Source: Actinomycetota bacterium
GTDB taxonomy: Bacteria > Actinomycetota > Actinomycetes > Mycobacteriales > Mycobacteriaceae
DNA length: 54,180 bases
Direction: 5' to 3'
Assembly: GCA_018268465.1 (NCBI GenBank)
Contig: JAFDWN010000069.1
Location: forward strand, 1 to 54,180
Positions within the stretch are counted from its first letter, which is position 1; each line of letters starts with the position of its first letter. The position numbers and the translations under genes were made by a program. The notes below the pieces were generated by a model that saw nothing but the letters and a program-made list of their open reading frames with translations, was not told the DNA's origin and did no database searches. Below are positions 1 to 54,180 of this stretch, one piece after another.

Positions 1-250
1 GCCGATCCGTGGATCGAGGCTTAGCCGCACAGATCGGCAGCAGGCGGCAACCCGGTATCGACGCTCCGTAACCGTTGCGCGCAGACCGTATTTCAGATGG
101 ATATCGAAGCAACGTTCCCTTCCCGGCGCGACGACCGTCACGGAGCGACCGTCAGATGCTCGTCTCGGAGACCGAGGAAGATCCGATCGCCGCACGGCGG
201 GCCGCACCCTCGTCGGTCAGGCTTTGACGTGGTGGCCGGCGACTGTGCTG

Positions 251-1438
251 TCATGCGCCGTCGAGGCGGGGGTAGACGACCTCCTGAATGATCAGTAAGA
301 GGGCCGCCGCAATCGGTATGGCGACCAGAGCTCCCACGATGCCCAACAGCGCCCCACCGATAAGGACGGCGACAACGGTGACCAATGCTGGCACCTTCAC
401 GACGCGACCGATGATTCTCGGCACCAGCAGATAGTCCTCGGCGAATCGGAAGACAACGAAGAACACGGTGGTCGCGATGCAGATCGGAACCGAAACAGTC
501 AGCGCGACAGCGGCAACGGCGACTCCGGCGATGGTCGACCCGACGACGGGTACCAGATCGAGCAGAGCCACGAAGATACCCAAAAGCAAGGGATAGGGGA
601 CCCCGAATACGCTCAGCCAGATGAAGGTGGCGGCCCCGGCGATCACCGAAATCAGCACATTCCCCAGGACGTAGGCGCCGACTTTCGCGAAGACTTGATC
701 GCCGATCAGGATGGCTCGTGGCCGCCTGGTGTGGGGCACCAGGCGATACAGGCTGGTGCGGATGCGCGGCATGTCGACCAGGAAATAGATCGTCAGGACG
801 ATGACGATAGAAGAATCTGCGACAACCCCGAAGACCACGCCACCCGCACTGATTACATTGTCAACCACCGCGCTGCCCGAACCGTTGAGCGTGTCGGTGA
901 TCCGCTGCTGCAGATGGAAGCGGTCATTGAGTCTGCCAACGGCCGACGAGTGGTCTTGGAGTTGATGAAGATAGTGCGGTGCCTGGCGAATGAGCTCAGC
1001 AGCTTGCTGAACCACCGGCGGAATCGCAGCGGCCACGAACGTGCCCACCATTGCGACGAACAAGGCGAAGACAACAGTGGCGGCCGCCCACCGCGGCAGC
1101 TTGTGGTTGACGAACCATGAGGCCGCAGGCTCGAGGCCGAGCGCGAGGAAGAACGCGACACCGATCAACACAAGTACCGACGACAGCGAACGCAATGCCA
1201 GGGCGGCTGCACACGTCACCACAACGCCGGCGGATGCGGTCATCCCGATGTAGAACGGAGACCGGCGATCGAAGCGCCGACCGAGTGGCCCGAGCGGTTG
1301 TCCGTCAGAACTCATCTGTGCGGCGCGGGCCTCGGCTTCCGCTACCGAGGCCTCGTCACCGGAGTGAGGCTGGCCGACGAGATCGTGATGGGCTGCCCCG
1401 CCATCCACTTCGGACACTAGATTCTGATGTTCGGACAT
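251..1438 (-). CDS. AI-2E family transporter-like membrane protein
   Basis: A 395-residue multi-pass membrane protein of the AI-2E/PerM (UPF0118) family. After a polar N-terminus of about 65 residues come paired hydrophobic segments, a soluble stretch rich in Q, H and R, and then a block of C-terminal helices with the family-like segments LLGIFVALLDLVPVVGS and VPALVTVVAVLIGGALLG. Family members export small molecules or act as Na+/H+ antiporters; the substrate cannot be told from sequence. The reading frame is open 22 codons further upstream, but I place the start at the ATG at 1438, preceded by a GGAAG ribosome site. It stands alone, reading toward the left edge of the window. Membrane family call is firm, substrate unknown. 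Confidence 0.8.
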   Translation of the reverse strand: MSEHQNLVSEVDGGAAHHDLVGQPHSGDEASVAEAEARAAQMSSDGQPLGPLGRRFDRRSPFYIGMTASAGVVVTCAAALALRSLSSVLVLIGVAFFLALGLEPAASWFVNHKLPRWAAATVVFALFVAMVGTFVAAAIPPVVQQAAELIRQAPHYLHQLQDHSSAVGRLNDRFHLQQRITDTLNGSGSAVVDNVISAGGVVFGVVADSSIVIVLTIYFLVDMPRIRTSLYRLVPHTRRPRAILIGDQVFAKVGAYVLGNVLISVIAGAATFIWLSVFGVPYPLLLGIFVALLDLVPVVGSTIAGVAVAAVALTVSVPICIATTVFFVVFRFAEDYLLVPRIIGRVVKVPALVTVVAVLIGGALLGIVGALVAIPIAAALLLIIQEVVYPRLDGA

Positions 1439-1771
1439 TGGCACTTCCGTTCGCGCCGGTGATGGCCCAATCGCGGGTCGCCCCGACGGCGGAAGCCACG
1501 CCACGTCCGTACGTGGTCACTGCCGCCGAGGAAGCTGTCGTGACATGCCCCTCGTCACCTCGAGCGACCGCACTGGCGTAGCCCGTTCCAGAAGAGGCGA
1601 AACCGCCGTGGCCGTCTCCGCAGCAACTTGGCAGGAACGCGCAGCAGCAGCACAGGGTGGAGAACGTCGAGGTATCCGCTTGAATTGCGGCACCGGTCGA
1701 CGTACTCGTACACACCACGGGACGAGCCGACGCCGGTCATGACGCGTCCGGTGAATAGCTGAGGGAAGTCG
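1439..1771. other. Non-coding gap of 333 bp
   Basis: Space between the SRPBCC gene and the AI-2E-like gene. Open frames here have composition and ends expected of chance frames in GC-rich DNA, with no family resemblance. I see no RNA gene, repeat or convincing hairpin. Confidence 0.4.
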
Positions 1772-2257
1772 TCAGAGCAGTTCCTTCGCCAGCACGGCGA
1801 GGTGTTTGAGCGAGTTGTCCAGGTGTTGCCGGTCGAACGGCGGGAACCCGATGTGTTCGCGAATCGCCGGCGGGACCGCGGACCAGTCATAGGTCAGAGT
1901 GACCCCCGTCCTCGCGCCGTCGAGCGGCTCGAGGTCGTAACGCCATGTCCAGCCGCCGAATTCGAGGTTGGCATTGTCGGTGCCCTGGCCCGGCAGCCAC
2001 CCGATCGCGTGCGGCGGCTGGAAGACTTCGACCCGGTTGGCCACTTCGTAGTGCATGCCGCCGTAGTTCTGGTGATACATCGCCATCCTGAAGATCTGAC
2101 CGACCTCGGTCAGCAGCTTGCCGTCGAGCGACTCCCGCACCCAGCCGGTGCCGTCGATCGCGTGATGGGTGGTGGGGTCGGCCAACACCGCGAATACGGC
2201 TTGGGCAGGCGCGTCGATGGTGCACGCGGCGCTCATGGTCTCGTCAGTCATGCCCAT
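1772..2257 (-). CDS. SRPBCC (START-like) family protein
   Basis: A 161-residue protein with the SRPBCC/polyketide-cyclase fold pattern: an N-terminal strand (SAACTIDAPAQAVFAVLADP), a variable middle, a WTWRYDLEP strand, and a C-terminal helix (LDNSLKHLAVLAKELL) that closes the hydrophobic pocket. Such proteins bind hydrophobic small molecules; a specific ligand cannot be assigned. Translation may begin at the ATG at 2257 or two codons later at 2251. It lies 210 bp downstream of the MFS carrier on the same strand and could be a late gene of that unit, but the gap makes cotranscription uncertain. Confidence 0.75.
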   Translation of the reverse strand: MGMTDETMSAACTIDAPAQAVFAVLADPTTHHAIDGTGWVRESLDGKLLTEVGQIFRMAMYHQNYGGMHYEVANRVEVFQPPHAIGWLPGQGTDNANLEFGGWTWRYDLEPLDGARTGVTLTYDWSAVPPAIREHIGFPPFDRQHLDNSLKHLAVLAKELL

Positions 2258-2467
2258 ACCGACCGATGGTGCCGCCGAAACTCATCGAGGACGCCTGCGG
2301 TCGTTTCGCCGGCTCTGCGCCAGAACCGCGGTCGTCCCGCTGGCTCGGTGCGCGCCCTGAACCGAGCGTTTGTGATCTCTTGGAGACGACCTGTCGACCG
2401 GCCGGATGGTTTGCTGGGTCCACGATGCCACCGGTGAAGCGCTTCGCCACCGAAGACACCAGCCGAC

Positions 2468-3730
2468 TCATCGCGGTGACTCACGCGGTGCCCGCGGCGC
2501 AAACTCGCGAGTCGCATCGCCGGTGGCCTTTTGCGGCACCGAACTACCTCTGGGCATGAACGTCAACGAAGCCGCGGCGAGGGCGAACAATGCCGCGGCG
2601 ATGAGGAGTGCGCCTGCGTAGCCGACCGCCGCTGCGGCTCCGGCGAGCACCAGTGGCGACAACGACGCGAGCAGCCTGCCGACGTTGAAGCAGAATCCCG
2701 CACCGGTGGTCCGCACCCTCAGGGGGAAGATCTCGCTGAAATACGATCCCATCAGGCCCGCGAAGACGATGGAGAGGCCCAAGACGCCGCCGTACCAGCG
2801 GAGCAGGTCGACATCGGGGATGAAGGTATAGAGGCACAGCAAAACTGCTGTCAGCGACAACGAGACCATCAACGCAATCCGCTTTCCGATCTTGTCGGCA
2901 ACCCAGCCAAAAATGAAGTAGCTCAGAAATATTCCGGCATTGAAAACGATGAGGTACTGCGCCGCGGTAGCCGCCGTCAGGCCGCGCTCGTTGACCAGAT
3001 AGGTGGGCAGCCAGGTGAGGAGGCCGATGTAGGCGAACAGCGCGAGCGTCGCGGCGACAGTGCCGACCACAGTTTGACGCAGCAGCGGATGCCGGAAGAT
3101 CTCGAGCGCCGACACGCGGTCGGCGCCCGCGGGGTCGCCGGGTACGCGCGCGGCTCGCTCTGCTTCCCACTGGGGCGACTCGGGGATGAACAAGAATGCG
3201 TACACCGCAGGGATCAGTGCGCCGAGGCCGAACGTGATGAACAGCAATCGCCAGTCAGGGAGCAGGATTCCGCCGGCGAAGGCGGCAAGTGCCGCTCCGA
3301 CCGGGTAGGCACTCAGCACGTACAGGGTGACGCGGCCACGATGGCGCGCCGGCCAGGTTTCGGCGACGTAGGCGGAGAGGATCGCCCACACCCCGCCCAA
3401 TCCGATGCCGGCGACGAGGCGAAGGATCAGCAGCAACGGGTAGGACGCGGGAAGGAACCCGAACGCCGTCGTCGCGACGCCGAAGATCAGCAGCGACCCG
3501 ATGAGGGCGTGGCGCCGGCCGAAGTTGTCGGCGAACCACCCCATCGCGATTCCGCTCGTACCGATTCCGATCCAGCCGGCCGTCGCGAGCAACCCTGCCT
3601 GTCCGACAGTGATGCCCAGGTCTGCCGTGAGATTCGGCAGCGCAATGGCGAGGATGCTGATCTCCGCAGCATCGACCATGTACGCGACAAATCCACCGAA
3701 TAGGACATGCCACTTCATCGAGTTCTTCAT
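2468..3730 (-). CDS. MFS transporter, aromatic/organic acid:H+ symporter type
   Basis: A 420-residue major facilitator with about 12 hydrophobic segments. The loop 2-3 signature is visible as GWFADNFGRRHALIGS, with its C-half counterpart GWVADKIGKRIALM, and an RxxxGxGxGG-like stretch (RLVAGIGLGGVWA) follows. The acidic residue in the first helix region (VDAAEISILAIALP) resembles the aromatic-acid:H+ symporter (AAHS) and metabolite:H+ symporter groups. The ATG at 3730 has a GGAG site six bases upstream. It follows the FAH hydrolase after 228 bp and probably imports the compound that the neighbouring enzymes degrade. The substrate is not determined. Confidence 0.85.
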   Translation of the reverse strand: MKNSMKWHVLFGGFVAYMVDAAEISILAIALPNLTADLGITVGQAGLLATAGWIGIGTSGIAMGWFADNFGRRHALIGSLLIFGVATTAFGFLPASYPLLLILRLVAGIGLGGVWAILSAYVAETWPARHRGRVTLYVLSAYPVGAALAAFAGGILLPDWRLLFITFGLGALIPAVYAFLFIPESPQWEAERAARVPGDPAGADRVSALEIFRHPLLRQTVVGTVAATLALFAYIGLLTWLPTYLVNERGLTAATAAQYLIVFNAGIFLSYFIFGWVADKIGKRIALMVSLSLTAVLLCLYTFIPDVDLLRWYGGVLGLSIVFAGLMGSYFSEIFPLRVRTTGAGFCFNVGRLLASLSPLVLAGAAAAVGYAGALLIAAALFALAAASLTFMPRGSSVPQKATGDATREFAPRAPRESPR

Positions 3731-3958
3731 CGATGCTCCTTCGTTCTCACTACGACGGGTAGTGCAGAGTGACTGGCCGGCCGCGGCTTCGGGTCAACCC
3801 GGGCCCGGCGGGGAGTTGTTGCGGCCGCCGCGGCCGATCCCGGGAAGGTCGCTTTCCGGCCGGCTGACGACGACGCCGACCACATACCGATCGCACGGCC
3901 GGTCAGTGCCGCGCATCCCGTTCGGGATGCCGGCACTCATCGGCGCGGTTGACGAACG

Positions 3959-4789
3959 TCAGCGGCGCTTGACGATGGGGTTTTGCACAGAGCCCACTTT
4001 TTCCACTGTCACCAGGACGACATCACCGTCACCGAGGAGGACCGGAGGCGTACGACCGGCTCCGACACCGCCGGGAGTGCCGGTGGCGATGATGTCGCCG
4101 GGTTGCAGCGTGATGGTGTCGGTGATGTAGGCGATGATGCGCTCGACGGTATGGATCATGTCCCGGGTGTTGCCGTCCTGCATCAGCTCACCGTTCACGT
4201 GAGTGGTCACGCGCAGTCCGGGGTCGGAAATATCGTGACCCAACTCGTCGCTGGTGACTACGGGGGAGATCGGGCCGCTGAGATCCGCGTTCTTGCCGAT
4301 GGTGAACTGGGGGGTCGCCAGTTGTTTCCGGCGTGCCGAAAGGTCGTTGAAGGCCGCGTAACCCAGAACGTGCTTGAGTGCGGTCTGTTCGTCTGCCTGC
4401 CAGATCGTCTCGCCTATCACCGCGGCCAGTTCGACCTCCCAGTCCAGCCCTTCGTTGGGCGGCAGCGGAACGGGTGTCCCGTCGACGACGAGAGTCTGCT
4501 CCCAACGGCCGAAGATCATCGGCAGCTTGGGCTCCTCGAGTCCAGCCAGATCCTTCGATTCGCCCGCGTGGCTGCGGTAGTTGATGCCGACGCAGAAGAT
4601 ACGTGACGTCTCCGGTACTGCCGGGGTCAACTCGATGTCGCTCAGCGCGAGGACGTCACCCCCGGCGTTGGCCAGGCCGGCGTGGGAGTCTGCGAAGAAC
4701 TGCTTTGCGGTGCCCAAGTCGCGCACGGTATCGCCCTCGAGGGCGCCGATGTGGCGAGAATCGTTGCGGACGAATCCAACAAGCTTCAT
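3959..4789 (-). CDS. Fumarylacetoacetate hydrolase family protein
   Basis: A 276-residue member of the FAH superfamily (hydrolases, decarboxylases and isomerases acting on 2-oxo/enol acids, such as ring-cleavage products). The metal-binding set typical of the fold is visible as E118 and E120 in the DWEVELAAVIG segment and D149 in YAAFNDLSAR, with the C-terminal GTPGGVGAGR loop at 237-246. The size is normal for the single-domain family. The gene begins 46 bp after the NTF2-like gene and both follow the operator-like motif at 5412. The neighbouring symporter, MMSDH-like dehydrogenase and FadR-type regulator suggest a step in degradation of an organic acid. The exact reaction is unknown. Confidence 0.88.
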   Translation of the reverse strand: MKLVGFVRNDSRHIGALEGDTVRDLGTAKQFFADSHAGLANAGGDVLALSDIELTPAVPETSRIFCVGINYRSHAGESKDLAGLEEPKLPMIFGRWEQTLVVDGTPVPLPPNEGLDWEVELAAVIGETIWQADEQTALKHVLGYAAFNDLSARRKQLATPQFTIGKNADLSGPISPVVTSDELGHDISDPGLRVTTHVNGELMQDGNTRDMIHTVERIIAYITDTITLQPGDIIATGTPGGVGAGRTPPVLLGDGDVVLVTVEKVGSVQNPIVKRR

Positions 4790-4835
4790 AGCGGTCTGCC
4801 TTTGATCGTTGTGTCATCGAGAACGGAAGTGCCGG

Positions 4836-5390
4836 TCACCACTGCCCGTAGTGCGGTCCGTCGGGGAACTCTTCGACGATGGCGTCGGCGGGAATGAAGT
4901 CGTTGTCTCGCGGACTCTTGTGCTCACGGGACATCTCGTAGGCGATCTCGCGGACGATCTTGCCGTTGGCCATCTCGAAGAGGTGAACCAGGCGCATGCT
5001 GATCCGTTCCCCTTTGGTGAAGCCCAGGTTCGGCATTCCGTCACCGACGACGGTCAGATCGGAGATCTGGTCGTCGAATACGAACGTCTCGGTGGCGTAA
5101 CGCCGCAGCGTCGTCGTCTTGTTGTAGTGAACCGTACGGAAGATCGCCAGATAGGCTTCCTTGATCTCGGCGGGATCGGTGTACACCATGCCCCGAAAAG
5201 GGGCTTCCCAGACGATATTCGGGCCGTAGAGGGCGATCGCCTTGTCCACCGATTCGGGTGTCTCGTTGTGAAAGTGGGCTTCGACCACCCTGAGGTTGTG
5301 CGCGATCAGCTCATCGCGGGTCATCTTCGAGACGTCGACATCGGCATCAACGCCGACGTCCACCGAGCTGCGCTCAGACGTCTGAGTCAT
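4836..5390 (-). CDS. NTF2/SnoaL-like protein
   Basis: A 184-residue protein of the nuclear transport factor 2 / SnoaL-like fold. After a polar N-terminus come the helix LIAHNLRVVEAHFHNETPES, a short segment with Y54-x-x-x-I-x-W-E, and C-terminal strands with basic and aromatic residues. Related proteins act as isomerases, cyclases, dehydratases or hydrolases on small hydrophobic substrates. The start at 5390 is fixed by a strong GGAGGAG site ending six bases upstream, although the frame is open 25 codons further. It is the first gene of the minus-strand unit with the FAH hydrolase, and the 19-bp operator-like motif lies 22 bp upstream of its start codon. No specific activity is claimed. Confidence 0.75.
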   Translation of the reverse strand: MTQTSERSSVDVGVDADVDVSKMTRDELIAHNLRVVEAHFHNETPESVDKAIALYGPNIVWEAPFRGMVYTDPAEIKEAYLAIFRTVHYNKTTTLRRYATETFVFDDQISDLTVVGDGMPNLGFTKGERISMRLVHLFEMANGKIVREIAYEMSREHKSPRDNDFIPADAIVEEFPDGPHYGQW

Positions 5391-5411
5391 CAGTTCTCCT
5401 CCACCGATAAT

Positions 5412-5430
5412 CATCATAATGAATGTGATG
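5412..5430. promoter_or_regulatory. Operator-like motif, copy A
   Basis: CATCATAATGAATGTGATG, with 5-bp inverted arms CATCA/TGATG. It matches copy C at 7307 in 16 of 19 positions and copy B at 6279 in 13 of 19, and sits just upstream of the NTF2-like gene. Proposed binding site for the GntR-type regulator at 6397. Confidence 0.55.
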
Positions 5431-5641
5431 TTTGATGTTACCCACGTCACCACCGGATTTGTCAACCCTCAGCTCACCGAGCGCGGATGGCCGCCAGAGA
5501 AGTCCGAATTACGCACTCCGACAGTGGTTTCAGGCTCCGGGTGCGCCAAAGGCGCGTTCGGGCACCCGCCGGACGCAGGTCCTGCTGGACGACTGATGCA
5601 GGCGACGAACAGACGTCGCTTCCCAGAGGGGCGCCGGCGGG

Positions 5642-6166
5642 CTAAGGCGCTTCGGTGGCGAGCGCACGCCGGGCCCGGACGACAGGGGGTACTGCCGCCG
5701 CCGTCGCCGCGACCACGACGCCGCACCCGACCAGAACCGCCCGGACGTCCGGGCCATCGATCCACCACGCCCCCAGCACAGCATCGACCGACCATCGTCC
5801 CGGCCCGGTGAACGCGATCGCCGCTGCCATCGTCGCAAGCACCAGCGGATACTCGCCGCCGCCCGCGGCGTTCCACAGCGAGTTCTTCAGCACACACAGA
5901 CTGGCCCCGGCCACCACCATGGTGCTGACCACGATCAATGCCCCCAGCGGCGTAGCGGCCCCGGCGGCGAGCAGTGTTGCCCCAGTCAGTTCACACGCCG
6001 CGGCCACCCGCACCATCAGTAGCGCCGGACGCTGGCCCAGGCCGTGGAACAGCGTGGCGGCGGCCGCGATGCCTGGTCCGGAGAACCATCCCCACATCTT
6101 CTGAGTGGCATGGGCGAACAGAATCGCCGCCACGGCGAGCCGTAGAACCAACAATCCAACGTCCAT
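5642..6166 (-). CDS. DoxX family membrane protein
   Basis: A 174-residue protein with four to five hydrophobic helices. The start resembles DoxX proteins (LRLAVAAILFAHATQKMWGWF, then GPGIAAAATLFHGLG), followed by small-residue-rich helices and a short basic tail. DoxX proteins are small integral membrane proteins; some are linked to quinone or thiosulfate oxidation or, in mycobacteria, to a membrane oxidoreductase complex. The ATG at 6166 has a GGAAG site seven bases upstream. The gene is divergent from the GntR regulator, and the shared gap holds operator-like copy B and a perfect hairpin. Its role in the catabolic block is unknown. Confidence 0.8.
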   Translation of the reverse strand: MDVGLLVLRLAVAAILFAHATQKMWGWFSGPGIAAAATLFHGLGQRPALLMVRVAAACELTGATLLAAGAATPLGALIVVSTMVVAGASLCVLKNSLWNAAGGGEYPLVLATMAAAIAFTGPGRWSVDAVLGAWWIDGPDVRAVLVGCGVVVAATAAAVPPVVRARRALATEAP

Positions 6167-6248
6167 CGTCGTTCTTCCATTGGTGTGGTGGTTAGGGGGC
6201 CGCCGATGAAGAGGCCGTCATACCCCCGGGAGACATCGCACGTCATGG

Positions 6249-6268
6249 CATGCTCCCCTTGGAGCATG
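6249..6268. promoter_or_regulatory. Perfect 8-bp inverted repeat in the doxX leader
   Basis: CATGCTCC and GGAGCATG separated by CCTT, about 80 bp upstream of the doxX start codon and just inside operator-like copy B. It could form an RNA hairpin in the doxX leader or be a protein site. Nothing in the sequence decides which. Confidence 0.4.
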
Positions 6269-6278
6269 ACCACTTAAA

Positions 6279-6297
6279 CGTTATGATGAATATGTCG
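6279..6297. promoter_or_regulatory. Operator-like motif, copy B
   Basis: CGTTATGATGAATATGTCG, in the divergent gap between doxX and the GntR regulator. It matches copy A in 13 of 19 positions and lies inside a larger inverted repeat with AAACG at 6276-6280 and CGTTT at 6296-6300. The position fits autoregulation. Confidence 0.5.
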
Positions 6298-6396
6298 TTT
6301 CAACAGTCGCATGAGTCGCCGAATCCGTCAAGGCACGGCGCGGCACGATGGGCGCTGCCATGGCGTGCTCGCCAGGTGAGCCGAATGAGGGGGTAG

Positions 6397-7182
6397 GTGT
6401 TGGCCAAGCCTGACGCGGCCTCGTCAACCAACGGCGCAAGACCCGGCAGGCCCACCGTGAACCTCACGCCCACGATCGGCCGCACCGTTGCGCCCGCGGC
6501 GTCGACGAGCATGGCCGATCAAGTCGCCAACCAGATCGCCGAGGCCATCGAGAAACTCAAGCCCGGTGACCGCTTGGGGACCAAGCAGGAGCTGCGCGAG
6601 CAGGCGCGTGTCTCCATTGGCACCTTCAACGAGACACTACGAATTCTCCAGTCGCGTGGGTTGATCGAGGTTCGCCGTGGTCCGCAGGGCGGCTTGTTCG
6701 TTGCGGAACGGTCTCCCATGGCGCAGCTCGGACATGCCGTACTGCACCTCGATACCGACGTCTCGTCGATCACGGAGGCAATGGATATTCGGGATGCACT
6801 CGATCCGCTGCTGATCGAAGATGCGGTGCGTTACAGCTCACCGCAGCAAGTCAAGGTCATGCGCAGGTCTCTCGCCGCCATGGCGGATGCGCTCGACAAC
6901 GACGACGGCATCGGATTCCTCCGCGCCAATTGGAAGCTCCACGAGGCCATCGCCGACGTCAGCCCACGACCGATCCTGCAGGCGTTCTACGTCAGCTTGC
7001 TCAACCTCATCGAGGACCACACCATCACCGTGGCCAGCGATGCAGACCACCCGCTCGCCGGGTTTCACCAAGGCCGTTACGACGTGCACAGCCGCCTGGT
7101 CGATGCCATCGCCGACCGCAATCTGCCTGAAGCGTTGGCCGTGCTGGGTGAACACAACATCGGCATCGCTCGCCCGTCATAG
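6397..7182 (+). CDS. GntR-family regulator, FadR subfamily (FCD domain)
   Basis: A 261-residue one-component regulator. Residues 38-103 form the winged helix-turn-helix (MADQVANQIAEAIEKLKPGD, then LREQARVSIGTFNETLRILQ and the wing RGLIEVRRGPQGGLFV). Residues 118-255 form the all-helical FCD ligand domain with its conserved acidic and histidine positions (DIRDALDP, WKLHEAIA, YDVHSRLVDAI, LGEH), which usually bind a metal and a carboxylate ligand. The start is taken as GTG at 6397 after a purine-rich AGGGGG, with TTG at 6400 as an alternative; the N-terminus of about 37 residues is disordered. It probably represses the surrounding catabolic genes through the three 19-bp motifs and is relieved by a pathway acid. 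Confidence 0.88.
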   Translation: MLAKPDAASSTNGARPGRPTVNLTPTIGRTVAPAASTSMADQVANQIAEAIEKLKPGDRLGTKQELREQARVSIGTFNETLRILQSRGLIEVRRGPQGGLFVAERSPMAQLGHAVLHLDTDVSSITEAMDIRDALDPLLIEDAVRYSSPQQVKVMRRSLAAMADALDNDDGIGFLRANWKLHEAIADVSPRPILQAFYVSLLNLIEDHTITVASDADHPLAGFHQGRYDVHSRLVDAIADRNLPEALAVLGEHNIGIARPS

Positions 7183-7521
7183 GGCGCGCGGCACCGCACC
7201 GGTCTGGTCCTGGATTCGCAAGCGGGGTGTGCGCCACGCCCCCGGCTGCACTTGGTCTTTGACGCAGCCAAAAGTGACTCTTGACATCACGGCGGCGTCA
7301 TAGAAACATCATGATGAATACGATGATTATCGCTCCGGTCGGACTTCCCGTGCGCAAGCGGACGCATCCTCATCGTTGAGTGCCCCGCAACAGAGCCGAT
7401 CGTTGCGGTAACAATCCACCAATCATGTTTCGCCGCTTGATATTTCCTTCTGCACTCGAGTGCAGCAGCGCGAGCACGACGGGACCGAGTCCAGCTGATC
7501 CCACGAGTAGAAAGTTCGCCA
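7183..7521. other. Gap of 339 bp upstream of the dehydrogenase gene
   Basis: Region between gntR and the mmsA-like gene. It contains TTGACA at 7281-7286, a possible -35 element, followed by operator-like copy C at 7307-7325, which would overlap or lie just past the -10 region. No gene is supported here. Confidence 0.45.
7307..7325. promoter_or_regulatory. Operator-like motif, copy C
   Basis: CATCATGATGAATACGATG, 16 of 19 matches to copy A, located about 200 bp upstream of the mmsA-like gene and downstream of a TTGACA hexamer. A slightly shifted view gives inverted arms ATCAT/ATGAT. It fits an operator for repression of the dehydrogenase. Confidence 0.55.
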
Positions 7522-9024
7522 ATGCTACGAGAGCTCACACATTTCATCGGTGGACAGCACGTCGCCGGTACGTCCGGCCAGTTCTCGGATGTTTACGATC
7601 CCGGTACCGGCACCGTTCAAGCGCGGGTCCCCTTGGCCAACGAGCGTGAAGTCGCCGCTGCGGTCGCCAATGCCGCTGAGGCGCAAAAGCACTGGGCGCG
7701 CTACAACCCTCAACGCCGCGCCCGGGTGATGATGCGCTTCCTTTCCCTGGTCCAGGACGAGTTGGATTCCCTGGCCGCGCTGTTGTCCAGTGAACACGGA
7801 AAAACCATTCCCGATGCCAAAGGCGATATCCAGCGCGGGCTGGAAGTCATCGAGTTCACTGTGGGAATCCCCCACCTACTCAAAGGTGAGTACACCGAAA
7901 GTGCCGGTACCGGCATCGACGTCTACTCCATGCGACAACCCCTCGGAGTCGTCGCGGGTATCACCCCGTTCAATTTCCCCGCGATGATTCCCTTGTGGAA
8001 AGCGGGACCAGCACTGGCGTGCGGGAATGCCCTGGTCCTCAAGCCCTCCGAGCGGAATCCCTCGGTACCACTGCGGCTCGCCGAACTGTTCGTCGAGGCC
8101 GGACTGCCAGCCGGGGTCTTCAATGTCGTCAACGGTGGCAAACGCGCCGTCGATGCGCTGTTGCACGACACCACCATTCAGGCCGTGGGATTCGTCGGCT
8201 CGACGCCGATCGCGCAGTACATATACGAAACCGCGACCGCACAGGGGAAACGCGCACAGTGCTTCGGCGGCGCCAAGAACCACGCGATCGTGCTACCCGA
8301 CGCCGATCTGGACACCGTCGCCGATCAGCTTGTCGGCGCCGCATACGGTTCAGCCGGTGAACGCTGCATGGCCATCTCGGTCGCGGTGCCGGTGGGGCAG
8401 GAAACCGCCGACCGACTCGTCGAGAAGCTGGTGACACGCGTCGAGAAACTCACCATCGGACGGGCCGACACCAAAGACGTGGACTTCGGGCCACTGGTAA
8501 GCAGAGACGCCGTCGAGCGGGTCTGCCGCTACATCAACGTCGGCGTCGAGGAAGGTGCCGAGTTGGTCGTCGACGGACGTGGCGTCGTGGTCGACGGGGC
8601 TGAGGATGGCTTCTTCACCGGCGCTACGCTTTTCGATCGCGTGACACCTGACATGACCATTTACCGGGAAGAGATCTTCGGGCCGGTCCTGCATATTGTT
8701 CGCGTTGATGACTACGAGGAGGCGCTGGCACTACCGACGGACCACGAGTACGGCAACGGTGTGGCCATCTTCACCCGCGACGGCGACGCTGCGCGTGAGT
8801 TCGCCAGCAGGGTGCAGGTCGGGATGGTGGGCATCAACGTACCCATTCCGGTTCCGATCGCGTATCACACCTTCGGCGGTTGGAAGCGCTCGGGATTCGG
8901 GGATCTCAACCAGCACGGGCCCGACTCGATTCGCTTCTACACGAAGACCAAAACCGTGACGCAGCGGTGGCCCTCGGGGCTCAAAGAGAGCACCAACCAT
9001 TTCGTGATCCCCACCATGGACTGA
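7522..9024 (+). CDS. mmsA: CoA-acylating methylmalonate-semialdehyde dehydrogenase-like enzyme
   Basis: A 500-residue aldehyde dehydrogenase of full family length. Oxyanion residue N151 lies in TPFNFP and the nucleophile is C282 in GERCM. Most aldehyde dehydrogenases have ELGGK at the general base; here the site reads CFGGAKNH, so the glutamate is missing. This is the hallmark of the MMSDH group, which hands the acyl-enzyme to coenzyme A. The expected reaction is oxidation of methylmalonate or malonate semialdehyde to propionyl- or acetyl-CoA with NAD. The context, with a FadR-type regulator, FAH hydrolase and symporter, suggests a final step of a catabolic route rather than valine degradation. 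Substrate is inferred. Confidence 0.9.
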   Translation: MLRELTHFIGGQHVAGTSGQFSDVYDPGTGTVQARVPLANEREVAAAVANAAEAQKHWARYNPQRRARVMMRFLSLVQDELDSLAALLSSEHGKTIPDAKGDIQRGLEVIEFTVGIPHLLKGEYTESAGTGIDVYSMRQPLGVVAGITPFNFPAMIPLWKAGPALACGNALVLKPSERNPSVPLRLAELFVEAGLPAGVFNVVNGGKRAVDALLHDTTIQAVGFVGSTPIAQYIYETATAQGKRAQCFGGAKNHAIVLPDADLDTVADQLVGAAYGSAGERCMAISVAVPVGQETADRLVEKLVTRVEKLTIGRADTKDVDFGPLVSRDAVERVCRYINVGVEEGAELVVDGRGVVVDGAEDGFFTGATLFDRVTPDMTIYREEIFGPVLHIVRVDDYEEALALPTDHEYGNGVAIFTRDGDAAREFASRVQVGMVGINVPIPVPIAYHTFGGWKRSGFGDLNQHGPDSIRFYTKTKTVTQRWPSGLKESTNHFVIPTMD

Positions 9025-9364
9025 GCATCACCCACCTGGCGTTCTCCGCTCGGTGACCGATCTCGCCGGCTGTTGCCGAGGCCTTTTCCGATCAAGCCGA
9101 TACGAGCGGCGCCCGCCTGCGCGGCGGCGGCGGTATCGCCCATGGACTGTCTGGTGGAGGTGATCGGCGCTGGCGGTGCATCTGCTCATGTCGAGGTACT
9201 GCAACTTGTCCATTGACTGCGTGGTACCTCAGTCGCCAAGACTCGGGGGCCGACGACCGGGACCTGAGCGATCAGCGCCACACGCGGCAGACGAAATCCT
9301 CAAGGATCACGCAGTGCCGTGTGGCGTCGCGATGAGTATTGCCCTCGGGTGCAGTCTGATGTGC
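9025..9364. other. Non-coding gap of 340 bp
   Basis: Between the mmsA-like gene and the RibD-like reductase. The reductase frame is open through part of this stretch, but the added residues do not resemble the family. No hairpin, repeat or RNA gene was recognised. Confidence 0.35.
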
Positions 9365-9931
9365 ATGGGCAGACTCATCTATGGGTTCAACGTTTCGGTG
9401 GACGGTTACATTGCCGACGCACAGGGCAACATCGACTGGAGCGATCCGAGCGAAGAGCTGCACCGATATTGGAACGACTTCGAGAGGGAAACCGCCCTGT
9501 CGTTCTACGGGCGGCGGCTCTACGAGCTGATGTCCGCGTACTGGCCGACCGCCGACGAGGCCCCGGACGCCACCCCTCTGATCGTCGACTTCGCCCGCAT
9601 CTGGCGGGACATGCCCAAGGTGGTGTTTTCGCGCACCCTGGAATCCGTCGACTGGAATGCCCGCCTCGAACGCGGCGACCCGGTCGAGGTGGTAGCGAAG
9701 CTGAAATCCGAAACCGAGGGCAGGCTGGAGGTGGCCGGCGCGACGCTGGCAGCACCGATCGTGCAGGCCGGACTGGTGGATGAGTACCGGATCGTGGTCA
9801 CGCCGATCGCCGTGGGCGGCGGCACACCCTTCTTCCCGCCCCTGCCGTCATGGATGTCGCTGCGACTGTTGGAGAACCGCACGTTCCCGGGCGGCACCGT
9901 CCTGCTGCGCTACGAGGCGAAACACGACTGA
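9365..9931 (+). CDS. RibD C-terminal / dihydrofolate reductase-like protein
   Basis: A 188-residue member of the RibD_C (bacterial bifunctional deaminase-reductase C-terminal) group. The start MGRLIYGFNVSVDGYIAD is the typical first strand, followed by FYGRRLYELM, a central VVFSRTLESVDW segment, the nucleotide-binding-like EVAGATLAAPIVQAGLVDEY and the closing PIAVGGGTPFF. Such proteins are stand-alone NADPH-dependent reductases of unknown substrate. The ATG at 9365 matches the family N-terminus; the ATG at 9359 is an alternative. It runs convergently toward espJ, 135 bp away, and marks the end of the ESX-1 genes on this side. Confidence 0.82.
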   Translation: MGRLIYGFNVSVDGYIADAQGNIDWSDPSEELHRYWNDFERETALSFYGRRLYELMSAYWPTADEAPDATPLIVDFARIWRDMPKVVFSRTLESVDWNARLERGDPVEVVAKLKSETEGRLEVAGATLAAPIVQAGLVDEYRIVVTPIAVGGGTPFFPPLPSWMSLRLLENRTFPGGTVLLRYEAKHD

Positions 9932-10066
9932 TCGGACGTACGACACTGCCGAATCCCGGGCGGCGGACTCTGCGTGGGGACACCGACGGCGCCCATAGGT
10001 TCACCAAGCGCTGGACTCGGCAGCCGTTGCACCAGTTCAGGGAGAAGCGTGCCGCGAGTGCGCGAG

Positions 10067-10882
10067 TCACCCCGTCGGCGGGACGAGCTTCTCGATTGCC
10101 TTCGCGGCGCTCAGATCTCGCATTTCGTACCACTGTGCGGCCGTCGGCGCTAATGCATATCCCTCCCGACCGTCGGTGCGGGACTCCTCGGGCCCGGCCG
10201 CCAACGATCCGTCCTCGCCATCCTTCGCCCGCTCGACGAGTTCGGCGGGCACTGCGTCCTGCGGCTTATCCCCGCTCTCTCCGACCGCAGCTGTGAGGCC
10301 GCCGCCACCCGCGACACCCTTGTCGGATGGGCCCGTGAGCTGACCGACCTGCTGCATCGCCCCTTGCACACCATGGATGGCACCCTGCGGTGCGGACGCC
10401 ACCGAACCCATCGCCTGGGATGGTGCCTGCGCGGCCTGACCCGCCATCTGCATGGGCATACCCATCATCTGGCCGAGGGTGTCCGAACCACTACCCGCAC
10501 CGCTGCCAGCCGGACCGGTGCCAGCGCCTCCGACTGCACCGGTCCTATCTCCACCACCCGATCCTCCGGCCTCGGGCACCATGTCGAATCTGTGCCGCTC
10601 ATACTCCTCGGCGAGCCGGCGATCGGTCGCGGAGTAACGCTGCGCAGCGGTCTGGATGTTGGATGCGGTCTCCTTTGCGCTCTGCTTGAGCGGTGGCAGT
10701 CCCTCGAGGATCGGGGCCTCGGCCTTCGGTATCTCCCGACCGATCGCGGCCGACAACTCATCGCAACCGAGGTGGGGCGCGAACGGCTCAGGCGGGTCTG
10801 GGATCTGGTCCGCCGACGTCTCCATCGCGCTGCCATGCCCCATGAGCAATGGTGGGTCGACTCCGAGAGGTTGCATGGTCAT
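10067..10882 (-). CDS. espJ: ESX-1 secretion-associated protein EspJ
   Basis: A 271-residue protein, close to the 280 of M. tuberculosis EspJ and in the same place, directly after eccD1. The first 100 residues are predicted helical and share the EspJ-like LGVDP opening and an AAxxYxxTDRxLAEE segment typical of WXG100-like secreted proteins. The rest is a Gly/Ala/Met/Gln-rich low-complexity region ending in a short ordered tail (AAQWYEMRDLSAAKAIEKL). The start at 10882 follows an AGGAG site five bases upstream, eight bases past the eccD1 stop. EspJ is a presumed ESX-1 substrate without known function. It is the last ESX-1 gene in this window. Confidence 0.8.
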   Translation of the reverse strand: MTMQPLGVDPPLLMGHGSAMETSADQIPDPPEPFAPHLGCDELSAAIGREIPKAEAPILEGLPPLKQSAKETASNIQTAAQRYSATDRRLAEEYERHRFDMVPEAGGSGGGDRTGAVGGAGTGPAGSGAGSGSDTLGQMMGMPMQMAGQAAQAPSQAMGSVASAPQGAIHGVQGAMQQVGQLTGPSDKGVAGGGGLTAAVGESGDKPQDAVPAELVERAKDGEDGSLAAGPEESRTDGREGYALAPTAAQWYEMRDLSAAKAIEKLVPPTG

Positions 10883-10890
10883 CGTCGCTC

Positions 10891-12423
10891 CTAGAAGCGC
10901 AGGTTCCGCAGTACGTCGTAGACGCTGGCGATCCACAACAGCAGCGGGATCACCGCCGCGATCGCCGCCCCGTCAAGCAGCTCCAACACCCGTTTCGTCA
11001 CCGGGGAGACGCGACGGACACCCTCGGTCGCCCCGACGACGATCCATGCAACCAGTGCGACCGCCGCGTAAACGGCCAGCACCAGCCATGATCGTTCCGG
11101 ATACCACTGCACCAGTTTCACCATCACACCGGTCGGGATGACCACGGCTGCCGCCAACAGGGCCCACGCACACCAGCGCTCGGCGTACAGCCGCGACCGG
11201 AACCCGCAGATCGCCGTCACCAGACCCGCGACGATCACACTGTGCACGAAGAAATGGCCTTGCACCACGACCGTGATCGCTCCGGTCGCCAGCACCAGCG
11301 CGCCAGCGGTCAGAAATCCGATGAGTAGTTTCCCGGCCAGCATGCTGCGCTCGTGCAGCCGCGCAGCCGAGTCCGGTACCGACGCGATGATCGCCTGCCA
11401 CGTCGGGGATTCCTCGTCGGCGGCCTCGGGACCGGCGACCGGGTCGAGCAGTTCGTCGTTGGCCACCGTCTCACCAGGTGCGGGGATCGGCGGCAACGCG
11501 ATCCGCGCCACCGCCACCGTGAGCTTGGCAGCATTGGTCACGACGATCAGACCGAGCGCGACGGCGCCGGCGGGCACCCAGTACTGCCAGCCGTAGCCGT
11601 ACGCAACGGCCGCGGCCGTCACCGCGATTGCCGTCACCGCCAGGAATGCCGCCAGCTCGGATCGTTTGCGCGGGCCGCCGCGGGTCGCGAGCACCAGCAG
11701 CAGGACCGCCGCACCCGCACCGGCAACCTGTGGTGCGCCGAGCGAATCCACGCCGTGCGGTAACGGGACGGCCAGCGCGGCCGCACCCGACAGCACCGGA
11801 ACCGATGCCGCCAAACAGCTTTCGGCCATATCGAGATTGCCGTACCGGGTACGCGCGAGCACACATCCGCCCAGCAGGGCCAACCCCGCCGCTACCAGCG
11901 CCAGCCCCCACCACAGACTCTGACCGGTACGCGTCCACGAGATCAGGGTCATGACCGTGAGTACGGAGGCGACCACAGGGATCGTCGCCCCCACAAAGCG
12001 ATTCAGCGCGGCGCGATCGAACTCCGGTGACTCGTCGAGTACCGCGATCGCGTCGATGACATCCTCGACCAACGGTCGGTATCGCTCGGTGCGGCTCACC
12101 GATACCAGGGTCAACAGCGAACCGTCGACAACACCTGCCTCGTCGAGGGATTCGCTGAACCTCATCGGCGGCGCGCCGGGCCGCGCAAATGCCCATACCC
12201 CTTGCGCGGTGAAGTCGAACCCCCCGAGTATGTCTTTGGGCGAGTCCTCCAGCAGTTCGGCGAGAACCGAGACCGTCTCATCGATGTAGGTCTCGATCGG
12301 CGTCGACGACGGCAGCACCAAATCTGTCATACGCCTGCCGGTCAGGATCGTGACCCGGGTGGTCGACGGTCTCCCCGATCCGACATCAGAGGTGAAACTC
12401 GATGCTGCGGCGATGGCGGTCAA
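10891..12423 (-). CDS. eccD1: ESX-1 membrane channel component EccD1
   Basis: A 510-residue inner-membrane protein, against 511 in M. tuberculosis. An N-terminal ubiquitin-like domain (TRVTILTGRRMTDLVLP at about 23-39, followed by GGFDFTAQGVWAFARPG) is joined by a linker to about eleven hydrophobic helices. EccD forms the membrane vestibule of the EccB-C-D-E complex. The start is taken as TTG at 12423, overlapping the espI stop by four bases (TTGA); this keeps the residues before the ubiquitin fold and reproduces the family length. The first ATG in frame, at 12330, would cut into the first strand. The sequence runs close to the M. tuberculosis protein through RTERYRPLVEDVIDAIAVLD and the C-terminus. 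Confidence 0.95.
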   Translation of the reverse strand: MTAIAAASSFTSDVGSGRPSTTRVTILTGRRMTDLVLPSSTPIETYIDETVSVLAELLEDSPKDILGGFDFTAQGVWAFARPGAPPMRFSESLDEAGVVDGSLLTLVSVSRTERYRPLVEDVIDAIAVLDESPEFDRAALNRFVGATIPVVASVLTVMTLISWTRTGQSLWWGLALVAAGLALLGGCVLARTRYGNLDMAESCLAASVPVLSGAAALAVPLPHGVDSLGAPQVAGAGAAVLLLVLATRGGPRKRSELAAFLAVTAIAVTAAAVAYGYGWQYWVPAGAVALGLIVVTNAAKLTVAVARIALPPIPAPGETVANDELLDPVAGPEAADEESPTWQAIIASVPDSAARLHERSMLAGKLLIGFLTAGALVLATGAITVVVQGHFFVHSVIVAGLVTAICGFRSRLYAERWCAWALLAAAVVIPTGVMVKLVQWYPERSWLVLAVYAAVALVAWIVVGATEGVRRVSPVTKRVLELLDGAAIAAVIPLLLWIASVYDVLRNLRF

Positions 12424-13817
12424 CGGCGTTCGAGCCTGTCGAAGTCGTCGGAAAGCGCGGCTGCCAGTTCGATGATCCGGCGCTGGAACGCCTTGCCGAG
12501 CAGCTCCAACTGGATCTCGGTGCCCGCGGCGATGTGCTTGTCCCAGGGCAGCACCACGACGCGGCCCGCAGGCACATGCCGCTCGAACTGCTGAACCAGA
12601 TCCGCTACGTCGATGTTCGGTTTACCGGGCACGACGTGGTTGACGACTACGCAAGAGCGGCTCAGCAGGTCGTGATATCCGTTGTGCCGCAACCAGTCCA
12701 TCGTTACCGCGGCTTGTCGAGCACCGTCGATCGAGGCGCTCGCAACGATCACCACGCCCGACACCGTCGACAGCACACCCCGTGCCGCCGGCTGGAACAG
12801 CCCAGCACCACAGTCGGCCAAGACCAGGTTGTAATACCGCGACACGATGTTGGTCGCGCCGGTCCAGTCCTCGTCGTTGAACTCACGGCGGGCGCCGCTG
12901 TACTCGTCGGAGGACAAGACTTCGAGGTTTGTCGAGTTCATACTCGTATACGCGCGAATATCGTTGTACCGCGCCAGTTCCGTGTCCGCGAGCAGGTCGG
13001 CGACAGTCGCGGCCGACTGCCTGCCGGCACGGTCGGCGAGGTTGCCCCCGTCGGGATCGGCGTCGACGGCCAGGATCCGGTCACCGCGCACCCTGCTCAT
13101 CGCCGAGCCGAGTGCCACGGTGACGGCCGTCTTGCCGACTCCACCCTTCAACCCGAACACACCGATCTGGTAGGAATCGCGGGCGTTGCGCCGGATCCGC
13201 GCCTGCAGATCCATCTCGTATACCTCGTCGGGCGACAGACCCAAGTTGATGCGGGTCAGCACGTACAGCACACGGCGCCAGCCGCGTTGGGGCGGCATCT
13301 TGACCGCCGATTTCACCCCGACGTGCGACAGTCCGTCGATGGCGCGGTGGTTGCCCATCGTCGCCGCAGACGTCGGTGCAGCATGCGCGACCGGGCCGGC
13401 ATCCCAGTGACCGGCCGGTTGGGGCTGCTGTTCGGCGAAGTGCTGCGACGGCGCAGGCGCGGACGCCGGACGCGGCGGCGGTTGAGGCATCGACCGCGGC
13501 TGCTCGTAACGCGCCCCCGCGGGTGGGTGCGCACGCGGCGCGCGCATCATCCCGTTGGGATGACGCTGCGTCGCCGCGGTTCTGGCGGGCGGCATCTGAT
13601 GCGTGATCTCCGACGGCCGGGCAGGAGGTCCCGAGGGCTGTTGGGTTCGATTCTGCGCGACCGGCATCGCGGGCGTCGCCGCGTCGGTCCGCACCGGGGC
13701 GACCGGTGCCACCGGACCGGACACGACGTCATCCCGTTCACCGTGGGTGGGCGGCTCATCCGCTGTCTGCACCGGATCGCCGGACGAATGGAAAAGCCGG
13801 TCATAGTCGGCCGACAT
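12420..13817 (-). CDS. espI: ESX-1 MinD-like ATPase EspI
   Basis: A 465-residue protein with a disordered Pro/Ala/Gln-rich region (about 20-150), a linker with RRVLYVLTRINLGLSPDE, and a SIMIBI/MinD-type ATPase domain. The deviant Walker A motif is KGGVGKT at 224-230, followed by VDADPDGGNLADRAG. M. tuberculosis EspI is longer (666 residues) because its N-terminal region is larger. In that species EspI is reported to dampen ESX-1 when ATP is low. It is coupled to eccD1 by a four-base overlap and separated from esxA by a strong hairpin, so its expression may be set below that of esxBA. The start at 13817 follows a GAGAGG site. Confidence 0.9.
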   Translation of the reverse strand: MSADYDRLFHSSGDPVQTADEPPTHGERDDVVSGPVAPVAPVRTDAATPAMPVAQNRTQQPSGPPARPSEITHQMPPARTAATQRHPNGMMRAPRAHPPAGARYEQPRSMPQPPPRPASAPAPSQHFAEQQPQPAGHWDAGPVAHAAPTSAATMGNHRAIDGLSHVGVKSAVKMPPQRGWRRVLYVLTRINLGLSPDEVYEMDLQARIRRNARDSYQIGVFGLKGGVGKTAVTVALGSAMSRVRGDRILAVDADPDGGNLADRAGRQSAATVADLLADTELARYNDIRAYTSMNSTNLEVLSSDEYSGARREFNDEDWTGATNIVSRYYNLVLADCGAGLFQPAARGVLSTVSGVVIVASASIDGARQAAVTMDWLRHNGYHDLLSRSCVVVNHVVPGKPNIDVADLVQQFERHVPAGRVVVLPWDKHIAAGTEIQLELLGKAFQRRIIELAAALSDDFDRLERR

Positions 13818-13850
13818 AGGAACCTCTCAATACTTCCGCACAACGGCACA

Positions 13851-13889
13851 AGGTGGGCGGGGCCGCCGTCCGCGCCTTCCCGCCCACCT
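13851..13889. terminator. 11-bp perfect hairpin between esxA and espI
   Basis: AGGTGGGCGGG at 13851-13861 pairs perfectly with CCCGCCCACCT at 13879-13889 across a 17-base loop. It lies 14 bp after the esxA stop and before the espI ribosome site. There is no U-tract, so it may act as a partial terminator or as an RNA-stabilising 3' stem for esxBA mRNA. Confidence 0.5.
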
Positions 13890-13903
13890 CGACGCTTGTC
13901 GTG

Positions 13904-14191
13904 TCAGGCGAACATCCCGGTAACGCCGGCTTCGGTCTGGGCCATCGTCGCACTGGCCTCACTGATGGTCTGCGCCAGATTCTGCAGGGCGGCATTCAGT
14001 TCGGCAGAGGCACTGTCCCAGCGCATTTGCACCGCCTGGTACGCCTCCGAGCCGCTGCCGCCCCAAACCGCCGCGAGCGCTCCCAGCGACGCCTTACCCT
14101 CGTCGAGCAAACCGGCAGTGGTCCCGACCGCACCCTGAATCTCGCCGGCGCCTCCCTCGATGCCCGCGAAGTTCCATACCTGTTCTGTCAT
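13904..14191 (-). CDS. esxA: Secreted WXG100 protein EsxA (ESAT-6)
   Basis: A 95-residue WXG100 protein, the exact length of M. tuberculosis ESAT-6. The opening [11 protein letters not shown], the W43-G44-G45 turn, the [11 protein letters not shown] helix and the C-terminal VTGMFA are near-identical to that protein. It forms a helical-hairpin heterodimer with EsxB and is exported by ESX-1. In fast-growing mycobacteria ESX-1 is linked to conjugal DNA transfer rather than virulence; that role is known for M. smegmatis and is not visible here. The gene follows esxB after 42 bp on the same strand. Confidence 0.98.
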
Positions 14192-14233
14192 GTCCTGCTC
14201 CGTAATCCGTGTCGTGTCGGTAGTTGGTCGTGG

Positions 14234-14533
14234 TCAGAGGTTCATCGCGGAAGCGAGCGCCGACTGCTGATCGTCATCGGTCGAGCCGTATTGCATGCCC
14301 GAGGTGTGGATATTCGAGGAGATCTCGGTGAGCGTCTGCACCTGACGCGCCGCCGCCTCGTGGTAGCGCATCAGAGCGGCCTGCGCGGCCTCACCGGCCA
14401 TGCCACGCCACTGCGGGACCAGGCTGCCTGCCGTCGACTCGACCTGCGCGATGACGGCCTGCAGTTCCCCGGAAATGCGCTCAAAGTTGCTGGCCTCCTT
14501 GGCGAGGACAGCAATATCGGTATTCATTGCCAT
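14234..14533 (-). CDS. esxB: Secreted WXG100 protein EsxB (CFP-10)
   Basis: A 99-residue WXG100 protein equivalent to CFP-10. Diagnostic stretches are EASNFERISGEL, the W42-R-G turn (QWRGMAG) and the C-terminal secretion motif Y82-x-x-x-D86 in MQYGSTDDD, which EccCb1 recognises. The last residues (ALASAMNL) match the targeting tail of CFP-10. It pairs with EsxA and guides the dimer to the ATPase. An ATG two codons downstream is an alternative start. The gene lies 91 bp after PPE68. Confidence 0.98.
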   Translation of the reverse strand: MAMNTDIAVLAKEASNFERISGELQAVIAQVESTAGSLVPQWRGMAGEAAQAALMRYHEAAARQVQTLTEISSNIHTSGMQYGSTDDDQQSALASAMNL

Positions 14534-14624
14534 ACTGGATCGGTTCCTTCTCTTCCTGTGTCCTCACCGCAAGAGGGCGAGTCTCCCGGCCTGACGACCG
14601 GAAAGTCTTGAATGTGCCGGACGA

Positions 14625-15968
14625 CTACCAGTCGTCCCCGTCGTCGTCACCCAGGTCATGTTCGAGCGGCGACGGAGCCGTCAGCCCCTGCTTGTTGGTA
14701 CCGCTCTTGCCCCGTTGACCCAGCATTCCCATCTGCCCCATGCCGGCGCCGCCGCCGACCGGAGCCAGTCCCGCCGCACCAACTCCCGCAGCGGCTCCCG
14801 CCGCAACCGCGACGGGTGCGACCCCCGGCTCACGGCTGCCGATCAGATTCGACATCAGAGGCGTGCGCGGCGAGGACCCGCCCGCGCCGGGCAGCGACGC
14901 CGCACGGACCAGCCCTGCGCCCGACCCCGCCCCGGATCCGCCGAGCAGCGGGTGATTCGACAGCGGACTGGCACCGATCAGCCCCATCTGAGCACCCCTG
15001 TCGGAGCCCAGACCACCACCCATCTGGCTGAAGATCGACGACATCTGCTGCAGCGGCTGCGTGAGCTGTTGCATCGGCTGGGTCACCAGCTGGCCGGCCT
15101 GCGCCGGCAGCTGCCCGAGCGTCGAACCCAGTTGGGAGGCCATCTGCGTGGCCATCTGCACGCCCTGCTGTGCCATCTGCTCCGGCTGTTGCTGCCCGCC
15201 CTGCTGGGCGAGGTTGTCGGCCTTCTGGATCTGACCCTCGGCCCGCTGGGCGGCCATATTTCCCTGAGCTGCTGCACGGCCCGCGTTGAGGCCGACGGAT
15301 TCCAGAGCGGACTGCGCACCCACCGCTGACACCATCAGATTGCGCGCCGCCGCGCCGGGCGCCTGCGCGCTCGCCTGGCCCAGCGCCCCCGCGAGGGTGC
15401 CTTCCCCGACACCGGGTATCACGATCGGCTTCATCGGCAGGATCGGCTCGAACAACAGATTCAGAGTGGTCTCGGCCTGATACCCGTCCATCGCACCTGC
15501 GGCCTGATTCCACATCCGAACGAAGTAGTCGAACTCGTTGACACCGATGGGGACGGTGTTCACGCCGAAGAAGTTGGTGGCCTCCAGAACCGCGTGGGTG
15601 ACGTGGTTCTGCTCGATCTCGGGGATCGGCGGGGTGGTTGCCATCGCCAGCGAGTACGAGTTCGCCTGCGCAATCGCCTGCAACGACCTTTTCAGCGCCT
15701 GCGCCGACACCGTCCGTAGCCAGATGACCATCGGAAGCGTTGCCGCGACCGCCCTTTCACCGGCCGATCCCGTCCACGCTGATGACAGCGCCGCCAAACT
15801 TGCCGCCAATTCATCAGCCTGGGTCTCCAATAGGATCGAGAACGCCTCCCAGCCGGCGGCCGCCTGCAGCATCGGCGCAACACCCGCGCCGGCCATCAGC
15901 CGTGCGGTGTTGAGCTCCGGCGGCATTCCATGCCAAGTCGGAAACACGATCGGTATCGGTGATCCCAT
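14625..15968 (-). CDS. PPE68: PPE-family protein PPE68
   Basis: A 447-residue PPE protein; the Pro-Pro-Glu motif is at 16-18 in [15 protein letters not shown]. The first 170 residues form the PPE helical domain with the W65-T-G turn, and [21 protein letters not shown] is close to M. tuberculosis PPE68. The C-terminal [21 protein letters not shown] and acidic DDW end are also shared. The protein is about 80 residues longer than the M. tuberculosis one (368), mostly because of a Gln/Met/Ala-rich segment at about 235-310. PPE68 pairs with PE35 and is escorted by EspG1. It begins 51 bp after PE35. The start ATG at 15968 lacks a strong ribosome site. Confidence 0.93.
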
Positions 15969-16019
15969 GGTGAGGAGACGAGTCCTGGTGAAGGTTGTCG
16001 GGTGACGCGCCGGTACCGG

Positions 16020-16313
16020 CTACAGAACGCCGGCGTTGGCCGCATCGACCGCGGAGTAAATACCCGCGATCTCCATGTAGGCAGCACCCGCCCGGGTCAG
16101 CTCCTCCTGAGCGAACGCGTTTAGGGCCACGGATTCCGCACCCTCGGTCGCGAAACCGATCGCGGCCTGCGCCGACACTTCGTCGGCGCCTGCTGGCGCC
16201 AACGCGGTGACCGCCGCCGACGCAGTGGTGCCGCCGGCGAGACCGCGGGCCGCGTTTGCGACCACCTGGCCGCCGACTCCCACAGCGCTCGGATCATGCG
16301 TCATCGGTTGCAT
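16020..16313 (-). CDS. PE35: PE-family protein PE35
   Basis: A 97-residue PE protein without a long C-terminal extension, as in M. tuberculosis PE35 (99 residues). The segment PAGADEVSAQAAIGFATEG is nearly identical to that protein, and the two-helix PE fold ends with the YxxxD-type secretion signal Y-S-A-V-D near the C-terminus. The start at 16313 (MQPMTHDPSAV) matches the MSHDPIA-type opening and has GGAGG upstream, though spaced by about ten bases; the frame is open 24 codons further. It is the first gene of the PE35-PPE68-esxB-esxA set, after a 145-bp gap that probably contains an internal promoter. Confidence 0.93.
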   Translation of the reverse strand: MQPMTHDPSAVGVGGQVVANAARGLAGGTTASAAVTALAPAGADEVSAQAAIGFATEGAESVALNAFAQEELTRAGAAYMEIAGIYSAVDAANAGVL

Positions 16314-16458
16314 ATGTGTGTGTCCTCCCCGAACTACGGAACTGCCTCGACAAGCGGGTATCAGCGGCATGACCCAATGAGCCAAGTCGTTACTGAACCC
16401 TTCCCCCGGTACTTTGCTGGCGGATGCCCACCTACGTTGCTGAAGTACTTTTCCGATA

Positions 16459-18240
16459 CTAACTGCCGCGAAGTGGTGGCGCTAACACTTCTTCGTCGGG
16501 GGGATCCACGTAGGCCGCCTGGATGACCTCCTTACCGTCGGGCGAAACGAGAAGCGCCTGGCCAGGCGGCCGCTTCTTGAGTTTGATCTCGCTGGACGGG
16601 AACTCCGTCTTCTCCCCTGACAAGAACAACGTGGGTGACCCCGCGCCGAAGGCCGCGCCGACGAACTTGTCCATGGTCGCGCGGTGTGCCTGGCTCATCT
16701 GACAGGTCACCACCAGGTGCAGCCCGATGTCGGCAGCGGCCGGAAGCAACGGTGCCAGCGGGGCCATCGGCGGCATCATGCCCGCGGCTGCGACAATCAT
16801 GTGCCAGTCGTCGACCAGCAGCACCACGTCGGGTCCTGTCCACCACGACCGCGCCCGCAGCTGCGCGCTCGTCAGATCCGGCGGGGGCAGCCGCTTCTGC
16901 AGGTTGACGGCCAGCGCTTTGATCGACTCCTCAAGCGAGGCATTGTTGCGGTTGACGGCACCCGCATCGAGCAGATGACCCGCGGGTACCGCGTCCAACA
17001 GTCCCGACCGATAATCGGCGAGCATGAACCGCACCTGCGCCGGACTGTTGCGCGCGCAGATTGCCTGTGCCGCCGCGTGCGCGATACGGGTCTTGCCGGA
17101 TTTGGGCGCCCCGAAGATCAGCAGATGCGGGCTCCTGTCCATGTGGTTGTAGGCCACCGTGAGATCCGACTCCCGTACACCCAACGGAATCGCCCACCGC
17201 ACACGGTAATCGGCGTCGGGCCCCGGCGGACTGGGATCGAGTTCGCACAGGTGGACCCGGTCGGGCAACACCCGCACCGGGGGTGCCTGGCCGGTGTGCA
17301 GGGACGCGATGTGCTGCACCGCCGCTGACATCGCCGGCACGAGATCGGTGCCGCTGTGCACACCGTCGAGCCGCGGCACACCGATCATCAAGTGGTGTTT
17401 CTCCACTGAGATCGCCCGGCCCGGACGGTTCACCGGAATCTCACGGGTGATGCGGTCCACCTGCGTCTCGTTGACATCACCCAGCCGGAACTCGACCTTG
17501 GTGCCCAGATAGTCGCGCACCCGCGACTTCAGCTCTGTCCACCGTGGCGTCGAGATCACCGTGTGCACACCGAAGGCCAGGCCCTGCCCGGCAAGGTCCT
17601 GCACCACCGGTTCGAGGTCGGGGAATTCGGCGACGAACGCCGGCCAGCCGTCGATGACCAGGAACACGTCGCCGAACGGGTCTCCCGCGGCGGGACTGTC
17701 TGGGTCATCGCGCATCTGGCGGTACGCCGCGATGGACCCCACTCGATGCCGTTTGAATGTCGCTTCGCGTTGCCGCAGAACAGCTTTGACCTCGGCTACC
17801 ACCCGGTTGACGCGGTCGGGCTCGGCGCGGGTGGCCACCCCACCGACATGCGGCAACTCTTCGAGGTACATCAGTCCGCCGCCGCCGAGGTCGACACAGT
17901 AGAACTGCACCTGACGCGGCGTGTGTGTGGCCGCCGCGGACAGGATCAGTGTCTGCAAGAACGTCGATTTCCCCGTCTGGGGCGCCCCCCCGACGGCGAT
18001 GTTGCCGCCGGCCGCCGACACGTCGACACCCCAGACCTCCTGCCGGTGCCTGCGCGGCTCGTCCATGATGCCCAGGCCGAAGCGCAACGGGCCGCGCAGA
18101 CGGTCCCTCTCGATGAGTTCGTCGACCGGCGTGGGATCGGCCAACGGCGGCAACCACATCCGGTAGGCGCGCGTCTCCCCTGTCATCAGCTGGTCCAGGA
18201 CCACCTCGCGCAACACGCGCGGTCCCGACGGGACGCTCAT
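16459..18240 (-). CDS. eccCb1: ESX-1 ATPase subunit EccCb1
   Basis: A 593-residue cytosolic FtsK/SpoIIIE-type protein with two ATPase domains. Walker A motifs are GAPQTGKST at 85-93 and GAPKSGKT at 377-384, with hydrophobic-acidic Walker B-like segments VFLVIDGWP and VVLLVDDWH. EccCb1 binds the EsxB C-terminal signal and joins EccCa1 to make the complete translocation motor. A split EccC is typical of ESX-1, so this supports the ESX-1 assignment over ESX-2 to -5. Start and eccCa1 stop overlap by four bases (ATGA), which indicates translational coupling. Confidence 0.96.
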
Positions 18241-20471
18241 GCGCGATCGGCCGTCGCGTCGACTATCGGCGCGGCGGTGAACCGCCGGATCCGCACCGCG
18301 TTCTGGGTGCGAGAACGCGGTGTGACTTCGCCGTCGCCGCGGTCAGGCGCTATCGGGACATGGTTGACGCCGGTGTAGACGCTGCGGAACTTCACCGGAT
18401 CCTCCATCCCGACCCGCATGAACCCGACTCCGCTCTCCTTGTTGGTGATGTACTGCGCCTCCGGGGTACCGATCACCGCTTTGGATTCCGCCGAACTCGT
18501 CGTGCGCAACGCGATGCGATAGGTCAGGTTGGGCTCCAGCTTGTCGATCCGGACGCCGCCCGTGTTCAGCGACTGGGTCGCCAACAGCAGATGCACCCGC
18601 AGCGACCGACCGACGCGGCAAATCCGGTCGAACAGCTGGATGAAATCAGGATGGTTCTGCAGCAGCTCGGCGAACTCATCGACAACCACGAAAAGGGTTG
18701 GAAGCGGCGGGAGTTCAGCGCCGCGCTCACGATGTCGCTCATACTCGGCGACGCCGGACAGCGCACCCGCCGCACCCACCTGCATGCCAGCCTGGCGGAG
18801 GATGGTCTGGCGCCGGTCCAGTTCACCGGAAAGCACTTCTGCCATGCGGCTGACCAGTTCGGCTTCCTCTTCCATATTGGTCACGACGGCCGCGGTGTGC
18901 GGCAGTCTCTCCATCCCCAGGAACGTCGAACCGCCCTTGAAGTCGGTCAGTAGCAGGTTCACCTGGTCGGGATGATGCGTCGCGGCCAGCGACAAGATGA
19001 GTGTGCGCAGGAACTCCGACTTACCCGAACCGGTGGTGCCGATCAGCATGCCGTGCGGGCCCGCGCCGAATTCGGCGCCCTCCTTGATATCGAGATACAT
19101 GATGTCGCCGGACTTGAGTTCGTGACCGAAGGGGATGCGTAACCGATCTCGGTCCGTATCGGTGAACATCCGCCAGCGGGCCGATGTCACCTCCTCGACC
19201 GCCTGCGCACCGACAAGCTGATGCCATTCGGTGGCGACCTTCTTCTGTATCCGTACGTTCTTGTCGATGATCGTGCCCGTGATCGACCAGCCCGCCAGCT
19301 TGCGCGCCACCCGGGCCGCCTGATGCGGCGTCATCCGGTCGGCGACGGTGGTGACCGCACGGAAGGTCTGGATGGACAGCCGGTCGTCGGCGCTGCCGTC
19401 CTCGGCGACCCGGAGACGGTATGCCGACCCGCGGTGGTTGCCCAGCGTGATGACGGTGACTCCGGTCCGTCCGTCGACAGGGAACCCGGCTCTACCGCCG
19501 GTCAGGTCGATCACCACCACGTAAGGGCCGGCCGGCGCCGCGTCCGCCGTGTGCGGTCCGCGAGCGGTCAGGTCGCTGAACCCGTCGGGGCGGGTGAACA
19601 CCAGCCTGGTGGCGCCCGCCGCATCGGTGTCGGTCTGATGCTGGACGTGCGGCAGCCACTTGAGCCAGTCCCAGTCCGGGTCCTCCGGGTTGTCGGTGAG
19701 CACCCTGATCTGCAGTAGATCCGGCGGATGGAACACCGCGAGGTGGCAGATCATCGCGGTCAGCAGCCCTGCGGCGCCCACCGGATCGCCGCCGACTGCG
19801 ATCGTCGGAAAGGTGCGCAGCTGAACCAGTTTCGGGCAGTCGTGGATCAGGCCGTGGGTCCGCAGGAACTTCGTAACCCACATGTGGCTGACGGGTTCCA
19901 GATGAGGTTGAGGCGCGGAGTGCGGTCCTGCGAGCTCACCTCCGACGGATGGTTTGAGCAAGCGGTCGACCGCAGGTTCGGCGCCGATGCCGATCCGGGT
20001 GGCGGCGTAGAAGTCGGCGTTGGCCGGGCGCGACCACTGACGGTTGGTGCCGATGATCGACAGCAGGTCGTCGGGATGGGGTGCGTGATGGTTGAAGAAC
20101 GTCACCTGCGCGGCCGCCGACGTGGTGACCCGCGTCCGCAAACCCGCCAGATAGCGCAGGTACTCCTTGCGGTCGGCATTGATCTCGGGAACCCGCTTGG
20201 CACCCGATCCGCCGCCGGCCATGAACCCGACCGTGGCCATGACCATCATCAGCGGCATCATCAGCATGTAGGGCGATAGCTGCCGCACGCCGGTGAATAT
20301 CATGATCGCGATCATGCCGACCATGCAGCCGCCCATCACCCACGGCAGCGCGCGCTGGATCCCCGACGGCGGAATATCGACCCCGAGGTCGTCGGGCGGT
20401 GTCACCGTGATCTCGCCGGGCGTCAGTCTGGGACCCCGCTTAATGATCGGGGTGAACTTCTTCGTAGTCAT
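18237..20471 (-). CDS. eccCa1: ESX-1 membrane ATPase subunit EccCa1
   Basis: A 744-residue membrane-anchored FtsK/SpoIIIE-like ATPase. Two transmembrane helices at about 41-87 ([18 protein letters not shown] and [18 protein letters not shown]) precede a DUF domain and one full ATPase domain with Walker A GTTGSGKS at 478-485 and Walker [13 protein letters not shown]. It is the inner-membrane half of the split EccC1 and part of the EccB-C-D-E core. The ATG at 20471 overlaps the last base of the eccB1 stop (TGATG). Length and motifs match the family. Confidence 0.96.
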
Positions 20472-21943
20472 CAGCCGCCTCCCGCGCCCGCGTTGGCCGG
20501 CTGCGCGGCGCCGCTGTCGGCGACCCTGCGCGGGTTGGGATTCGGCGGCAGGGTGTCGTGCTCAAGCAGGGCTGCGTGTGTGGACAGCACCGGTCCATCC
20601 ACGAGCAGGCTCACCACCTGCCAGGGGGCGGTTCGCGGTCCGGCCAAGCCGAGGATGCCCGCGGTCCGCTCGTCGGGCAGCCCGTACCGGACACCCTGCT
20701 GATCGATGTAGTAGAGGCTCTCGCCGTATCGCGGATCCGGTGACTGCAGCCGGATGAACTGACCGCTTTCGATGTACACCGTTGCATCCCCGCCGATCTG
20801 CTTTATCCCCGTGTCCAGCGCCGCCGGCGGAACCGGCAGGCGGCGCCCGGCGATGACCACGGTGGCGGGCGCCTGCTCGCCCGGTTCTCGCTGCCAGGAC
20901 CAGCACAGCGCGGGCATCTGCTCGCGCAGCAGCATGGTCAGCGGCGTGTCGGGCAACGGTGACACGAACACCTGCTCGGTGATCCTGGCGACGGCGCTGG
21001 CCTCGACCGTCGGCGGCGCCACCAGACCGTAGGAGTTGGTCGCGCGCAGGGCCGCGGCAGTGGTGTCGTTGACCCTGGCGACACCGTCGGCCAGCACCAC
21101 GTAGTTCTGGTCCCCGGATTCCGTGGCGGTTCTGAATACCGCCCCGACGATCAGATTCTCCGGCAGTCCAATCGTATTCGGCTCACCTGCCCGGGTGATC
21201 TGCGGTAACTGCCAGGGGCCGGCATTGGGCAGCGCATTGAACAGACCCGTCGAGACGGGCGTGGCCCTGGCCGTCACCGGTATCCCCACCGCCGACGTCA
21301 CCGCCCGGTCGGCCAGGTCGATCGAATGTCTGCCGTCCTCGGTGACCAGCCAGTTGTCGCCCTCGTAGGACACCAGCATGCCTTCCTCGGGCCGCATCGG
21401 CGCCACCGTCGAGTCGAAGGCCAGCCGCCGGATGATCACCGAGGTCTCCACGGTGGGGACCGCGCTGTCCGGTTTGGCGACGGTGTCGCACAGGCTCCAC
21501 GTCGACTCCGGGTGGCCCACCGGAGTGGCATACGGCGCACCGGGTATTCCGACGGACTGCCCCTTGGGCATCCGGTTGAGCTCGTCGGATTTCACCGCGA
21601 CCGGCGTACCCGCATTGCCGAGGATCAGTCGCGCCGACGTCAGGTTGTACACCGGTCGCAGCTGACCGCTGCCGGGCATCACCACGTAGAGCTGATTGGT
21701 GCTGCGGTCGACGAGAAGGTTGTCACCGCCGCGCTTTCCGAGCGGTTTGAAGTAAGCCAGTAACGCCGCGCCCAGACAGATCAGCACCGCGATGATGATG
21801 CCCGCCGACACCGCACGGCTGTAGAACTGCAACGGATCGTCGAACATCCTGGTGTCGCGGCGGACGATCGCGTGCTCGACCCGACGCAATAGGAAACGCC
21901 AGCCGCTGACCTGCACCTTGGTTGTGAGACGGAATCGCGACAT
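20471..21943 (-). CDS. eccB1: ESX-1 core component EccB1
   Basis: A 490-residue protein (480 in M. tuberculosis). A cytosolic N-terminus with the signature [20 protein letters not shown] is followed by one transmembrane helix at about 46-66 ([21 protein letters not shown]) and a large periplasmic domain made of repeat units, with [13 protein letters not shown] and [10 protein letters not shown] at its start. EccB is the periplasmic element of the ESX-1 core complex. It lies three bases after eccA1 and overlaps eccCa1 by one base, so the three are one translational unit. Confidence 0.95.
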
Positions 21944-21946
21944 GCG

Positions 21947-23668
21947 TCACTCGCCAATGTTCAGACGCGCGTGCACCGAAGTGATGGCCGCGGCCATGTC
22001 GTCGCCGGTGATCTCGCTGAGCTGTTCCACATCCAGGCTGTCGAGATCCAGCGAGCGCGCCAGCCGCATATCGCGGTTCTGTTCGCCGGCTTCCACCAGC
22101 TGGCGCGCGTATCGGCCGTTTCCCGCGATGTCCAGCGCCGGTTTGCCGTTGAGGCTGCGCTGGCCGAGCAGTGTCGCCGCTTCGAGCAGGCGCTTGGCGG
22201 CTTCGTCATTCAACGACGAATCATTGTTTTCGGCAATAACTTTGGCAATCTCGATGATTTCGTCCGCGGAGTAGGAGTCGAATTCGATCCGGGTCGCGAA
22301 CCGCGACCGCAGACCGTCGTTGGATTCCAGCAGGCGGTCGATGTCGGCACCGTAACCCGCGATGATCACCACGAGCCGGTCGCGATCATTCTCCATCCGG
22401 GCCAGGAGCGTGTCCATTGCTTCGGCGCCGAAGGCATCGCCGCCCTGAAGCCCCTCCTGGACGAGCGCGTAGGCCTCGTCGATGAACAGCACCCCGCCCA
22501 GGGCACGGTCGATGGTGGCCGAGGTCTTCATCGCGGTGTGCCCCAGATACTCGCCGACGAAATCCTTTCGCGAGGTCTCCACGAGTTTCGGTTCGGTGAT
22601 CACTCCGAGGCCGGCCAGGATGTTGGCGACCACCCGGGCGATAGTGGTCTTGCCCGTCCCCGGCGGGCCGGTGAAGATCATGTGCTTCGACGTCTGCGCG
22701 ACCTTCATTCCGCGCGCGGCGCGCACCCTGGCCATTTGGGTGGCCGCACGGTAGGCCTCGATCTGCTCCTTGACTCGGCTCAGGCCGATCTGACGGTCGA
22801 GTTCGCCCTGCGCCTCGGCGAGCAGCTTCTCTCGCCCCGAGGTGTCCGCTACAACACTGGCCGGATCCCACGGATCCTTACGAGCCGCGATCTTCTCGGG
22901 CGTCGTGGTGGTCAATCGGAACATCGGATCCTTCAGTGCAGCAGCAACTTTAGGATCCGGATGGGTCGCCTGCAACCATTCCAGCAGCGCGACGGCGGCG
23001 TCCTCGTTGCCCTGGCTGCGCCGTGTCATCGCCAGGTACCACGCGATAGCAGGCGCGCACGCCTCGCCCGCCGGTGACGAATTCGACTCGGTGAGCCGGC
23101 GTTCGGCCTCGCTGAATAGCCCGAGGTTGGCCGCCGCCACTCCATGCGCCACCCCCGCGGCCGCCGCGAGGAACTTATCCGGCCAGCCGCCGGCCCCCCG
23201 CACCTCGTTGATGACGTCGGTCCAGCGTTCAGACGCACCGTAGATCACGGCCTTGACCCAGGCCACCAGATGCTCTGCGCCCGCGGACACCACTCCGTCC
23301 AACGCATCCATCGCATCGGCATAGTTGCCGGCGGCGGTTTCGTTGACCGCGAACCCCATGGTGATCGCCAGAGGCGAATTGACCGGATAGGTGATGTCGC
23401 CGAACTGTCCACCGATGGGGATGCGCGCCGCAAGGCTGTTCATGGAGATCTCTGCGGCTCCGGCGAGCTGTCCGAAGTTCCCGCGGGAGTACCAGGCACG
23501 GAACACCGTCGCGCGCTCGGTATCTCCGCACCGGATCCTGCCAACCCAAGCGTCGCATGCTGATTCGTCCATGGCGGTGATCTCGGAGAACAGTTCCAAC
23601 GAGCGCGTGGGGGCGCTGGGCAGCATGCCGGCCGCGGTACCGAACAGGCCTGCCAGGTGCTCACTCAT
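21947..23668 (-). CDS. eccA1: ESX-1 cytosolic AAA+ ATPase EccA1
   Basis: A 573-residue CbxX/CfqX-type AAA+ protein, identical in length to M. tuberculosis EccA1. Residues 1-280 form the TPR-like N-terminal domain (ESACDAWVGRIRCGDTERAT). The ATPase domain follows with Walker A GPPGTGKT at 334-341, Walker B VLFIDEAYAL (D397, E398) and a sensor region around GLRSRFATRIEF. The protein supports substrate targeting and, in M. marinum, mycolate synthesis. The start is placed at ATG 23668 by match to the family N-terminus; an extra 12 codons upstream are open. It overlaps the espH 3' end by eight bases. Confidence 0.96.
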   Translation of the reverse strand: MSEHLAGLFGTAAGMLPSAPTRSLELFSEITAMDESACDAWVGRIRCGDTERATVFRAWYSRGNFGQLAGAAEISMNSLAARIPIGGQFGDITYPVNSPLAITMGFAVNETAAGNYADAMDALDGVVSAGAEHLVAWVKAVIYGASERWTDVINEVRGAGGWPDKFLAAAAGVAHGVAAANLGLFSEAERRLTESNSSPAGEACAPAIAWYLAMTRRSQGNEDAAVALLEWLQATHPDPKVAAALKDPMFRLTTTTPEKIAARKDPWDPASVVADTSGREKLLAEAQGELDRQIGLSRVKEQIEAYRAATQMARVRAARGMKVAQTSKHMIFTGPPGTGKTTIARVVANILAGLGVITEPKLVETSRKDFVGEYLGHTAMKTSATIDRALGGVLFIDEAYALVQEGLQGGDAFGAEAMDTLLARMENDRDRLVVIIAGYGADIDRLLESNDGLRSRFATRIEFDSYSADEIIEIAKVIAENNDSSLNDEAAKRLLEAATLLGQRSLNGKPALDIAGNGRYARQLVEAGEQNRDMRLARSLDLDSLDVEQLSEITGDDMAAAITSVHARLNIGE

Positions 23669-24191
23669 TGTCGGCCGCGTACCTCGTCGCGAATATTGCC
23701 GCACGGTGCGCGCTGGCCTGCTCGGGTGTGGGCAGATCCAGATCGCGGGTCAGGAAATCGCGGGTCGTCACATCGTCATGACCCTGTTCACGCATGCCCT
23801 TGAGCATGAACGCGTACTGCGCGGACCTGGCATCCTGAGTGGCTAGGCCCGCGATCACGACGATCTCCTCCGCGAGGTGCGTTTCGGTCATGTCGGACGC
23901 CTTCGGCGATAAGTCGATATTGCGGACACGGCCGTCCAGATAGGCGCTGACCGTGACGGTTCCCGACGGATTGGTGACCGCGAAGACGGGCACGGGCAGC
24001 GCGTCTTCGTCGGGTTCCAGCGGCTCGATCGCGGTGAGATCACCCTTATCGTCGGCAGTTTGGACAACCACCCCGAAATCGCCCAGCGCGTCGAGGTCCG
24101 ATTCGTCGGACGCACCAGATGCGGTGAAGAAGTCCAATGCCGCGAGGTCGTCATGCTCGTCGTCGGGATCGGGTGGAGTTTGTCCCACCAT
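23661..24191 (-). CDS. espH: ESX-1 protein EspH
   Basis: A 176-residue acidic cytosolic protein. The first 65 residues are rich in D and E, and the C-terminal half holds an ordered domain (VFAVTNPSGTVTVSAYLDGRVRN, then EIVVIAGLATQDARSAQYAFM) typical of the EspH/EspD family. EspH is reported in M. marinum to act as chaperone for EspE and EspF secretion, which agrees with both substrates being encoded just upstream. The start ATG at 24191 follows an AAAGG site five bases upstream; the frame is open a long way 5' but that overlaps espG1. Its 3' end overlaps eccA1. Confidence 0.85.
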   Translation of the reverse strand: MVGQTPPDPDDEHDDLAALDFFTASGASDESDLDALGDFGVVVQTADDKGDLTAIEPLEPDEDALPVPVFAVTNPSGTVTVSAYLDGRVRNIDLSPKASDMTETHLAEEIVVIAGLATQDARSAQYAFMLKGMREQGHDDVTTRDFLTRDLDLPTPEQASAHRAAIFATRYAADNE

Positions 24192-24202
24192 CGGTGCCTT
24201 TC

Positions 24203-25045
24203 TCAGTCTGCGTCGGGGCCGTTCGCGTCGCGCTGCTCTAACCAGGAGCCCGACGGCAAAAATCCGACCAGTCCGTCGAGCGCTCGTTGCAGGTTGTCCG
24301 GACTGCCTGGCAGAAAGCTCCCGTAGAGCTCGCCGTTGACGCGCCGCGGGATCGACACGATGCGACCGTGCACCGAGTCGAGCACGCCGGCGGCGACATC
24401 GGTCTGGGTCTGCGTGCCGCCCGAATGACGCTCGGTGGCCACGATCTCCACCCAACTGGCTGGATCATCGACGACGTCGGCGTAGACACGCGCGGACGTC
24501 GGCGCTATCCCGCACTGCTGCAATTGATGTGGGGTTCGGCACAAGGCGAGCTGGCTTGCCACCCCGGTGAGGGGCTCCACCGGGGCCGGAGCCGCAGGGC
24601 CAAGCACCGTGGTCACCATCCCGGCCAGGCCGACCTGGGGAGCGACTCGCTGCAGCACCAGCATCTCGTAGTCGCGCGCAGCAATGACATGGCGTTCCCC
24701 CTTACGACACACCACGAAGCGCACCATCTTGCCACCGACATCGCGCCGCCACCAACGGCCCTCGAGTATGCGGTCGGGGCGGCTGAGGGTGTCGACCATC
24801 GTCGCGACTTCGGGGTGCGGCCGGCCGTTGGCATCGAGCACACCCTGAGCGGTCAGGTCGCGCGCAACCTGGTCCCACACCAGCTGGCGCAGGTCGGGCT
24901 GGGGGATGTTGAGCCGGATACCCAGCGCCGGTGGGAAATCCGTCGTGTTCAGCCGGTCGGCGATGACCAGCATCCCGTCGATGGTTACCTCCACCCCGAC
25001 GACGTCGTCGACATGGGTTGGGCGGTTGGTGGCGTAGCCGATCAT
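24203..25045 (-). CDS. espG1: ESX-1 PE/PPE chaperone EspG1
   Basis: A 280-residue cytosolic protein of the EspG family, identified from length, position between espF and espH, and the N-terminal strands DDVVGVEVTIDGMLVIADRLN followed by GRWWRRDVGGKMVRFVVCRKG. EspG1 binds the tip of the PPE partner of the PE35-PPE68 dimer and keeps it soluble for ESX-1 export. The gene begins two bases after espF, so translation is probably coupled. Confidence 0.9.
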   Translation of the reverse strand: MIGYATNRPTHVDDVVGVEVTIDGMLVIADRLNTTDFPPALGIRLNIPQPDLRQLVWDQVARDLTAQGVLDANGRPHPEVATMVDTLSRPDRILEGRWWRRDVGGKMVRFVVCRKGERHVIAARDYEMLVLQRVAPQVGLAGMVTTVLGPAAPAPVEPLTGVASQLALCRTPHQLQQCGIAPTSARVYADVVDDPASWVEIVATERHSGGTQTQTDVAAGVLDSVHGRIVSIPRRVNGELYGSFLPGSPDNLQRALDGLVGFLPSGSWLEQRDANGPDAD

Positions 25046-25047
25046 CG

Positions 25048-25362
25048 CTAACGCGGCATCTGGTCGTCGAGCTTCGCACGCATTGCCGCGTCGATCGCGT
25101 CGTACCGGGTCGCGGCAACCGCCAGCCGATCGGCGAGTTCCGACGATGCGGTCGACATCGTCGCTCCCGCATCACGACGCGCCTGCTGCGCGGCCTCGAC
25201 CGCCCCCGCCGTGGCCCAGGCGATGACGCCGTGGGTCCAACGCACGCGGCTGTCGATACCGTCGACCATCTCGGTCGCCGAGGTGATCTCAGCAGCAGCC
25301 TGACCCTGTTTGGCCGCGAGTTCCCGTACGTGCGCCGTCGTGACGCGCAAATCACCCGACAT
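25048..25362 (-). CDS. espF: ESX-1 substrate EspF
   Basis: A 104-residue all-helical WXG100-like protein of the EspC/EspF (DUF2580) group. It matches EspF in size (103 in M. tuberculosis), in its place between espE and espG1, and in segments such as TEMVDGIDSRVRWTHG, which parallels TDTVAGISGRVQLTHG. EspF is a minor secreted substrate that in M. marinum feeds back on whiB6 transcription together with EspE. It follows espE by 27 bp and is two bases from espG1. Confidence 0.83.
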   Translation of the reverse strand: MSGDLRVTTAHVRELAAKQGQAAAEITSATEMVDGIDSRVRWTHGVIAWATAGAVEAAQQARRDAGATMSTASSELADRLAVAATRYDAIDAAMRAKLDDQMPR

Positions 25363-25389
25363 GATTCCCCTACCCCTCGAATCCAGTTC

Positions 25390-26877
25390 CTACGGTGTCG
25401 GCGCAGCAGGAGACCCGGAACGTATGCCTCCCAACCCAGCCGCGGTATCTGCCGGCGGTCGATCCGGTGGACCTTCCGCCAGGATGTGCGCGGGAACCCG
25501 CCCGTCTCCGCCTGGTGCCGCACCCGCTTCGTCCTGGCCCTCGCCGTCACGATCACCTTCTGAATCCGAGGGTTCATGGCCGGTGTCGTCCCGGGCGTTC
25601 TCTCCGGGCGCCTCCTCGGCATCCTTGGCTTTTCCGTCGTCCGTATTCTCCTCGACGGTCCGGCTTCCGCCGGGCCCTGGAGCGGCACCGGTCGGCGGTG
25701 CCCCCGGCGCACCGCGCTGGGCGGCGGCTTGCACCGCACCGGTCAGCAGACCACCCAGCGGGCCGAGCATCGAACCGAGCCCCGAACCCGCGGGACCTGA
25801 ACCCGTCGCGGGGATGGGCGCGCCACCGGGGACAGCCGCGGCCGGCGGCGTCGACGCGGCCGGCGGCGCAGGCACCGTGGTGCCCGCCGAGCCCGGCGAC
25901 GGTGGCGGCACACCAGGCGAGGGCGCGGCGCCGCCCGCAGCCCCTCCCCCACCACCGGCTGCTGCACCGCCGCCACCACCCGATGAGGGCGCCGACGGCG
26001 CGGTCGGCCACGGTGCGCTGGGTGCGGGCGGTCCGGGACGGGGCTGGGATTCGGGCGGCCCGTCCGGTGCGCGACGTGGCCCGTCCCCGCCCGGCGACGG
26101 GCCGAAGTCCGCGTTGCCGGGAACCACGGCGCCGTTCGCGATGCCCGCGTACTGGCCTGCCGCACGGGTGATCTGGGCGGCATTCGTGTTCACCGCCGAG
26201 GCCAGATTGGTCAACTCGATGCCCGACGCGCCCACGGCCTTGGTCACCGCCGCGATCTCCGCCGTCGTTGCCGCCGCCTTACCGACGTAGGGAATCAGCG
26301 AGACGGCCGCGGTCACGAGGCTCACGTCGGCGAGCCAGTCCGCCTCGCTCTCGAGTTTGTCGCGGCTGGCGCTGATCTGCCCGGCTTCGCGGGTGAGCAC
26401 CCCGGCCACGAGCTGGTCGGCCTCGATTGCCGTCTCTACGCGGCTCAGCTGCCGGGTGTTCTGCCCCGCGTACGCGTGGGAGCCGCCGCTGTCCCAATCG
26501 CTCGTCGGGTCGGCACCGGTCAGGGTCTGGCCGACGTCTCCGAACCGCGACGCACCCCACCCGAAGCGCTCACCGTCGACGGGTTCACCGAATCCGGTCG
26601 TGAGCCTCATGAGCTCGATGGTTTTCTGTCCGGCAGCTGGGATCGGGGTCTTGGCGGCGCGGACGAGCCGCCGGCCGAGCGCCGAGTTCTTGAAGAAGTC
26701 GTGGCCCTTCTTGCCCCACTCGGACAGTTTCTTCCCGACATCGCGCAACGTGTCCAGCTTGTCGCCGGTGGCGTTGCGCACGATGAAGTCACCGATCGTG
26801 CGCAAACGCCGGGCATGATCTTCGGCATCTTCGAGAAGATCTTTGCCGAAGCCCCCGATATCCGATAGCAGTCCCAA
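25390..26877 (-). CDS. espE: ESX-1 substrate EspE-like protein
   Basis: A 495-residue protein at the head of the ESX-1 operon. An amphipathic helical N-terminus (DLLEDAEDHARRLRTIGDF) leads to an EspA/EspE-like helical region with the DWDSGGSHAYAGQNTRQ turn at about 127-143 and a hydrophobic hairpin at 184-206. After residue 250 there is a long disordered region with Gly/Ala runs, many prolines and an acidic tail. M. tuberculosis EspE is 402 residues and differs outside the helical part, so the assignment rests mainly on family and position. The start codon appears to be TTG at 26877, supported by AAGGGGGA eight bases upstream. Operon order makes it the likely client of EspH. Confidence 0.72.
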   Translation of the reverse strand: MGLLSDIGGFGKDLLEDAEDHARRLRTIGDFIVRNATGDKLDTLRDVGKKLSEWGKKGHDFFKNSALGRRLVRAAKTPIPAAGQKTIELMRLTTGFGEPVDGERFGWGASRFGDVGQTLTGADPTSDWDSGGSHAYAGQNTRQLSRVETAIEADQLVAGVLTREAGQISASRDKLESEADWLADVSLVTAAVSLIPYVGKAAATTAEIAAVTKAVGASGIELTNLASAVNTNAAQITRAAGQYAGIANGAVVPGNADFGPSPGGDGPRRAPDGPPESQPRPGPPAPSAPWPTAPSAPSSGGGGGAAAGGGGGAAGGAAPSPGVPPPSPGSAGTTVPAPPAASTPPAAAVPGGAPIPATGSGPAGSGLGSMLGPLGGLLTGAVQAAAQRGAPGAPPTGAAPGPGGSRTVEENTDDGKAKDAEEAPGENARDDTGHEPSDSEGDRDGEGQDEAGAAPGGDGRVPAHILAEGPPDRPPADTAAGLGGIRSGSPAAPTP

Positions 26878-27294
26878 CTGTGAATCCCCCTTGCCGGATG
26901 TGAGACTACCAGCGATTCCGGCCCCTGATCCGCATCAATTCGGGCGACTGCAGCGGCCGCCGGGATGCCCGCGTCCCGGCCCTCAGCAATGAACCTGGGC
27001 CTGTCCGATCTGCGTTCAACATATACCTGCGGCACGATCAGCGAATACCCCTGCCGGCATCCCCGCACCCCGCTTCCGTCCCCCGCACCGATATCCACGA
27101 ACCGCGCGGCGGCATCGCGGACCCGCCGTCGCGGTCGACCGCAGTCGCATCTGTCGTTACGGCGATGGTTGCGGCGCCCCGTCGACATGATTTGCTGACC
27201 ACGGGGCCACAAGATCCGGTCGGCAAGTAGTTGATACTGAGAGGTGGCCGACATTCGCGTCGCCTGAGTACCAGAAGCCTGAGGAGAGACTGCA
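26878..27294. other. Divergent regulatory gap of 417 bp
   Basis: Intergenic space between espE (minus) and the MinD-like ATPase gene (plus). It must hold the main ESX-1 operon promoter. TAGTCT on the minus strand (26908-26903) is a possible -10 for espE, and GATACT at 27233-27238 a weak -10 for the ATPase gene; neither has a convincing -35. The GTG start at 27295 has GAGGAGAG six bases upstream. Confidence 0.4.
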
Positions 27295-28884
27295 GTGACC
27301 GAGCGCGATGACGCCTTTCGCCGAGAGTTCGGCCGGACCGGCCCCGTCGAGCCCGACTACGAACCGGACAACCAGCCGCCCGCGGCGCCCGGCCGCACCG
27401 CACCGCCCGCGGATCCGCCGGCGACTCGAACGCCTCCGGTCGACTTCAGCACCGGCGATGGCGCTGAAGCGTCCACATACCAGCCGAGCCGCGGCGACGC
27501 TCAGCCTGTGACACCGGACCCGGTTGTGCGGCAAGAGCTTTCGCTGCGCCACGACGCCCTGGGTGCCCAAGCCCAGGATCGGGTGCCGACCGGCGGAGCG
27601 GGTGAGGCTCCCCCGTCGTTCCGGGATCCTGAACGACCCCGGGGCACGTTCCGCGAGCACCAGCAATATGGCGCACCGCAACCACCGGCGCGTGACCCGC
27701 GGCCGACGCCCCCGGCCGACCCCCGGACCGACGGCGCGCCCTGGGGGCAACCGCCGGCATGGCAGGCGCCGCGCGCGCCGCGGCCCGCCGCTCCCCCGGT
27801 TCCCGGCCCCGCCGCCGCTCCCCCGGTTCCCGGCCCCGTCCCGGCCCCGCCGCCGTTCGGGGGGCAACCCGGTCAACCCGGTCAGCCTTGGCCAGCAGCC
27901 GCCCACCCCGGCCAACCGGGCCTGGCACCGGCACCCGGCTCCTACACCGAGCGGATCAGAGTCGACGAGCTGGTGCCCACCCGCAAGAAGCTCCCGGCCT
28001 CCGGCTGGCGCCGGTTCGTCTACCGGGCAACCTTCGGGCTGGTCAATCCCGGTCCGTCGGCCGACGAGCAGCGTCAGGCCCAGCTGGAGGCGAAGATCCG
28101 CGGCGTGCTGCGCGGGCATTACAAGGTCGGTGTGATGGGTAAGGGCGGCGTCGGCAAGACGACCGTTTCGGCCAGTGTGGGTTCGGTGTTCGCCGAACTT
28201 CGCCAGGACGACCGCGTGGTGGCCATCGATGCCGACACCGCGTTCGGCAAACTCGGCAGCCGCGTCGACCCCAGGGCGCAGGGCTCGTACTGGGAATTGG
28301 CCTCGGACCGCCACCTGGAGAGCTTCGCCGACGTGCGCGGCCGCGTCGGTAACAACGCCGCGGGCCTGTTCGTGCTGGCCGGTGAAGGCACGCCCGCTCG
28401 CCGCCGCATCCTCGACCCCGCGATCTACCGGGAAGCCACCTCTCGGTTGGACCGCTACTTCACGATCTCGATCGTCGACTGCAGTTCCACGATGGACAGC
28501 CCCGTCACCCAGGAGGTGCTCCGCGACCTGGATGCCCTGATCGTGGTGTCCTCACCGTGGGTCGATGGCGCGGCCGCGGCCGGGCAGACGATGGATTGGC
28601 TGGCCAACCGCGGGATGACCGGCTTACTGCAGCGCACCGTCGTCGTGCTCAACGACTCGGACGGGCACGCGGACAAGAAGACCCGTGCGATTCTGGCCCA
28701 GCAGTTCGCGGGCCACGGTCAGGCGGTTGTCGAGGTGCCGTTCGACGGGAATCTGCGCCCCGGTGGGGTGATCGACTCGACCGGTGTGATGTCGCCGTCG
28801 ACGCGGCGGCGCTTCCTGGAGATCGCTGCGGCGCTCGCGGAGCATTTCCCGTCCCGCGACGACCGGGCCCGCGAGCGGGGCTGA
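27295..28884 (+). CDS. EspI-like MinD-type ATPase near ESX-1 (Rv3860-like)
   Basis: A 529-residue protein built like EspI: a disordered Pro/Gly/Ala-rich N-terminus (about 15-215), a linker GWRRFVYRATFGLVNPGPSADE, then a MinD/ParA-type ATPase with deviant Walker A KGGVGKT at 283-289 and VVAIDADTAFGKLGSRVD after it. M. tuberculosis has a related gene, Rv3860, near whiB6. The N-terminal region includes a 27-bp DNA tandem duplication (27790 and 27817) coding for APPVPGPA-type repeats. It is divergent from espE and may be an ESX-1 accessory or regulatory ATPase; that role is inferred. Start is GTG with a good ribosome site. Confidence 0.8.
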   Translation: MTERDDAFRREFGRTGPVEPDYEPDNQPPAAPGRTAPPADPPATRTPPVDFSTGDGAEASTYQPSRGDAQPVTPDPVVRQELSLRHDALGAQAQDRVPTGGAGEAPPSFRDPERPRGTFREHQQYGAPQPPARDPRPTPPADPRTDGAPWGQPPAWQAPRAPRPAAPPVPGPAAAPPVPGPVPAPPPFGGQPGQPGQPWPAAAHPGQPGLAPAPGSYTERIRVDELVPTRKKLPASGWRRFVYRATFGLVNPGPSADEQRQAQLEAKIRGVLRGHYKVGVMGKGGVGKTTVSASVGSVFAELRQDDRVVAIDADTAFGKLGSRVDPRAQGSYWELASDRHLESFADVRGRVGNNAAGLFVLAGEGTPARRRILDPAIYREATSRLDRYFTISIVDCSSTMDSPVTQEVLRDLDALIVVSSPWVDGAAAAGQTMDWLANRGMTGLLQRTVVVLNDSDGHADKKTRAILAQQFAGHGQAVVEVPFDGNLRPGGVIDSTGVMSPSTRRRFLEIAAALAEHFPSRDDRARERG

Positions 28885-28891
28885 TCCCGCC

Positions 28892-29623
28892 TTAGTCGAG
28901 TTGGCCGATCAACAGTTCGATCGCCGCGATAACCGCGGTCGGCACGGCCTGTTCGGATTCAGCGCCGACGATGGCATCCTCGGGCACCCCCGCGGCCTGG
29001 GCGGTCTCGGCGATGGTCAAGTTGGCCCTGCGACGCGCGGCATAGAGCCGTTGGCCCAGGGTTGCCCCGGGTGCCGCCGCGGCGAGCGTCGTCAGGTCGT
29101 CCAGTCTGCCGCGCACGGCGCCGAGCGCCCTGATGAGCGCCGGCGTGACTCTGGAAATCCGTGCGGCACGCGCAGCCACCGCTTCGAGCCTGCGCAGGTC
29201 CGCGAGAATGGCCGTGACGCGCGGTGTGAAATCCGCAGCGTCGACGGGCGGCAGAGACGCCGTCGCGGCGCTGAGGGTGTTGACGGCCGCCGACACCGCC
29301 TGAGCGATGAGAGGCGCTTCGTCGTCGCTCGGCGGTGCGACGGAGGGCTCCTCGCGGGCGACGGAGCCCCCCTGCCGCAGTCTCGCGATAGTTCCCGGCG
29401 GCCAGCGCAGGACTTCCTCGAGCCGCGCGCGAGTTCGCTCACGGGGCCAGCTGCGGCCCTTCTCGAACGCGATGAGCGCTCCGGCGTTGATGACGCCGTC
29501 GGCGGCTAGGCTGCGCTGGCTGATGTCGAGTTCGCGCCGCCGCGCCGCCGCGGCCGCGCCGGCGCGTGCCATGCCGGGATCGAGCGCGGCGGTGATCTCG
29601 TCGCTCGACTCCACGTCGGTCAT
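28892..29623 (-). CDS. Double-HTH XRE-type regulator, EspM-position
   Basis: A 243-residue protein with two helix-turn-helix regions of XRE type. The first is at about 26-82 (RRRELDISQRSLAADGVINAGALIAFEKGRSWP), the second at about 189-240 (LGQRLYAARRRANLTIAETAQAAGV). Between them lies an Ala-rich helical linker. It is divergent from whiB6 and on the ESX-1 side, the position of EspM (Rv3863 in M. tuberculosis), a reported repressor of whiB6. I cannot show homology to EspM, so equivalence is positional. It ends eight bases from the convergent MinD-like ATPase gene. The start has only a weak ribosome site. Confidence 0.7.
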   Translation of the reverse strand: MTDVESSDEITAALDPGMARAGAAAAARRRELDISQRSLAADGVINAGALIAFEKGRSWPRERTRARLEEVLRWPPGTIARLRQGGSVAREEPSVAPPSDDEAPLIAQAVSAAVNTLSAATASLPPVDAADFTPRVTAILADLRRLEAVAARAARISRVTPALIRALGAVRGRLDDLTTLAAAAPGATLGQRLYAARRRANLTIAETAQAAGVPEDAIVGAESEQAVPTAVIAAIELLIGQLD

Positions 29624-29983
29624 CTCGGGGGTATTCCTGGCTCGATCTTGGGGCGGCTGGCTGGGCCAATCCTAACCGCCGCGACGCGTGCCGCTATGGC
29701 TTGGGGCGCGTTTCGGCACGGTGAGACGTGTCGACGCTACGGTTTTTGGGCGAATCCGCCGAGCATCCTCGCAACGGTTCGCGTCTTCGCGATGGGATAC
29801 GTCGCCACGCCCCCGCATCGATCGTTCCTGTTCAAGCTTCTAAACCGCGGCCGCCTTCGCTTCTGGCGCTACGGAACTCCCTCCTGCCAGTCACCTTAAC
29901 CGTTGCGTTGCTACGCTTACTGCTATACATTCTGTCGCACCGCGGCGAACTGGCCGCATCACTGGTCGGAGGAGTCAACCCAC
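29624..29983. promoter_or_regulatory. Divergent whiB6 / XRE regulator promoter region
   Basis: A 360-bp gap between two divergent regulators. TTGCGT at 29903-29908 and TATACA at 29924-29929 (15-bp spacer) form a possible whiB6 promoter, about 55 bp upstream of the whiB6 start. A GGAGGAG site ends nine bases before that ATG. The open frame upstream of that ATG overlaps these promoter-like elements. No other feature was seen. Confidence 0.4.
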
Positions 29984-30277
29984 ATGAGCGCAGTGACCTA
30001 CCTGGACATCCCGATCGGGGCCTGCACACGCGACCCCGAACGGTGGACCACCGCGGCCGACGATGACGCCAAGGCGATCTGTCGTGCCTGCCCGCGACGC
30101 TGGTTGTGCGCCCGCGATGCCTGCGAACTCCCGAGGGCCGAAGGCCTGTGGGCGGGGATCGTCATCCCCGAAGCCGGGCGTGGCCGCACGTTCGCACTTC
30201 GCCAGCTCCGTTCGCTGGCCGAACGCAACGGCTACCCGGTCCGCGCGACGCGGCGAGTGTTTCCCGAGTCCGCCTGA
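29984..30277 (+). CDS. whiB6: Iron-sulfur regulator WhiB6
   Basis: A 97-residue Wbl protein. Cluster ligands are C14, C33, C36 and C42, with an extra C47; the GLWAGIVIPEAGR turn and basic C-terminal RQLRSLAERNGYPVR follow. ICRACPRRWLCARDA and LRSLAERNGYPVR are identical or nearly so to M. tuberculosis WhiB6. WhiB6 responds to redox/NO and activates ESX-1 genes. The frame is open 27 codons further to a TTG at 29903, which would give a length like the annotated M. tuberculosis protein, but the strong GGAGGAG site supports the ATG at 29984 and the extension overlaps a promoter-like element. Confidence 0.93.
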   Translation: MSAVTYLDIPIGACTRDPERWTTAADDDAKAICRACPRRWLCARDACELPRAEGLWAGIVIPEAGRGRTFALRQLRSLAERNGYPVRATRRVFPESA

Positions 30278-30635
30278 GCCGTCGATGGTCGCGTCGACGG
30301 TGCGCGCACCCGAGCGCCCCGAATACGGAATACGGCGCCGGCTCGTCGGGTTAGAATGGGTCGACGGTGCCGGACATGCCCCGGGCCCCACCTAATATTC
30401 GTCGCCGAGAGCGACCACTCGCCGAGAGGCGCCATGGCGGCACCGTCCCTAAACTTCCGCGTCGGCATTCATGCCGACGCGTGGTCGGCCCCGGCAGGGT
30501 CAGCGCGTCGACCGTGCCGGCGGGAACGTCCTGACCGGTGAGTACACGCGGCCATACAAGAGTTGTCCACAGGGGGCCGTCAGGCTCCTGGGGCGGCACC
30601 CGAAAATGTCGGACACCGGGCCTAGCGTGCGGGAC
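30278..30635. other. Gap of 358 bp
   Basis: Between whiB6 and the EVE-domain gene. The EVE frame is open through part of it but the residues do not resemble the family. No RNA gene, repeat or strong terminator was recognised. Confidence 0.35.
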
Positions 30636-31070
30636 ATGACCAACTGGATCAACACCGTCAGCCGAGACCATGTCCGGCGGGGTGTTCTCGGCCGCTTCAC
30701 CCAGGCCAATCACGGCACACCGCATATGCTGCGCAGGATGGCGCGCGGGGATTGGATCGTGTTCTACTCTCCGCGCGAGTCCTACCCGAAAGGTAAACCG
30801 CTGCAAGCATTTACCGCCATCGGGCAGATCGCCGACGACGAGCCGTACCAGGCCGAGATGGGCGATGTGAGCCCCTGGCGCCGCAATGTCGACTTCCTGA
30901 CCTGCCAGGAGGCGCCGATCCGGCCACTGCTGGAGAGTCTGGACTTTATCGACGACAAGAGCCGCTGGGGGTACCGGTTCCGATTCGGCGTATTCCGCAT
31001 CGACGATCACGACCTCACGGTGATTCGGTCGGCAATGGTCGGGTCTGAGTTGGCGGTCTCCGGCGGGTGA
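30636..31070 (+). CDS. EVE domain protein (UPF0310)
   Basis: A 144-residue single-domain EVE protein. The family opening MTNWINTVSRDHV is followed by GRFTQANHGTPHMLRRMARG, DWIVFYSPRESYPKG and QAFTAIGQIADDEPYQ. EVE domains belong to the PUA-like fold and bind modified bases in DNA or RNA; many act in modification-dependent restriction when fused to nucleases. Here the domain is alone and no restriction gene is nearby. The ATG at 30636 matches the family start; an in-frame ATG at 30606 is an alternative. It ends 11 bp from the convergent PPOX gene. Confidence 0.88.
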   Translation: MTNWINTVSRDHVRRGVLGRFTQANHGTPHMLRRMARGDWIVFYSPRESYPKGKPLQAFTAIGQIADDEPYQAEMGDVSPWRRNVDFLTCQEAPIRPLLESLDFIDDKSRWGYRFRFGVFRIDDHDLTVIRSAMVGSELAVSGG

Positions 31071-31081
31071 TGCGACTGCGT

Positions 31082-31585
31082 TCAGTCCAGGTACTGCGCG
31101 GTGCTCCCGCCGACGGGCATCGCCGGCATGCCGAGTTTGCGATGGTCCCAGCTTCGCCGACGGGTGGGCACCAACCGAACCGCGATGCGGTTGTTCATCA
31201 TCTGCTCGACGAACGGGCGCATGTCGTCGGTGTAGGGGCCCGTGTACCGCTCCCACACGCTGATCCCCACACGCAGAAGAACGTCCGAGTCGGCGTCGAC
31301 GATCTCGGCGCGGCCGTCGATCGAGACACCCCGCAGCGTGTCATAGGTCTGGCCGTCCTCGATCATCACCGTCAGCGTCGGATCCCGGCGCAGATTAACC
31401 GCTTTCTGGGATTTGGCCTTGGTTTCGAACCAGATCTCACCGTCGAGGACGGCGTACCACATCGCCACGAGATGCGGGCGGCCGCTGGGCAGGATCGTCG
31501 CGAGGGTGGCCGTGCGGCTGCGCACGATGAAATCCGCGATCTCCTCGTCGGTCATGACGATCTTGGCGCGTTCGTTACTACCCAC
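31082..31585 (-). CDS. PPOX-class (pyridoxamine oxidase-like) flavin/F420 protein
   Basis: A 167-residue split-barrel protein. The segment SRTATLATILPSGRPHLVAMWYAVLDGEIWFETKAKSQKAVNLRRDP is the flavin/F420-binding core of the PPOX-class F420-dependent family common in mycobacteria, and WERYTGPYTDDM lies near the C-terminus. Such proteins reduce quinones, biliverdin or other small molecules with F420H2; FMN use cannot be excluded. The start appears to be GTG at 31585, with ATG at 31555 as an alternative. It is convergent with the EVE gene and probably monocistronic. Confidence 0.82.
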   Translation of the reverse strand: MGSNERAKIVMTDEEIADFIVRSRTATLATILPSGRPHLVAMWYAVLDGEIWFETKAKSQKAVNLRRDPTLTVMIEDGQTYDTLRGVSIDGRAEIVDADSDVLLRVGISVWERYTGPYTDDMRPFVEQMMNNRIAVRLVPTRRRSWDHRKLGMPAMPVGGSTAQYLD

Positions 31586-31772
31586 GTTTCAGCACCCTCC
31601 AGTACTTCGGCCACCGCGGCGGGAGCCCCACCCGGAATTTACGGTGCCCCGCCCCGGAATGGTCCCGCGTTCGTCCGCGTCGCGGGACATCCGTCCCGCG
31701 TGCGGCTTGGACTCACCACACCGGCGTTGGGCGTGCCCAGCGTCGGGCTCGCACAGAAGAACGGTCGGAACC

Positions 31773-32477
31773 ATGGCCACCCATCTCACTGACATCGTCT
31801 TCGACGCTGCCGACCCGGCCCGGCTGGCCCGATTCTGGTCGGCGCTACTGGAGCGGCCGGAGCTGGCCATGGACACCGACAAAGCAGTCATCGGTCTCAA
31901 CGACACGGTCAGCCTGACGTTTTCGCGGCTGACCGACCAGACCAAGGTGGTGAAGAACCGCCTGCATCCCGACCTGGCGTCCCTCTCACCCGACGACCAA
32001 CGGGCCGTGGTCGAGCGTGCGTTGGCCGCGGGTGCGCGCCGAGTGGATGTCGGGCAGGGCGCGGTTCCGTGGTGCGTACTCGCCGACCCCGAAGGCAACG
32101 AGTTCTGCGTGCTGGAACCGCGTGACGAGTACATGGGCATCGGCCGGCTCGCGGCCATCGTGATCGACGCGCTCGATCCACGCACGCTGGTGCGGTTCTG
32201 GTCCCATGCGACGGGTCTGCCGGTCACGCGGGACCACCCCGAATACGCCTCGCTGTCGCAGCCGGGGAGCTTCTGGGTCGAATTCGTGCGCGTCGACCAA
32301 CCCAAACGGATCCCGAACCGGGTGCGAATCGCGGTGGCCTCCCCCGGGCCACTCGCGGATGATGCGGCGCGCCTGCGGCGGCACGGCGCCACCATGCCCG
32401 ATATCGATCCGGACGCCCCCGATGCGGTCGCCGCCGACCCGGACGGCAACGAGTTCACGCTGCGCCACATCGCCTGA
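31773..32477 (+). CDS. Two-domain VOC/glyoxalase-like protein
   Basis: A 234-residue protein made of two tandem glyoxalase-like halves. Each begins with a strand-helix of the type DIVFDAADPARLARFWSALL (first) or AIVIDALDPRTLVRFWSHAT (second) and ends with DPEGNEFCVL or DPDGNEFTLR. The Glu in NEF is the usual metal ligand, but the other positions are those of the VOC_6-type subgroup of unknown function. The start ATG at 31773 follows GTCGGAACC and matches the first strand. It is separate from the neighbouring genes. Confidence 0.83.
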   Translation: MATHLTDIVFDAADPARLARFWSALLERPELAMDTDKAVIGLNDTVSLTFSRLTDQTKVVKNRLHPDLASLSPDDQRAVVERALAAGARRVDVGQGAVPWCVLADPEGNEFCVLEPRDEYMGIGRLAAIVIDALDPRTLVRFWSHATGLPVTRDHPEYASLSQPGSFWVEFVRVDQPKRIPNRVRIAVASPGPLADDAARLRRHGATMPDIDPDAPDAVAADPDGNEFTLRHIA

Positions 32478-32604
32478 GCATCCGATTGCTGCCATGCGGC
32501 GGTCAATTGCTGCCACCGGAATTAATGCGCTGACCTGTGGGTTTACTCAGTCAGACCGGCACGAAACCCTCGGAGCCGATACCGACACCACAGGAGTGAT
32601 CGAG

Positions 32605-32808
32605 ATGAAGAAGTTCGGATTCGCCACCATCGCCGCCGCCGGACTGGCCGCAGGCCTGTTCGGATTCGCCACCCCCGCCCAGGCCACCGTGCCGGAGCCG
32701 GCGACCACGATCTCGGCGGGCACCGACCACCTCGGCTGGATCAACGACATCCAGCAGAACGTGAAAGTCCCCCAGGTCGGCAACACCGTGCGCCACAGCG
32801 GCCGCTGA
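32605..32808 (+). CDS. Small exported protein, 67 residues
   Basis: A short gene with strong signals: a CAGGAG ribosome site eight bases before the ATG, a Sec signal peptide (MKK, then a hydrophobic core ending near ATPAQA), and a predicted mature peptide of about 40 residues including TDHLGWINDIQQNVKVPQ. There is no cysteine. A perfect 15-bp terminator hairpin follows the stop by 15 bp, so it is a stand-alone transcription unit. Function unknown. The signal peptidase site near residue 27 is estimated by eye. Confidence 0.75.
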   Translation: MKKFGFATIAAAGLAAGLFGFATPAQATVPEPATTISAGTDHLGWINDIQQNVKVPQVGNTVRHSGR

Positions 32809-32822
32809 CACCCGAGCACCAC

Positions 32823-32855
32823 AAGAAGGGGCGCCCCACCGGGGCGCCCCTTCTT
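32823..32855 (+). terminator. Perfect 15-bp terminator hairpin
   Basis: AAGAAGGGGCGCCCC at 32823-32837 pairs with GGGGCGCCCCTTCTT at 32841-32855 across a 3-base loop. It lies 15 bp after the small exported protein and ends in a T-rich stretch on the plus strand, so it is a rho-independent type terminator. Confidence 0.85.
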
Positions 32856-32953
32856 CTCATCCACCCACCCAGTTCCTCGACCAGGGCGTGCGCGGGCGGC
32901 CCCGAGGCGGAACTCGACGACCGCGTGAGCGGCCGGCGGGCTATCCTGCCGAT

Positions 32954-33127
32954 ATGGCTGAGGACGACGACGTGCCCCTGAGCGGCCGTGAAGGTGAGAT
33001 CGTCCGCCTCATCTCGGCTGGATTGTCCAATCGCGATATTGCCGAACGGCTTTCGATATCTGTACGCACCGTCGAAGGTCACATCTACCGAATCGTCATG
33101 AAGTCATACGAAGACGACGGGGAATGA
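32954..33127 (+). CDS. Solo LuxR-type HTH protein
   Basis: A 57-residue protein that is almost only a LuxR/GerE helix-turn-helix: LSGREGEIVRLISAGLSNRD, then IAERLSISVRTVEGHIYRI. There is no receiver or ligand domain in frame upstream. It could be a short DNA-binding regulator or the relic of a larger NarL-type protein; the start ATG at 32954 has no strong ribosome site. It ends 86 bp from the convergent DUF1254 gene. Confidence 0.6.
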   Translation: MAEDDDVPLSGREGEIVRLISAGLSNRDIAERLSISVRTVEGHIYRIVMKSYEDDGE

Positions 33128-33213
33128 CGGTGTCCCGGGACGTGATGTACGACGTCCCGGGACTTGACCGCCGAGTTCTGCCCAACCGCCCAACGCGACA
33201 GCCGCGTTCGAGG

Positions 33214-34626
33214 TCAGCCCTTGACGACCGTCGGCGGCTTCCAACTGCCGTCGCCGATCGCCGGCTCGGGCCAGTACGTCCGCAGGATCATCTGGAAATC
33301 ACCGGCAGGCGTCGGCAGCCAGTTGGCCTCCTTCTCCGGCCCCGGCGAGGTGTGCTGCAGGTACAGCGTGATCCCGCCGTCCGGGTTACGAGCCAGGCCC
33401 GGCAGCATCGGCGAATTGATCAGGTACCGGTTGATGGGGTTGTCCACCAGCAGGATCTCCGGCAACTTGTACATGGTCACCGACCAGAACGCCTTGACCG
33501 GCGGGAGCTGCCCGGGCAGGAAGGTCAGGGTGTAGTTGCTCGCCCCGGTGAGGTCGGCGCCCGCCGAATCGTGGGTGAGCGGGAAATACTTGGCCTCCGC
33601 ACCGGGCAGGCCGAGGATGCCCATCACAGCTCCGGCCATACGGTAGAGATAGTTGCCCTTCAGCTGCTCGGCCGACCCGAACAGCTCGCCGGAGGTCACC
33701 TTTCCTGTCTGCACCTGGTCCTTCTGGAAGGTGCGCAGTTCGGCCCACGCGTCGGCCATCCCGCCTTCGATAGCCGTGCGCTGCTCCGGACTCATTGTCG
33801 TGGGATCGAAGTCTCCGTCAGGGCCGAGCCCGAGCCTCCCGAACCGCTCGCGCAGCGCCTTCTCCTGCGGCTTCACCGGCGCGTACATCAACGCGAAGTT
33901 GAGCACCTTGAAGAAGTCGAGTGAGGTTTTCTGCTCGTCGGGCGTGAGCGGCGTGATGAAGTCCACCACAGGCGCCGCGGCCGGGGCCGGCTTCTTCTCG
34001 AACGCCGACAGCGGCTCGACCTTGTACTGCGCTTGGATCTTCTTGACGTTGTCGAGGTCGGCCGGGTCGAAGAGCTGCGTGCGGTACAGGACCATCGAGA
34101 ACTCGGTGTCGGACCGGATCACCCTGTCGACCCCGACCGGTTTGTCACCCTTCCAGCCGGGGCCGGCCAGCAGATAGGTACCGCCGCCGTTGCCGGTCGT
34201 GCGGCTGCCGATCATGTCGAAGACGTACGTGTAGTTGTCGATGAACTGCACGGAGTAGTACCGGTTCTGCTCGATCGGCGGCACCGTGAGCACCAGCGGC
34301 TCAGTCCTCAGATCCGCGGCGAGAAACGAATAGGGCGTATCGGAGTTGGGCGTTTGAACGGTGGTGTCCGCCGGGGTGAACACCCGGGCAATGCTGTGGA
34401 TCTGGTTCCAATCACCCAGATACTGGCCGCTGTTCTTGTTCACCGCGTAGGCATTCTCGATGCGATACATGTCCACGATTGGGAAGCCGTACACATAGGC
34501 CTCCTTGGCGATTGCCCGCACCTCGTCCGCATCGAGATCTCCGCCGGCTGCTGATCGCGTTCCGCGGCCGCCGACCGCGGCCACCGTCGCCGCGACGACG
34601 TAGACCGCCGCCTTTCCGAGCCTCAT
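33214..34626 (-). CDS. DUF1254/DUF1214 exported protein
   Basis: A 470-residue protein with a short hydrophobic N-terminus (AAVYVVAATVAAVGG) that looks like a Sec signal or anchor, then a DUF1254 domain (EAYVYGFPIVDMYRIENAY, with FTPADTTVQTPNSDTPYSF and QFIDNYTYVFDMIGSRTTG) and a C-terminal DUF1214 domain (GASNYTLTFLPGQLPPVKAFWSVTMY). The family is widespread and without known reaction. The start at 34626 is fixed by AGGAG shortly upstream; the frame is open 50 codons further. It is divergent from an AraC-type regulator, which may control it. Confidence 0.85.
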   Translation of the reverse strand: MRLGKAAVYVVAATVAAVGGRGTRSAAGGDLDADEVRAIAKEAYVYGFPIVDMYRIENAYAVNKNSGQYLGDWNQIHSIARVFTPADTTVQTPNSDTPYSFLAADLRTEPLVLTVPPIEQNRYYSVQFIDNYTYVFDMIGSRTTGNGGGTYLLAGPGWKGDKPVGVDRVIRSDTEFSMVLYRTQLFDPADLDNVKKIQAQYKVEPLSAFEKKPAPAAAPVVDFITPLTPDEQKTSLDFFKVLNFALMYAPVKPQEKALRERFGRLGLGPDGDFDPTTMSPEQRTAIEGGMADAWAELRTFQKDQVQTGKVTSGELFGSAEQLKGNYLYRMAGAVMGILGLPGAEAKYFPLTHDSAGADLTGASNYTLTFLPGQLPPVKAFWSVTMYKLPEILLVDNPINRYLINSPMLPGLARNPDGGITLYLQHTSPGPEKEANWLPTPAGDFQMILRTYWPEPAIGDGSWKPPTVVKG

Positions 34627-34861
34627 TCTTTCTCCTACCTGTGATGACCGTTGCGAGTGGTGGTGCAGCGACCCCAGAACCGGCGGGCCCGTGGACGGCC
34701 GAGTCGGATCGTGTCGCCATGGGTGAGCAGGGATCTCTCGGCAGGTGAACGACGGGACGACCGGCGTCACCGGCATGTGTCATCGTGCCCCTCGTCGCGG
34801 TCCCCGGCCCGGGCAACCACTGTGCGCCACCCGGCAATCCTTCGTCTTGACAATTCTGGAC

Positions 34862-35884
34862 ATGTTCTTGACTCTCATGGACATGCAGATGATCCGCGGA
34901 TCGTCGCTGACGGGGTTCGCGCCGCTGGCCGCCGCGCACGGCGGTGACCCTGCAGCGCTGCTGGCGTCATCCGGCATCAACCTCGACGACATCGGTCAGC
35001 ACGACCGATACATCCCGCTGCGCAATGCGATCGCCGCGCTCGAAGACACCGCAGCGGTGCTGGACGTTGCTGACTTCGGGCGCCAGCTCGCTCAGCGCCA
35101 GAGCATCGATATCCTCGGTCCCGTCGCGGTGGCCGCCCGCACCGCCGCCACCGTCGCCGAGGCGTTCGCCGTCCTCGACACCTACATGAACTCCCACAGT
35201 CCAGGTATCACCGCGCGCATCACCACCCATGCCGAGCCGGCACTGCGGCGATTCGAATACGACTTCCTACTGCAGCCGTCACCCCCGCAGACCCAGGCCG
35301 TCGAACTCGCGCTCGGCCTCACCCTGCAGGTGCTGCACCTGTTCCTGGGTACCGCCTACCGGCCGGTGGTCGTGCATCTGCCGCATTCGGCGTTGGGAAC
35401 CAAGTCCGACTACCGCCGCTATTTCGGCTGTACGCCCCACTTCAACGAGGTGATTGCCGGATTCACTTTGCGCACCAACGATTTACAGCGTCCACTCAAC
35501 CACGATCCGCTGGCCCACGAGCTCGCACTCAGCTACCTGTCAGACACCCATGGTCAGCGCACCCACAACGTCGCCGCCGCCGTGTACAGCGTGGTGCGTC
35601 AACTCCTGCCGACCGGAGAACTCAGCGCCGAGCGGGTCGCTCGCCAGTTCGGGATCCACCCCAAGACGCTGCAGCGGCGCCTGCGCGCCGAGAACACGAC
35701 GTTCGTCGAACTGGTCGACGGAACCCGCCGTGAACTCGCCCACCGCTTGCTTCTGGATACCGACCTGCCCCTGGCCCAGATATGCCGCCAGCTTGGCTAT
35801 GCCGAACACAGCGTGTTCACCCGCGCCTGCAAACGCTGGTTCGGCAGGACTCCCAGTGCCTACCGCAAAACCGCCGCCCACTAG
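34862..35884 (+). CDS. AraC-family regulator, OruR/ArgR-like layout
   Basis: A 340-residue regulator with an N-terminal ligand domain of the Arabinose_bd (PF12625) type (GFAPLAAAHGGDPAALLASSGI, then NAIAALEDTAAVLDVADFGRQLAQRQ) and a C-terminal AraC double helix-turn-helix (LSAERVARQFGIHPKTLQRRL, then LAQICRQLGYAEHSVFTRACKRWFGRTPSAYR). Close ATG codons at 34862, 34877 and 34883 leave the start open by a few residues. It is divergent from the DUF1254 gene across 235 bp, the probable target, and convergent with the sugar operon end. Confidence 0.85.
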   Translation: MFLTLMDMQMIRGSSLTGFAPLAAAHGGDPAALLASSGINLDDIGQHDRYIPLRNAIAALEDTAAVLDVADFGRQLAQRQSIDILGPVAVAARTAATVAEAFAVLDTYMNSHSPGITARITTHAEPALRRFEYDFLLQPSPPQTQAVELALGLTLQVLHLFLGTAYRPVVVHLPHSALGTKSDYRRYFGCTPHFNEVIAGFTLRTNDLQRPLNHDPLAHELALSYLSDTHGQRTHNVAAAVYSVVRQLLPTGELSAERVARQFGIHPKTLQRRLRAENTTFVELVDGTRRELAHRLLLDTDLPLAQICRQLGYAEHSVFTRACKRWFGRTPSAYRKTAAH

Positions 35885-35967
35885 CACGAAACCGGTTGCC
35901 ACTCATGGTTACACCCGTTCACCGACGGTACGGATCTGATCCTGCTCACGCCGGCACCGCCCGGTCT

Positions 35968-36951
35968 TCACCCGCCGACGCACGCCGACGCGGGCTCCAG
36001 CACCGACAGGATGGCGTCCACGGCACCCTCCCCTGCGCGTGCCACGCTCTCCTGCGTGAATCCCCCGATATGCGGGGTAGCGATCACCTTCTCGTGCACG
36101 ACCAGCCTCAAATCGGTCGGCGGCTCACTGGCGAAGGCGTCGATTGCGTAGGCGCTCAGCTGATTTCGGTCCAACGCGTGCAGCACAGCACGATCGTCGA
36201 CCAGTTCGGCGCGCGCGGTGTTCACCAGGACCGCGCCGGGCCGCACCAACGCGAGGCGGGCGGAGTCCAGCAACGGACGATCCCCGGGCGGGGCATGCAG
36301 CGAAAGCACATCCGCGTCGGCGAGCACCCGCTCCAGTGATGCCCACTCGAAGCGCGCCGGCGCAGTCCACTCCGCGTCGGGAAATGCATCGTAGCCAACC
36401 ACATTCATTCCGATACCGGCCGCCATGGCCGCCAGCCGGCGGCCGATCTGGCCCACCCCGACGATGCCCATGGTGCGACCGGCCAGTTCCAGACCCGTCG
36501 ACCGCGACCATTCGCCGCCCTTCAGCCGCGCATCCGACCACGGGATCCGTCGCACGCCCGCGAAGGCAAGCGCCAGCGCCAGTTCCGCCACCCCCTGGGA
36601 GTTCGCACCCACGGCGGGCAACACCCGGATGCCCCGCTCCCCCGCCGCGGCGAGGTCGACATTGTTGAGCCCCACACCGTTTCGGGCGATCACCCGTAGA
36701 TCGGGTGCGCCGCGCAATACCTCGGCGGTGATCGGCTCCACCCCGGCCAGATAGCCGACACATCCGGGCAGCTCGGCGAGCAGCTCCCCGACGGTCGGAG
36801 TGCGCCCCGGCGCGGGAAAGACCAACTCGAACCCGTGCCGTTGCAGGCGCTCCAGCGCCGGGTGCCGGCCCGTGGAGAGCGAACGCGGCGTGACCGCCAC
36901 CCTCCGGCGGGAGAGTGGCGGCACCGCCGCGCCCGGAGCTAGCCCGCCCAT
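35968..36951 (-). CDS. D-2-hydroxyacid dehydrogenase (phosphoglycerate dehydrogenase-like)
   Basis: A 327-residue NAD-dependent dehydrogenase. The Rossmann motif is GIVGVGQIG at 162-170, with substrate loop IARNGVGLNNVDLAAAGERGI. The catalytic set is R247 (NTARAELVDD), E276 and H294 (PHIGGFT). It resembles the SerA/glyoxylate reductase group without the ACT domain. It is the last gene of the 12-gene operon, overlapping the cupin isomerase gene by 13 bases if ATG 36951 is the start; GTG at 36900 is an alternative closer to the fold. A likely job is interconversion of a 2-oxo and 2-hydroxy acid intermediate; the substrate is unknown. Confidence 0.85.
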   Translation of the reverse strand: MGGLAPGAAVPPLSRRRVAVTPRSLSTGRHPALERLQRHGFELVFPAPGRTPTVGELLAELPGCVGYLAGVEPITAEVLRGAPDLRVIARNGVGLNNVDLAAAGERGIRVLPAVGANSQGVAELALALAFAGVRRIPWSDARLKGGEWSRSTGLELAGRTMGIVGVGQIGRRLAAMAAGIGMNVVGYDAFPDAEWTAPARFEWASLERVLADADVLSLHAPPGDRPLLDSARLALVRPGAVLVNTARAELVDDRAVLHALDRNQLSAYAIDAFASEPPTDLRLVVHEKVIATPHIGGFTQESVARAGEGAVDAILSVLEPASACVGG

Positions 36952-37529
36952 TTCGGGTTGTCCACGAAAGTCGGTCGCCCGTCGACGTCGACGCAGAGCT
37001 TGCGGAAACCCTTCTCCTCGATCGTCCCGTAGTCGTGACCGGCGTGGCCGGGGAACCCGAAGAAGGTGATCAGCGGCTCGGTGCTGCTGGTGTTGATGCT
37101 CCTGTGCGCGTAACGCCGCGGCACATACACGGCCTGGCCGGGGACGAACTGCGCCCACTGCACGTCACCCTCGGGGTTCTCCATCAGCATGTACCCCTCG
37201 CCGGAGAGGCAGAAGTAGATCTCACCGGTATCGAGGACGGTGTGGAAGTGCCCCTTGGTCATGAAGTACTCGTCGCCGACCGTTCCGGGGTAGACGATGC
37301 TCGTGCCGTAGGCGACATCGCCGGAAGTCTCCGGGACGCCCATGTCGTAGAACTCGTAGACCAGCACATCCTCGCGGCGCAGTTGCGCCGCGGCCGCCTC
37401 GGTGTCGGCGTACATATCCGCCATCGCCGACAGAGTGCGGCGCAGCGGGTCGCGTGCCGACGAAAGGCCCGTGCGCAGGTCGAACGGGGTGACCGTCGCG
37501 GCGACGGTGGTGGGAGCGGAGGTGGTCAT
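36939..37529 (-). CDS. Cupin-type glucose-6-phosphate isomerase
   Basis: A 196-residue cupin of the archaeal-type phosphoglucose isomerase family (PF06560). Metal ligands are visible as H94 and H96 (KGHFH), E103 (TGEIYF) and H142 (RRYAHRS), the same pattern and spacing as the archaeal enzyme. The product segment YGTSIVYPGTVGDEYFMTKG is also typical. Such enzymes interconvert aldose- and ketose-6-phosphates. Mycobacteria use the unrelated Pgi for central metabolism, so this copy probably handles a pathway-specific sugar phosphate. It starts one base after the shikimate-dehydrogenase-like gene. Confidence 0.86.
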   Translation of the reverse strand: MTTSAPTTVAATVTPFDLRTGLSSARDPLRRTLSAMADMYADTEAAAAQLRREDVLVYEFYDMGVPETSGDVAYGTSIVYPGTVGDEYFMTKGHFHTVLDTGEIYFCLSGEGYMLMENPEGDVQWAQFVPGQAVYVPRRYAHRSINTSSTEPLITFFGFPGHAGHDYGTIEEKGFRKLCVDVDGRPTFVDNPKWAG

Positions 37530-37530
37530 G

Positions 37531-38496
37531 TCAGCCCTTCTGTGTGGTTGTTGTGCGTGCGATATCGGCGAGCTGGTCGAATTCGGGTCCTGCCGTGGGG
37601 ATTTCGATGTCGAAGACGTCGCTGATCACCCGGGTCCAGCCGTGGATGAAGTAGACCCAGCCGTCCTCGACACGGACGCCGCGTTGCGCGCGGGCCTGGT
37701 CCAGGAACACGAGATCACCCCGGTAGTTGAAGTCCCACGCGATCGCCCCCGGCGGGAACACCGCCGCGTCGGTGAGCGGCGAACCCGGCCGATCCTTGCC
37801 GAGTCCGGTGGCGTTGACGACGACCGAATCCGGCGGCAGATCGGCGAGTCGGCGGTCATTGTCGGCCGGGGCGGGGGAGTGCACGTAGTCGATCTTCAGC
37901 GCGGAGGCCAGCCCGTCGTGGATGGACCGCATCTCGTCGAGGCGATGCGGGCGCCGGTTGGTGACCACAATCCGGTCGGGCACGTCGCCGCCGCGCTGTT
38001 GACGCTGATGCAGGTAGAGCGTCAGCGCCAGCGACGAGCCGCCCGCCCCGAGCAGCAACAGCTCGCCGCCGTCAGCCCAGTATCCCTCTGGCACAATAGC
38101 TTCCAGGGACAGGCCGCTGGTGATCGGATCCATGGCCTGCCCGCGCAGCCGGGGGCCCCGCTTGGCGATGCTGCTGACCTCGTCGAGCAATGCCGCGGAG
38201 TCTCCGACCTCGTCGAACAGATCCCGGGCGGCTTTGAACAGGTTGAGTTTGTGCGTCGTGACGAGGGCACCGCGGGACAGCGGATCGTCCTTGATGAAGG
38301 ACACCACGTCGCGGTAGACGGCCGGTTCGGCGTCCAGCGGCAAGTCGATACCGGTGATGTCGGCGTCGATGCCCAGATGCCGTGCCCAGGCGGGAAACAC
38401 CTTCATGATCGACGACGCGCCGGTCGTGACACCGATGAAATACATCGTCGGCCGCAGCGCCGGCGGCGGCATATGGGCAGCAAGGGGTAGGGACAT
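37531..38496 (-). CDS. Shikimate dehydrogenase-like oxidoreductase
   Basis: A 321-residue protein with the shikimate/quinate dehydrogenase layout: an N-terminal substrate domain, K83 in GALVTTHK (catalytic Lys position), D123 in GQAMDPITSG (catalytic Asp position) and a Rossmann motif LLLGAGGSSLAL at 147-158. The usual SxS shikimate-binding motif near residue 20 is not recognisable (TTGASSIMKVFPAW instead). The catalytic pair is thus kept while the substrate pocket differs, so it likely acts on a different polyol or cyclitol-like acid. The start at 38496 has GGAG upstream. It lies in the middle of the sugar operon. Confidence 0.72.
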   Translation of the reverse strand: MSLPLAAHMPPPALRPTMYFIGVTTGASSIMKVFPAWARHLGIDADITGIDLPLDAEPAVYRDVVSFIKDDPLSRGALVTTHKLNLFKAARDLFDEVGDSAALLDEVSSIAKRGPRLRGQAMDPITSGLSLEAIVPEGYWADGGELLLLGAGGSSLALTLYLHQRQQRGGDVPDRIVVTNRRPHRLDEMRSIHDGLASALKIDYVHSPAPADNDRRLADLPPDSVVVNATGLGKDRPGSPLTDAAVFPPGAIAWDFNYRGDLVFLDQARAQRGVRVEDGWVYFIHGWTRVISDVFDIEIPTAGPEFDQLADIARTTTTQKG

Positions 38497-38544
38497 GACT
38501 GTGCTCCAATGGGTTTCGAGATGATGTGGGCGGCCGGGACGGCG

Positions 38545-40044
38545 TCAGTGCTCTTCCCAGTCGCGGGCCCGGCCGACGGCCTTCTGCCAGCCCGCGTACA
38601 TGGCGGTGCGGGTCTCGCTGGGCATATCCGGGGTGAAGGTGCGCTCGACGCGGTAGGTGGCGGCCAGCTCGGCGCGGTCCTTCCAGTAGCCGGTGGCCAG
38701 CCCGGCCAGGTAGGCCGCACCACGCGCCGTCGTCTCGACCACGGTGGGTCGCGCCACGCGGACGTCGAGCAGATCCGACTGCAGCTGCATGAGGAAGTTG
38801 TTGCGTGCGGCGCCGCCGTCGGCGCGAATCTCACTGGCCGCGATGCCCGAATCGTCCTGCATCAGGCTGATGACGTCGCAGATCTGGTAGCAGATCGCCT
38901 CGAGCGCCGCCCTGATGATGTGGTTGCGGTTGACGCCGCGGGTCAGCCCGACGATCGCGCCCCGGGCATACGGATCCCAGTACGGTGCCGCCAACCCGAC
39001 GAACGCCGGGACGAAGTACACACCGTTGGAGTCGGGCACCCGCTGCGCCGCGAACTCGGTGTCGTCGGCGTCGTAGACGATCTTGAGTTCGTCACGCAGC
39101 CACTGCACCGTCGCTCCGGATACGAAAATCAAACCCTCCAGCGCATATTCGACCTTTCCGTCCAGCCCCCAGGCCGGGATGGTCAGCAGGCCGCTGGTGG
39201 AGTGCACGGGGACAGCGCCGGTGTTCATCACCAGGCTGGCACCCGTGCCGTAGGTGGTCTTCACCATGCCCGGCTCGAAACACGCCTGCCCGAACAGCGC
39301 CGCATGCTGGTCCCCGATGGCCGACGCGATGGGGATCTGGGCTTCGATGAAGATGTCGCGGCAGGTGTGGCCGTAGATCTCGCTGCTCTGGTGCACCTCC
39401 GGCAGCAACGCGGCGGGGATGTTGAGTTCCTTGAGCATGCGTTCGTCCCACACGAGACGGTGGATGTCGAAGAGCAGTGTGCGCGAGGCGTTGGTGTAGT
39501 CGGTGACGTGCACCCGCCCGCCGGTGAGATTCCAGATCAGCCAGCTGTCGACGGTGCCGAACGCGAGTTCACCGCGTTCGGCACGCTCCCGCACCCCGGG
39601 AATGTTGTCGAGAATCCAGGCCAGTTTGGTACCCGAGAAGTAGGCGTCGATGAGCAGGCCCGTGGTGGCGCGGACATGTTCCTCCAGCCCGGCCGCTTTC
39701 AACTGGTCGCAGAACGCCGCGGTCCTGCGGTCCTGCCACACAATGGCATTCGTGACGGGCACCCCGGTGGCGCGGTCCCACACGATCGTCGTCTCACGCT
39801 GATTGGTCACGCCGATCGCCGCGACGTCGCGGGCGGACAGCCCCGCCCGCGCCAATGCCTCCTTGGCGACGGTCACCTGCGTGTTCCAGATGTCGAGGGG
39901 ATTGTGTTCGACCCACCCCGCCTGCGGGTAGATCTGCGGGAACTCCTGCGCGGCCTCGACGACGACCTGACCGTCGTGGTCGAACAGAATCGCGCGGATG
40001 CTCGTGGTCCCTGCGTCGAGGGCCATGACGACACTGTCACTCAT
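38545..40044 (-). CDS. glpK: Glycerol kinase
   Basis: A 499-residue FGGY kinase of the glycerol kinase group. D10 opens the phosphate 1 motif ([15 protein letters not shown]), and all glycerol contacts of the E. coli enzyme occur at the same residue numbers: R83 and E84 (NQRETT), W103, Y135, D245 and Q246 ([13 protein letters not shown]). The enzyme transfers phosphate from ATP to glycerol, or a close triose or polyol. The GlpK-like identity is strong, which is unusual in an operon with an ABC sugar importer. It overlaps the upstream zinc dehydrogenase by four bases (ATGA). I infer that glycerol or a glyceraldehyde-derived polyol is an intermediate. Confidence 0.92.
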
Positions 40045-41114
40045 TGCCTCGGTCCTTCCTCGGTGGCGCCGCCGGCGAAGGTGATCATCGCCTTCATCCC
40101 CGCGCCGCTGGAGGCGTGGTCCATCGCCTCGTCGATGCGTTCGATGTCGAAGGTGCGGCTGACGAACCGGCCCAAGTCCACTCGGCCGTCGGCGACGAGG
40201 GCCAGCGCTCGGTCGTAATCGGCGTTGCTGCTGCCGGTGGTGCCGGTCAGGACCAACCCGCGGTAGTGCACGCGGTTGGTGTCGATGTCCACCGCGCCGC
40301 CCCGGCCCAGTCCGGAGAAGAAGTTCAGCCGCCCATGGGTGGCCAGCATCTCGACCGCCTGGGTTTGCACCGCGGGATCGGAGACACAGGTGACGACGAC
40401 GTCGGCGCCGCGGCCGCCGGTGTGCTCCCGCACCACGTCGGCGAGGTCGGCGTCGGTGGTCAGCACGGTGACGTCCGCGCCGGCCTCCCGGGCCCGGCGC
40501 AGCCGTTGCGGCGAGCGGTTGGCGACGATCACCGCCGCCGCCCCCGACAGCTTGGCCAGCAGGGTGTGGAAGATCCCGATGGGTCCGGCCCCGACGATCA
40601 CCACGACGTCGTCACGCCCGACGCCGAGCACGCTCTGCCCCCGCAGGCAGCAGGAGAACGGTTCGACGAGGGCGGCTTCTTCGAAGGTGACTCCGTCGGG
40701 GAGGCGGAATACGTTGCCGCGCTGCACCGCGAAGCCCGGCACCCGCAGATACTCCTGGAACCCACCGTCCAGGGTGATGCCGAACGCCTCGTAGTCGGCG
40801 CACATGTTGTTCAGCCCCTGACGGCAGAACCGGCAGTGCCCGCATCCGATGTTCGGTGTGATCGACACCCGGTCACCGACAGTGAAATCGCGGACCGCCG
40901 CGCCCACTTCGACGACGACACCGGCGGTTTCGTGGCCCAGTACCCGGCGTTGCCCGTCGGGCAGTTTGAAGTGCCCGTACGTGGCGATGCGCAGGTCGGT
41001 GCCGCAGATGGACGCGGCGCGCACCGCCACCAGCAGGTCCTCGGGCCCGATCGCGGGAACCGGTACGTCGTCGACCTTGACGACTCCGGGCCCGTGGAAC
41101 ACCGCGGCTTTCAT
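40041..41114 (-). CDS. Zinc-containing alcohol/polyol dehydrogenase, full metal sites
   Basis: A 357-residue medium-chain dehydrogenase. Catalytic zinc ligands are C37 and H61-E62 ([14 protein letters not shown]), and the structural zinc set C91, C94, C97, C105 is complete ([16 protein letters not shown]). The coenzyme fold follows with GAGPIGIFH. It falls in the sorbitol/threonine/xylitol dehydrogenase-like part of the family. ATGA overlaps join it to both neighbours, the GatD-like gene upstream and glpK downstream. It probably oxidises or reduces a polyol intermediate; the substrate is not determined. Confidence 0.85.
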
Positions 41115-42217
41115 CGGCCGGCCCCGACCGTGGACGGCGCGTCGCTCGAGGCGTCCCGCAACTCGCCGCGCGCCTCCGCGGAAACGGCGAAGACGACCTT
41201 GTTGGACCACAGGCGCTTCCCGGCGATGTCTGCCATGAGCTGTGGAGCCTCCTCCAACCCGCGCAGGTGACTGATCAACGGCGCGACCGCCAGGGTGCCC
41301 CGGGCGATGTGTTCCACCACCATGTCCCATTCACTGCGGCCCGACGGAGTGATTCGCGAGTTCCAGGTCCCGATGATGACGAGTTCACGGCGGATGAACG
41401 ACGAGATCGACGCCCGCGGGATGGTCACGTCGGCTTTCAGATCGCCCAGCACGAGCACCTGGCCCTGCGGTGCGGCCACATCCAGGCACTGCAGGAACGC
41501 CGACGGAAAACCGGTGGCCTCGACAGCGGCGTCGACACCGCGCCCGTCCGTGCGGCCCCGCACCGCGGCGACCGCGTCCTGCGCCGCGGCGTCGATCACC
41601 TCGAATCCCAACTCGGCCATCACGTCGAGCTTGCGGGGGTCGACGTCGGCGACCAGTACCCGCGTCCAGCCCAGGATCCGCAGCCACTGCGCGGCCAACG
41701 CCCCGATCGGTCCCGCACCGAGTACCACCACACTGCCCGCCGACGGCACCCGTAGCTTCTGCACGGCGTGCAGGGCGACCGCGGCCGGTTCGACCATGGC
41801 GGCGTGCGCCAACGGCATGGTGGCCGGTACCGCGACCAGGTTCGCCTCGGGCACCCACAGTCGCTCGGCCATCGCCCCGTCGCGGCGGGAGCCGAAGTAG
41901 TCGTAGCCCTCCGACAGCGCCCATTCGCCGACCCCGGTGAGGGGGTCGTCGCAGCGGGGGAGGAGCGGAAACACCGCCGCCCGGTCACCGGGCGCGAATG
42001 GTGAACCCTCCGGCGCCGTTTCGACCACCGCGGAGAACTCGTGGCCCAGGATCAGCGGGTAGTGGTAGGCGGTGTGGTGCGCGAACCGCAGCACGTCGGA
42101 TCCGCACACCCCGACGCTGCCCACCTGCACCAGCACCGGCCGTTCACCGAACGGCGCCGGGTCGGGGACGTCTTTGTACACCAGGGTGTCGTTGGCTTCC
42201 AGGACTGCCGCTTTCAT
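41111..42217 (-). CDS. GatD-like medium-chain dehydrogenase lacking structural zinc site
   Basis: A 368-residue medium-chain dehydrogenase resembling galactitol-1-phosphate 5-dehydrogenase: HYHYPLILGHEFSAVVE-type segment with H59-E60, C38 as catalytic ligand, YDYFGSRRDGAMAE at about 105-118 and GAGPIGALAAQ. In the region where the four structural cysteines should be (84-105) only C89 remains, so the structural zinc is probably absent. A polyol-phosphate or polyol is the likely substrate. It follows the SDR gene by three bases and overlaps the next dehydrogenase by four. Confidence 0.82.
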   Translation of the reverse strand: MKAAVLEANDTLVYKDVPDPAPFGERPVLVQVGSVGVCGSDVLRFAHHTAYHYPLILGHEFSAVVETAPEGSPFAPGDRAAVFPLLPRCDDPLTGVGEWALSEGYDYFGSRRDGAMAERLWVPEANLVAVPATMPLAHAAMVEPAAVALHAVQKLRVPSAGSVVVLGAGPIGALAAQWLRILGWTRVLVADVDPRKLDVMAELGFEVIDAAAQDAVAAVRGRTDGRGVDAAVEATGFPSAFLQCLDVAAPQGQVLVLGDLKADVTIPRASISSFIRRELVIIGTWNSRITPSGRSEWDMVVEHIARGTLAVAPLISHLRGLEEAPQLMADIAGKRLWSNKVVFAVSAEARGELRDASSDAPSTVGAGR

Positions 42218-42220
42218 CGG

Positions 42221-43072
42221 TCAGACCTCCATGCCGTAGCGATGGGCTTTGTGGGTGGGGTACAGCGAGATGGTGGGCACGGTGACGTCGGGGGTGCGGG
42301 TGGCGACCCACAGCGTGGCTTCGGCGACATTGGAGACGTCGATGCAGCTGGCGTAGATGCCCTCGGCCATCTCCTTTTCGTCCAGCCATCCGTCGGTGTA
42401 GGCCGGCAGGTCCTCGTCGTAGAGGCCCTTGTCGATGATCTCGGTCATCGGGGTGGCGACGTGGGAGGGGTTGATGACGGTCACGCCGATGTTCTTCTCC
42501 TTGCCCTCCAGCAGGATGTTCTTGCTGAAGCCGAGCATCCCGTGTTTGGAGGCGCGGTAGGGGCTGTGCCCGGGCCCGGAGGCCACCCGTGTCGAGGACG
42601 AGCCCATGTTCATGATGCGGCCACCGCCGGGCTGGGTGGACATGATCCGGAACGCCTCCCGGCAGCTGAGGAATACGGCGGTGAGGTTGGGGCCGATAGT
42701 CTTGTTCCACTCCTCGAGCGTCACGTCGACGACCGGAGGGGACAGGGAGTCCCGGCCGGCGCTGTTGACCACGAGGTCGACCGAGCCCCACGTTTCGCGG
42801 GCGGATGCGAAGAAGTCGATCACCGATTGCTCGTCGGTGACGTCGGCGACGTGCGCCTCGGCGGTCCAGCCGCGCGAAACGATCTCGTCGACAACGGTTT
42901 TCAGACGTTCGGCGTCGATATCGACCACCAGGACCTTGGCCTGGTTGGCGGCGAAAGTGCGGCTGACGGCTTCGCCGATGCCCGAAGCGCCGCCGGTGAC
43001 GATGGCGACCTTGCCGGCCAGGGCGGTGCCCGGCTGCGGCATATAGTTCGGGGTGAAGGTGGGGGTGCTCAT
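42221..43072 (-). CDS. Short-chain dehydrogenase/reductase
   Basis: A 283-residue classical SDR. The cofactor motif is TGGASGIG at 26-33 with acidic D51 after the second strand (VVDID), which favours NAD over NADP. Catalytic residues are S158-S160 (NMGSSSTR), Y172 and K176 (YRASK). Ends in a tail of about 40 residues (YPTHKAHRYGMEV). Start ATG 43072 has GAGGAAG four bases upstream. It lies 25 bp after the aldolase gene and is expected to oxidise a sugar or polyol intermediate. Confidence 0.87.
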   Translation of the reverse strand: MSTPTFTPNYMPQPGTALAGKVAIVTGGASGIGEAVSRTFAANQAKVLVVDIDAERLKTVVDEIVSRGWTAEAHVADVTDEQSVIDFFASARETWGSVDLVVNSAGRDSLSPPVVDVTLEEWNKTIGPNLTAVFLSCREAFRIMSTQPGGGRIMNMGSSSTRVASGPGHSPYRASKHGMLGFSKNILLEGKEKNIGVTVINPSHVATPMTEIIDKGLYDEDLPAYTDGWLDEKEMAEGIYASCIDVSNVAEATLWVATRTPDVTVPTISLYPTHKAHRYGMEV

Positions 43073-43097
43073 GGGTCTTCCTCTCACAGTGGGTTTT

Positions 43098-43736
43098 TCA
43101 CGAAGTGGTCGCGCTGGTTGGGGCGCCGAGGGCGGTCGCCCTGGCGGCGCGTTCGGCGATGGTGTCGAATCGTCCCGCGGCGATGTCGGCGGCGGGGGCG
43201 ATCCACGTCCCGCCGACGGCCGCCACATTGGGTTGGGCCAGCCAATCAGGCGCGGTGGCCGCGGTGATCCCGCCGGTCGGCATGAACGACACCTCTCGGT
43301 ACGGGCCGCCCAGCGCGGTGAGCATGGGCAGACCGCCGCTGGCGACCGCCGGGAAGAATTTGAGCAGGGTCAGCCCGCTGGCCAGGCCCTGCTCGACCCC
43401 GGTGGGGGAGTTCACGCCCGGGATCACCGCAATGCCGTGCTCGAGACAGCGATCCACCACCGCCTGGTTGAATCCGGGCGTCACCACGAACGCCGCACCG
43501 GCGGACACCGCCGCATCCACCGTGGCCGCTGTCAGGACCGTCCCGGCGCCGACGAGCACGTCGGGGCAATGGGTGCGCAGTTCGTCGATGGCCGCCGCGG
43601 CCGCGTCGGTCCGGAAGGTCACCTCGACGACGGGCAGCCCACCGCGGCGCAACGCCGCGCCGAGCGGGGCGGCCGACGCGGGGTCCTCGATCTGGACGAC
43701 GGGCACGACTTTCAGGTTCTGCAGCGTCTGCTTCAT
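43098..43736 (-). CDS. KDPG/KHG aldolase family protein
   Basis: A 212-residue class I aldolase of the 2-keto-3-deoxy-6-phosphogluconate / 4-hydroxy-2-oxoglutarate family. E38 (VVEVTFRT), R42 and the Schiff-base lysine K126 (LLKFFPA) are present, along with the GAGTVL loop, PTGGI at 153-157 and GGTWIAP. The reaction is cleavage of a 2-keto-3-deoxy acid to pyruvate and an aldehyde or aldehyde phosphate. Whether the substrate is phosphorylated cannot be read from these motifs. It overlaps the UlaG-like gene by four bases (ATGA). Confidence 0.9.
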   Translation of the reverse strand: MKQTLQNLKVVPVVQIEDPASAAPLGAALRRGGLPVVEVTFRTDAAAAAIDELRTHCPDVLVGAGTVLTAATVDAAVSAGAAFVVTPGFNQAVVDRCLEHGIAVIPGVNSPTGVEQGLASGLTLLKFFPAVASGGLPMLTALGGPYREVSFMPTGGITAATAPDWLAQPNVAAVGGTWIAPAADIAAGRFDTIAERAARATALGAPTSATTS

Positions 43737-44641
43737 GCGTGCCCTCCGACCAGCTCGAATCCGGCGCCGACGGCGGGCACGGTCCAACTGAGATGTGCGG
43801 GCGCGTCCCGCAGTGCGGCGATCGCCGCGGCGGGTGCGACCGTGTTGAAGTCGAAGAGCCCGAAGTGGTGGCACAGCAGCGCCGGAATGGCGGCGGCGCT
43901 GCACAATTCGACCGCTTCGTGCACGGTGAAGTTGCCCGGCACGCCGTTGGCCAGCCGGTCACGGTCACGGCCGTTGATCGGCAGCAGCGCGACGTCGATG
44001 CCCAGCCCGGCGAGCAGTTCGGCCTGCCCCGGATAGGGCACGCAGTCACCCGAGTGGTACAGCCGTACGGTGCCGGTGTCGACGACGTAGCCCAGGAAAT
44101 GGTGGGCCCCGTCGGCGTCGCGGGTCAGCTGCTCGTGGGCGGCGGGTACCGCGGTGACGGTGAACGGACCGATCCGGACCTCCTCGCCGGCGTCGAGGCC
44201 GCTGAGCAGTCCCGTGGGGATACCGCGGTCCAGCGCAATGGCGGACCGCGCCCGCGGTGCCACGAACTGCGGGCGGTTGGACCGCAGCACCGCCTCGATC
44301 GTCCACGGGTCCATGTGGTCGGTGTGGGCGTGGGTATGCAGCACTCCCACAACGGAATTCAGCTCTCCGGCCGATACCGGGGCCGGGTGCAGCCGCCGGT
44401 GCGGGAACCGCGCTCCTGCGTACTTCGCGGCCAAACTGTCCGAGAGGTACGGGTCGATGAGCAGCACGTCCGCACCGTGGCGCAGCGCGAATCCGGCCTG
44501 GCCGAGCCACCACAGCCGGGTCGCACCGTCGACGGTACCGGTGACCAGATCCTCGATGGTCAGCGCGGCGTCGTAGTGCACGGGAAAGGGGCCGAATCCG
44601 GGTCCCTGCGCCACGGCGGTCGGCACGAGGGCCGCGGTCAC
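43733..44641 (-). CDS. UlaG-like metallo-beta-lactamase-fold hydrolase
   Basis: A 302-residue metallo-beta-lactamase-fold protein. The metal motif HxHxDH is at 104-109 (THAHTDHMD), followed by H169, D199 (YHSGDC) and H258-H259 (LCHHFGLFD). The layout matches the UlaG (L-ascorbate-6-phosphate lactonase) branch, so a lactone or lactone phosphate is the expected substrate. The start is GTG at 44641, overlapping the ABC ATPase stop by four bases (GTGA). In this operon it may open a lactone formed by one of the dehydrogenases. Confidence 0.82.
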   Translation of the reverse strand: MTAALVPTAVAQGPGFGPFPVHYDAALTIEDLVTGTVDGATRLWWLGQAGFALRHGADVLLIDPYLSDSLAAKYAGARFPHRRLHPAPVSAGELNSVVGVLHTHAHTDHMDPWTIEAVLRSNRPQFVAPRARSAIALDRGIPTGLLSGLDAGEEVRIGPFTVTAVPAAHEQLTRDADGAHHFLGYVVDTGTVRLYHSGDCVPYPGQAELLAGLGIDVALLPINGRDRDRLANGVPGNFTVHEAVELCSAAAIPALLCHHFGLFDFNTVAPAAAIAALRDAPAHLSWTVPAVGAGFELVGGHA

Positions 44642-45456
44642 GCCGTCACCGCCGGAAGGCGCACCGGCGCGTCGGAGAGATGGTCGGCGCCGGGGGCCAC
44701 CGCGCCGGTCATCAACGCGACGGCGTCGGGCATGGTGAGTTGTGACGTCGGCACGCACGCGATGCGACGACCCAGGCGCTGCACGTGGATTCGGTCGGAC
44801 ACCTCGAAGACGTGGGGCATGTCGTGGCTGATGAGGATGACGGGGATACCGCGGTCGCGGATCTGGGCGATCAGCTCGAGGACCTTGCCGGATTCCTTGA
44901 CGCCCAGCGCGGCGGTCGGTTCGTCCATGATGATGACGCGGCTGCCGAATGCCGCGGCACGGGCGACCGCCACGGCCTGGCGCTGTCCGCCGGACAGGGT
45001 TTCGACGGTCTGGCCCAGATTCTGGATCGTCGCCAGGCCCAGTTCTTCGAGCAGACTGCGGGCACGGTCGCGCATGGCCCGCCGGTCGAGCAGACGCAAC
45101 ACGCTGCCCCGCAGCCCGGGTTTGCGGATCTCCCTGCCCATGAACAGGTTTGCGCTGATATCGCGGGCGGGGGAGACGGCGAGATGCTGGTAGACGGTTT
45201 CGATACCGGCGGTGCGCGCGTCGATGGGTGAGCGCATGCTCACCGGTGCGCCGCCGACCCGGATGGTGCCCTCGTCGGGTACGACCGCCCCGGACAGGCA
45301 TTTGATGAGGGTGGATTTCCCGGCGCCGTTGTCGCCGATGACGGCCAGCACCTCACCGGGGTGCAGCACCAGGTCGGCGCCGGCCAGCGCGGTCACGTGA
45401 CCGTAGCGCTTGACCAATCCGCGGGCGTCCAGGGCGGGGGTGTGTGCGGTGGTCAT
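44638..45456 (-). CDS. frcA: FrcA-like sugar ABC transporter ATPase
   Basis: A 272-residue single-domain ABC ATPase: Walker A GDNGAGKST at 41-49, signature LSGGQRQ at 154-160, Walker B VIIMDEP (D178, E179) and switch H in ILISHDM. Sugar ATPases of the RbsA type have two fused domains; the single domain is the FrcA type and would form a homodimer. It energises the importer with the permease (upstream, ATGA overlap) and the binding protein. The symbol is by similarity of the whole FrcBCA set. Confidence 0.85.
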   Translation of the reverse strand: MTTAHTPALDARGLVKRYGHVTALAGADLVLHPGEVLAVIGDNGAGKSTLIKCLSGAVVPDEGTIRVGGAPVSMRSPIDARTAGIETVYQHLAVSPARDISANLFMGREIRKPGLRGSVLRLLDRRAMRDRARSLLEELGLATIQNLGQTVETLSGGQRQAVAVARAAAFGSRVIIMDEPTAALGVKESGKVLELIAQIRDRGIPVILISHDMPHVFEVSDRIHVQRLGRRIACVPTSQLTMPDAVALMTGAVAPGADHLSDAPVRLPAVTA

Positions 45457-46502
45457 CCTGCGACTCTCCTTGTCCACTGATCGAGTCCGACGGCGACGAT
45501 GACGAGCACGCCGACGGTGAAGGTCTGCCAGAGCACGTCGACCCCGGCCAGGGTCAGTCCGTTGCTGAAGACTCCGACGATGAGGGCGCCCAGCAGGGTC
45601 CCGACGACGTGACCGCGCCCGCCGAAGAGGCTGGTGCCGCCGATCACGACGGCGGTGATGCTGGTCAGGTTGGCTCCCTCGCCGGAGAACGGGCTGATCG
45701 ATCCGACCCGGCCGATGAGGAACCAGCCGGCCACCGCGCACACCAGCCCCGCCGTCGCGTACACGCTGAGCAGGACGCGGGAGGTGCGAATTCCGCTGAG
45801 CCGGGCGCCTTCCGGGTTGTCGCCGACCATGTAGACGTGCTCACCCCAGGCCGTGCGGCGCAGCACGATCGCCGCCGCGATCACGGTGAGCACCATCAGG
45901 ACGCTGCCGTAGGTGATGCGTGCACCGGCCACCGTGAAGGTCTGGCCCGGCCAGAGCAGCAGCCCGGGCAGATCCTGGCCGCGGATGGTCTGGCTGCCCG
46001 AGAGCCAGACGGTCAGGGCGGTGAAGACGCTCAGCGTGCCGAGTGTGGTGATGAACGGCGGGATCCGGAATCGCGACACCAGCGCGCCGTTGAGAAGCCC
46101 GCAGAGCAGACCGGTGAGGAAGGCCAGCACCAGCGCGACGACGGCGGGCAGGCCGTGCTCGGTGGCGAGTTTGCCTGCCACCACCGTGGACAGCACCATG
46201 ATCGCCGCCACCGACAGGTCGATCCCCGCGGTCAGCACGATGAGGGTTTGGGCGACACCGAGCATCCCGACGATCTGGACCTGCTGCAGGATGAGCGACA
46301 CATTGCCGGGGAGCAGGAACGCCGGGCCGACGATCGCGGTGAAGACCAGCACGGCCGCGACCAGAACCGCGGTCGGGCCGAGCAGCGGCCTGCTGTGCAG
46401 TTGACGCTGGATTCGGGTGGCCAGGGGCAGTGCGGCGGTGTCGGCGAGTGGGTCGCCGACCCGGCGGGGTTTGAGCGCGGTGGCGCTGTTGTCTGGTGAC
46501 AC
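45453..46502 (-). CDS. frcC: FrcC-like sugar ABC transporter permease
   Basis: A 349-residue permease of the ribose/fructose/xylose (RbsC) type with about eight to ten hydrophobic segments. Typical stretches are VGMLGVAQTLIVLTAGIDLSVAA and the late GGTSLFGGRGHVVGTLLGAL. The start is GTG at 46502, with AGGAG seven bases upstream. It lies 35 bp after the binding-protein gene and overlaps the ATPase gene by four bases. It forms the membrane channel of the operon's importer. Confidence 0.88.
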   Translation of the reverse strand: MSPDNSATALKPRRVGDPLADTAALPLATRIQRQLHSRPLLGPTAVLVAAVLVFTAIVGPAFLLPGNVSLILQQVQIVGMLGVAQTLIVLTAGIDLSVAAIMVLSTVVAGKLATEHGLPAVVALVLAFLTGLLCGLLNGALVSRFRIPPFITTLGTLSVFTALTVWLSGSQTIRGQDLPGLLLWPGQTFTVAGARITYGSVLMVLTVIAAAIVLRRTAWGEHVYMVGDNPEGARLSGIRTSRVLLSVYATAGLVCAVAGWFLIGRVGSISPFSGEGANLTSITAVVIGGTSLFGGRGHVVGTLLGALIVGVFSNGLTLAGVDVLWQTFTVGVLVIVAVGLDQWTRRVAG

Positions 46503-46537
46503 GGCTGTACTCCTTGGTGGGATGTCGCGGGTGCTGC

Positions 46538-47602
46538 TCAGCCCCAGCAGTTTTCGAGTCCCCAGGCGGAGTCCTTGGATTCCACGCCTGCGACGGGCTG
46601 ATCGGTGATGAGGGTGACGCCGGTGTTGGTGAAATCGCGGCCAGGGGTGTTCTGCGCCGTGGCGCCGGAGTCGAGGTAGGCCTTCGCGGCTTCCAGCGCC
46701 TCGGTGGCCATCTGGATGGGGAACTGCATGGAGGTGGCGCCGATGATTCCGGCCTGCACGTTCTGCACACCGGGGCAGCCGCCGTCGATCGAGACGATCG
46801 TCACCTGGTCTTGCAGATCGGCGGCCTTGATCGCTTCGTAGGCGCCGGCGGCGGCCGGTTCGTTGATGGTGTAGACGAGGTTGATTCCCTTGTCACGCTG
46901 TAGGAGTTTCTCCATCGCGGTGCGGCCGCCCTCCTCGTTGGCGTCGGTGACCTCGTGGCCGACGATCCGGGCGTCCTGCTCGTCGCCGATGGTGTCGACA
47001 TCCTTGACGTCGATGCCGAAGCCCTGCAGGAATCCCTGGTTGCGCTCGACGTCGACGGCCACCTGGGCGGGGCTCAAGTCGAGCATGGCGATCCGGGCCT
47101 GCTTCCCCTCGAACTTCTTGGCCGCCCATTCGCCGATCAGCTGGCCGGCCTGGAAGTTGTCGGTGGCGAACGTCGCGTCGGCGGCACTGGTCGGATTGGT
47201 GGGTGAGTCCAGCACGGCCACGAAAACCCCGGCCTGGCGCGCGTTTTCGATCGCGGGAATGATGGCCTCGGAGTCCGACGGCGCGATGAGGATGGCCTTG
47301 GCGCCCCTGGCCACCAGGTTCTCGATCGCCTGGACCTGGGAGTCGTTGTCGCTCTGACTCTTTCCTGCCAGTGACTGCAGCGTGAAGCCCAGTTCGTCGG
47401 CCTTCTGCTGGGCGCCGTCACGCATCTTGACGTAGAACGGGTTGTCCTCGGTCTTGGTGACCAGCCCGACCAGCACCCCCGAGGACTGGTTACCCGCGGC
47501 GTTGCTGCCACTGCAGGCCGTCATCCCGAGGGCCAGACACACCGCGCCGCCGGCGGCGAGGACACGCCGCAGGGCGGGTGTTGAAAGACGGTTGCCTGAC
47601 AT
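46538..47602 (-). CDS. frcB: FrcB-like sugar-binding lipoprotein
   Basis: A 354-residue periplasmic-binding-protein-I-type lipoprotein. The signal peptide ends at lipidation site C30 (LALGMTAC). The mature part resembles rhizobial FrcB throughout: LVTKTEDNPFYVKMRDGAQ, ADATFATDNFQAGQLIGEWAA, GDEQDARIVGHEVTDANEEGG, INEPAAAGAYEAI and the C-terminal W-G end. FrcB binds fructose, mannose or ribose; relatives bind polyols, so the ligand is open. Start ATG 47602 follows GGAGG. It is the first gene of the operon, downstream of the operator-like repeats. Confidence 0.9.
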   Translation of the reverse strand: MSGNRLSTPALRRVLAAGGAVCLALGMTACSGSNAAGNQSSGVLVGLVTKTEDNPFYVKMRDGAQQKADELGFTLQSLAGKSQSDNDSQVQAIENLVARGAKAILIAPSDSEAIIPAIENARQAGVFVAVLDSPTNPTSAADATFATDNFQAGQLIGEWAAKKFEGKQARIAMLDLSPAQVAVDVERNQGFLQGFGIDVKDVDTIGDEQDARIVGHEVTDANEEGGRTAMEKLLQRDKGINLVYTINEPAAAGAYEAIKAADLQDQVTIVSIDGGCPGVQNVQAGIIGATSMQFPIQMATEALEAAKAYLDSGATAQNTPGRDFTNTGVTLITDQPVAGVESKDSAWGLENCWG

Positions 47603-47625
47603 GGAAGACCTCCAACGGCGTTGAT

Positions 47626-47637
47626 GGAAATTGTTTC
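47626..47637. promoter_or_regulatory. Operator-like half site 1 (degenerate)
   Basis: GGAAATTGTTTC, 10 of 12 matches to GGAAATTACTTC in site 2, located 24 bp upstream of the frcB start codon on its leader side. Probably a weaker regulator site. Confidence 0.45.
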
Positions 47638-47659
47638 GATCTGCTGTTCTGAGTGTGGC

Positions 47660-47672
47660 GGAAATTACTTCC
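47660..47672. promoter_or_regulatory. Operator-like site 2
   Basis: GGAAATTACTTCC in the frcB/rpiR gap. Its reverse complement, minus one base, recurs at 47691, so the pair forms an inverted repeat. Proposed site for the RpiR-type regulator. Confidence 0.6.
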
Positions 47673-47690
47673 GATGTCCAGGGGTGATGT

Positions 47691-47702
47691 GGAAGTAATT
47701 TC
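47691..47702. promoter_or_regulatory. Operator-like site 3
   Basis: GGAAGTAATTTC, exact reverse complement of GAAATTACTTCC in site 2, 18 bp away. AT-rich in a GC-rich gap and midway between the divergent frcB and rpiR genes. Confidence 0.6.
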
Positions 47703-47771
47703 TATCGACTATCGTCGTGATGACAACGGCGCTGGTAGACGGCGCCGCCCGGGGATGACGGGAGCGACGCC

Positions 47772-48665
47772 ATGACCGTCCACGAGGACGTCAACGTCCT
47801 GCAGCGCATCGCCAGCCGGCTGCCCTACCTGCCCGGCGCGCTGCGCCAGGTCGGCGACTACGTGCTGGCGAATCCCGAAGCGATGCAGTCCATGAGCATC
47901 ACGTCGCTGGCCGCATCGGTCGGCGTGGCCGACTCGACGGTGTCGCGGTTCGTCCGCGAAATCGGCCTGGACGGCTACCAGGCGCTGCGTCTGGCGACCG
48001 CCGAGGCGGTGTTCGCCAACCGGGCCACCGGTGCTGTCCGGCCCCAGGCCTTCGTCTACGAGGGCATCACGCGGGCCGACGGACCCGAGGAGGTGGTGGC
48101 CAAGATCCGCTACAGCAGCGAGCTGGCCCTGGCGCAGACCGCCGAGCGCCTCGACGTGCACGCACTGGCGAAGGGGGTCGACGCGATCAGCCGGGCCACC
48201 ACGATCGTGTTCACCTGCATGGGATCGTCGAGCATCGCCGCTGAGGAGGGTGTCATGCGGTTCACGCGAGCGGGTAAGAAGTGCATGCTCTTTCGGGATC
48301 AGAGCATCCAGGCCATGGCGTCGACCATCGTGGGCAGTCAGGACGTCGTCATCGCGGTGAGCGACTCCGGGCGATCCACCCTGGTGGTCGACATGGTCAC
48401 GACGGCGCGGGCGCACGGCGCGGCCACCGTCGCCATCACCTCCGATCCCGCCAGCCCGCTGTCCAAGACCGCGGAGGTGAGCCTGTTCACCTCCTCGGTC
48501 CCGTCAGGGGGCGCGTTGTACGGAGAATCGGTGACCAGCAAGTGGGGACAGCTGCTGGTGATGGATTCGCTGTACGCCGCCTACGCGGCGACGCATTTCG
48601 ACGAGACCGTCGCTCATCTGGAGCAGACCTACGCCGCGGGCATCCAGCGGTCGCGGGAGGTGTGA
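47772..48665 (+). CDS. MurR/RpiR-family sugar-phosphate regulator
   Basis: A 297-residue regulator. The N-terminal RpiR helix-turn-helix spans about 5-80 (RQVGDYVLANPEAMQSMSIT, then LAASVGVADSTVSRFVREIG). A SIS sugar-phosphate domain follows at about 120-265 (ATTIVFTCMGSSSIAAEEGV, DVVIAVSDSGRSTLVVDMV). It is divergent from the 12-gene operon and the gap holds the operator-like repeats, so it very likely controls frcB and itself. The inducer is expected to be a sugar phosphate from the pathway. It ends 22 bp from the convergent AAA ATPase gene. Confidence 0.9.
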   Translation: MTVHEDVNVLQRIASRLPYLPGALRQVGDYVLANPEAMQSMSITSLAASVGVADSTVSRFVREIGLDGYQALRLATAEAVFANRATGAVRPQAFVYEGITRADGPEEVVAKIRYSSELALAQTAERLDVHALAKGVDAISRATTIVFTCMGSSSIAAEEGVMRFTRAGKKCMLFRDQSIQAMASTIVGSQDVVIAVSDSGRSTLVVDMVTTARAHGAATVAITSDPASPLSKTAEVSLFTSSVPSGGALYGESVTSKWGQLLVMDSLYAAYAATHFDETVAHLEQTYAAGIQRSREV

Positions 48666-48686
48666 GGCCCGGCGGGTCTCGTCCCG

Positions 48687-50075
48687 CTACAGGTACATCC
48701 CTTCCGGTGCGGTGGCGCGGTAGCGGCCGCTGCCCACCTCGGCCAGCAGCGCCGCCGTGCTCAGGCTCCCATCGTCGGCGGTGAGGACGGCGCGGCGCAC
48801 GATTTCCCGCAGGTCGCTACCACTGGTCTGCTCGGGCAGACCCGCGGCCACCGCCGCGGCATTCACGTCGGCGCCGCCGGGCAGCCCGGCGACGAGGGTG
48901 GCCAGGATGCGGGCGGCATCGATACGGCTGGGATAGCCGACCTCGACGATCGCATCGAACCGCCCCGTGCGTATCGCGGCCTTGTCCAGGGTGGCCACAT
49001 CGTTGGTGGAGGCCAACGTCAGGATGCGGGAATCGGCGGCAATATCCATGGCCTGCAACAACTCCGACAGCCCGCCCCCGCCGCCGCGGCGCTCCCCGCA
49101 CCAGAGGTCGACATCTTCGAGGATAAGGAGGACGGGCCCGCCGAGGCGTTGGGCTTCCTCGACGACGGCGGTCAACAACTCCGCGCCCGCCTTGGCTTCG
49201 ACGTAGATGACGGTGAACACACCGACGACCTCGCTGGCGATGGCCGCGCAGACCGCCGACTTCCCGGTACCCGGCGGCCCGCACAGCAGCACGCCACGTC
49301 GCGCACCCAGCCCGTGGGCGTTGAGCAGTTCGTGCCGATCGCGCACCGCGGCCAGGCCGAGGTCGATCTCGCGCCACACCTGCGCGTCGACGACCACGGT
49401 GTCCCGGGTCAACGTCGTGGGCAGTTCGATCACCCCCACGGCCAGTCCATCGGTGTAGGTCGCGCGGACCGCCCGGCCGCGGTACGGGTTGAGATCGTCG
49501 GCACGTGCGGCCAGCCGGTCCAGCACATCGCGGGCGCTGTTGTGATGCTCCCGGGTGACGGAGACGCTGACTTCTGCGAAACGCATGCCGGTTTCCCGCG
49601 TTTCGATCCCGATCACACACCCGACATCGGCCAGCAGCGTTCCCGCCGGAAAGTGCACTTGCAGGCACTGCGGATGCCGATAGAGCCGGCCACCGATCTC
49701 GGTTTGGGTCCACCGCGGCGGCTGCGAGTGTTCAGCCGGGCCGACCTCCACCTTGTCGGCGTGGGCGTCGATCCATTCGGCCAGTGCGACCGCCGTGGTC
49801 AACCGCGACATCGGATTCAGCTCCCGGTCCTCATCGAGTAGATGCGCGCGGTCGGCGACTCCGAGGCAGCGGGTGGTGAACCGGCCGGCGGTCTCGGCCC
49901 GCTCCGGCCGCTCAGCGACACCGACCAGCAGTTCCCCGAGCGCGCGCAGCCCCGAGCGCACGTCGCCATCAAGAGCATCGAAGTAGGCCGCCACATCGGT
50001 GATATGTCGGCGCACACCGGCTCCGCCGGCGGCGTGGGTCGGCGGATCGGTCAGTTCATAGTCAGTGAGAGTCAT
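48687..50075 (-). CDS. Classic AAA ATPase with unknown N-terminal domain
   Basis: A 462-residue protein. Residues 1-245 have no recognised family; they contain a helical part and a strand-rich part (GIETRETGMRFAEVSVSV). Residues 258-455 are a Cdc48/FtsH-type AAA domain: Walker A GPPGTGKS at 266-273, Walker B LILEDVD with E320-D321 (the usual order is D-E), sensor and arginine region STNDVATLDKAAIRTGRFD. ATG 50075 is chosen; an upstream TTG at 50105 is possible and neither has a clear ribosome site. It is convergent with rpiR and next to the mobile element. Function unknown; remodelling or unfolding is implied by the fold only. Confidence 0.75.
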   Translation of the reverse strand: MTLTDYELTDPPTHAAGGAGVRRHITDVAAYFDALDGDVRSGLRALGELLVGVAERPERAETAGRFTTRCLGVADRAHLLDEDRELNPMSRLTTAVALAEWIDAHADKVEVGPAEHSQPPRWTQTEIGGRLYRHPQCLQVHFPAGTLLADVGCVIGIETRETGMRFAEVSVSVTREHHNSARDVLDRLAARADDLNPYRGRAVRATYTDGLAVGVIELPTTLTRDTVVVDAQVWREIDLGLAAVRDRHELLNAHGLGARRGVLLCGPPGTGKSAVCAAIASEVVGVFTVIYVEAKAGAELLTAVVEEAQRLGGPVLLILEDVDLWCGERRGGGGGLSELLQAMDIAADSRILTLASTNDVATLDKAAIRTGRFDAIVEVGYPSRIDAARILATLVAGLPGGADVNAAAVAAGLPEQTSGSDLREIVRRAVLTADDGSLSTAALLAEVGSGRYRATAPEGMYL

Positions 50076-50453
50076 CGCAGCAAGGGGGTCGTCGGGTTTG
50101 GGCAACCGATCAGCTTGTCAGCTGAACCCCACGACGGCAATCCTTTTTCCTGAGCGTGCCGGCCGCGGTAGCCGTCTTAGTTGATCGGTCACCTGTTCCG
50201 ACACGGGCACTTCCCGACCCAGCGGCGTCGCAGCACAGATCTCAGCGGCTGGTCAAGGTCTGTCTCGTCGTGACGCCTGAGCGAACTCGTCGGCACATCG
50301 CCGATTTCCGGGCAACCCAACGATTCCCACCCAAAAGACAAAAGTCACGAACCCCGAGGAGTCCGTGACTTCTATGTCTGCGGTTGCGTAGAACCGCTCT
50401 CTGTCTGTGTGAGGTTCATTCTGGCTCGTCAGACCCGGTGACCGAGCAAGTCG

Positions 50454-50487
50454 TCCAGAGAGTTTCCCGGAATTCTCCAGAGAGTTT
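50454..50487. repeat. Direct repeat TCCAGAGAGTTT, two copies 22 bp apart
   Basis: Exact 12-bp copies at 50454-50465 and 50476-50487; the 22-bp period places them on the same DNA face. A degenerate copy occurs at 50634-50645. They may be transposase-binding sites in the subterminal region of the element. Confidence 0.5.
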
Positions 50488-50669
50488 TTGACCTGATCGT
50501 GCTGGTCCTAGTGCCCATGTAGGAGGCCGCTCAGGAGCCGGTGAGGGCTTGGCGGTCCTGCGTTCTGCACGGCTCCGGGTCGCTCACGGATGGGGCGCGG
50601 AGGGGCGTGATTTACCTGTGATGGGAAGTTTCTGCCAGAGAATTTCTTTGGGTGCGCAGGCAGCGCGAA

Positions 50670-50698
50670 GCGGGCCGACGCACTTGGCGTCGGCCCGC
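50670..50698 (-). terminator. Perfect 12-bp hairpin after the transposase
   Basis: GCGGGCCGACGC at 50670-50681 pairs with GCGTCGGCCCGC at 50687-50698 across a 5-base loop, starting 18 bp past the transposase stop. There is no T-tract; it is a probable terminator or insulating stem at the element edge. Confidence 0.6.
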
Positions 50699-50716
50699 TC
50701 GCGTGGAGACAGTTCC

Positions 50717-52498
50717 CTAGGTTCTCGGTGGCGTGCGGGTGGGTTCGTATCCCAGGCTCTTGCGCAGTTGTCTCATCCGGATGTCGATCGATTCTTCGCG
50801 CAGCTTGCGGGCTGAGTAGTGCTGCTGGATGTTGTGGTTGGTCGCCGCGACGGCCAGTGCGAGCAGGATCTTGACCATGGGTTCGCGCCTGGGCCCGGAT
50901 TTCATCTGGACAAGATTGGTGACGTGCGGCGACTTCAGCAGCGAGAAACGCTGCTCGGTCGCGCTGCGGGCGGCCTCGAAGTACAGCGCGTGTTCCCAGC
51001 TGGTGACGACCGGTGCTCCCCATGTTGCCTTTTGAAGTTGCGGCTGGGTGAGCGTGACGCGCAGTGTGGATTGCCGGCAGCAGGTCCGCTCATCGGCTTG
51101 CCAGGTGGGGGTCGCCAGCGGGACGCCGAAGGCGGCGCTTTGCATCGAGGCTGGTTTGAGTGGGCACCGGACGCGCAGTTGGACGGCGGGGCAGACCAAC
51201 TCTGCTTTGACGTGGGTCTCGGATGCGTCGCCCAGGCGGGGGCGGCCGGGTCGGCCGTTGACGATCGGTCGTGAGTTGGTGCCCATGAGGAACGGCAGCA
51301 CTGCGGCGAGCTTGCGGTCGTGTTCGGCCCAGCGGCCGCTCTTGAGCAGCTCTCGGGTCTTGGGGACCGTGTGACCGCGGAGAAGCTGCTCAGCGGCAGG
51401 GCAGTAGAACGAGCCCGCGAACTGGATCGGCCCGGGTGGCGCGGTCGCCGATGATCCGGGCGGGTTGGTCGAGGCTTCGGTCAGGGTCCAGTGCTTCGGG
51501 TATCGCACGACGGGGCTGTAGCCGTGCTTGATCAGGAATGGCACCCATTCGCGTTTGGGGTTGTAGCCCATGTCGACTGTCACCCGGGGGTAGGTATCTT
51601 TGCCTGTCGCTCGGGTGTCCAGGCCGTTGGCTTTCATGTGCTCGATACAGGTGCCGAGCGCTTCGGGGCTGCCCGAGGTGGGAGCGTGAATGTCCATCCC
51701 GACGATGACCGGCGCGACTGAGTGCAGTTTGTGTGGTGGTCCGACGCGTACCGCGACGGTGACACCGACTCCGAATCCCCGTTTTCCGGTGCCTTTGGCG
51801 TCTTCGCTGAAGGGTCCTTTGGCGTTGTCGTCGCGGGCGTAGTAGGCACCGAAGTAGCAGGCGCCGCGTTTGAGGTGGTCTTTAGCTCCGAGCCCGCTGG
51901 ACGGTCCGGCGAGGTCGAAGATCGTTTCGTCGGCGACGATATCGCCGCAGGCCTCTTGGGGTTGGGGGTCGCGGATCGATCCGGCCACGATTTTGTTCAT
52001 CACGATGCGCAATCGCTCCGCGGCCTGGGCGTAGTCCTGCTGTTGCTGTGGGGTGCGGCTATTGACGATGGCGCGGTGGGCGGCATTGGAGATCCGTCGG
52101 GCGGGCTGGTCGGGTTGTGAGTCCAGGGGGCTCAGTCTGCGGGTCAGCCACCGTTCGAACCGGTGATACTCGCAGTCCTGATCCTTGCGAGTCCCGAACA
52201 GCCGGGAGAGGTCCTGGCCCGCCATCCCGACTTCGGCGAGTTGACGCGCGGAGAGGTCTGCGAGGGTGTTAAGGATGGCTTTGTAGCTCGGCGTCCTGCC
52301 CAGGATGATCAGGCTCAGCGCGCAGATCAACACGGCCTCGATCGTGTAGTTGACCCCTCGTTGGGTGTGCGGCCTGTCGCTGCCGGGCGCTTGGTAGCTG
52401 TCGATGAGTCGGGCGGCCTCGGATCGTTGGATGATGATTTTGGCTTGGCGGAACATGTTGTCCGACAGCCGGTATGAGGGTTGGAAGGCGGCGATCAT
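50717..52498 (-). CDS. DDE-type transposase
   Basis: A 593-residue transposase. Candidate catalytic residues are D190 (DIVADETIFDLAG), D309 (RVTVDMGYNP) and E515 (ARSATEQRFSLLK), the D-D-E pattern of RNase H-like transposases. A Cys-rich insertion with C436, C445 and C473-C474 lies between the second D and the E, as in IS1182-like enzymes; I do not assign an IS family. The ATG at 52498 overlaps the stop of the upstream recombinase-like gene by four bases (ATGA), so the two proteins are made together. The frame is intact, which suggests a recent or active element. Confidence 0.75.
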   Translation of the reverse strand: MIAAFQPSYRLSDNMFRQAKIIIQRSEAARLIDSYQAPGSDRPHTQRGVNYTIEAVLICALSLIILGRTPSYKAILNTLADLSARQLAEVGMAGQDLSRLFGTRKDQDCEYHRFERWLTRRLSPLDSQPDQPARRISNAAHRAIVNSRTPQQQQDYAQAAERLRIVMNKIVAGSIRDPQPQEACGDIVADETIFDLAGPSSGLGAKDHLKRGACYFGAYYARDDNAKGPFSEDAKGTGKRGFGVGVTVAVRVGPPHKLHSVAPVIVGMDIHAPTSGSPEALGTCIEHMKANGLDTRATGKDTYPRVTVDMGYNPKREWVPFLIKHGYSPVVRYPKHWTLTEASTNPPGSSATAPPGPIQFAGSFYCPAAEQLLRGHTVPKTRELLKSGRWAEHDRKLAAVLPFLMGTNSRPIVNGRPGRPRLGDASETHVKAELVCPAVQLRVRCPLKPASMQSAAFGVPLATPTWQADERTCCRQSTLRVTLTQPQLQKATWGAPVVTSWEHALYFEAARSATEQRFSLLKSPHVTNLVQMKSGPRREPMVKILLALAVAATNHNIQQHYSARKLREESIDIRMRQLRKSLGYEPTRTPPRT

Positions 52499-53553
52499 AG
52501 GGTGTTCTCCTTGGTCAGGGCGATGGCGTGTTGCAGGGCGAAGGTGGGTAGGTGGTCTCGTTGGTCGGACAGGATTTGTGCGGTCTGGACGTCGGCGAGC
52601 TGAAGCATCAATGCCGCCGGTACCCGGGTGGCCATCTCGATCAGCCACCGATTGCGTAGGGCGCTGGCATCGAATCCGCGGTAGCCGCGGTTACGGAGGT
52701 GTTCGGCGACTCGGTTGGTGGCGTTGCGTTCGACTTCACCGTTGGCGTTTCGCAACAAGAACCCCGATTTTCTGGTGCTTGCCAGTGCCAGCAGTCGCTG
52801 ACTGATCTCGACGTCGGCGACCGGTACCTGCCGGTGTCCTCCGGCGTTGTTCGGCAGGCTCACGATTGCCACGGGCTCGCCGTCCCAGCTGGCTTGGGAG
52901 ATCGAGTGCCCGGTGAGGGCTTTGAAGTCGCCGGCCCGCGCCCCGGCGCCCAGGCAGCAATCCAGGACCACGAACAGCCGCTGTGACAGCGAGGTGGGCA
53001 GTGTGGGAGCCAGTGCGTAGAGCTCATCGATCAGCTTCGGGCTTGCTGCCGGCGTGCGAGGGACGTGTGGTTGGGCCAGCGCCTGCCGTTGCGGGTATTC
53101 CCGCGGATGAACGAGCCGGCCCACCGCATACAGCTGGCCGCGGATCGTGCGCATGCTTCGTGCCGGCCGATAGGTCTGTAGGTAGTTCAGGTAGGTGTCG
53201 ACGTTGGCGCGCCGAAACGACGCCTTGAAGTTGAAGGCGTCCATTCGGTCGGCGTCGATGGCGAGGAACCGGGCCACGGTCCGGACTGCATCCCGATCGG
53301 TGTAGCTCGTAGCCTCGTCGGTGAGACACCACAGTCGCTTGCCGGTCTCGATCGACGGCGCGACGTACGCCTTCTTCACACCGCGCAACACATCGATGCC
53401 GTTCAGCCGGGCGTAGCGGTCGGGATCGATGTGCGGGCCGAACGCCGGCAACTCCAGTCGGCGTTTTGTGGCGGCGGGCTTGTCTTGTACCGGCGGCGTG
53501 TGCGGATCGGGTTCGTTCGGCGAGGCCGCCGCCATGGCGGGATGGCGCGCCAT
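52495..53553 (-). CDS. Tyrosine-recombinase-like protein without catalytic tyrosine
   Basis: A 352-residue protein resembling tyrosine recombinases: an N-terminal core-binding-like helical region (about 85-150) and a C-terminal domain with R206 in GAGARAGDFKALTG (position of catalytic Arg I). The second box reads S298-A-L-R301-like (FDASALRNRW) instead of HxxR, and no tyrosine exists after residue 291, so the nucleophile is missing. It may be a DNA-binding accessory to the coupled transposase. The start is taken as ATG 53553; the frame is open upstream and would add a Cys-rich segment (CAYCTPFAQPCQQHARC). Confidence 0.6.
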   Translation of the reverse strand: MARHPAMAAASPNEPDPHTPPVQDKPAATKRRLELPAFGPHIDPDRYARLNGIDVLRGVKKAYVAPSIETGKRLWCLTDEATSYTDRDAVRTVARFLAIDADRMDAFNFKASFRRANVDTYLNYLQTYRPARSMRTIRGQLYAVGRLVHPREYPQRQALAQPHVPRTPAASPKLIDELYALAPTLPTSLSQRLFVVLDCCLGAGARAGDFKALTGHSISQASWDGEPVAIVSLPNNAGGHRQVPVADVEISQRLLALASTRKSGFLLRNANGEVERNATNRVAEHLRNRGYRGFDASALRNRWLIEMATRVPAALMLQLADVQTAQILSDQRDHLPTFALQHAIALTKENTL

Positions 53554-53621
53554 CAGCGCCGTCCCCGCGACACACCGGGCGTGTTGTTGACATGGTTGAG
53601 CAAACGGAGTGCAATAAGCAC
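53553..53621 (-). CDS. Possible 22-residue leader ORF
   Basis: A GTG at 53621 lies four bases after a perfect AGGAGG (53631-53626). The frame ends in TGA overlapping the ATG of the recombinase-like gene (TGATG at 53555-53551). This could be a coupling leader peptide for the two-gene element. The peptide (MLIALRLLNHVNNTPGVSRG, then RR) shows no known motif. Alternatively the AGGAGG serves a start in the other frame that I cannot identify. Confidence 0.3.
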   Translation of the reverse strand: MLIALRLLNHVNNTPGVSRGRR

Positions 53622-53788
53622 AGTTCCTCCTCAAGGGAACATCTGAATACAGAAGTTGCGGCTCAGCGCCGCGCGAGACAGGCCGGGGCTGCAACCTCGG
53701 CCTTGTCTGCGTTTACGGTCTGCCGGCCCTCCTGTGGAGGGCGTTCACTGTTGTCGCTTTCGGGTCTTCTCCCTTCTCTCACGTGCCT

Positions 53789-53800
53789 GACTCATGAGTC
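53789..53800. promoter_or_regulatory. 12-bp perfect palindrome
   Basis: GACTCATGAGTC between the recombinase-like gene and the ribbon-helix-helix-like gene. A short two-fold site of this kind suits a small dimeric DNA-binding protein; it lies upstream of the recombinase-like/transposase unit. Confidence 0.4.
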
Positions 53801-53845
53801 TGCGCGGTTGGCGTCCGATGGTGTATTCACGAACCTTCCTGTTGA

Positions 53846-54127
53846 TCAGGCTTTTTCATCCTCGTCTGCTGCGCTTGCCAGGCCGGTATCGATCAGTCGA
53901 TTGCCGGCTTCAGAGACCGACACGTTCCATTCCGCAGCGCGTTGATACAGCGCCTCCGCCGTCGCCGGAAACAGCCTCAGCTCAACCCGAACTCGCTGCA
54001 GGCGCGGCGCCTGGCGCGGTGTCACGGGAATGTCCCGACGCTGTTCCGGTTCATACCCGGGAAAATAACGACAGAGTTCAGCAAACATAGTGAATACCGT
54101 GTCAGGCGTGTCGGGCAGCGCAGGCAC
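53846..54127 (-). CDS. Ribbon-helix-helix-like small protein
   Basis: A 93-residue protein. The C-terminal half RVRVELRLFPATAEALYQRA, then AEWNVSVSEAGNRLIDTGL, has the strand-helix-helix pattern of ribbon-helix-helix repressors; the N-terminal 45 residues are unrecognised. The start may be GTG at 54127 or ATG at 54088, neither with a strong ribosome site. It lies upstream of the recombinase-like/transposase pair on the same strand and may be an element-encoded regulator. No toxin partner is visible before the window edge. Confidence 0.5.
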   Translation of the reverse strand: MPALPDTPDTVFTMFAELCRYFPGYEPEQRRDIPVTPRQAPRLQRVRVELRLFPATAEALYQRAAEWNVSVSEAGNRLIDTGLASAADEDEKA

Positions 54128-54180
54128 CTGATGTTTACCGCTGGCGGAAAACCTCCTGTCGGCGTCGCCTGAAGAATGAC

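Follow-up and report, generated by a model that had tools for sequence, protein, structure and literature searches.

An operon probably devoted to a rare sugar alcohol or ketose in Mycobacteriaceae, with a five-enzyme core shared across phyla

Organisation of the locus

The window, that is, the whole 54,180-nucleotide stretch analysed here, comes from an Actinomycetota bacterium of the Mycobacteriaceae (assembly GCA_018268465.1, contig JAFDWN010000069.1, positions 1-54,180, forward strand). Pfam and NCBIfam searches placed twelve genes on the minus strand between 35968 and 47602 (Table 1), in the order given by the first-pass annotation. That annotation had also described gaps of at most 48 bp, ATGA/GTGA overlaps and a divergent RpiR regulator, and all three features are present, with rpiR on the plus strand and 169 bp between it and frcB. 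The gap values depend on the chosen gene starts: 35 bp for frcB-frcC, -4 for frcC-frcA, frcA-MBL and MBL-aldolase, 25 for aldolase-SDR, 3 for SDR-GatD-like MDR, -4 for both GatD-like-IolM-like and IolM-like-kinase, 48 for kinase-AroE-like, 1 for AroE-like-GPI cupin and 38 bp for GPI-PGDH (14 bp if PGDH starts at 36924). Four of the five 4-bp overlaps are ATGA and one is GTGA. A terminator scan 3' of the last operon gene found none.

Table 1. Features of the operon and of its regulatory region
Feature	Position	Strand or place	Basis or remark
RpiR-family regulator, divergent	47772..48665	+	HTH_6 + SIS: Pfam PF01418, PF01380
rpiR/frcB intergenic region	47603..47771		three operator-like GAAATTNNTTYC sites
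Operator-like sites GAAATTNNTTYC	47627-47638, 47661-47672, 47691-47702	rpiR/frcB gap	pattern scan, <=1 mismatch
CUT2 sugar-binding protein ('frcB')	46538..47602	-	PF13407 169.3 bits; RbsB best named model, under cut-off
ABC permease, BPD_transp_2 ('frcC')	45453..46502	-	PF02653
ABC ATPase ('frcA')	44638..45456	-	PF00005; start set by ATGA overlap
MBL-fold metallo-hydrolase, putative sugar-phosphate lactonase (core)	43733..44641	-	PF12706
KDPG-type aldolase (core)	43098..43736	-	PF01081 213.7 bits; catalytic residues
SDR dehydrogenase, putative polyol/sugar oxidation	42221..43072	-	PF00106
Zn-dependent MDR dehydrogenase, GatD-like	41111..42217	-	NCBIfam PRK10309 199.8 bits, cut-off 550
Zn-dependent MDR dehydrogenase, IolM/Tdh-like	40041..41114	-	NCBIfam IolM 216.8 bits, cut-off 450
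FGGY kinase, GlpK family, Ser at 270	38545..40044	-	GlpK models; residue check
AroE-like dehydrogenase, putative sugar-phosphate dehydrogenase (core)	37531..38496	-	
Cupin phosphoglucose-isomerase family protein (core)	36939..37529	-	PF06560 96.5 bits
PGDH-like 2-hydroxyacid dehydrogenase (core)	35968..36900	-	PF02826, PF00389; start 36900 or 36924

With at most one mismatch, GAAATTNNTTYC occurs three times in the whole window, each time within the 169-bp gap between rpiR and frcB, and two of the three sites make a perfect 12-bp inverted repeat. The number of sites is modest: chance alone would place about one somewhere in the window, and a count of three was reached in 12 of 100 shuffles. Their clustering in this gap is the informative part.

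Protein families encoded by the operon

The importer genes are those of a CUT2 ABC transporter. To that extent the FrcBCA label given earlier stands, but the name 'FrcB' holds at the level of the fold only, the protein reaching 118.8 bits with the RbsB model against a cut-off of 337. Among solved structures, neither the window binding protein (best, a ribose-type protein at 106.4 bits) nor that of Gemmobacter (best 69.3 bits) has a close relative. The window protein is 30% identical to the binding protein of locus L042, so that their ligands may differ. The substrate class suggested here, a hexitol or ketohexose, is based in part on a rhizobial homologue of 4RY9, a protein with D-talitol as its ligand. 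Uptake and breakdown of a rare sugar alcohol or ketose is the probable function of the operon.

Both Zn-dependent dehydrogenases missed the curated cut-offs of their best models, galactitol-1-P 5-dehydrogenase and scyllo-inosose dehydrogenase IolM (Table 1). The kinase, first labelled a true glycerol kinase, does exceed the GlpK family cut-off (704.6 bits against 590.35), but as a function that label is probably wrong: Phe270 of glycerol kinase, which lines the GlpK glycerol site, is replaced by Ser here and by Ser, Thr or Ala in all 22 cluster members, window included. Its own substrate is probably larger than glycerol. The same genome holds four more GlpK-like genes (46-51% identity), with Phe270 kept in the three that were read; these genes and position 270 together disfavour glycerol as the substrate of the operon.

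In the metallo-hydrolase, the HxHxDH motif is conserved across the 64 sequences compared. Its only matches were to the PRK00685 and UlaG models, both under cut-off; the resemblance to UlaG announced by the first-pass annotation holds at fold level, with 30.3 bits to the L-ascorbate-6-P lactonase model against a curated cut-off of 306. The aldolase keeps Lys133, Glu45, Arg49 and Thr161 of E. coli Eda, and the class I KDPG aldolase residues Lys133, Thr161 and Arg49 are retained in the window and in 40-41 of the 41 aldolases compared from the clusters. The aldolase is Eda-like wherever catalytic and phosphate-site positions were checked, with two exceptions: position 48 is Leu in Eda but Phe in 38 of 41, and position 184 is Thr in 26 of 41.

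The AroE-like protein had no Pfam match at E 0.001 and missed the cut-off of the curated AroE model (35.1 bits against 221); its predicted structure contains the AroE fold. The cupin scores 174.5 bits to 4lta, a glucose-6-phosphate isomerase, and may be an isomerase acting on hexose-6-phosphates. The metal-site motifs of cupin phosphoglucose isomerase, GHFH and AHR, are kept in the window-type cluster (n=23), the other two cupin clusters lying outside this alignment. The PGDH-like protein reaches 216.3 bits with TIGR01327, for which the cut-off is 454.

Conservation of the five-enzyme core

The AroE-like protein recurs in eight phyla. Across 80 loci it is accompanied by the cupin in 74, the metallo-hydrolase in 65, the PGDH-like enzyme in 64 and the KDPG-type aldolase in 50; all five occur together in 47 loci from six phyla, and all 12 gene types in 12, with importer genes of only 27-37% identity in L010, L011 and L028. 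The first-pass annotation had treated the twelve genes as one unit. Their order is indeed kept in eight loci spanning four actinobacterial genera (L002, L003, L004, L006, L007, L012, L014 and L015), blurred ORF starts obscuring the order of two ADH genes and of GPI/PGDH in L006, but the conserved unit is smaller: a five-enzyme core, co-conserved across phyla, with swappable entry genes. Importer, kinase and polyol dehydrogenases vary among loci and clades, and rhizobial clusters carry polyol-type dehydrogenases.

Among the eight order-keeping loci, rpiR is divergent in L002 and L003 only; in the other six it comes last, on the same strand. The binding-protein gene is preceded by the exact 11-base GAAATTNNTTYC in L002, L003, L007, L012 and L014, at nearly identical positions in L007 and L014; no exact copy was found in L004, L006 or L015.

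Thirty of the 80 loci have no aldolase within 10.5 kb, although some of them end at contig ends. An aldolase was found elsewhere in nine of the ten genomes searched whose clusters lack one, and two of the three that were read belong to the ordinary Eda type; G594 gave no aldolase match anywhere. The PGDH-like enzyme is absent from 16 of the 80 loci, and the best homologues in five searched genomes with such clusters are only 35-38% identical, so that this step may be dispensable.

A proposed route and its alternatives

The twelve-gene operon contains no dehydratase, as had been noted at the outset, and searches seeded with E. coli, own-genome and Marinovum sequences found an Edd-like gene near the clusters at just one of 96 loci (L103). 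E. coli Zwf as query found nothing in the same 96.

In the reading that we favour, plausible though short of an even chance, the operon would be inducible and would import a hexitol or ketohexose and degrade it by way of phosphorylated intermediates. The sequences themselves show the gene content, the operon layout and its conservation, the protein families, the predicted fold of the AroE-like protein, the key residues and the lack of the dehydratase genes looked for; we infer every reaction, their order and the substrate. After import by the CUT2 transporter, the SDR and Zn-dependent dehydrogenases would convert a hexitol to a ketohexose, or act on its phosphate, and the GlpK-family kinase would yield ketohexose-6-phosphate, RpiR sensing the sugar phosphate and acting at the GAAATTNNTTYC sites. 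The cupin would isomerise ketohexose-6-P to aldohexose-6-P, the AroE-like enzyme would oxidise the pyranose at C1 to a 6-phospho-lactone, and the MBL hydrolase would open this lactone to a 6-phospho-aldonate. Oxidation at C2 by the PGDH-like enzyme would then give a 2-keto-6-phospho-aldonate, which the KDPG-type aldolase would cleave between C3 and C4, releasing a C3 keto acid, here hydroxypyruvate, along with glyceraldehyde-3-phosphate. Each of the five core enzymes would be used once and, with hydroxypyruvate as the aldolase product, a dehydratase would not be needed.

Several observations count against this proposed route. The aldolase has the same residues as Eda at Thr73, Pro94 and Phe135, and KDPG-type aldolases are not known to prefer a 3-hydroxylated 2-keto acid. 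A glycerate kinase lies near only one of the 96 loci, that of the seed itself. The loci without a nearby aldolase or without PGDH also weigh against it, as does the low identity between the binding proteins of the window and of L042.

More tentatively, and with somewhat lower confidence, the core could represent a widespread undescribed glycolytic branch, a dehydratase-free look-alike of the Entner-Doudoroff pathway. In such a branch, an AroE-family enzyme would act as hexose-6-phosphate dehydrogenase and a KDPG-type aldolase would split 2-keto-3-hydroxy-6-phospho-hexonate into hydroxypyruvate and glyceraldehyde-3-phosphate, so that the C2-C4 stereocentres of rare sugars would be erased and many hexitols would pass through one core. 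If true, this would open a new entry into central metabolism for rare hexitols and ketohexoses, with the AroE-like and KDPG-type aldolase families in roles not assigned in the records examined. It would also provide a function for cluster proteins annotated 'shikimate dehydrogenase', 'glucose-6-phosphate isomerase' and 'phosphoglycerate dehydrogenase', and in one cluster 'glycerol kinase'.

A rather unlikely alternative is that true KDPG is formed in the core through an unconventional dehydration. AroE-like oxidation would produce a 6-phospho-lactone or a 3-keto intermediate, and this would lose its C3 hydroxyl with help from the MBL protein or the PGDH-like one. Hydrolysis would then yield KDPG, to be split into pyruvate and glyceraldehyde-3-phosphate. 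The Eda-like residues of the aldolase outside positions 48 and 184 speak for it, as do the aldolases found elsewhere in genomes with aldolase-less clusters: KDPG itself may be the core product. However, the passage from ketohexose-6-P to KDPG should need one net oxidation, which makes two core dehydrogenases one too many, and we know of no sugar-acid dehydratase in the AroE-like, MBL or PGDH-like families.

It is quite unlikely that the core simply feeds an ordinary Entner-Doudoroff pathway, delivering a 6-phospho-hexonate to a housekeeping Edd encoded elsewhere. The source genome does possess an Edd ortholog (803.1 bits) beside an Eda on contig C22, and ILVD/EDD proteins occur in all nine searched genomes with aldolase- or PGDH-less clusters. 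But Edd orthologs were found in only four of 19 cluster-bearing genomes, the source genome among them; among the 15 without, nine of which are metagenome bins, are two Arthrobacter, three Streptomyces and M. komossense, which carries the same operon. Fourteen of these 15 had only IlvD-like matches (<=231 bits), which may include other ILVD/EDD sugar-acid dehydratases, and G609, a 1.2-Mb assembly, had none.

Cyclitol catabolism with ring cleavage, resembling the IolG/IolM/IolN/IolO system of Thermotoga, is improbable. The AroE-like and IolM-like enzymes would oxidise the ring and the MBL protein would cleave the diketone. This would suit the IolM-like dehydrogenase of the operon, the IolG-like Gfo/Idh cluster present in 10 of 80 loci (262.6 bits, cut-off 355, for the one member scanned) and the IolO/psicose-epimerase-like protein of some clusters, but the IolM match is under cut-off and the MBL protein matched only the two models named above. 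Neither the PGI-type cupin of the core nor the kinase of most clusters is obviously needed for cyclitols, and the rhizobial clusters have polyol-type dehydrogenases instead. A chance adjacency of two or three small gene units with nothing to do with each other is very improbable: entry genes differ between clades, but the twelve genes overlap, share one promoter region with operator-like sites and are arranged alike in eight loci from four actinobacterial genera.

Relation to known pathways

Among the matches listed from open-licence full-text literature, none describes the gene set, and the pathway that could not be named at first has no characterised counterpart among them. The earlier reading, a carbohydrate operon of unnamed pathway, is supported by this, by the co-conservation across phyla, by the operator-like motif shared by some loci and by an aldolase that stands without a dehydratase in nearly every cluster.

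The Entner-Doudoroff pathway (Zwf, Pgl, Edd, Eda) has in common with the operon an Eda-type aldolase and, presumably, phosphorylated hexose intermediates and earlier steps by a dehydrogenase and a lactonase-like hydrolase; it differs in that the operon has an AroE-like enzyme instead of Zwf, an MBL-fold hydrolase, no Edd, and an additional PGDH-like enzyme and cupin isomerase. Agrobacterium tumefaciens reportedly degrades D-altritol and galactitol through tagatose-6-P epimerisation to fructose-6-P, with comparable ABC import of hexitols, dehydrogenation to a ketohexose and a kinase but without an aldolase, AroE-like, PGDH-like or MBL core. The inositol pathway of Thermotoga maritima (IolG/M/N/O) likewise includes an IolM-like dehydrogenase and a hydrolase of the metallo-beta-lactamase fold; the operon differs by missing the IolM cut-off and by its PGI-type cupin, KDPG aldolase and FGGY kinase.

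According to the available part of its description, the Luteolibacter L-glucose/L-galactose route (lgu genes) resembles the operon in its sugar and sugar-acid dehydrogenases and in ending with KDPG and a KDPG aldolase; it differs in its D-altronate dehydratase and KDG kinase, hence a late phosphorylation, and that part mentions no AroE-like enzyme or cupin isomerase (PMC12632266). Judging from structure titles, the Gluconobacter 5-ketofructose reductase (7cok/7col) combines an AroE fold with a hexose substrate, although it is only 19% identical to the AroE-like protein.

Operon organization and regulatory region

The window corresponds to contig C65 in a genome of 6.9 Mb, and in the tree its AroE-like (shikimate-dehydrogenase-like) protein is closest to relatives from Mycolicibacterium. 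The twelve operon genes encode, in order, a CUT2 sugar-binding protein, permease and ATPase, an MBL-fold hydrolase (MBL), a KDPG-type aldolase, an SDR, two Zn dehydrogenases, a GlpK-family kinase, the AroE-like protein, a GPI-family cupin and a PGDH-like 2-hydroxyacid dehydrogenase. The tight packing and divergent RpiR regulator described in the first-pass annotation were both recovered: gaps are at most 48 bp, with four ATGA overlaps and one GTGA, and rpiR diverges from the first operon gene. All three copies of GAAATTNNTTYC in the window, one of them carrying a mismatch, fall within the 169-bp gap between these two genes, and two of the three form a perfect inverted repeat. Since at least three copies were reached in 12 of 100 shuffles, copy number on its own is weak evidence. 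The exact motif also lies 5' of the binding-protein gene at actinobacterial loci L002, L003, L007 and L012, and at matching positions in L014; a search of L004, L006 and L015 did not find it.

Coordinates of features in the window and at two related loci
Feature	Sequence	Positions	Strand	Remark
Twelve-gene operon	window	35968-47602	minus	profile matches
ESX-type (type VII) secretion set	window	14625-23704	minus	PPE protein, two FtsK/SpoIIIE ATPase genes, EccB, EccA
DUF1254/DUF1214 gene	window	33214-34776
AraC-type regulator	window	34745-35884		convergent with operon end
AAA ATPase gene	window	48687-50105		adjoins rpiR
643-aa reading frame	window	50717-52648		farther along; no Pfam match
Second AroE-like gene and sole MBL gene	L009 (Herbiconiux)	19414-20334 and about 20300		AroE-like gene very divergent, 51% to window's
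Edd-type gene	L103 (Marinovum)	18410-20140		beside core

A conserved five-enzyme core

With the AroE-like query, 175 relatives were found in a species-genome collection, and the best 80 were taken as loci. Together with an L009 paralogue and the window they form an 82-row tree, many rows of which are metagenome bins, covering eight phyla by record title (Pseudomonadota, Actinomycetota, Planctomycetota, Spirochaetota, Verrucomicrobiota, Armatimonadota, Hydrogenedentota and Nitrospirota). Within 10.5 kb of the AroE-like gene at these best 80 of 175, the cupin is present in 74, MBL in 65, PGDH-like in 64, the aldolase in 50 and an RpiR relative in 48. The conservation that the first pass had proposed checking holds for the five core genes, found together at 47 of 80 loci in six phyla (Actinomycetota, Pseudomonadota, Spirochaetota, Planctomycetota, Hydrogenedentota and Verrucomicrobiota) and at 44 of the 65 loci whose flanks both reach 5 kb. 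The full set of twelve gene types was recovered at 12 of the 80. Because the flank is under 5 kb on a side in 15 of the 80, part of the absences are contig ends.

The conserved unit is the five-enzyme core, since the entry enzymes are swapped between groups such as rhizobia, Spirochaetota and Planctomycetota. Rhizobia have a divergent layout, one arm carrying importer, FGGY kinase, HAD phosphatase, SDR and glycerol-dehydrogenase-like genes, and the opposite arm cupin, aldolase, AroE-like, PGDH-like, MBL and RpiR. Ahead of the core, some Spirochaetota and Planctomycetota clusters have a Gfo/Idh protein resembling IolG, the IolM-like dehydrogenase and an FGGY kinase of xylulokinase type. Within the window's own genus this core is rare (2 of 297 sampled genomes, the window's counted).

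The second AroE-like gene of L009 adjoins that locus's sole MBL gene. The AroE-like protein of L050, titled Mycobacterium sp. KBS0706, nests inside Inquilinus limosus on a short branch, and the genome is possibly mislabelled. Shinella/Gemmobacter-type clusters (L008, L010, L101) carry one or two extra sugar-phosphate isomerase/epimerase genes; the L048 member of this protein cluster is psicose-epimerase/IolO-like, under both cut-offs.

Absence of a dehydratase

The lack of a visible dehydratase, reported earlier for the operon, extends to nearly all of 96 loci (80 AroE-like loci, 11 plasmid loci and 5 further genome stretches): an Edd-type protein (6-phosphogluconate dehydratase) occurs at one, in Marinovum, a DgoD-type protein at one (L074), and UxuA and UxaA at none of the 96. 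The aldolase, detected with E. coli Eda (KDPG aldolase) or DgoA, is present at 63. An Edd encoded elsewhere might act in trans in the window's genome, which has adjacent Edd and Eda on contig C22, but that genome is among the only 4 of 19 cluster-bearing genomes searched with an Edd ortholog (764-835 bits). Fourteen give IlvD-like matches only (at most 231 bits), and the 1.2-Mb assembly G609 neither Edd nor IlvD-like matches. Among the 15 genomes lacking the ortholog are two Arthrobacter, three Streptomyces and M. komossense, in which this operon is also present; the remaining nine are metagenome bins. All 19 cluster-bearing genomes have a PF01081 aldolase match over cut-off, weak in G612, whose cluster (L055) lacks the aldolase.

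Proposed pathway and substrate

The operon would work like an Entner-Doudoroff branch, yet it lacks the dehydratase, the defining test of that family. In the preferred reading, the cupin would convert a ketohexose-6-P to an aldohexose-6-P, which the AroE-like enzyme would oxidize to a 6-phospho-lactone; MBL would open this to a 6-phospho-aldonate, and the PGDH-like enzyme would yield a 2-keto-6-phospho-aldonate for aldol cleavage. Proposed on chemical grounds, this order would employ every core enzyme once and require no dehydratase. Alternatively, KDPG may be formed by an unusual dehydration; the aldolase would then act as it is known to, with one dehydrogenase left over.

Counting against the dehydratase-free order, an aldolase lies elsewhere in 9 of 10 genomes searched, drawn from 30 loci without one nearby; of three such aldolases read, two are of the ordinary Eda type and one of the core type. 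In five genomes drawn from 16 loci without PGDH, the best homologues are only 35-38% identical.

Among known systems, the Luteolibacter L-glucose route (PMC12632266) differs in having an altronate dehydratase, which the window's operon lacks; the Thermotoga inositol route differs as well, since the operon's IolM-like dehydrogenase misses the IolM model cut-off. None of the papers listed by searches of openly licensed full text describes the gene set, although others, unlisted or behind subscription, could do so.

Three features point to a hexitol or ketohexose substrate: the kinase, the dehydrogenases of polyol type and the binding protein encoded at rhizobial locus L042. The L042 protein is 64% identical to the solved structure 4ry9, whose ligand we take to be D-talitol; the window's binding protein is just 30% identical to that of L042. 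D-talitol is the same compound as D-altritol, and its oxidation gives D-psicose or D-tagatose (PMC12193009). The D-psicose branch would suit an Eda-type aldolase better than the D-tagatose branch. Kinase position 270 is S, T or A, not Phe, in all 22 cluster members, window included.
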